Source: Alteromonadaceae bacterium (lineage in GTDB: Bacteria; Pseudomonadota; Gammaproteobacteria; Pseudomonadales; Oleiphilaceae). Taken from it: 19,927 bases of DNA. Position numbers and translations under genes: made by a program. The first letter of the stretch is position 1. Each line of letters begins with the position of its first letter. The stretch spans positions 1-19,927 of the forward strand of contig JABXHG010000013.1 in NCBI GenBank assembly GCA_013393545.1. The letters are read 5' to 3'. The notes under the pieces are model-generated. The model was given only the letters and a program-made list of their open reading frames with translations, made no database searches and was not told where the DNA came from. Positions 1 through 19,927 of this stretch are shown here, one piece after another.

Positions 1-2
1 AC

Positions 3-332
3 GATTCAGATAGTGAAAAATCTCGGCGCATAAAGGCCATCAAGAAAGAAGGATTGGAGCCGATCATCAGAGTTATCGCTCGCAATCTATCTGAACATGA
101 TGCGCTGCTGGTTGAGAAGACTCTACTCTGGAAGCTGGGTAAGCAGTTGACGAATATCTCCTCGGGCCATTATTCAGATAATTTTCGTCCGCACGACTCG
201 TTGCACAAATATCTTTCTGCGTATTCCGGCGAACGTGAACACTCATTCCGGCTGAACGTGAACACCTTTTTTCTTAACGCATTACCCACCGAGGTTTGTA
301 CCCCGGGTGTTCACGTTCAGTCAATTTCCTGA
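3..332 (+). pseudogene. 3' fragment of a GIY-YIG nuclease-like protein, truncated by IS21
   Basis: The frame is open from the window edge; a TTG at 54 is unlikely to be the true start because coding-like sequence continues upstream (DSDSEKSRRIKAIKKEGLEP). The stretch with ALLVEKTLLWKLGKQLTNIS and SGHYSDNFRPHDSLHK recalls, from memory, bacterial GIY-YIG nuclease-family proteins of the LEM-3-like type. The catalytic GIY-YIG part would lie upstream, outside the window. Native sequence ends at about 217, where the IS21-family terminus begins with TGCG. The remaining residues up to the stop at 330-332 are read from IS terminal repeats and mean nothing. Such proteins normally carry a further C-terminal domain, so this copy is probably inactive. 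The continuation was not found on the far side of the IS. The family assignment is moderate; the truncation is clear from the sequence. Confidence 0.5.
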
Positions 333-1057
333 AGTCGTTTTCTCATGGATTCTCCGTTCAGGGCCCAGCGATGGGCGTTGTGCATCAGCCGATCCAGAAT
401 GGCATCGGCCAGGGTGTTGTCACCGATAGCGGCGTACCACTGATCGGTGGGCAATTGGCTGATGATCATCGTTGAGTGAGTACCGTGCCGGTCATCCATG
501 ATCTCCATCAGGTCGTTTCGATGCGCCGGACTCAGGGCTTCCAGTCCCCAGTCGTCCAGGATCAGCAGGTTTATTTTGCTCAGCTGGTTCAGAGTTTTCT
601 GGTAAGTACCGTCCGCTTTGGCCTGCGTCAGCTCCAGCATTAATCGGGAGATTCGATAGTAGCGGGCACTGAGACCGTTCAGGCAGGCCTGATGGCCAAT
701 GGCACAGCCCAAGTATGTTTTGCCGCTGCCGCAGGGTCCGGTAATCAGCAGGTTCTGCCCTCGCTCCAACCAGTCGGTCTGAGCCAGTTGCGCCACTTGG
801 GCTTTCTTGAGATTACGCCGGTGCTGGTAATCGATGTCCTGAACAGAGGCCCGGAGCTTGAAGCGGGCCTGGCGAACCAGGCGACCCTGTTTTCGGTGCT
901 CCCGGGTCTGGCACTCCCGGTCGAGTAACAACTCCAGACGTTCGGTGAACGACAACTCGTCATAGGTGCCCGGCTGGTTTTGTTGATGTTCCAGGGCGGC
1001 GGCCATGCCGCCCAGTTTGAGGTCTCGCAGCCGTGTCAGGGTCTTGATCGTACTCAT
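317..1057 (-). CDS. istB: IstB-type AAA+ ATPase, IS21 transposition helper
   Basis: IstB is the ATPase partner of the IstA transposase and promotes target capture and strand transfer. At 246 aa it has the usual family size. Walker A GPCGSGKT lies at residues 107-114 and Walker B LLILDD at about 164-169, both intact. The ATG at 1057 is preceded on the minus strand by AGGAG at a good distance. The frame stays open upstream to 1222, but that part overlaps istA and is not family sequence. It starts 11 nt after the istA stop, as is usual for IS21 operons. The stop codon lies inside the subterminal repeat region, next to a copy of GTGTTCACGTTCAG. Probably functional. Confidence 0.93.
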   Translation of the reverse strand: MSTIKTLTRLRDLKLGGMAAALEHQQNQPGTYDELSFTERLELLLDRECQTREHRKQGRLVRQARFKLRASVQDIDYQHRRNLKKAQVAQLAQTDWLERGQNLLITGPCGSGKTYLGCAIGHQACLNGLSARYYRISRLMLELTQAKADGTYQKTLNQLSKINLLILDDWGLEALSPAHRNDLMEIMDDRHGTHSTMIISQLPTDQWYAAIGDNTLADAILDRLMHNAHRWALNGESMRKRLQEID

Positions 1058-1068
1058 GGTGGTGTCTC

Positions 1069-2610
1069 CTAGTGGAAGCTCTTCGGGCCACGGATGTTCT
1101 CGTGGTGTTGGGGCAGCTCTGCGTGCAAGGGCAGTTGTTCCGGCAGCTTGTCGCGGTTGCTCTGGAGAATGGCCTTGATGTGTTTCAGCCGGTTCAGGCC
1201 CTCCCGATTGGCGATACGGCAACTGGCGTTCAGGCGTGAACCGGGGTAGGCCTTACTCAGATTGAGCAGCCCGAGACAGACCCGGTAGGCCTGTTCCGGA
1301 TGCTCCCGTTCATCCAGTCGGTCACTGACCCAGATCAGGGTGTCTGGCCCTATGTCCCGGGCCCAGTTTTTGAGGCGTCCGGGAGTCCACTGTTGTTGCT
1401 TTCGGTGGCGGGTGGGCATGTGCCCTGGCTCGGTGGTGATACCGAACTGATGGCTGCGAGGATGACTGGCAATCTGCCGTTGCCGGAAGTAAACCTGCAC
1501 CAGACGCTCACTGGCATGGATCTCCACCCGCTCCCCCACATACTGGTGCGGTACCGAGTAATGATGCTGGCTGAACTCGATGTGGTAATCGATATTAACT
1601 CGGCAGCGCCGGATGTCGATGTACTCATAGGGGTGTTTCGGTAACGCTCTCAGGGCGGGCTGATCCAGCATCTTAAAGGCGTCTTGACGGTTGCCCGGCA
1701 GACGCTTGAACGGTCGGCTGTTCAGATCTTCCAATAGCGATCGGATGCACTGATTCAGATCTGCCAGAGTGAAGAAGGTGTGGTGACGCAACCGAGCCAG
1801 TATCCATCGCTCAACGATCTGCACGCCCACTTCTGCTTTGGATTTGTCCTTGGGCTTGTAGGGCCGCGCTGGCATCACCGCGACCTGATAGTGGGCTGCC
1901 AGTTGTTGGTAGCTGGGGTTCAGATCCGGATCGTACCGACAGGCTTTGTTGACGCCGCTGCGCAGGTTGTCCGGCACCACCATCTCCGGAACACCGCCAA
2001 AGAACTCAAACGTGCGCACGTGACTCAACAGCCAGTTCTGCAACTCCTGAGTCCAGGTGGCTTCTGCATAGGTGTAATTGGAGGCACCCAGTACGGCGAC
2101 AAACACCTGAGCCGTGCGGATTTCGCCGGTTTGCGGGTTGGTGATGGGGACCGTGGGGCCGCAGTAATCAATGAAGCATTTTTCACCGGCCTTGTGAGTC
2201 TGACGCATGGAGCGCTTTTGCTGCTTCAGCCAGTGGCGGTAGCGATCGCAGTATTGTGAGTAGCTGTAACACCGGTTGGGGTACCGGGCAGTGTACTCCT
2301 CCCACAGCAACTGTTTGGTGACAGTTTTACGCTTAAGTTCCTGATAAACCGTTGTCCAGTCAGGCACCTGATAGCGTGACGATGAGGTGGGGTCTGAGCC
2401 GGGATAGAACATGGCCGCCAAGCGGCCATCGTCCAGATCCTCCGGCAACGGCCAAGTGACCTCTAAAGCATTGGCCCGAGACAAGAGCTTCTGTATGGAT
2501 CCGACACTGGTCTTAGTGCCGGCGCTGATCTGCCGGATCGAAAGCCCGGCTTCCAGCCTCAGGCGAAGGACTTCTCTGATTTTACGCATTGGTATTCTCT
2601 TTGCTGCCAT
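1069..2610 (-). CDS. istA: IstA-type DDE transposase, IS21 family
   Basis: IstA catalyses cutting and joining of the IS21 element ends. From the ATG at 2610 it is 513 aa, a normal family length. The N-terminus (about residues 8-45) carries a helix-turn-helix-like segment (LSIRQISAGTKTSVGSIQKL). The retroviral-integrase-like core shows the DDE residues D148 (FIDYCG), D214 (VPDNL) and E260 (KAEVGV), all present. The frame extends upstream to 2661 (MFIQPFATLIPFLGSRV), but MAAKRIPMRKIREVL is the likely start. A decayed homologue of that leader (IQPFATLVPF) occurs at about 17820-17850 on the plus strand, which marks the second IS21 remnant. No frameshift or stop is seen, so it is probably active. 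Confidence 0.93.
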   Translation of the reverse strand: MAAKRIPMRKIREVLRLRLEAGLSIRQISAGTKTSVGSIQKLLSRANALEVTWPLPEDLDDGRLAAMFYPGSDPTSSSRYQVPDWTTVYQELKRKTVTKQLLWEEYTARYPNRCYSYSQYCDRYRHWLKQQKRSMRQTHKAGEKCFIDYCGPTVPITNPQTGEIRTAQVFVAVLGASNYTYAEATWTQELQNWLLSHVRTFEFFGGVPEMVVPDNLRSGVNKACRYDPDLNPSYQQLAAHYQVAVMPARPYKPKDKSKAEVGVQIVERWILARLRHHTFFTLADLNQCIRSLLEDLNSRPFKRLPGNRQDAFKMLDQPALRALPKHPYEYIDIRRCRVNIDYHIEFSQHHYSVPHQYVGERVEIHASERLVQVYFRQRQIASHPRSHQFGITTEPGHMPTRHRKQQQWTPGRLKNWARDIGPDTLIWVSDRLDEREHPEQAYRVCLGLLNLSKAYPGSRLNASCRIANREGLNRLKHIKAILQSNRDKLPEQLPLHAELPQHHENIRGPKSFH

Positions 2611-2855
2611 GACTCTGGACCCCAAAAAAGGAATCAGAGTAGCAAACGGTTGAATAAACAATGCGTTAAGAAAGATTCCGGTTTAACGTGAACACCGGTT
2701 CCGGGAATGTGAACGCGGATTCCGGCATGGTGAACACCGATTCCGGAAAATCACCAAAAAGTGTTCATCTTCAGCCGGAATGGCTGTTCACGTTAAACCA
2801 GAATAGGTGTTCACGTTCGCCCGGAATGGGTGTTCATGATGGGCCGGAATATGCA
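2611..2855. repeat. IstA-proximal terminal repeat array of the IS21 element
   Basis: This 245-bp non-coding end holds about seven imperfect copies of the motif ATTCCGG-nnn-AACGTGAACAC. From about 2675 the first copies read in the direct sense (ATTCCGGTTTAACGTGAACA, then variants with GTGAACGC and GTGAACACC). After a switch near 2750-2760 the remaining copies run in the opposite sense (AGTGTTCATCTTCAGCCGGA, TGTTCACGTTAAACCAGAAT, GTGTTCACGTTCGCCCGGAA, GTGTTCATGATGGGCCGGAA). These are most likely IstA binding sites. IS21 ends usually have two or three such repeats, so this end is unusually complex. The other end (221-265) has two direct copies plus one copy at 308-320. Confidence 0.75.
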
Positions 2856-3059
2856 ACGCCTCCTCTTCAGCCTGCTTCCATACACCAGAAATCACCATAA
2901 CTCTTCATAGTGGGATTCAAAAAGCCTTCCTCATACCGCCAAAATTTAGTTAGCTTGCGACCAATCTGGCTCTAAATTTATATTGACCATCCGGATAGTA
3001 TGTGCTTTATTGGTCAAAACACGCACTCACTACCAACAAAAAACGTGGGAGAAAGAACG
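2856..3059 (+). promoter_or_regulatory. Leader of the catabolic operon with a candidate sigma70 promoter
   Basis: No gene is seen in these 204 bases. A possible -35 TTGACC (2983-2988), a 17-nt spacer and a -10 TTTATT (3006-3011) precede the acyl-CoA dehydrogenase. An inverted repeat, TTGACCA (2983-2989) with TGGTCAA (3011-3017), brackets this promoter and could be a regulator site. It is not a clear copy of the CGGTCAGT half-site found near the tetR gene, although TTGACC...ATAGTAT (2983-2999) faintly resembles the site at 15088. A ribosome binding site, GGGAGA, lies at 3047-3052. The promoter call rests only on hexamer match and spacing. Confidence 0.4.
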
Positions 3060-4184
3060 ATGCTTGAACGACAGGATTACGAAGAGTTTCGCAAGGCGGT
3101 GAGGCGACTGGCCGAAACAAAAATTCAGCCTCATGCCGCGGACGTTGACGAAAAGAAGCGATTTCCCGAAGAAGCACTTGCGGCATTCAAGGAATTACAA
3201 CTGATTGCGCTGCCCTTTGATGAAAGTATTGGTGGTCAGTCTGGGGATGTACTGGCCCAATGCATTTGTTTGGAGGAAATCGCCCGTGTCTGTGCCACCT
3301 CATCATTAACGCTGATGGTGATCTGGGCCGGGCTTGGTCCGATAGCCTCACTTGGTTCGCCACAGTTGATCGAAGAGGTAATGGAACCGGCCATTAATGG
3401 CAATACCGTTGCCTCCATCTGTTTGACCGAAATTCACGGCGGCTCTGATGTCTGGGGTGCTCGCACTCGCGCCCAATACAAGGATGGCCAGTGGGTGATC
3501 AATGGCCAGAAGCGCTACATCACCAATGCCACTCGCTCCGACTGGTACTCGGTCCTGGCGCGCACCGGTGAAGACAGTTTTGGCGTGTTCGCAGTGCATA
3601 AATCTGACCCTGGTCTTTCCTTTGGCAAGCTGGAATCGAAGATGGGTGTAAGGGGCAGTCCCACCGCCGATGTGATTTTCGAAGATTGCCGCGTTGAGGG
3701 TTACCGGCTACTTGGTGATTCGAAAGAGGGCCGACAGTACATCACTGATTCTCTGGCCTACACTCGACCGTTGATAGGAGCTCAGGCGCTTGGTATTGCC
3801 CAAGGGGCGCTTGATGCTGCCATCAAGTACGTGAAAGAAAGAGAAGTGTTTGGCCAGCAGGTGGCGCGTTTTCAGATGATCCGCGGCACTATTGCCGATT
3901 TGGCAACGGAGATTGAAGCTGCTCGCCAACTGCTCTATCGGTCGTGTCAAGCGGTCGAAAACAAGGAGCCCGATGCCCGCACCCTAGCCTCCATGGCCAA
4001 GCTATTCTGCAGCAATGTCGCCATGAAAGTGGCCACCGAGTCAGTGCAGCTTCATGGCGGTGCGGGTTATCTGACTGATTTTCCCGTGGAGCGCATGATG
4101 CGCGACGCGAAAATCACCCAGATATACGAAGGAACCAGCGAGATCCAGAAATTGATCGTCGCAAAAGCCATGCTTTCTGATTGA
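3060..4184 (+). CDS. Acyl-CoA dehydrogenase family flavoprotein
   Basis: It would catalyse FAD-dependent alpha,beta-oxidation of an acyl-CoA, or the reverse reduction as in CaiA. The 374-aa length fits the family. Visible landmarks are TEIHGGSD (about residues 123-130; the usual motif is TEPxxGSD, so Pro is replaced by Ile), KRYITNAT, REVFGQQVARFQMIRG, and a C-terminal IYEGTSEIQ whose Glu (about residue 357) is at the catalytic-base position of MCAD and SCAD. I chose the ATG at 3060 because GGGAGA lies 7 nt upstream; the frame is open from 3000, but that part lacks a ribosome site. The next gene begins 10 nt after the stop, so this is the first gene of an operon. The acyl substrate cannot be read from the sequence. 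Confidence 0.92.
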   Translation: MLERQDYEEFRKAVRRLAETKIQPHAADVDEKKRFPEEALAAFKELQLIALPFDESIGGQSGDVLAQCICLEEIARVCATSSLTLMVIWAGLGPIASLGSPQLIEEVMEPAINGNTVASICLTEIHGGSDVWGARTRAQYKDGQWVINGQKRYITNATRSDWYSVLARTGEDSFGVFAVHKSDPGLSFGKLESKMGVRGSPTADVIFEDCRVEGYRLLGDSKEGRQYITDSLAYTRPLIGAQALGIAQGALDAAIKYVKEREVFGQQVARFQMIRGTIADLATEIEAARQLLYRSCQAVENKEPDARTLASMAKLFCSNVAMKVATESVQLHGGAGYLTDFPVERMMRDAKITQIYEGTSEIQKLIVAKAMLSD

Positions 4185-4194
4185 GACGAAAAAC

Positions 4195-5328
4195 ATGATT
4201 GCTCAAATTAACTATCTGACCAATATTCGCTTGGGAGCAGGCGCAATAGCTTCACTGAATGATGAATTGGCAAGTATGAATGTGAGTAAGCCGCTGATCA
4301 TTACGGATGCTGGCCTAGTTTCCAGCGGTCTCCTTGATAAGGTCAGGGCAACTGCCAAGCTTTCGGACAGCGTTGCTATTTATGATGGCACTCCAGCTAA
4401 CCCGACTGAAGCGGCTGTAGAGGATGCTCTACACGCCTATCGTTGCGACAACTGTGATGGCATCGTTGCAATCGGTGGCGGTTCCAGCATAGACCTTGCC
4501 AAAGCTGTTGCGTTGCTCGCAACTCATGAGCGGCCATTGCGCCAATATGCAGCGATTAATGGTGGCGTTGCCAGAATCGGCCCAACCGTTCCCCTCGTGG
4601 CAGTACCAACTACTGCAGGAACTGGAAGCGAGGTAGGCAGGGCGTCCCTTATAACGCTACACGATGGCCGTAAGCTCGGATTTTTATCCCCTTACTTGAT
4701 CCCGGACTTGGCCATCTGCGACGCCGAACTGACCCGCTCACTTCCGGCCGGGCTAACCGCCGCAACCGGGATGGATGCCATTGCCCACTGCGTTGAAACT
4801 TACCTGAGTCCCAAGGTTAATCCGCCGGCCGATGCCATTGCGCTGGACGGCCTGCGCCGAGCTTCGAAGTATCTGATTCGTGCCGTCAACGACGGAACCG
4901 ATATGGAAGCACGCAGTGAAATGATGATTGCGGCTCTGGAAGGCGCGCTGGCATTCCAGAAGGGTTTGGGGGGAGTGCACTCCATGTCCCACGCTCTTGG
5001 TGGCCTGAAGGAGCTTAAACTTCACCATGGCACCCTGAACGCGGTATTGCTGCCCCCGGTATTGCGTTTTAACCAGAGCCATTGCGGTGACAAGTTCGAC
5101 CACCTCAAGGCCGCCATGGGCCTGCCGGCCGATGCCGATCTGCCAGCTGAATTCGAGCGTCTGAATGCTGAGCTTGGCATGCCAAAGAATCTTCGCGAAA
5201 TGGGTGTGCCCGACAATGTGCTAGAGGATATGGCCCAGTTTTCCAAGGAAGACCACTCCACCGCCACCAATCCGCGTCCAGCGTCGGCTGAGGACTTCCT
5301 CGCCATGCTGAAAGAAACCATGGACTGA
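4195..5328 (+). CDS. Iron-type (group III) alcohol dehydrogenase
   Basis: This is an NAD(P)-dependent alcohol dehydrogenase of the Fe-ADH superfamily, 377 aa, full length. The nucleotide-binding signature GGGSSIDLAKA lies at about residues 94-104 and PTTAGTGSEV at 138-147. The metal ligands expected from FucO-type enzymes are present: D194 and H198 in GMDAIAHCVE, H262 in VHSMSH, and H278 in HHGTLNA. H266 matches the conserved second His. It starts with ATG 10 nt after the upstream stop, with only a weak ribosome site, so translational coupling is likely. It could oxidise an alcohol or reduce a keto or aldehyde intermediate of the pathway. Maleylacetate reductases share this fold, so the substrate is undetermined. 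Confidence 0.92.
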   Translation: MIAQINYLTNIRLGAGAIASLNDELASMNVSKPLIITDAGLVSSGLLDKVRATAKLSDSVAIYDGTPANPTEAAVEDALHAYRCDNCDGIVAIGGGSSIDLAKAVALLATHERPLRQYAAINGGVARIGPTVPLVAVPTTAGTGSEVGRASLITLHDGRKLGFLSPYLIPDLAICDAELTRSLPAGLTAATGMDAIAHCVETYLSPKVNPPADAIALDGLRRASKYLIRAVNDGTDMEARSEMMIAALEGALAFQKGLGGVHSMSHALGGLKELKLHHGTLNAVLLPPVLRFNQSHCGDKFDHLKAAMGLPADADLPAEFERLNAELGMPKNLREMGVPDNVLEDMAQFSKEDHSTATNPRPASAEDFLAMLKETMD

Positions 5329-5352
5329 AGTTGTGACTGTGAGGAGTTTGAT

Positions 5353-6504
5353 ATGACTGAGCAGAACTCAATCCTGAAGGGCACCCGCGTTTTGGATTTA
5401 ACTCGTCTTGCGCCAGGTCCGTACGGCTCAATGTTGCTAGCAGATATGGGGGCAGAGGTTATTGTCATCGGCGGAGGTCGTTCCGGCTTACCAATTGACA
5501 GCTACCGTCGTGGCAAGCGCTTTATAAGCCTTGACCTTAAAAGCCAAGAAGGTCTGGAAGCCTTCCGCCTGTTGGTTGCCGATGCAGATGTTTTGATGGA
5601 AGGCTTTCGTCCTGGTGTTATGCGCCGCCTGGGCCTCGACTATGACTCCCTCAGGCAATACAACCCGAGACTAGTGTACTGCTCTCTGACAGGCTACGGA
5701 CAGGATGGTCCGCTCGCTCAAGAGGCAGGTCACGATATCAACTATGTAGGTCTGTCCGGTGCCCTTGGCGCCATGGGCCCGGTCGAGGGACCACCGGCAC
5801 TGCCATTAAACATTATTGCGGATTTTGCCGCTGGTGGACTCTATGCCGCCTATTCTATCCTTGGAGCCCTACTGGAAAGGGAGCGCTCGGGACTGGGGCA
5901 GTTCCTGGACGTTGCTATGGTAGATGGCTGTCTTTCCTTGATGATGATGCACTACCAGGATTGGGGTAAGGCGGTGTTGCCTTCTCGTGGCAAAGGCCTG
6001 CTGACTGGAGAGGCCCCTTTTTATAGGTGTTACGTCTGTAGCGACGGCAAGTACCTGGCAGTTGGGGCTTTGGAAAGTGCGTTTTTCACAAATCTGTGGC
6101 GGGGGCTGAACCTTGAGCAACCAATGCCAGATCACATGCGCCCGGATACTTGGCCCGCCATGACTGAGCAGTTCGAGCGACTATTCGCCAGCCGGTCCCG
6201 GGACGCCTGGGTGAAGCACTTCGAGGGCCGGGATGCCTGCGTTTCACCGGTGTTAGCGCCAGATGAGGTGTTCGAACACCCGCATGTGCAGGCTCGATTT
6301 CCTGGCAGCGACAGCTACGCTACTCCGGCTATTCCCCACTATTCCCGAACCCCGACCATGCCGGGTGTTGCTGATGGCACGGACGATTCGTATGCGGTCC
6401 TCCGAGCGTTAGGTCTGTCAGAAGCGAAGATCAACAAAGCTGTTCCTGAAACCTCGAACGTGACAGGGCTGGAGTGGCCACCGGTTAAACCCAGTCAACC
6501 CTGA
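5353..6504 (+). CDS. AMACR-type family III CoA enzyme (CaiB/BaiF superfamily)
   Basis: The protein is 383 aa with an N-terminal Rossmann-like part beginning LKGTRVLDLTRLAPGPYGSM. The motif GHDINYVGLSG (residues 126-136) and NIIADFAAGG (153-162) match the alpha-methylacyl-CoA racemase branch. H127 and D157 correspond closely to the catalytic His126 and Asp156 of the mycobacterial racemase MCR. This suggests epimerisation of a 2-methylacyl-CoA (or other alpha-substituted acyl-CoA) rather than CoA transfer. Translation starts at an ATG with GAGGAG at 5341-5346. It lies 24 nt after the ADH stop in the same operon, next to the acyl-CoA dehydrogenase that would use only one epimer. The second family III protein of this window (15130-16305) lacks the GHDINY histidine and looks like a true transferase. 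Confidence 0.85.
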   Translation: MTEQNSILKGTRVLDLTRLAPGPYGSMLLADMGAEVIVIGGGRSGLPIDSYRRGKRFISLDLKSQEGLEAFRLLVADADVLMEGFRPGVMRRLGLDYDSLRQYNPRLVYCSLTGYGQDGPLAQEAGHDINYVGLSGALGAMGPVEGPPALPLNIIADFAAGGLYAAYSILGALLERERSGLGQFLDVAMVDGCLSLMMMHYQDWGKAVLPSRGKGLLTGEAPFYRCYVCSDGKYLAVGALESAFFTNLWRGLNLEQPMPDHMRPDTWPAMTEQFERLFASRSRDAWVKHFEGRDACVSPVLAPDEVFEHPHVQARFPGSDSYATPAIPHYSRTPTMPGVADGTDDSYAVLRALGLSEAKINKAVPETSNVTGLEWPPVKPSQP

Positions 6505-6607
6505 GGCTGCAGAGCCAAGCCGTCACAACAGCCCATAACAACAAGAACTGGACGGATCATCGCCAGGGTGAACCGGCCAATTACGCAAGACTGAGAGGAG
6601 TTCAATA

Positions 6608-7666
6608 ATGAAAACGCTTAAAAACCCTATCAAGGTGGCTATTATTGCCGCCAGCCTAACCCTTGCTGCCGGTAATGCCATGGCCGAGGAAGTAACCTGG
6701 AAGATGGCCACGCCCTGGGGCGGCGGCCCCTGGCTGGAGAGGGATGCTAAAGGCTTTGCCAAGAATGTGGAGGACCTTACCGGTGGACGCATAAAAATCA
6801 ATGTCTTTCCGGGCGGTACGCTTTCCAACGCCCTGAAAATCACCGAGGCTGTCAACCGTGGTGTTGTTGAGATTGGCCACAATTGGATGGCCTATGACTG
6901 GGGCAGGGATCGAACCACCGCGCTTTTTTCAGGCTATGCGGGCTCCCCAACCCCAGAAGGTTACCTGATGTGGCTCTATGAGGGGGGCGGCTTGGAACTC
7001 TGGCAAGAGTACCGCGATGAAGAGTTCAATGTAGTGTCATTCCCCTGCGCGGTAATCAGTACAGAGATTTTCCTGCATTCAAATAAGAAAGTTCAGACCC
7101 ACGAAGACTTCAAAGGTCTGAAGCTTCGCACTTCCGGCGCCTGGGCTGAGATTGCGTCCGACCTTGGCGCTTCCACTGTTGTGATGCCGGGAGCCGAAGT
7201 GTATACGTCGCTTGACCGGGGTGTAATCGATGCCACTGAATGGGGGAGCCCAGAGATCAACAAGCCGACAGGTTTCGTCGATATAGCTAAGTATGTAGTT
7301 GTACCCGGCATGCACCAGCCTGGGGGGGTCCTGGAGTGCGAAATCAACAAGAAGGTCTGGGCGGGTCTTTCCAAAGAAGACCAGCAGGCAATCGCCACAG
7401 CTGCAAAGCTCTCCATGTACGAAAGCTGGAGTGCTGGTGCCAATGCTGACCTTTCAGCATTCAAGGAGATGACCGAGGGTGACAATGAAGTTGTGCACCT
7501 TGATCGGGACTTCATGGCGACAATTGAAGAGGCCACAACTAATTGGGAAGACAAGCAGGCTGAGGACAATAAGTGGTTCGCCAGAGTACTGAATTCTCTG
7601 AGGGATTTTGAGGGTCAACTCGCTGTCTGGCCTCAGTATCGCTTCCCCATCGGCGGAGAGCAGTAA
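6608..7666 (+). CDS. dctP: TRAP transporter periplasmic solute-binding protein
   Basis: This is the periplasmic receptor of a tripartite TRAP transporter; dctQ and dctM follow. At 352 aa it has a typical signal peptide: basic start MKTLKNPIK, hydrophobic core, and probable cleavage after AGNAMA at residue 26. The family's carboxylate-binding Arg is R174 in LKLRTSG. ATEWGSPEINKPTGF (about 210-223) followed by VVPGMHQPGG resembles the 2-oxoacid-binding (TakP-like) branch of DctP proteins, where the EW motif helps bind substrate. The ligand is thus probably an organic acid, perhaps a 2-oxo or 2-hydroxy acid; that is inference. AGGAG at 6596-6600 precedes the ATG. A 103-nt gap before it shows no clear promoter. 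A hairpin follows the gene. Confidence 0.92.
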   Translation: MKTLKNPIKVAIIAASLTLAAGNAMAEEVTWKMATPWGGGPWLERDAKGFAKNVEDLTGGRIKINVFPGGTLSNALKITEAVNRGVVEIGHNWMAYDWGRDRTTALFSGYAGSPTPEGYLMWLYEGGGLELWQEYRDEEFNVVSFPCAVISTEIFLHSNKKVQTHEDFKGLKLRTSGAWAEIASDLGASTVVMPGAEVYTSLDRGVIDATEWGSPEINKPTGFVDIAKYVVVPGMHQPGGVLECEINKKVWAGLSKEDQQAIATAAKLSMYESWSAGANADLSAFKEMTEGDNEVVHLDRDFMATIEEATTNWEDKQAEDNKWFARVLNSLRDFEGQLAVWPQYRFPIGGEQ

Positions 7667-7682
7667 AAGCAGGGTGTGAAGC

Positions 7683-7707
7683 GGGCCTCTATCTCTGTGA
7701 GAGGCCC
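7683..7707 (+). terminator. Intercistronic hairpin between dctP and dctQ
   Basis: GGGCCTCT (7683-7690) pairs perfectly with AGAGGCCC (7700-7707) around a 9-nt loop. The tail GGCTTTATC is only weakly U-rich, so this is more likely a partial terminator or an mRNA-stabilising element that lets the abundant binding protein be made in excess over the membrane subunits. Confidence 0.5.
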
Positions 7708-7778
7708 GGCTTTATCAAAGACACGATGCTCTCGGCCCAACCTTGGTTCTTGCCCGGGGCATCGGCATTAGGGTATGC

Positions 7779-8312
7779 ATGATGAATGTTTTCAGCTACT
7801 TCGGAAAAGCCGTGGATGCGTTGTCGAAAGCAGCTGCGCTGATCGGTGCATTACTGATCGTGCCGCTGATTGGTTCGTTGACCTATGAGGTCGTTAGCCG
7901 CTACATCCTGAACACGCCAACATTCTGGGCGTATGAAATGAGCTACATGTTCATGGGATCAACTTTTCTGTTGGGCATGGCGTACGCGCTGAAGGTCCGC
8001 CAACATGTCAACGTCGATATCTTTTATGGGATCTTGCCGCCACGAGGCAAAGCGACCATGGACATGATTGGCTTGGCAATATTGTTAGTGGCACTGATCT
8101 GGATCGTTGACGCGTTATTTCAGTATGCGCTGGAGGCATACGAGTACCAGGAAACCTCCGGCGCTTCAGGCTGGAATCCCGTGATCTGGCCGTTCCGAAC
8201 CGTCTGGGTTATCGGGTTCGGTATATTAACGGCGCAAACCGCCGTCGAGCTGGTGCGCTCCATTGCCATCCTAATTACGGGCGACGAGGGGCCGGAGGTG
8301 TGGCATGAGTGA
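7779..8312 (+). CDS. dctQ: TRAP transporter small membrane subunit
   Basis: DctQ is the four-helix inner-membrane subunit that works with DctM. Hydrophobic segments are visible at about residues 15-35, 45-65, 85-105 and 130-155 of the protein, and GSLTYEVVSRYILN and FWAYEMSYMFMG are typical of the family. The frame is open from a TTG at 7743, but the likely start is one of the two adjacent ATGs at 7779 and 7782 (MMNVFSYFGKAV), with only a weak AGGG upstream; the exact one cannot be decided. It is about 177 aa. It follows the dctP hairpin and overlaps dctM by 8 nt (ATGAGTGA), so the two membrane subunits are translationally coupled. Confidence 0.88.
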   Translation: MMNVFSYFGKAVDALSKAAALIGALLIVPLIGSLTYEVVSRYILNTPTFWAYEMSYMFMGSTFLLGMAYALKVRQHVNVDIFYGILPPRGKATMDMIGLAILLVALIWIVDALFQYALEAYEYQETSGASGWNPVIWPFRTVWVIGFGILTAQTAVELVRSIAILITGDEGPEVWHE

Positions 8313-9621
8313 ATACATCGGATTCTGGATGTTCCCGGTTCTCCTGATTTTCCTGTTGGGCGGTTTCCCCATTGCATTGTCGATGATTTCCACCGCGTTT
8401 ATTTTCGGTGTGATTCAGTTCGGCGGTTCTGCATCGTTCCAGCTGATTTCCCAGATTGATAGCGTCGCGGGCAATTCGGTGCTGGCCGCAGTACCGTTAT
8501 TTGTCTTCATGGGAGCCTTCCTGGAGAAAAGTGGCATCGCATCGAAGTTGCTTGAGGCTATTCATATCTGGACCTGGCGACTACCCGGAGGCATGGCCCT
8601 CAGCACTATAATTATGGGAGCTATCTTTGCTGCCATCAGTGGTGTAGTCGGTGCCACAGAAGCTGTGATTGGCTTACTAACTGTACCGGTTATGTTGAAA
8701 CATGCCTATGACAAGCGATTGATTTCCGGGACCGTGTGCGCAAGTGGGTCGCTAGGTACGGTAATTCCGCCTTCCATAACAGTGATCGTGCTGGGGCCGG
8801 TTGCCAACGTTTCGGTGGGTGAACTCTTTGCCGGTCTGCTGCTGCCTGGGCTGATAATGGCTGTGCTTTTCGGTCTTTACGTGGTCGGCATTGCCATTGC
8901 AAAGCCGGCTATGGCTCCACGCGCGATAGAGGGAAGCCCCGAGTATAGCCTTGGGCAGAAACTGAGAATAACTGCAGTGGCGCTAATTCCGCCTTCGATA
9001 CTTATCTTCGCCGTGCTCGGTAGCATCCTTATGGGCGTTGCCACACCCACGGAGGCAGCTGCATGGGGTGCACTGGGAGCGGTTGGTTTATCCGCTATCT
9101 ATCGCACGTTTACCTGGGACTTGTTCGGTAACGCCCTGATGAAAACCCTGCTTATTACTACAATGATCCTGCTCATTGTTCTGGGCGGCAGTATGTTTGC
9201 GGGTGTCTTCTTTGCATCAGGCGGGATGTTGGCAATCCAGACCCTGCTGAATGACCTGGGAATCCCAGCTTGGGGTGTGATTGCGTTAATTCTGCTTCTG
9301 ACATTCGGAGCTGGCTTTGTCCTTGACTTGATTTCGGTGGTGCTGATCGTCATCCCGATCGCCATGCCTCTGGTGCTGAACCTTGGCTTCGACCCTATTT
9401 GGTTCTGTGTTGCCTTCCTGGTGGTTCTGCAAACCAGCTACCTGACTCCACCCATGGCGCCATCGATCTTCTATCTTCGAGCAGTGGCGCCGCCGGAGAT
9501 CACCCTACGGCATATGTACAGCGGTGTTATTCCGTTCATCACCCTTCAGATCATTACCTTGGCGGTGGTGTTGGTATTCCCGGAGCTAGCAACTTGGTTG
9601 CCAGAAGTACTGCTGGGTTAA
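8305..9621 (+). CDS. dctM: TRAP transporter large membrane subunit
   Basis: DctM is the transport channel of the TRAP system and uses a sodium gradient in characterised cases. The 438-aa protein is hydrophobic throughout with many predicted membrane segments. Family landmarks include the start [49 protein letters not shown] and [17 protein letters not shown] near the C-terminus. Its ATG lies within the end of dctQ. No frameshift or missing part is seen, so the DctPQM transporter is complete. It is followed by a 76-nt gap with a strong palindrome before the aldehyde dehydrogenase. Confidence 0.93.
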
Positions 9622-9653
9622 ATGGCCGAGGCTAAACGTTGAAAATAATTCGA

Positions 9654-9677
9654 CCACCGGTGGCGATCCGCCACCGG
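9654..9677 (+). promoter_or_regulatory. Strong palindrome/hairpin upstream of the aldehyde dehydrogenase
   Basis: CCGGTGGCG (9657-9665) and CGCCACCGG (9669-9677) form a perfect 9-bp stem with a 3-nt loop. The left part is also a 10-bp DNA palindrome, CCACCGGTGG (9654-9663). No U-tract follows; the next element is the AAGGAG ribosome site at 9686-9691. It may be an mRNA-processing or stability element, or a protein-binding site, rather than a terminator. Confidence 0.45.
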
Positions 9678-9697
9678 AACATAAGAAGGAGATCATC

Positions 9698-11275
9698 ATG
9701 ACTGTATTAGGACATCAATTGATTGGTCAGATCAGCTACCGGGGTGATCAAGCTGCCCTTGAACCGATTGACCCTGCCACCAGAGAGCGCCTGGAGCCAG
9801 ACTTCCCCGGCGCCAGTAAAAGAGATATCGAACAAGCCTGCAGCCTGGCCCTGGAGGCCTTTGGTGAGTACCGCGAAACTTCTCTGGAAGCGCGAGCCAG
9901 CTTTCTCGAAACTATTGCCACGGAAATCGAGGCTCTTGGCCCTAGACTGATTGAGCGAGCGATGGCTGAAACTGGCCTACCGAAGAGCCGGATTGAAGGC
10001 GAACGTGGTCGTACCTGTGGTCAGCTCCGGTTGTTTGCCTCGGTAGTGCGTGACGGTGAGTGGCTGGACGTCAGGGTGGACCCGGCGCTGCCTGAGCGCC
10101 AGCCGATGCCCCGGCTTGACCTGCGCCAGCGGCACATTGCTGTCGGGCCAGTTGCGGTTTTCGGGGCTAGTAATTTCCCGCTAGCGTTCTCGGTTGCAGG
10201 CGGCGATACTGCATCCGCGCTGGCAGCAGGCTGCCCGGTGGTGGTCAAGGGCCACCCAGCCCACCCTGGCACATCGGAGTTGGTCGGCCGGGCAATCCAA
10301 CAAGCGGCCAAAGCCTGTCAGATGCCGAATGGCGTATTTTCACTGTTGTTCGGTGTCGGTAACGAGATCGGCCAGGCTCTGGTGGCGAACCCCTGCATCC
10401 GGGCGGTTGGCTTTACAGGATCGCGGCGTGGCGGGTTAGCCCTGACAGCGATTGCGCAACAGCGCAGCGTACCGATCCCGGTCTTCGCTGAAATGAGCAG
10501 CATTAACCCCGTATTTCTCCTGCCTGAAGCTGTTGCGACCCGGGCTAGCAGTATTGCCAAGGATTTTGCGGCATCCCTTAATATGGGCGCAGGTCAATTC
10601 TGCACCAACCCAGGGCTGATAATTGGCTGTCGCGGCAAAGCCCTTGACGCCTTCCAACAAGCTGCCACGGATGCCGTGGCGCAAGCGGATGCTCAGACCA
10701 TGCTGACACCGGATATACACGCAGCCTATACGCAGGGCATCGAGCGGTTGTCCGGCCATGCCGCTGTTCAGTGTCTAGCGAGTGGACAGCAAGGCGTAGC
10801 CTCCAACACCTGCCAACCCCAGTTGTTTTCCGCCCGAGCCAGCGATTTTCTCACAGATGAAACATTGCAACAGGAGGTTTTTGGGGCCGCGTCCTTGATT
10901 ATCGAGTGTGAGGGACTGGAGGAGATGCAGCGCGTTGCCGAGAGCCTCGAAGGACAGCTCACAGCCACTCTGCACATGGATGAGGACGACATGGGGGCTG
11001 CACAATCACTACTCCCAATATTGGAAACGAAGGTTGGCCGGATATTGGTCAATGGCTGGCCGACAGGTGTAGAAGTCTGCCATGCCATGGTTCATGGGGG
11101 GCCTTTCCCGGCCACCTCTGATAGCCGCACCACATCGGTAGGCAGCGCGGCTATTCGACGCTTTCTCCGGCCTGTATGTTATCAGAATTTCCCCGACGCC
11201 CTGCGCCCGCATGCCCTGAAGGAGGCAAACCCTTATAGGCTGCACCGCTTGTTGGATGGTGAGCGGGAAGCATAG
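9698..11275 (+). CDS. Aldehyde dehydrogenase, alpha-ketoglutarate-semialdehyde (KGSADH) type
   Basis: The 525-aa length and sequence pattern match the NADP-type 2,5-dioxopentanoate dehydrogenase branch, which oxidises 2-oxoglutarate semialdehyde to 2-oxoglutarate at the end of sugar-acid and hydroxyproline catabolism. Catalytic residues are visible: N159 in FGASNFP, K184 in [13 protein letters not shown], the glycine motif GFTGSRRGG (238-246), E265 in FAEMSSINP and nucleophile C302 in [10 protein letters not shown] good ribosome site (AAGGAG) sits 6 nt before the ATG. It is the last gene of the operon; the IS3 element begins 90 nt later. The substrate could be another short oxo-aldehyde, but an entry into the TCA cycle fits this context. 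Confidence in the family is high, in the exact substrate moderate. Confidence 0.87.
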
Positions 11276-11432
11276 ATGTGACAAGCTAGGGTGATGGGCC
11301 CGGCCGCTAGAGCGTGCCGAGCAGATAAAAAGCACGATTTAGCGGCACTTTCCATTTACTGTATTTGTAGTGGTTCAATGATTCCGGACACCAACGTAGG
11401 TGGTAAGATTACCACCATAAACGAGGTGTCTG

Positions 11433-12595
<1,163 letters not shown>

Positions 12596-12677
12596 CCACT
12601 ACAATTATATACGAATGAACCTATGCGCAAGCTGGAAACCATTTATTCGAGAGTTTGAATTCATTGAGGAAACAAAG

Positions 12678-13301
12678 TTGACTAAGATGGGCAAGAAACT
12701 TAACAAAAACGAAATATCTCGTGAACGCAGCATGAATCGGTTGATACAGGCTGCATTCGAATTGTTTGTGATACGCGGATACCATGCCACCAGCCTGGAG
12801 GCTATTTCATCAAAAGCCGGCCTCACTAAAGGCTCGGTTTATTTTTACTTTGGCAGCAAGGAAAAGCTGATCCTGCACATGTTTGAAGTTCTTCGTGAGG
12901 ATCTTGTGGATGGTCTGGTGGCCACTCTGAGAAATCCTGTCGGCAGCCATGTGGACCGCATCATCCGCTATATCCACAAGGGTGCTGATTTTGGCGCGGA
13001 ACGGCCCAACGAGCTGCTCTTCATGATCCAGATAGCCATCGAATTCGCTCGCCAGGAGAATTTCATCGCCACGGCAATCAGGGAGCTATACGGAGATGTA
13101 CACGCCGCTGTCGAGGCAGTGGTCAGCGAGGCCCAGGCCGTTGGTTCGATGTCGTCAGACATTGACGCACGCTCGTTCGCCTCCATGATCGTGGCGGTCC
13201 ACGATGGCATGATGCTGGAGTGGCACCTGCATGGCGCTGAAATTAGCGGCCCCGATCTCGTCAAAAATGTGCGGCGCATGTTGTTGAACGGTATCGGCTA
13301 A
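12678..13301 (+). CDS. TetR/AcrR-family transcriptional regulator
   Basis: The protein is a TetR-type one-component repressor of about 207 aa. The N-terminal helix-turn-helix is clear: AFELFVIRGYHATSLEAISS, then KAGLTKGSVYFYFGSKEKLI. The C-terminal two-thirds would bind a small ligand, possibly an acyl-CoA given its neighbours. The start is probably the TTG at 12678, because GAGGA at 12666-12670 is 7 nt upstream; the ATG at 12687 lacks a well-placed ribosome site. The frame is open back into the IS3 element at 12534, which is not natural gene sequence. IS3 inserted only about 75 bp upstream of this start and probably altered the native promoter. It ends 30 nt from the convergent ligase gene and likely controls the divergent promoters at 15002-15129. 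Confidence 0.9.
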   Translation: MTKMGKKLNKNEISRERSMNRLIQAAFELFVIRGYHATSLEAISSKAGLTKGSVYFYFGSKEKLILHMFEVLREDLVDGLVATLRNPVGSHVDRIIRYIHKGADFGAERPNELLFMIQIAIEFARQENFIATAIRELYGDVHAAVEAVVSEAQAVGSMSSDIDARSFASMIVAVHDGMMLEWHLHGAEISGPDLVKNVRRMLLNGIG

Positions 13302-13330
13302 GCTATCCCATTGGGTTTACCTAATGCTGT

Positions 13331-13347
13331 TTATCTCTGGGAGATAA
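13331..13347. terminator. Hairpin between convergent tetR and ligase genes
   Basis: TTATCTC (13331-13337) pairs with GAGATAA (13341-13347) around TGG, in the 3' overlap zone of the two convergent genes; it includes the ligase stop codon. No strong U-run follows on either strand, so it is a weak candidate for a shared terminator. Confidence 0.3.
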
Positions 13348-15001
13348 GCTCCTTTAGGCTGACGCCGGCGCCTTTGCGGTCCCAGGTGCTGATTTGAATG
13401 CCGCGCTGTGATAGCTGCTTTTTCTTCACCTTGTTGGTGGGTGTTCTCGGTAGTTCGTCGATGATTTCTATATAGCGTGGCACCATGAAATGGGGCAGTG
13501 CGCGTGCCAGGAAACTCAACAGCGCCGGTGGTTCAACTACTGCGTCCTCCATGGTTACGATATAAACCAGAATATCGTCGTCGTTCTCATAGCCCGACGG
13601 AACACCCACCGCCACGCATTCCTTCACACCAGGAAAGTCTGCCACTGCAGCTTCGATATCAAACGAGGAGATATTCTCCGCCCGGCGGCGGATGCGGTCG
13701 CCTTTGCGATCAATGTAGAACATGTTGCCGCTGTTATCCCTGAAGGCGATATCTCCGGTATGAAACCAAAGGTTTCGCCACGCATTCACCGTTTCCTCCG
13801 GCATACCCATGTAGTACAACATGGTCGTCCAGGGGTGCCGGGGCCTGACCACGATTTCACCTGCGGTGCCGTCCGGTACCGGCCGGTCAGTTTCCGGATC
13901 GACGACTTCCACGTCATACCAGTCGGTTAACACTTTGCCGCACGAGCCGGCTACCTCCGGGCGTTGCCGCGACGTCCAACATGGGCAGCCAACTTCACTC
14001 ATTCCCCACATTTCAATACCTTTGACCCCAAACCGCTCTAAGAAGGCGTGGCCATGGCGTTTTGGCAATGGGCAGCACATGAGGCGTGTAAGAAAGTTGT
14101 CTGAATCTTCCTGTCGTGCTGGTTCTGCCTGGATCATTTCGATCATAGGTCCATGGGCAATGCTTAAAGTTGCTTCACTTTCCCGGATACGATCCAGCCA
14201 GCTTTTAGCGTCAAACTTTCGATCAAGAACCAATGTTCCGCCAGCCGCAAAGATGGCGAGCACTCCCATGAACTTGCCGGCAATGTGAAACAACGGGTGT
14301 GCACTGTAGAACACGTCAGACGCGGTCATGTCGGTTTCCACAGCCGTGGTGTGGGCCAACAGGCAGATATGGCCATGGGGCATTACCACACCCTTGGCAG
14401 GACCGGTGGTGCCAGATGTGAACACCACGGACGCCGCATCGGCGGGCTGGATCTCTGGCCATGGCTTTTTCCGTGGTGTTGGCTTGGCGATGACTTCATG
14501 GTGATGTGATACGCCGATACCACCTTTGAGCAAGTCGGTAGGCTTAGCTTCCGAGTTGTCGATAACGACTAGCTGCCGGACGCCGGAAAAGTCCCAGGTA
14601 AGCTCGTCAATGTACGGAAATAGATCAGCGTCGCTGACAATCAGGCTGGGCTTGGCCAAGTTGAGGACGTGGGCCAGCGAGTTGCCGCGGTAGCCGGTAT
14701 TTGCCGAAACATCGACTGCGCCGACCAGGGCTGCGGCCATCCAGGCGTGCAGTGCAGCAATACTATTGGCGGCAAATATGAGGATACGATCACCTGGCCC
14801 GACGCCTACCTCAAGGAAATGCGCCGCTAGAGCTTCGGCATGGGTCATGAACTGGCTATACGTTTCCTGATTACCCGACACCTCGCGGACGAAAACTGCC
14901 TCGGGTGAGGCCTCCACACGCCGTGCAGCTACTTGAGGTAATGTCCACTCAGAGAGCGAATCGGGTATTGCGGATGCAGGTATTTGTTTTTGTAAAACCA
15001 T
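13331..15001 (-). CDS. Acyl-CoA synthetase (AMP-forming), CaiC-like
   Basis: This adenylate-forming ligase activates a carboxylic acid to its CoA thioester. It is 556 aa. Core motifs are present: the P-loop-like VFTSGTTGPAKG (about 193-204), MWGMSEVG (331-338), WFHTGDIAF with D417, the hinge region YIDRKGDRIRRRAENIS (429-445) and the C-terminal RTPTNKVKKKQL with the catalytic-lysine position. GEIVVRPRHPWTTMLYYMGM (381-400) and the hinge motif recall crotonobetaine/carnitine-CoA ligases. The hinge reads DRKGD and AEN where relatives often have KD and GEN, small deviations that may matter. ATG at 15001 has GGAG 7 nt upstream. It is transcribed away from the CoA-transferase gene; its promoter contains a TetR-type half-site. 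Confidence 0.9.
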   Translation of the reverse strand: MVLQKQIPASAIPDSLSEWTLPQVAARRVEASPEAVFVREVSGNQETYSQFMTHAEALAAHFLEVGVGPGDRILIFAANSIAALHAWMAAALVGAVDVSANTGYRGNSLAHVLNLAKPSLIVSDADLFPYIDELTWDFSGVRQLVVIDNSEAKPTDLLKGGIGVSHHHEVIAKPTPRKKPWPEIQPADAASVVFTSGTTGPAKGVVMPHGHICLLAHTTAVETDMTASDVFYSAHPLFHIAGKFMGVLAIFAAGGTLVLDRKFDAKSWLDRIRESEATLSIAHGPMIEMIQAEPARQEDSDNFLTRLMCCPLPKRHGHAFLERFGVKGIEMWGMSEVGCPCWTSRQRPEVAGSCGKVLTDWYDVEVVDPETDRPVPDGTAGEIVVRPRHPWTTMLYYMGMPEETVNAWRNLWFHTGDIAFRDNSGNMFYIDRKGDRIRRRAENISSFDIEAAVADFPGVKECVAVGVPSGYENDDDILVYIVTMEDAVVEPPALLSFLARALPHFMVPRYIEIIDELPRTPTNKVKKKQLSQRGIQISTWDRKGAGVSLKELISQR

Positions 15002-15033
15002 AAAGCGTCTCCGGCCATTGTGGCGTGCCTTGA

Positions 15034-15062
15034 GGTATAAATTACCGGTCAGTACTTGTCAA
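15034..15062 (-). promoter_or_regulatory. Promoter of the CaiC-like ligase with an embedded operator
   Basis: On the minus strand TTGACA (15062-15057) and TATACC (15039-15034) are separated by exactly 17 nt, a near-consensus sigma70 promoter. The spacer contains TACTGACCGGTA, so a bound TetR protein there would block RNA polymerase. Confidence 0.65.
15040..15053. promoter_or_regulatory. Putative TetR operator 1
   Basis: AATTACCGGTCAGT matches 12 of 14 positions of the palindrome ACTGACCGGTCAGT that occurs exactly at 17476-17489. It lies inside the ligase promoter spacer and just upstream of the opposite promoter's -35, a good place to repress both directions. That the neighbouring TetR protein binds it is inference. 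Confidence 0.55.
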
Positions 15063-15084
15063 ACCAGTTTGTGTATATTATTAA
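15056..15084 (+). promoter_or_regulatory. Candidate promoter of the caiB-like/GH88 transcript
   Basis: TTGTCA (15056-15061), a 17-nt AT-rich spacer and TATTAA (15079-15084) point towards the CoA-transferase gene. It overlaps the ligase -35 on the other strand, so the two promoters are back to back. The -10 could be shifted a few bases within the AT-rich run. Confidence 0.45.
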
Positions 15085-15087
15085 AAT

Positions 15088-15101
15088 ACTATACGGTCAG
15101 T
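15088..15101. promoter_or_regulatory. Putative TetR operator 2
   Basis: ACTATACGGTCAGT matches 11 of 14 positions of ACTGACCGGTCAGT, with a perfect CGGTCAGT half. It sits just downstream of the candidate plus-strand promoter, near the expected transcription start. It shares the nonamer CGGTCAGTA with operator 1, 47 bp away centre to centre (48 bp start to start). Confidence 0.5.
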
Positions 15102-15129
15102 AAGTAAAATGGAATGATGGAGGAAGCCA

Positions 15130-16305
15130 ATGAAACCACTTTCTGGGGTCACCGTGCTAGAGCTTGGCATGGTTATGCAGGTGCCACTTGCCGGGCAGAT
15201 GCTTGGGGATTACGGCGCCGACGTGATTAAGATTGAACGGCCGCCCCGAGGCGATATTATGCGGGACCTCGACGAGGTCGGCACCGCCCGCAAAGATATG
15301 AGCTGCTATTACGCTGCGGTTGGTTGTAATAAGCGGACCCTGTGCCTCGACCTCAAGCAGGATGAAGGCCGCGAAGTCCTTGGCAAGCTGATTGATAAAG
15401 CCGACGTGCTGATTCATAACTTTCGGCCCGGTGCCATGGAGCGACTCGGCTTTGGTTACGAGGAAGTTTCTAAGCGCAATCCCCGGCTGGTGTATGCGGT
15501 TGGTTACGCCTTTGGCGCAAAGGGCCCGTTATCAGGTATGCCGGGCCAGGATATGCTGGCGCAGTCTCTCAGCGGCTTTGCCATGAATGGGGTTGAGTCC
15601 GGTGGTCGCCCCCGCCTTACTGCTACCCCGACGGTCGACTATGCCACGGCGGCATCGTTATCGCAGGGAGTGCTGGCGGCCCTCATGGGCCGGGAACGTA
15701 CCGGCAAGGGCGATCTGGTCACCACCTCTCTGTTTGATGTCGCCATTGCGATGCAAATGCTTGAGACGTCCAGTCGCGCAATGTACGGCTACCGCACCGA
15801 TTGGGTTCAGTACGCCATGCTCTTCAAGACCCAGGACGGCTGGATCACTGTTCTCACGTTATTTCGGGACAATCCCCTGCAACTGATGTGCAAGGCGTTT
15901 AACGAAGAGGACATGAGTTGGGACCCGCTGTTGGCCAATGCAACCCTGCAACGCAAAAACGTCGGCCTGGTACAGGAAAAATTCGGGCCGGTAATGGAGC
16001 GTTATACCACTGACGAATGTGTAGAGCGGTTATCTAAAACCGACATCCTCTGTGCCCCGGTGATGGATCTGGATGACACCCTGAGACACCCGCAAACCCG
16101 GCAAAACGATATTTTGCGGGAGGTGGACATCCCCGGCCACGGACCCGTTCAACTGATTGGCAACCCTGTAAAACTGGCGGGCCAGGGTAAAGAAAGGCCA
16201 CGGCCACCGGCCGCTCTAGGCGAATTTTCGAGTGAGATTCTAAGTGACTTCGGATATTCCGAAAGTGAAATCAGGGATTTTCAGGCGCGCGGCATCGTTA
16301 GCTGA
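15130..16305 (+). CDS. Family III CoA-transferase, CaiB/FRC-like
   Basis: The 391-aa protein belongs to the CaiB/BaiF superfamily. The start LSGVTVLELGMVMQVPLAGQ and YGADVIKIERPPRGD are typical. PGQDMLAQSLSGF places Asp141 at the catalytic aspartate position (Asp169 in FRC and CaiB), which forms the acyl-enzyme anhydride, and the racemase His is absent. It therefore likely moves CoA between two carboxylic acids. GGAGGA at 15119-15124 precedes the ATG. It is divergent from the CaiC-like ligase and 34 nt ahead of the GH88-like gene, so those two form an operon. Having both a ligase and a transferase allows priming by ATP and later CoA recycling, as in carnitine metabolism; the real substrate is unknown. 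Confidence 0.88.
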   Translation: MKPLSGVTVLELGMVMQVPLAGQMLGDYGADVIKIERPPRGDIMRDLDEVGTARKDMSCYYAAVGCNKRTLCLDLKQDEGREVLGKLIDKADVLIHNFRPGAMERLGFGYEEVSKRNPRLVYAVGYAFGAKGPLSGMPGQDMLAQSLSGFAMNGVESGGRPRLTATPTVDYATAASLSQGVLAALMGRERTGKGDLVTTSLFDVAIAMQMLETSSRAMYGYRTDWVQYAMLFKTQDGWITVLTLFRDNPLQLMCKAFNEEDMSWDPLLANATLQRKNVGLVQEKFGPVMERYTTDECVERLSKTDILCAPVMDLDDTLRHPQTRQNDILREVDIPGHGPVQLIGNPVKLAGQGKERPRPPAALGEFSSEILSDFGYSESEIRDFQARGIVS

Positions 16306-16339
16306 TTGGCAAGCAAAAAGAACCGAGAGGTATTAAATA

Positions 16340-17515
16340 ATGAACGAAAAGTCTACATACACCAGTGATGAAAAACGCTTGTTTGACCAAACTATTGAAG
16401 GACTGACTGAACGGGCGCGTCAAACGCTTAAGCAACCGTTAACGGGGTTCCCTCACTACGCCGACACGAAGACCGGTGAGTGGACTACCACGGTAGATGG
16501 TTTCTGGACAGGAGGATTCTGGCCCGGCGTACTCTGGCTGAGCGGATATTATTCCGGCGATTCGTCACTATGGGAAGCGGCCGAGGAGTGGGTGGAACGT
16601 CTAGAACCGAGGGTCGACTCTGATTCGGTGTTTCGGGGCTTCCTGTTCTATTTCGGATGTTCTGTCGGGGCAGATCTTGCGGATAGCAGGAAAGCCGAGA
16701 CCTTGGCGTTAGACGCTGCCAGGAGTCTCTGCGCTACCTTTCGCCCCAATATCGGTCTGATGCCCCTGGGCACAACGGCGGAGGAAGCTCATACAGTCGG
16801 GGAGAATGAAACTAACATCGACAGCTTATCAGCCAGCCTGGTTTTGGCTTGGGCTGCGGAGAAGACTGGCGACGATAAATTCAGGGATGTGGCCATCCGC
16901 CATGCCCTGACCAACGCCGACTTTTGCGTACGCGACGATGGCTCAGTATGCCAATCCGCTAGCTTTGACAACCAGACCGGGAAGTTGATCAAAACCTATA
17001 CCCATAAGGGCTACGGCCCGAACTCTACCTGGGGCCGTGCTCAGGCTTGGGCTATGATGAGCTACGCTTATCTATCGGCACTGTATCCGGAGAATCGTGA
17101 AATCCGTGACTACGCCGAAAAAGTCTGCGGATGGTGGACTCAGAATGTACCCGATGACGGGGTGGCCTACTGGGATTTCGATGCGCCCCAGGAAGCCGAC
17201 ACTCCGAAGGACACCTCTGCCACCTCCATCGCCTGCTATGCCCTGCTGACACTGGCTACCGTCCTTGATGACCGCGAAACCGCGCAGGATTATCAACGCA
17301 AGGCTCGTAACACCGTCAAGACCCTTTGTCGTGACTATGTTGTGGCCGCGCCAGGGAGCACTGGTACCATCCCGCCCGCTATGCTAACACGAGGCTGCTT
17401 CGACCCAATGCGCGGTGTCGCCATTGAGCATGAGCTGATCTGGGGCGACTACTTTCTGCTGCACTGTTTGGGTATACTGACCGGTCAGTTATCTACCAAC
17501 AAACCAGATGAATAA
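16340..17515 (+). CDS. GH88-family (unsaturated glucuronyl hydrolase-like) protein
   Basis: This is an alpha/alpha-barrel protein of 391 aa. Landmarks of GH88 are DGFWTGGFWPGVLWL (residues 53-67), NETNIDSLSASLVLAWA (157-172), YTHKGYGPNSTWGRAQAWAM (220-239), VAYWDFDAP, DTSATSIACYALL and WGDYFLLHCL. D161 aligns with the acid/base Asp149 of Bacillus UGL. The segment that should read THDLGFLF reads VFRGFLFY here (97-104), so the second catalytic Asp (Asp88) appears replaced, by F98 in a gap-free alignment from memory. No signal peptide is visible, so it is cytoplasmic. GAGG lies 9 nt before the ATG. Known GH88 enzymes hydrate delta-4,5-unsaturated uronides; here the changed site and the acyl-CoA context make another substrate or a lost activity possible. 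Confidence 0.82.
   Translation: MNEKSTYTSDEKRLFDQTIEGLTERARQTLKQPLTGFPHYADTKTGEWTTTVDGFWTGGFWPGVLWLSGYYSGDSSLWEAAEEWVERLEPRVDSDSVFRGFLFYFGCSVGADLADSRKAETLALDAARSLCATFRPNIGLMPLGTTAEEAHTVGENETNIDSLSASLVLAWAAEKTGDDKFRDVAIRHALTNADFCVRDDGSVCQSASFDNQTGKLIKTYTHKGYGPNSTWGRAQAWAMMSYAYLSALYPENREIRDYAEKVCGWWTQNVPDDGVAYWDFDAPQEADTPKDTSATSIACYALLTLATVLDDRETAQDYQRKARNTVKTLCRDYVVAAPGSTGTIPPAMLTRGCFDPMRGVAIEHELIWGDYFLLHCLGILTGQLSTNKPDE
17476..17489. promoter_or_regulatory. Perfect 14-bp palindrome resembling a TetR operator
   Basis: ACTGACCGGTCAGT is fully self-complementary and contains the CGGTCAGT half-site seen twice between the divergent genes. It lies in the last codons of the GH88-like gene (encoding LTGQ). 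It could control a downstream gene that was lost, or be chance. The half-site also occurs inside the ligase gene at 13884-13891, which shows that chance copies exist. Confidence 0.35.
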
Positions 17516-17711
17516 TGACGGCATCAAGGTCTGGGTGTTCAGTTTCCGGGCCTTCTGCTGACTATCCGGGAACTGATTCTGAAACTGAGCAATATCGAGA
17601 CCTACCTTTGAATATAGCAGGTCAGGGGCTGTGATGGCCCTATCGGGTTTCTCGAAAAACACCTTGCCAAGGTGATGGCGCTCCAAAACATGCGGAACTT
17701 GAGGAATGTGC
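17516..17711 (-). pseudogene. Unidentified coding-like remnant downstream of the GH88 gene
   Basis: On the minus strand a frame is open through this stretch (HHLGKVFFEKPDRAITAPDL, then LLYSKVGLDIAQFQNQF, LNTQTLMPS) without a recognisable start or end of its own: it begins in IS21 repeat sequence (about 17712) and runs into the GH88 3' end. The residues look protein-like, but I do not recognise the family. It may be the tail of a gene cut by the IS21-family element. No plus-strand gene is seen here. Confidence 0.2.
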
Positions 17712-17868
17712 ATATTCTGACCCATCATGAACACCCATTCCGGCTGAAGATGAATACTTTTCAGGATTTCCGGAATCGGTGTTCACGTTCAACCAGAATT
17801 AGTCTTGGAATATTGTCCATTCAACCGTTTGCTACCCTGGTTCCTTTTTGTAGGAACCAGGGTCACCC
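17712..17868 (+). mobile_element. Decayed end of a second IS21-family element
   Basis: Starting at ATATTCTGACCCATCATGAA the sequence follows the minus strand of 2855-2612: repeats CATTCCGGCTGAAGATGAAT, TTTCCGGAATCGGTGTTCAC, then the istA leader ATTCAACCGTTTGCTACC (17819-17836). Compared with the complete copy, about 50 bp and about 45 bp are missing, each between direct repeats. Homology is lost after the leader, so no istA body remains. Orientation is opposite to the copy at 218-2855, so both istA-proximal ends face the catabolic block. It is diverged (for example CTGGTTCC for CTGATTCC), hence a related or older element rather than a recent duplicate. Confidence 0.78.
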
Positions 17869-17965
17869 CCTCTGGCAGGATAGTTGGTCTGCATACTATG
17901 GTCTTCCGTCGCGGCATCATCGGTGAGCTACATCGGCTGGTCAATCGAAAAAAGGGTTGAAAACC
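17869..17965. other. Short intergenic region before the reductase gene
   Basis: No gene or clear promoter is recognised in these 97 bases. AAAAGGG at about 17950-17956 supplies the ribosome binding site for the following gene. Any native promoter of that gene may have been displaced by the IS21 remnant upstream. Confidence 0.4.
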
Positions 17966-18904
17966 ATGCGTGTTATTTCTACACAGGAGGTAGCCGGCGC
18001 ACTGGCATGGCCGGCACTGATCGAGCGGCTGGCAACCACCTTCCGCGAAGGCGTGGAATCGCCACCCAGACACCATCACGCTATGCACCGCTCCGACGGT
18101 GAGGCCACCATGCTCCTGATGCCGGCCTGGGATGAGGCAGGTTACATCGGCATGAAAATGGTCAACGTGTTCCCCCAGAATGCCAACGCCGGCCTGCCCG
18201 CTATTTCGGGTCTGTACATTCTCTGCGAGGGCCAGCATGGCACGCCGCTCGCCTGTATTGACGGCAGCGCCCTGACCAGCCGGCGGACCGCAGCGGCCTC
18301 AGCCCTGGCCGCCCGGGAACTGGCACGGCAGGACGCCGCATCGTTACTGGTGGTCGGCACCGGCAAACTGGCGCCAATGCTGATTGAAGCACACGCGGCC
18401 GTTCGCCCCATCCACACCGTGCGGATCTGGGGCCGAAATCCGGACAAGGCAGAAGCCCTGGCAGAAAAATTCAGAGATCGATTCGACTGCCAGGCGGTAA
18501 CCGATCTGGAAACCGCAGTGCCAGAGGCAGACATCATCAGCTGCGCAACCCTGTCAACTGAACCGCTGATCCAGGGGGAATGGCTGAAATCTGGCAGCCA
18601 CCTGGATCTGGTGGGCGCATTCCGGCCAACCATGCGGGAAACCGACAGCCATTGCCTGGCCCGCAGCGAGGTCTTTGTCGACACCTACGCTGGCGCCCTC
18701 GGCGAGGGGGGCGACATCCTCCAGGCCATGGATGAAGGAAAGTTCAATGAAACCGATCTGCGTGCCGAGCTGGCTGAGCTGCTGCGCGGCGAAAAACCGG
18801 GACGCACCAGCGATGAGGCCATCACCCTGTTCAAATCTGTGGGTGCCTCGCTGGAAGACCTGGCCGCCGCCATCGAAGTGTGGGAAGCCCTCAACGCAAC
18901 GTGA
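17966..18904 (+). CDS. Ornithine cyclodeaminase/mu-crystallin-family reductase, delta1-pyrroline-2-carboxylate reductase-like
   Basis: The protein is 312 aa from the ATG at 17966 (AGGG 9 nt upstream; a TTG at 17957 is an alternative). GMKMVNVFPQN, IDGSALTSRRTAAASALAAR, the NAD(P)-binding LLVVGTGKLAPMLIEAHAAV, VRIWGRNPDKAEALAEKF and SCATLSTEPLI, LDLVGAFRPTMRETD are typical of the OCD superfamily. They agree best, from memory, with the bifunctional delta1-pyrroline-2-carboxylate/delta1-piperideine-2-carboxylate reductase branch (LhpI-like), which makes proline or pipecolate from cyclic imines. True ornithine cyclodeaminase is less likely. It is separated from the acyl-CoA genes by the IS21 remnant, and its GC-richer, smoother codon use differs from them, so it may be unrelated to that pathway. 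It appears intact. Confidence 0.85.
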   Translation: MRVISTQEVAGALAWPALIERLATTFREGVESPPRHHHAMHRSDGEATMLLMPAWDEAGYIGMKMVNVFPQNANAGLPAISGLYILCEGQHGTPLACIDGSALTSRRTAAASALAARELARQDAASLLVVGTGKLAPMLIEAHAAVRPIHTVRIWGRNPDKAEALAEKFRDRFDCQAVTDLETAVPEADIISCATLSTEPLIQGEWLKSGSHLDLVGAFRPTMRETDSHCLARSEVFVDTYAGALGEGGDILQAMDEGKFNETDLRAELAELLRGEKPGRTSDEAITLFKSVGASLEDLAAAIEVWEALNAT

Positions 18905-18906
18905 CA

Positions 18907-19210
18907 ATGTCGTTCCGCTTAGCGAATGCCCAAAAAGTTCTTTCGAGTCTATTGATCGAGGATATCGATGATTTTGCGCGTATCCTTGATGATCGTGGAG
19001 ACACGATCTTCAACCTCTACTCGCTGACGATCTCGGTCAATCGTCCACAGTGAAGGGGATGTTGGTAAATCACGATCCTCAAAAAAGTTATCAAACATAA
19101 TAGAGAGTACCGATGGACTGCGGCTAAAACCTGACGACACTCTGGTCTGTGAACTGCCGTACTTCGAGAAGATTATAGACGTGGCGGAGAGTTTTTTTCA
19201 GAACAGCTGA
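18907..19210 (+). pseudogene. Possible frameshifted gene-cassette ORF ahead of attC
   Basis: An ATG at 18907 opens a 48-aa frame (MSFRLANAQKVLSSLLIEDI, DDFARILDDRGDTIFNLYSL) that stops at 19053. In the +1 frame from 19028 coding-like sequence continues (HSEGDVGKSRSSKKL, IIESTDGLRLKPDD, TLVCELPYFEKIIDVAESFF) to a TGA at 19208-19210. Joined, they would give about 100 aa. The stop lies 25 nt before an attC site, as in integron cassettes. I do not recognise the protein. No attachment core is seen at its 5' side, and one or both halves could be chance. Confidence 0.3.
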
Positions 19211-19234
19211 CGCCTCATTCGAAGTATTCAAAGC

Positions 19235-19293
19235 ATATAACAATTCAAGTCAGAAGGACGCGCTAAAGCGCGTCTCTGCTTGAGGCGTTAAAT
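19235..19293 (+). other. attC: Integron attC recombination site (59 bp)
   Basis: The site runs from an R''-like ATATAAC (19235-19241) to R' GTTAAAT (19287-19293), which matches GTTRRRY. The bottom strand can fold as an attC hairpin: TAAC/GTTA (R), CAAG/CTTG (L, 19246-19249 with 19279-19282) separated by an unpaired AATT/AGGC spacer, CAGA/TCTG (19251-19254 with 19275-19278), two extra unpaired bases AG (19255-19256), and GACGCGC/GCGCGTC (19257-19263 with 19268-19274) with a TAAA loop. Layout and bases near TAACAATTC and GCGTTA resemble the aadA1 attC. Orientation places any cassette gene upstream on the plus strand. No integrase gene is in the window. R'' deviates from RYYYAAC by one position. 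Confidence 0.8.
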
Positions 19294-19530
19294 CGAGCAA
19301 TTTGCTCTTTGAAGCACTGTCTAGGTTGCCCTAAATGACCGGACTCGGCGCGGCAAAAAGGTCTGCTTTCCAATGGAAGCGTGGATCTTTAAAAAGGATT
19401 TACGAATGTTCGCTTTTGTTTAAGAGCTGCTAATCAATGGAAGCATGAGGCATCGAGCCCAAGAAATAACCCGCCGAAGCGGGTTCTGAGGGTCTATTTC
19501 GATTTTCGACAATCTTGTTGATCGGCCAGG
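19294..19530. other. Non-coding stretch downstream of attC
   Basis: No gene is recognised. A small hairpin GAGCA-ATT-TGCTC (19295-19307) followed by TTT lies directly after attC. The decamer CAATGGAAGC occurs twice, at 19371-19380 and 19435-19444. A stronger hairpin follows at 19468-19485. This could be the start of another cassette or flanking integron DNA. Confidence 0.35.
19468..19485 (-). terminator. Rho-independent terminator for minus-strand transcription
   Basis: AACCCGC (19468-19474) and GCGGGTT (19479-19485) form a perfect 7-bp stem. Read on the minus strand the loop is TTCG, a stabilising tetraloop, and the tail TATTTCTT is U-rich. On the plus strand the tail is poor. It probably ended a minus-strand gene whose place is now taken by the IS3 remnant to the right. 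Confidence 0.65.
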
Positions 19531-19801
19531 TGTAGTGGTCAAGTGATTTAGGCCACCGTCTTTTGAGTTTTCCAGTAGGCTTGCTCTGCCACATTCGGCG
19601 GCAGTCCGTCGTTGTGCTTATGTGGTCGCCGCGAGCTGTAATAACCGATCAATGACTTCCGACGGCTCTCCGCGTGATTCGTAGGCAATCGTCAAAGCCT
19701 TTTTTACCAGCTCCGTATTGGGCGATAAAGACATCGCCCAGCCTACCGGTTTACGAGAGAACAAATCGATGACCACCGCCAGATAAGCCCAGCGTGCACC
19801 T
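19531..19801 (-). mobile_element. Internally deleted IS3-family remnant
   Basis: It begins with the terminal repeat TGTAGTGGTCAAGTGATTTA at 19531. On the minus strand it encodes two pieces of an OrfB: ARWAYLAVVIDLFSRKPVGW... up to ESRGEPSEV (about 19800-19650), and a C-terminus GYYSSRRPHKHNDGLPPNVA ending KTVA (about 19640-19551) in another frame. The part between, with the second catalytic Asp and the Glu (about 70 residues), is missing, and everything upstream of ARWAYL is cut off by the IS3 copy that starts at 19802. The element differs from the intact IS3 here. It is inactive. Confidence 0.85.
19551..19800 (-). pseudogene. Broken IS3 OrfB transposase
   Basis: The remaining pieces are a middle segment that contains WAYLAVVIDLFSRKPVGWAM and a short C-terminal segment in a different frame, joined across an internal deletion near 19640-19655. 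The gene lacks its start, the first catalytic Asp region, the HSDQG motif and the NCWDNAP-E region. It reads into foreign IS sequence upstream. It cannot make a working transposase. Confidence 0.8.
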
Positions 19802-19927
19802 TGTAGTGGTTCAATGATTCCGGACACCAACGTAGGTGGTAAGATTACCACCATAAACGAGGTGTCTGATGACCAGAAAACAACGTTCTTTTACTCCTGA
19901 GTTTAAGCAGGAAGCAGCTAGCCTGGT
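19802..19927 (+). mobile_element. Left end of a second copy of the intact IS3 element, cut by the window edge
   Basis: TGTAGTGGTTCAATGATTCC at 19802 starts a 126-bp stretch identical, by eye, to 11366-11491, including the GGTGGTAA-GA-TTACCACC palindrome (19835-19852). It has the same orientation as the first copy. It inserted into the older IS3 remnant. Its target duplication cannot be checked because the right end is outside. Confidence 0.93.
19869..19927 (+). CDS. IS3-family transposase OrfA, 5' part (partial)
   Basis: The first 19 codons (MTRKQRSFTPEFKQEAASLV) match the OrfA at 11433 exactly; the gene continues beyond the window. The start ATG is preceded by GAGGTG as in the first copy. 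Confidence 0.93.
   Translation, partial: MTRKQRSFTPEFKQEAASL

Follow-up and report, generated by a model that had tools for sequence, protein, structure and literature searches.

Do the genes of a region that is bordered and interrupted by IS21 and IS3 genes constitute a catabolic unit or a chance assembly, and, if the former, which compound do they degrade? We addressed this question for a stretch of DNA, hereafter the window, of 19,927 nt (positions 1-19,927 of the forward strand of contig JABXHG010000013.1, assembly GCA_013393545.1), originating from an Alteromonadaceae bacterium (Oleiphilaceae). As described in the initial annotation, the window groups genes for an acyl-CoA dehydrogenase (ACAD), an iron-containing alcohol dehydrogenase (Fe-ADH), two CaiB-type proteins (CaiB1 and CaiB2), a TRAP importer, an aldehyde dehydrogenase (ALDH), a TetR regulator, an acyl-CoA ligase and a GH88-like protein. 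No crotonase, MaoC, thiolase or CaiT genes were found among the cluster genes of the window. We tentatively propose, giving this reading slightly less than an even chance, that these genes are a single catabolic unit under TetR control whose substrate is a cyclic 2-carboxy ether, tetrahydrofuran-2-carboxylate (tetrahydrofuroate) or a near analogue being the most likely one.

The same gene set, contiguous and without the IS3 element, was detected in a relative (genome G001). The IS3-family element of the window (11366..12603, plus strand) is a late insertion, with an empty site in G001 and a 3-bp duplication (ATT). Orthologues at 39-66% identity, making up the same set, are present in an Afipia MAG and on plasmids of Aminobacter and Agrobacterium. 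Because of the G001 copy, this recurrence in alphaproteobacteria and an operator-like site held in common, the idea that IS elements brought the genes together by chance, to which the neighboring and interrupting IS21 and IS3 genes might point, was rejected as extremely improbable. The genes do co-occur across classes, which was the check set in the initial annotation, and its view that they represent a real catabolic unit is supported. The gene of an ornithine cyclodeaminase/P2C reductase (17957-18904) was rejected as a cluster member, as a remnant of an IS21 end lies in between; it was not found in the contig of M. caseinilyticus, which stops approx. 1.25 kb past the GH88 gene.

The GH88 gene was used to survey other genomes. 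Among 37 plasmid loci encoding GH88 at an identity of at least 37%, 14 were examined; in all 14, CoA-activating genes adjoin it, and in 10 of them an ACAD and an alcohol dehydrogenase are also present. Wider searches added few further copies. Within the phylum, GH88 was found in 22 of 398 genomes at E 1e-20 (95% in G001, 43% in G150 and 28-33% in the others), while at E 1e-50 G150 itself was the single positive of the 297 genomes of its order; the Cupriavidus form of GH88 was found in one of 369 genomes of the class (G001) at E 1e-55. CaiB1 alone is a poor marker, since GH88 was present in 2 of 80 named CaiB1 loci, some of which are short contigs. Two loci, L050 and L051 (60% and 59%), contained no other gene of the window, L051 being only 3.5 kb long. 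The copy in G037 is fragmented in several genes, and in G028 a second operon is located upstream, with genes for two dioxygenases of the TauD/TfdA family and for a paralogue of the TRAP importer. Aminobacter MDW-2 appears in reviews on methomyl and carbamates. Our literature searches found no paper naming this gene set.

The TetR regulator is encoded at 12687..13301 (plus strand; PF00440), with an uncertain start, as the ATG is not conserved in G001. A 22-bp palindrome matrix, trained on alphaproteobacterial sites alone, gave two strong operator-like hits in the window and no others, each of them in a promoter: upstream of the ACAD gene (2982..3003, plus strand, 20.9 bits) and between the ligase and CaiB2 genes (15084..15105, plus strand, 24.4 bits). 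On the basis of these two sites, the window genes are predicted to form one TetR regulon. The Marinobacter promoters by themselves yielded no palindrome pair at the threshold used; the match arose from the alphaproteobacterial matrix.

The likeness to the carnitine (Cai) system noted in the initial annotation holds at the level of families (ACAD, CaiB-family transferase and CaiC-related ligase), but the scores fell far short of the NCBIfam thresholds for the carnitine enzymes: 152.8 of 540 bits for CaiA, 66.7 and 106.8 of 413 for CaiB, and 241.6 of 651 for CaiC. Neither CaiD nor CaiT was detected in Pfam scans of the window, which, in contrast to the Cai system, lacks a crotonase and CaiT and additionally encodes an AMACR-type epimerase, an ALDH and GH88. 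The possibility that CaiB1 (5353..6504, plus strand) is a CoA-transferase was rejected, as it scored 271-283 bits against racemases (283 to 2g04 and 271 to 1x74) versus at most 153 against CoA-transferases. Its H127, D157 and E241 align with 2g04/8rmw, and His, Asp and Glu are the active-site residues of AMACR; the protein thus is an AMACR/MCR-type 2-substituted acyl-CoA epimerase, as originally suggested. In the case of CaiB2 (15130..16305, plus strand; 181 bits to 3ubm), D170 aligns with the Asp of 3ubm, the catalytic residue of family III CoA-transferases, to which this protein belongs. The ACAD (3060..4184, plus strand; PF00441/PF02770/PF02771; 343 bits to 3pfd) contains the catalytic Glu357 within the motif YEGTSEIQ, while the AMP-forming acyl-CoA ligase (13331..15001, minus strand; PF00501/PF13193) scored 413 bits with PRK06155, below the cut-off. 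The TRAP importer comprises the solute-binding protein DctP (6608..7666; PF03480), the small permease DctQ (7743..8312; PF04290) and the large permease DctM (8305..9621; PF06808), all encoded on the plus strand; matches of DctP include the ketoacid-binding 7ug8 and the lactate-binding 7e9y. These results support the previously suggested logic of import, CoA activation, epimerization and oxidation.

The Fe-ADH (4195..5328, plus strand) is of the 4-hydroxybutyrate dehydrogenase type (NF058672, 548 bits; cut-off 500). The NADP+-type ALDH (9698..11275, plus strand; 495 bits to 3v4c and 457 to 1eyy) contains residues C302 and E265 and reached no NCBIfam equivalog. Four of the five loci of near homologues examined (ALDH homologues 60-65% identical) adjoin a DHDPS/KdgD-family, KGSA-forming dehydratase, and one lacks it. 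The ALDH is therefore a probable 2-oxoglutarate semialdehyde dehydrogenase, and the KGSADH-type assignment, with an end at 2-oxoglutarate, made initially is supported as probable. The KGSA-forming sugar acid routes (SMP-30 lactonase, DHDPS dehydratase, ALDH) share this predicted last step; however, for the window we propose that an alcohol dehydrogenase, rather than a dehydratase, supplies the semialdehyde. No ALDH was found in loci L160, L164 and L165. The Agrobacterium copy adjoins attKLM, and this, together with the 4-hydroxybutyrate model of the Fe-ADH, means that a C4 route fits too.

The GH88-like protein (16340..17515, plus strand) has the fold and overall sequence of the unsaturated glucuronyl hydrolase (UGL) family and belongs to it. 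D161 (UGL Asp149) is conserved in 119 of 119 homologues and H188 (His193) in 114 of 119; R233 is also present. In contrast, Asp88, which in UGL binds sugar hydroxyls, is absent throughout the 25-row clade of this protein, whereas all 16 UGL-like rows retain it. Its place is occupied by Phe98 in two alignments and by a gap in a third, and is adjoined by the basic Arg99. Since Asp88 is missing, the protein, despite its GH88 fold, was not classed as a glucuronyl hydrolase. Its clade is separate from UGL (support 100/99) and is marked by the motifs VF[RK]GF, AEE and THKG. Thus, it resembles UGL (GH88; 1vd5, 2ahf) in fold, in the Asp149/His193 counterparts and in the proposed hydration of a carboxyl-bearing cyclic enol ether, and differs in the lack of Asp88, in the basic residue 99, K223 and E148-E149 that replace UGL residues, and in its CoA gene context. 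GH88 enzymes hydrate the cyclic enol ether bearing a carboxylate in unsaturated uronides. The statement that the region has no hydratase was consequently not upheld: the GH88-like protein is the likeliest candidate for the ring-opening step, and the "missing hydratase" is thus probably present.

We infer every reaction, the reaction order and the substrate from the computed gene set and its recurrence, the operator-like site, the intact catalytic residues, the fold and separate clade of GH88, and the surroundings of the ALDH homologues, which are KGSADH-like. The TRAP importer would take up the substrate, the ligase would prime it and the CaiB2 transferase would carry the CoA, giving tetrahydrofuroyl-CoA, whose alpha carbon could then be epimerized by CaiB1, making both enantiomers usable. 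Removal of 2H by the ACAD would yield 4,5-dihydro-2-furoyl-CoA, a cyclic enol ether whose enol-ether carbon bears the carboxyl, i.e. the bond type hydrated by GH88 enzymes in unsaturated uronides. The GH88-fold protein may hydrate this CoA ester, or the free acid once CaiB2 has passed the CoA on, and the resulting hemiketal would open to 5-hydroxy-2-oxovalerate, to be oxidized by the Fe-ADH to 2,5-dioxovalerate and by the ALDH to 2-oxoglutarate. Such a route would need no crotonase, thiolase or separate thioesterase. The substrate was initially thought to be a chiral branched or substituted acid; branching is not required, and more of the genes are accounted for by a 2-alkoxy acid (a cyclic ether).

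A related route is that of HmfABCDE of Cupriavidus basilensis HMF14, in which, according to the accessible text, 2-furoate is converted via its CoA ester, oxidation and ring opening to 2-oxoglutarate (PMC6678421). Both would activate an O-ring 2-carboxylate with CoA, oxidize it, open it and end at 2-oxoglutarate; however, the aromatic furoate is hydroxylated by a molybdenum enzyme, whereas for the window we propose a flavin ACAD together with an epimerase and a GH88-type protein. Pfam scans of the window revealed no hmfABC molybdenum dehydrogenase genes. On plasmids of C. necator NH9 and C. pinatubonensis HN-2, a sister cluster lies at distances of 4.4 and 4.7 kb from a furoate operon of the hmf-like type (named from gene order, not from comparison with HMF14 sequences); no such operon was found within 20 kb of the cluster in Cupriavidus KK10 and X32. 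Degradation of tetrahydrofurfuryl alcohol is reported for C. pinatubonensis JMP134 (PMC2842291). No lower-pathway genes are named in the accessible literature, and the DNA stretches examined contain no gene annotated as a tetrahydrofurfuryl alcohol dehydrogenase. Ralstonia eutropha strain Bo reportedly also degrades this alcohol, which would yield tetrahydrofuroate. Bradyrhizobium loci carry a crotonase plus DHDPS or AraD1 in place of the ACAD and ADH, which is what the breakdown of a hydroxylated ring acid would require. A MaoC hydratase is also encoded in Cupriavidus and Azospirillum loci, and P0076 is a GH88-MaoC fusion; in these cases MaoC could be an alternative ring opener to GH88.

Identical enzymes would serve an acyclic alpha-alkoxy or aryloxy acid (2-alkoxypropionate or another lactyl-type ether), which would be epimerized, dehydrogenated to 2-alkoxyacryloyl-CoA, hydrated by GH88 and split into a 2-oxo acid and an alcohol for the Fe-ADH and ALDH. 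The dioxygenase operon with its own TRAP importer in G028 is in line with such a substrate, as TfdA acts on aryloxy acids, but the resemblance of the ALDH to KGSADH and the DHDPS/AraD1 partners of the Bradyrhizobium loci suggest a C5 2-oxo acid that carries an oxygen at C5, and we regard an acyclic ether as unlikely. Slightly less probable still is a branched or 4-hydroxy acid (related to 4-hydroxybutyrate/gamma-butyrolactone), with GH88, the MaoC-less loci aside, in an accessory role, e.g. releasing the acid from a conjugate. This would suit the Fe-ADH score above the 4-hydroxybutyrate dehydrogenase cut-off, attKLM beside the Agrobacterium copy, and AMACR, which accepts 2-methyl acyl-CoAs; however, in each of the 14 loci examined GH88 remains associated with the CoA genes even though the ligases, transferases, ADH and ALDH are exchanged, and P0076 is a fusion of GH88 with MaoC.

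It seems improbable that GH88 acts as a conventional hydrolase of unsaturated uronides in a cluster that processes a sugar acid: its family and fold, and the ABC and sugar genes present in the stretches from Bradyrhizobium, are offset by the loss of Asp88 in the whole clade and by the lack of adjoining polysaccharide genes in the window, which were present in three of four control loci.

More broadly, and with rather less confidence than an even chance would express, we suggest that a GH88-fold family left polysaccharide breakdown and, in Pseudomonadota and Rhodococcus, became the hydratase that opens the ring in CoA-dependent pathways. These would convert cyclic ether acids (tetrahydrofuroate as well as hydroxylated relatives that resemble anhydro-sugar acids) to 2-oxoglutarate, and the window would carry a complete TetR-controlled version. 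If so, genes would be assigned to the lower part of the pathway by which saturated cyclic ether acids are degraded, for which we found none named in the literature searched, and ether cleavage without an oxygenase would proceed by desaturation to an enol ether, followed by hydration. A "glycoside hydrolase" family would then be active in acyl-CoA metabolism, and GH88 annotations would need splitting, for which the three clade motifs would offer an easy basis.

The initial annotation had described positions 3060–17515 as a catabolic island, and ORF and family calls confirmed this observation as a whole, including every one of the listed families: acyl-CoA dehydrogenase (ACAD), Fe-type alcohol dehydrogenase (Fe-ADH), two CaiB-type proteins (CaiB1 and CaiB2), TRAP importer, aldehyde dehydrogenase (ALDH), TetR, ligase and GH88-like protein. 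Family scans of the window detected no crotonase, MaoC, thiolase or CaiT. Genes 1–7 are transcribed in the same direction with short gaps. IS21 genes are located upstream of the cluster, and an IS3-family element (11366–12603) separates the ALDH and TetR genes. In G001, the nearest genome compared, window positions 2905–11365 and 12604–19426 are contiguous (91 and 93% identity) and lack IS3; the junction carries a 3-bp duplication (ATT). IS3 thus inserted late, into a gene set that was already in place. The status of the cluster as a unit is firm.

Other features were observed around the cluster: (i) an ornithine cyclodeaminase-family gene (17957–18904) passing the Delta1-pyrroline/piperideine-2-carboxylate reductase model PRK06141 (NCBIfam; 435 bits, cut-off 322), with an IS21-end remnant between it and GH88, (ii) at the left edge (3–332), a weak LEM-3-like GIY-YIG fragment that scores below the Pfam threshold, and (iii) an apparent IS3-type transposase fragment, judged by eye, at the right edge (19618–19854).

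Of 117 relatives searched, four members of a single genus have close CaiB1 orthologues (89–95%). The whole set is present in G050 and G001, the G028 contig stops inside ALDH, and the copy in G037 (loci L046/L047) is broken, with several tblastn pieces per gene in several genes, which may reflect sequencing error or decay. Upstream of the cluster in G028 (L042:7637–16570) lies a second operon-like group encoding IclR, two TauD/TfdA-family dioxygenases, a glycerol-dehydrogenase-like Fe-ADH, an SDR, a cupin and a TRAP importer paralogous to that of the window (DctP 57%, DctM 67%).

A scan of named genomes revealed GH88 at 2 of 80 CaiB1 loci, in Marinobacter caseinilyticus M3-13 and an Afipia MAG. 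The latter carries eight of the genes together, in an order differing from the window (identities: GH88 46%, CaiB2 53%, ligase 48%, Fe-ADH 60%, TetR 43%, ALDH 54%, ACAD 63%, CaiB1 57%). The set also occurs on Aminobacter pMDW2 and on a plasmid of Agrobacterium pusense, where an ABC importer replaces the TRAP importer and SSADH-like ALDHs replace the window's ALDH; the Agrobacterium copy additionally encodes ETF and ETF-QO and has attKLM next to it.

Several promoters within each alphaproteobacterial locus share a palindrome. A symmetric matrix built from eight alphaproteobacterial sites alone found its best match in the window at 15084–15105 (24.4 bits), in the stretch separating ligase from CaiB2, and its second at 2982–3003 (20.9 bits), upstream of ACAD; the third-best reached 9.5 bits, the best among 100 block-shuffled windows 16.1 bits, and 11 background loci at most 11.1 bits. 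Loci L040, L042, L044 and L046 also contain the 20.9-bit site, and the 24.4-bit one is found again in L041, L044 and L047; lesser sites there score up to 11.0. Because this operator-like site is shared across classes, the window genes look like a single regulon kept between Alpha- and Gammaproteobacteria; their co-regulation is a well-supported prediction from sequence.

A comparison of GH88 with plasmids gave 215 records, 37 of them at ≥37% identity, followed by a gap down to 32–33%. By tblastn and annotation, all 14 loci examined of the 37 carry a CoA-transferase, CaiB or acyl-CoA ligase gene, 10 carry ACAD plus an alcohol dehydrogenase (Fe-type in seven, Zn-type in three Rhodococcus loci) and 11 carry ALDH, which was not found in L160, L164 and L165. 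Four layouts were distinguished: (A) that of the window; (B), in Cupriavidus and Azospirillum, having MaoC, a family I CoA-transferase and a different ACAD and ligase; (C), in Rhodococcus, having Zn-ADH; and (D), in four Bradyrhizobium loci and G150, combining CoA-transferase with crotonase and either DHDPS or AraD1 and lacking ACAD and Fe/Zn-ADH matches. The GH88-like protein has these layout D partners in L164, L166–L168 and L151/L152 (Bradyrhizobium and G150), and L164 and G150 also encode a CehA/McbA metallohydrolase. Below the gap there are 178 records, four of which were examined: those from Rhizobium etli, Paenibacillus and Hymenobacter are polysaccharide loci, and the Halomontanus locus has CoA genes too. 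In that locus, L171 on a Halomontanus rarus plasmid, the haloarchaeal GH88 (32%) is surrounded by genes for SDR, crotonase, AMP-ligase and CoA-transferase together with deoC and ribokinase genes.

CaiB1 belongs to the MCR/AMACR-type epimerases (283 bits to 2g04; H127, D157, E241), and CaiB2 is a family III CoA-transferase with D170. The ALDH belongs to the NADP+ type (matches 3v4c, 1eyy); a DHDPS/KdgD-family dehydratase gene accompanies four of five near homologues examined (60–65% identity, out of 40 listed; two Azospirillum, Paracoccus, Hartmannibacter) and is absent from the fifth locus, in Burkholderia anthina. DctP matches include 7ug8 (ketoacid-binding) and 7e9y (lactate-binding), the best being 5cm6, with no named ligand.

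The breakdown of a cyclic 2-carboxy ether would call for just such a set: enzymes for activation, epimerization and alpha,beta-dehydrogenation of an acid, joined by a GH88-fold protein, an alcohol dehydrogenase and a 2-oxoglutarate semialdehyde dehydrogenase-like ALDH. With tetrahydrofuroate as substrate, these first steps would give an enol ether, which the GH88-like protein, probably an enol-ether hydratase, would convert to 5-hydroxy-2-oxovalerate, and this would pass via 2,5-dioxovalerate to 2-oxoglutarate. The breakdown of a chiral acid to an oxo-acid, suggested in the initial annotation, is partly supported, and extended. Tetrahydrofuroate is the single best predicted substrate, at slightly less than an even chance. 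Against this reading, a C4 route also fits the attKLM genes beside the Agrobacterium copy and the Fe-ADH, which exceeds the cut-off of the 4-hydroxybutyrate dehydrogenase model; also against it, MaoC is a second possible hydratase in layout B. P0076 (519 aa) is a natural GH88–MaoC fusion whose MaoC part is 54% identical to the Cupriavidus cluster MaoC.

Independent context fits the tetrahydrofuroate proposal. The sister cluster lies 4.4 kb (C. necator NH9) and 4.7 kb (C. pinatubonensis HN-2) from an operon with the gene order of hmfABCDE, the 2-furoate pathway genes described in PMC6678421, plus an MFS gene, and C. pinatubonensis JMP134 is reported (PMC2842291) to degrade tetrahydrofurfuryl alcohol. 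Against the proposal, no hmf-like operon was found within 20 kb of the cluster in KK10 and X32, and no tetrahydrofurfuryl alcohol dehydrogenase is annotated in the stretches read. The open literature searched yielded no paper naming this gene set, although an assignment may exist beyond that scope, and none in which any tried spelling of 5-hydroxy-2-oxovalerate or of dihydrofuroyl-CoA appears.

For layout D, if the ring carries hydroxyls, a crotonase could dehydrate the compound to the enol ether; a 2-keto-3-deoxy acid would then be the product, and DHDPS or AraD1 dehydratase would act in place of the alcohol dehydrogenase, toward 2,5-dioxovalerate. The gene content of this layout fits the same enol-ether idea, since hydroxyls on the ring would call for a crotonase and a dehydratase.
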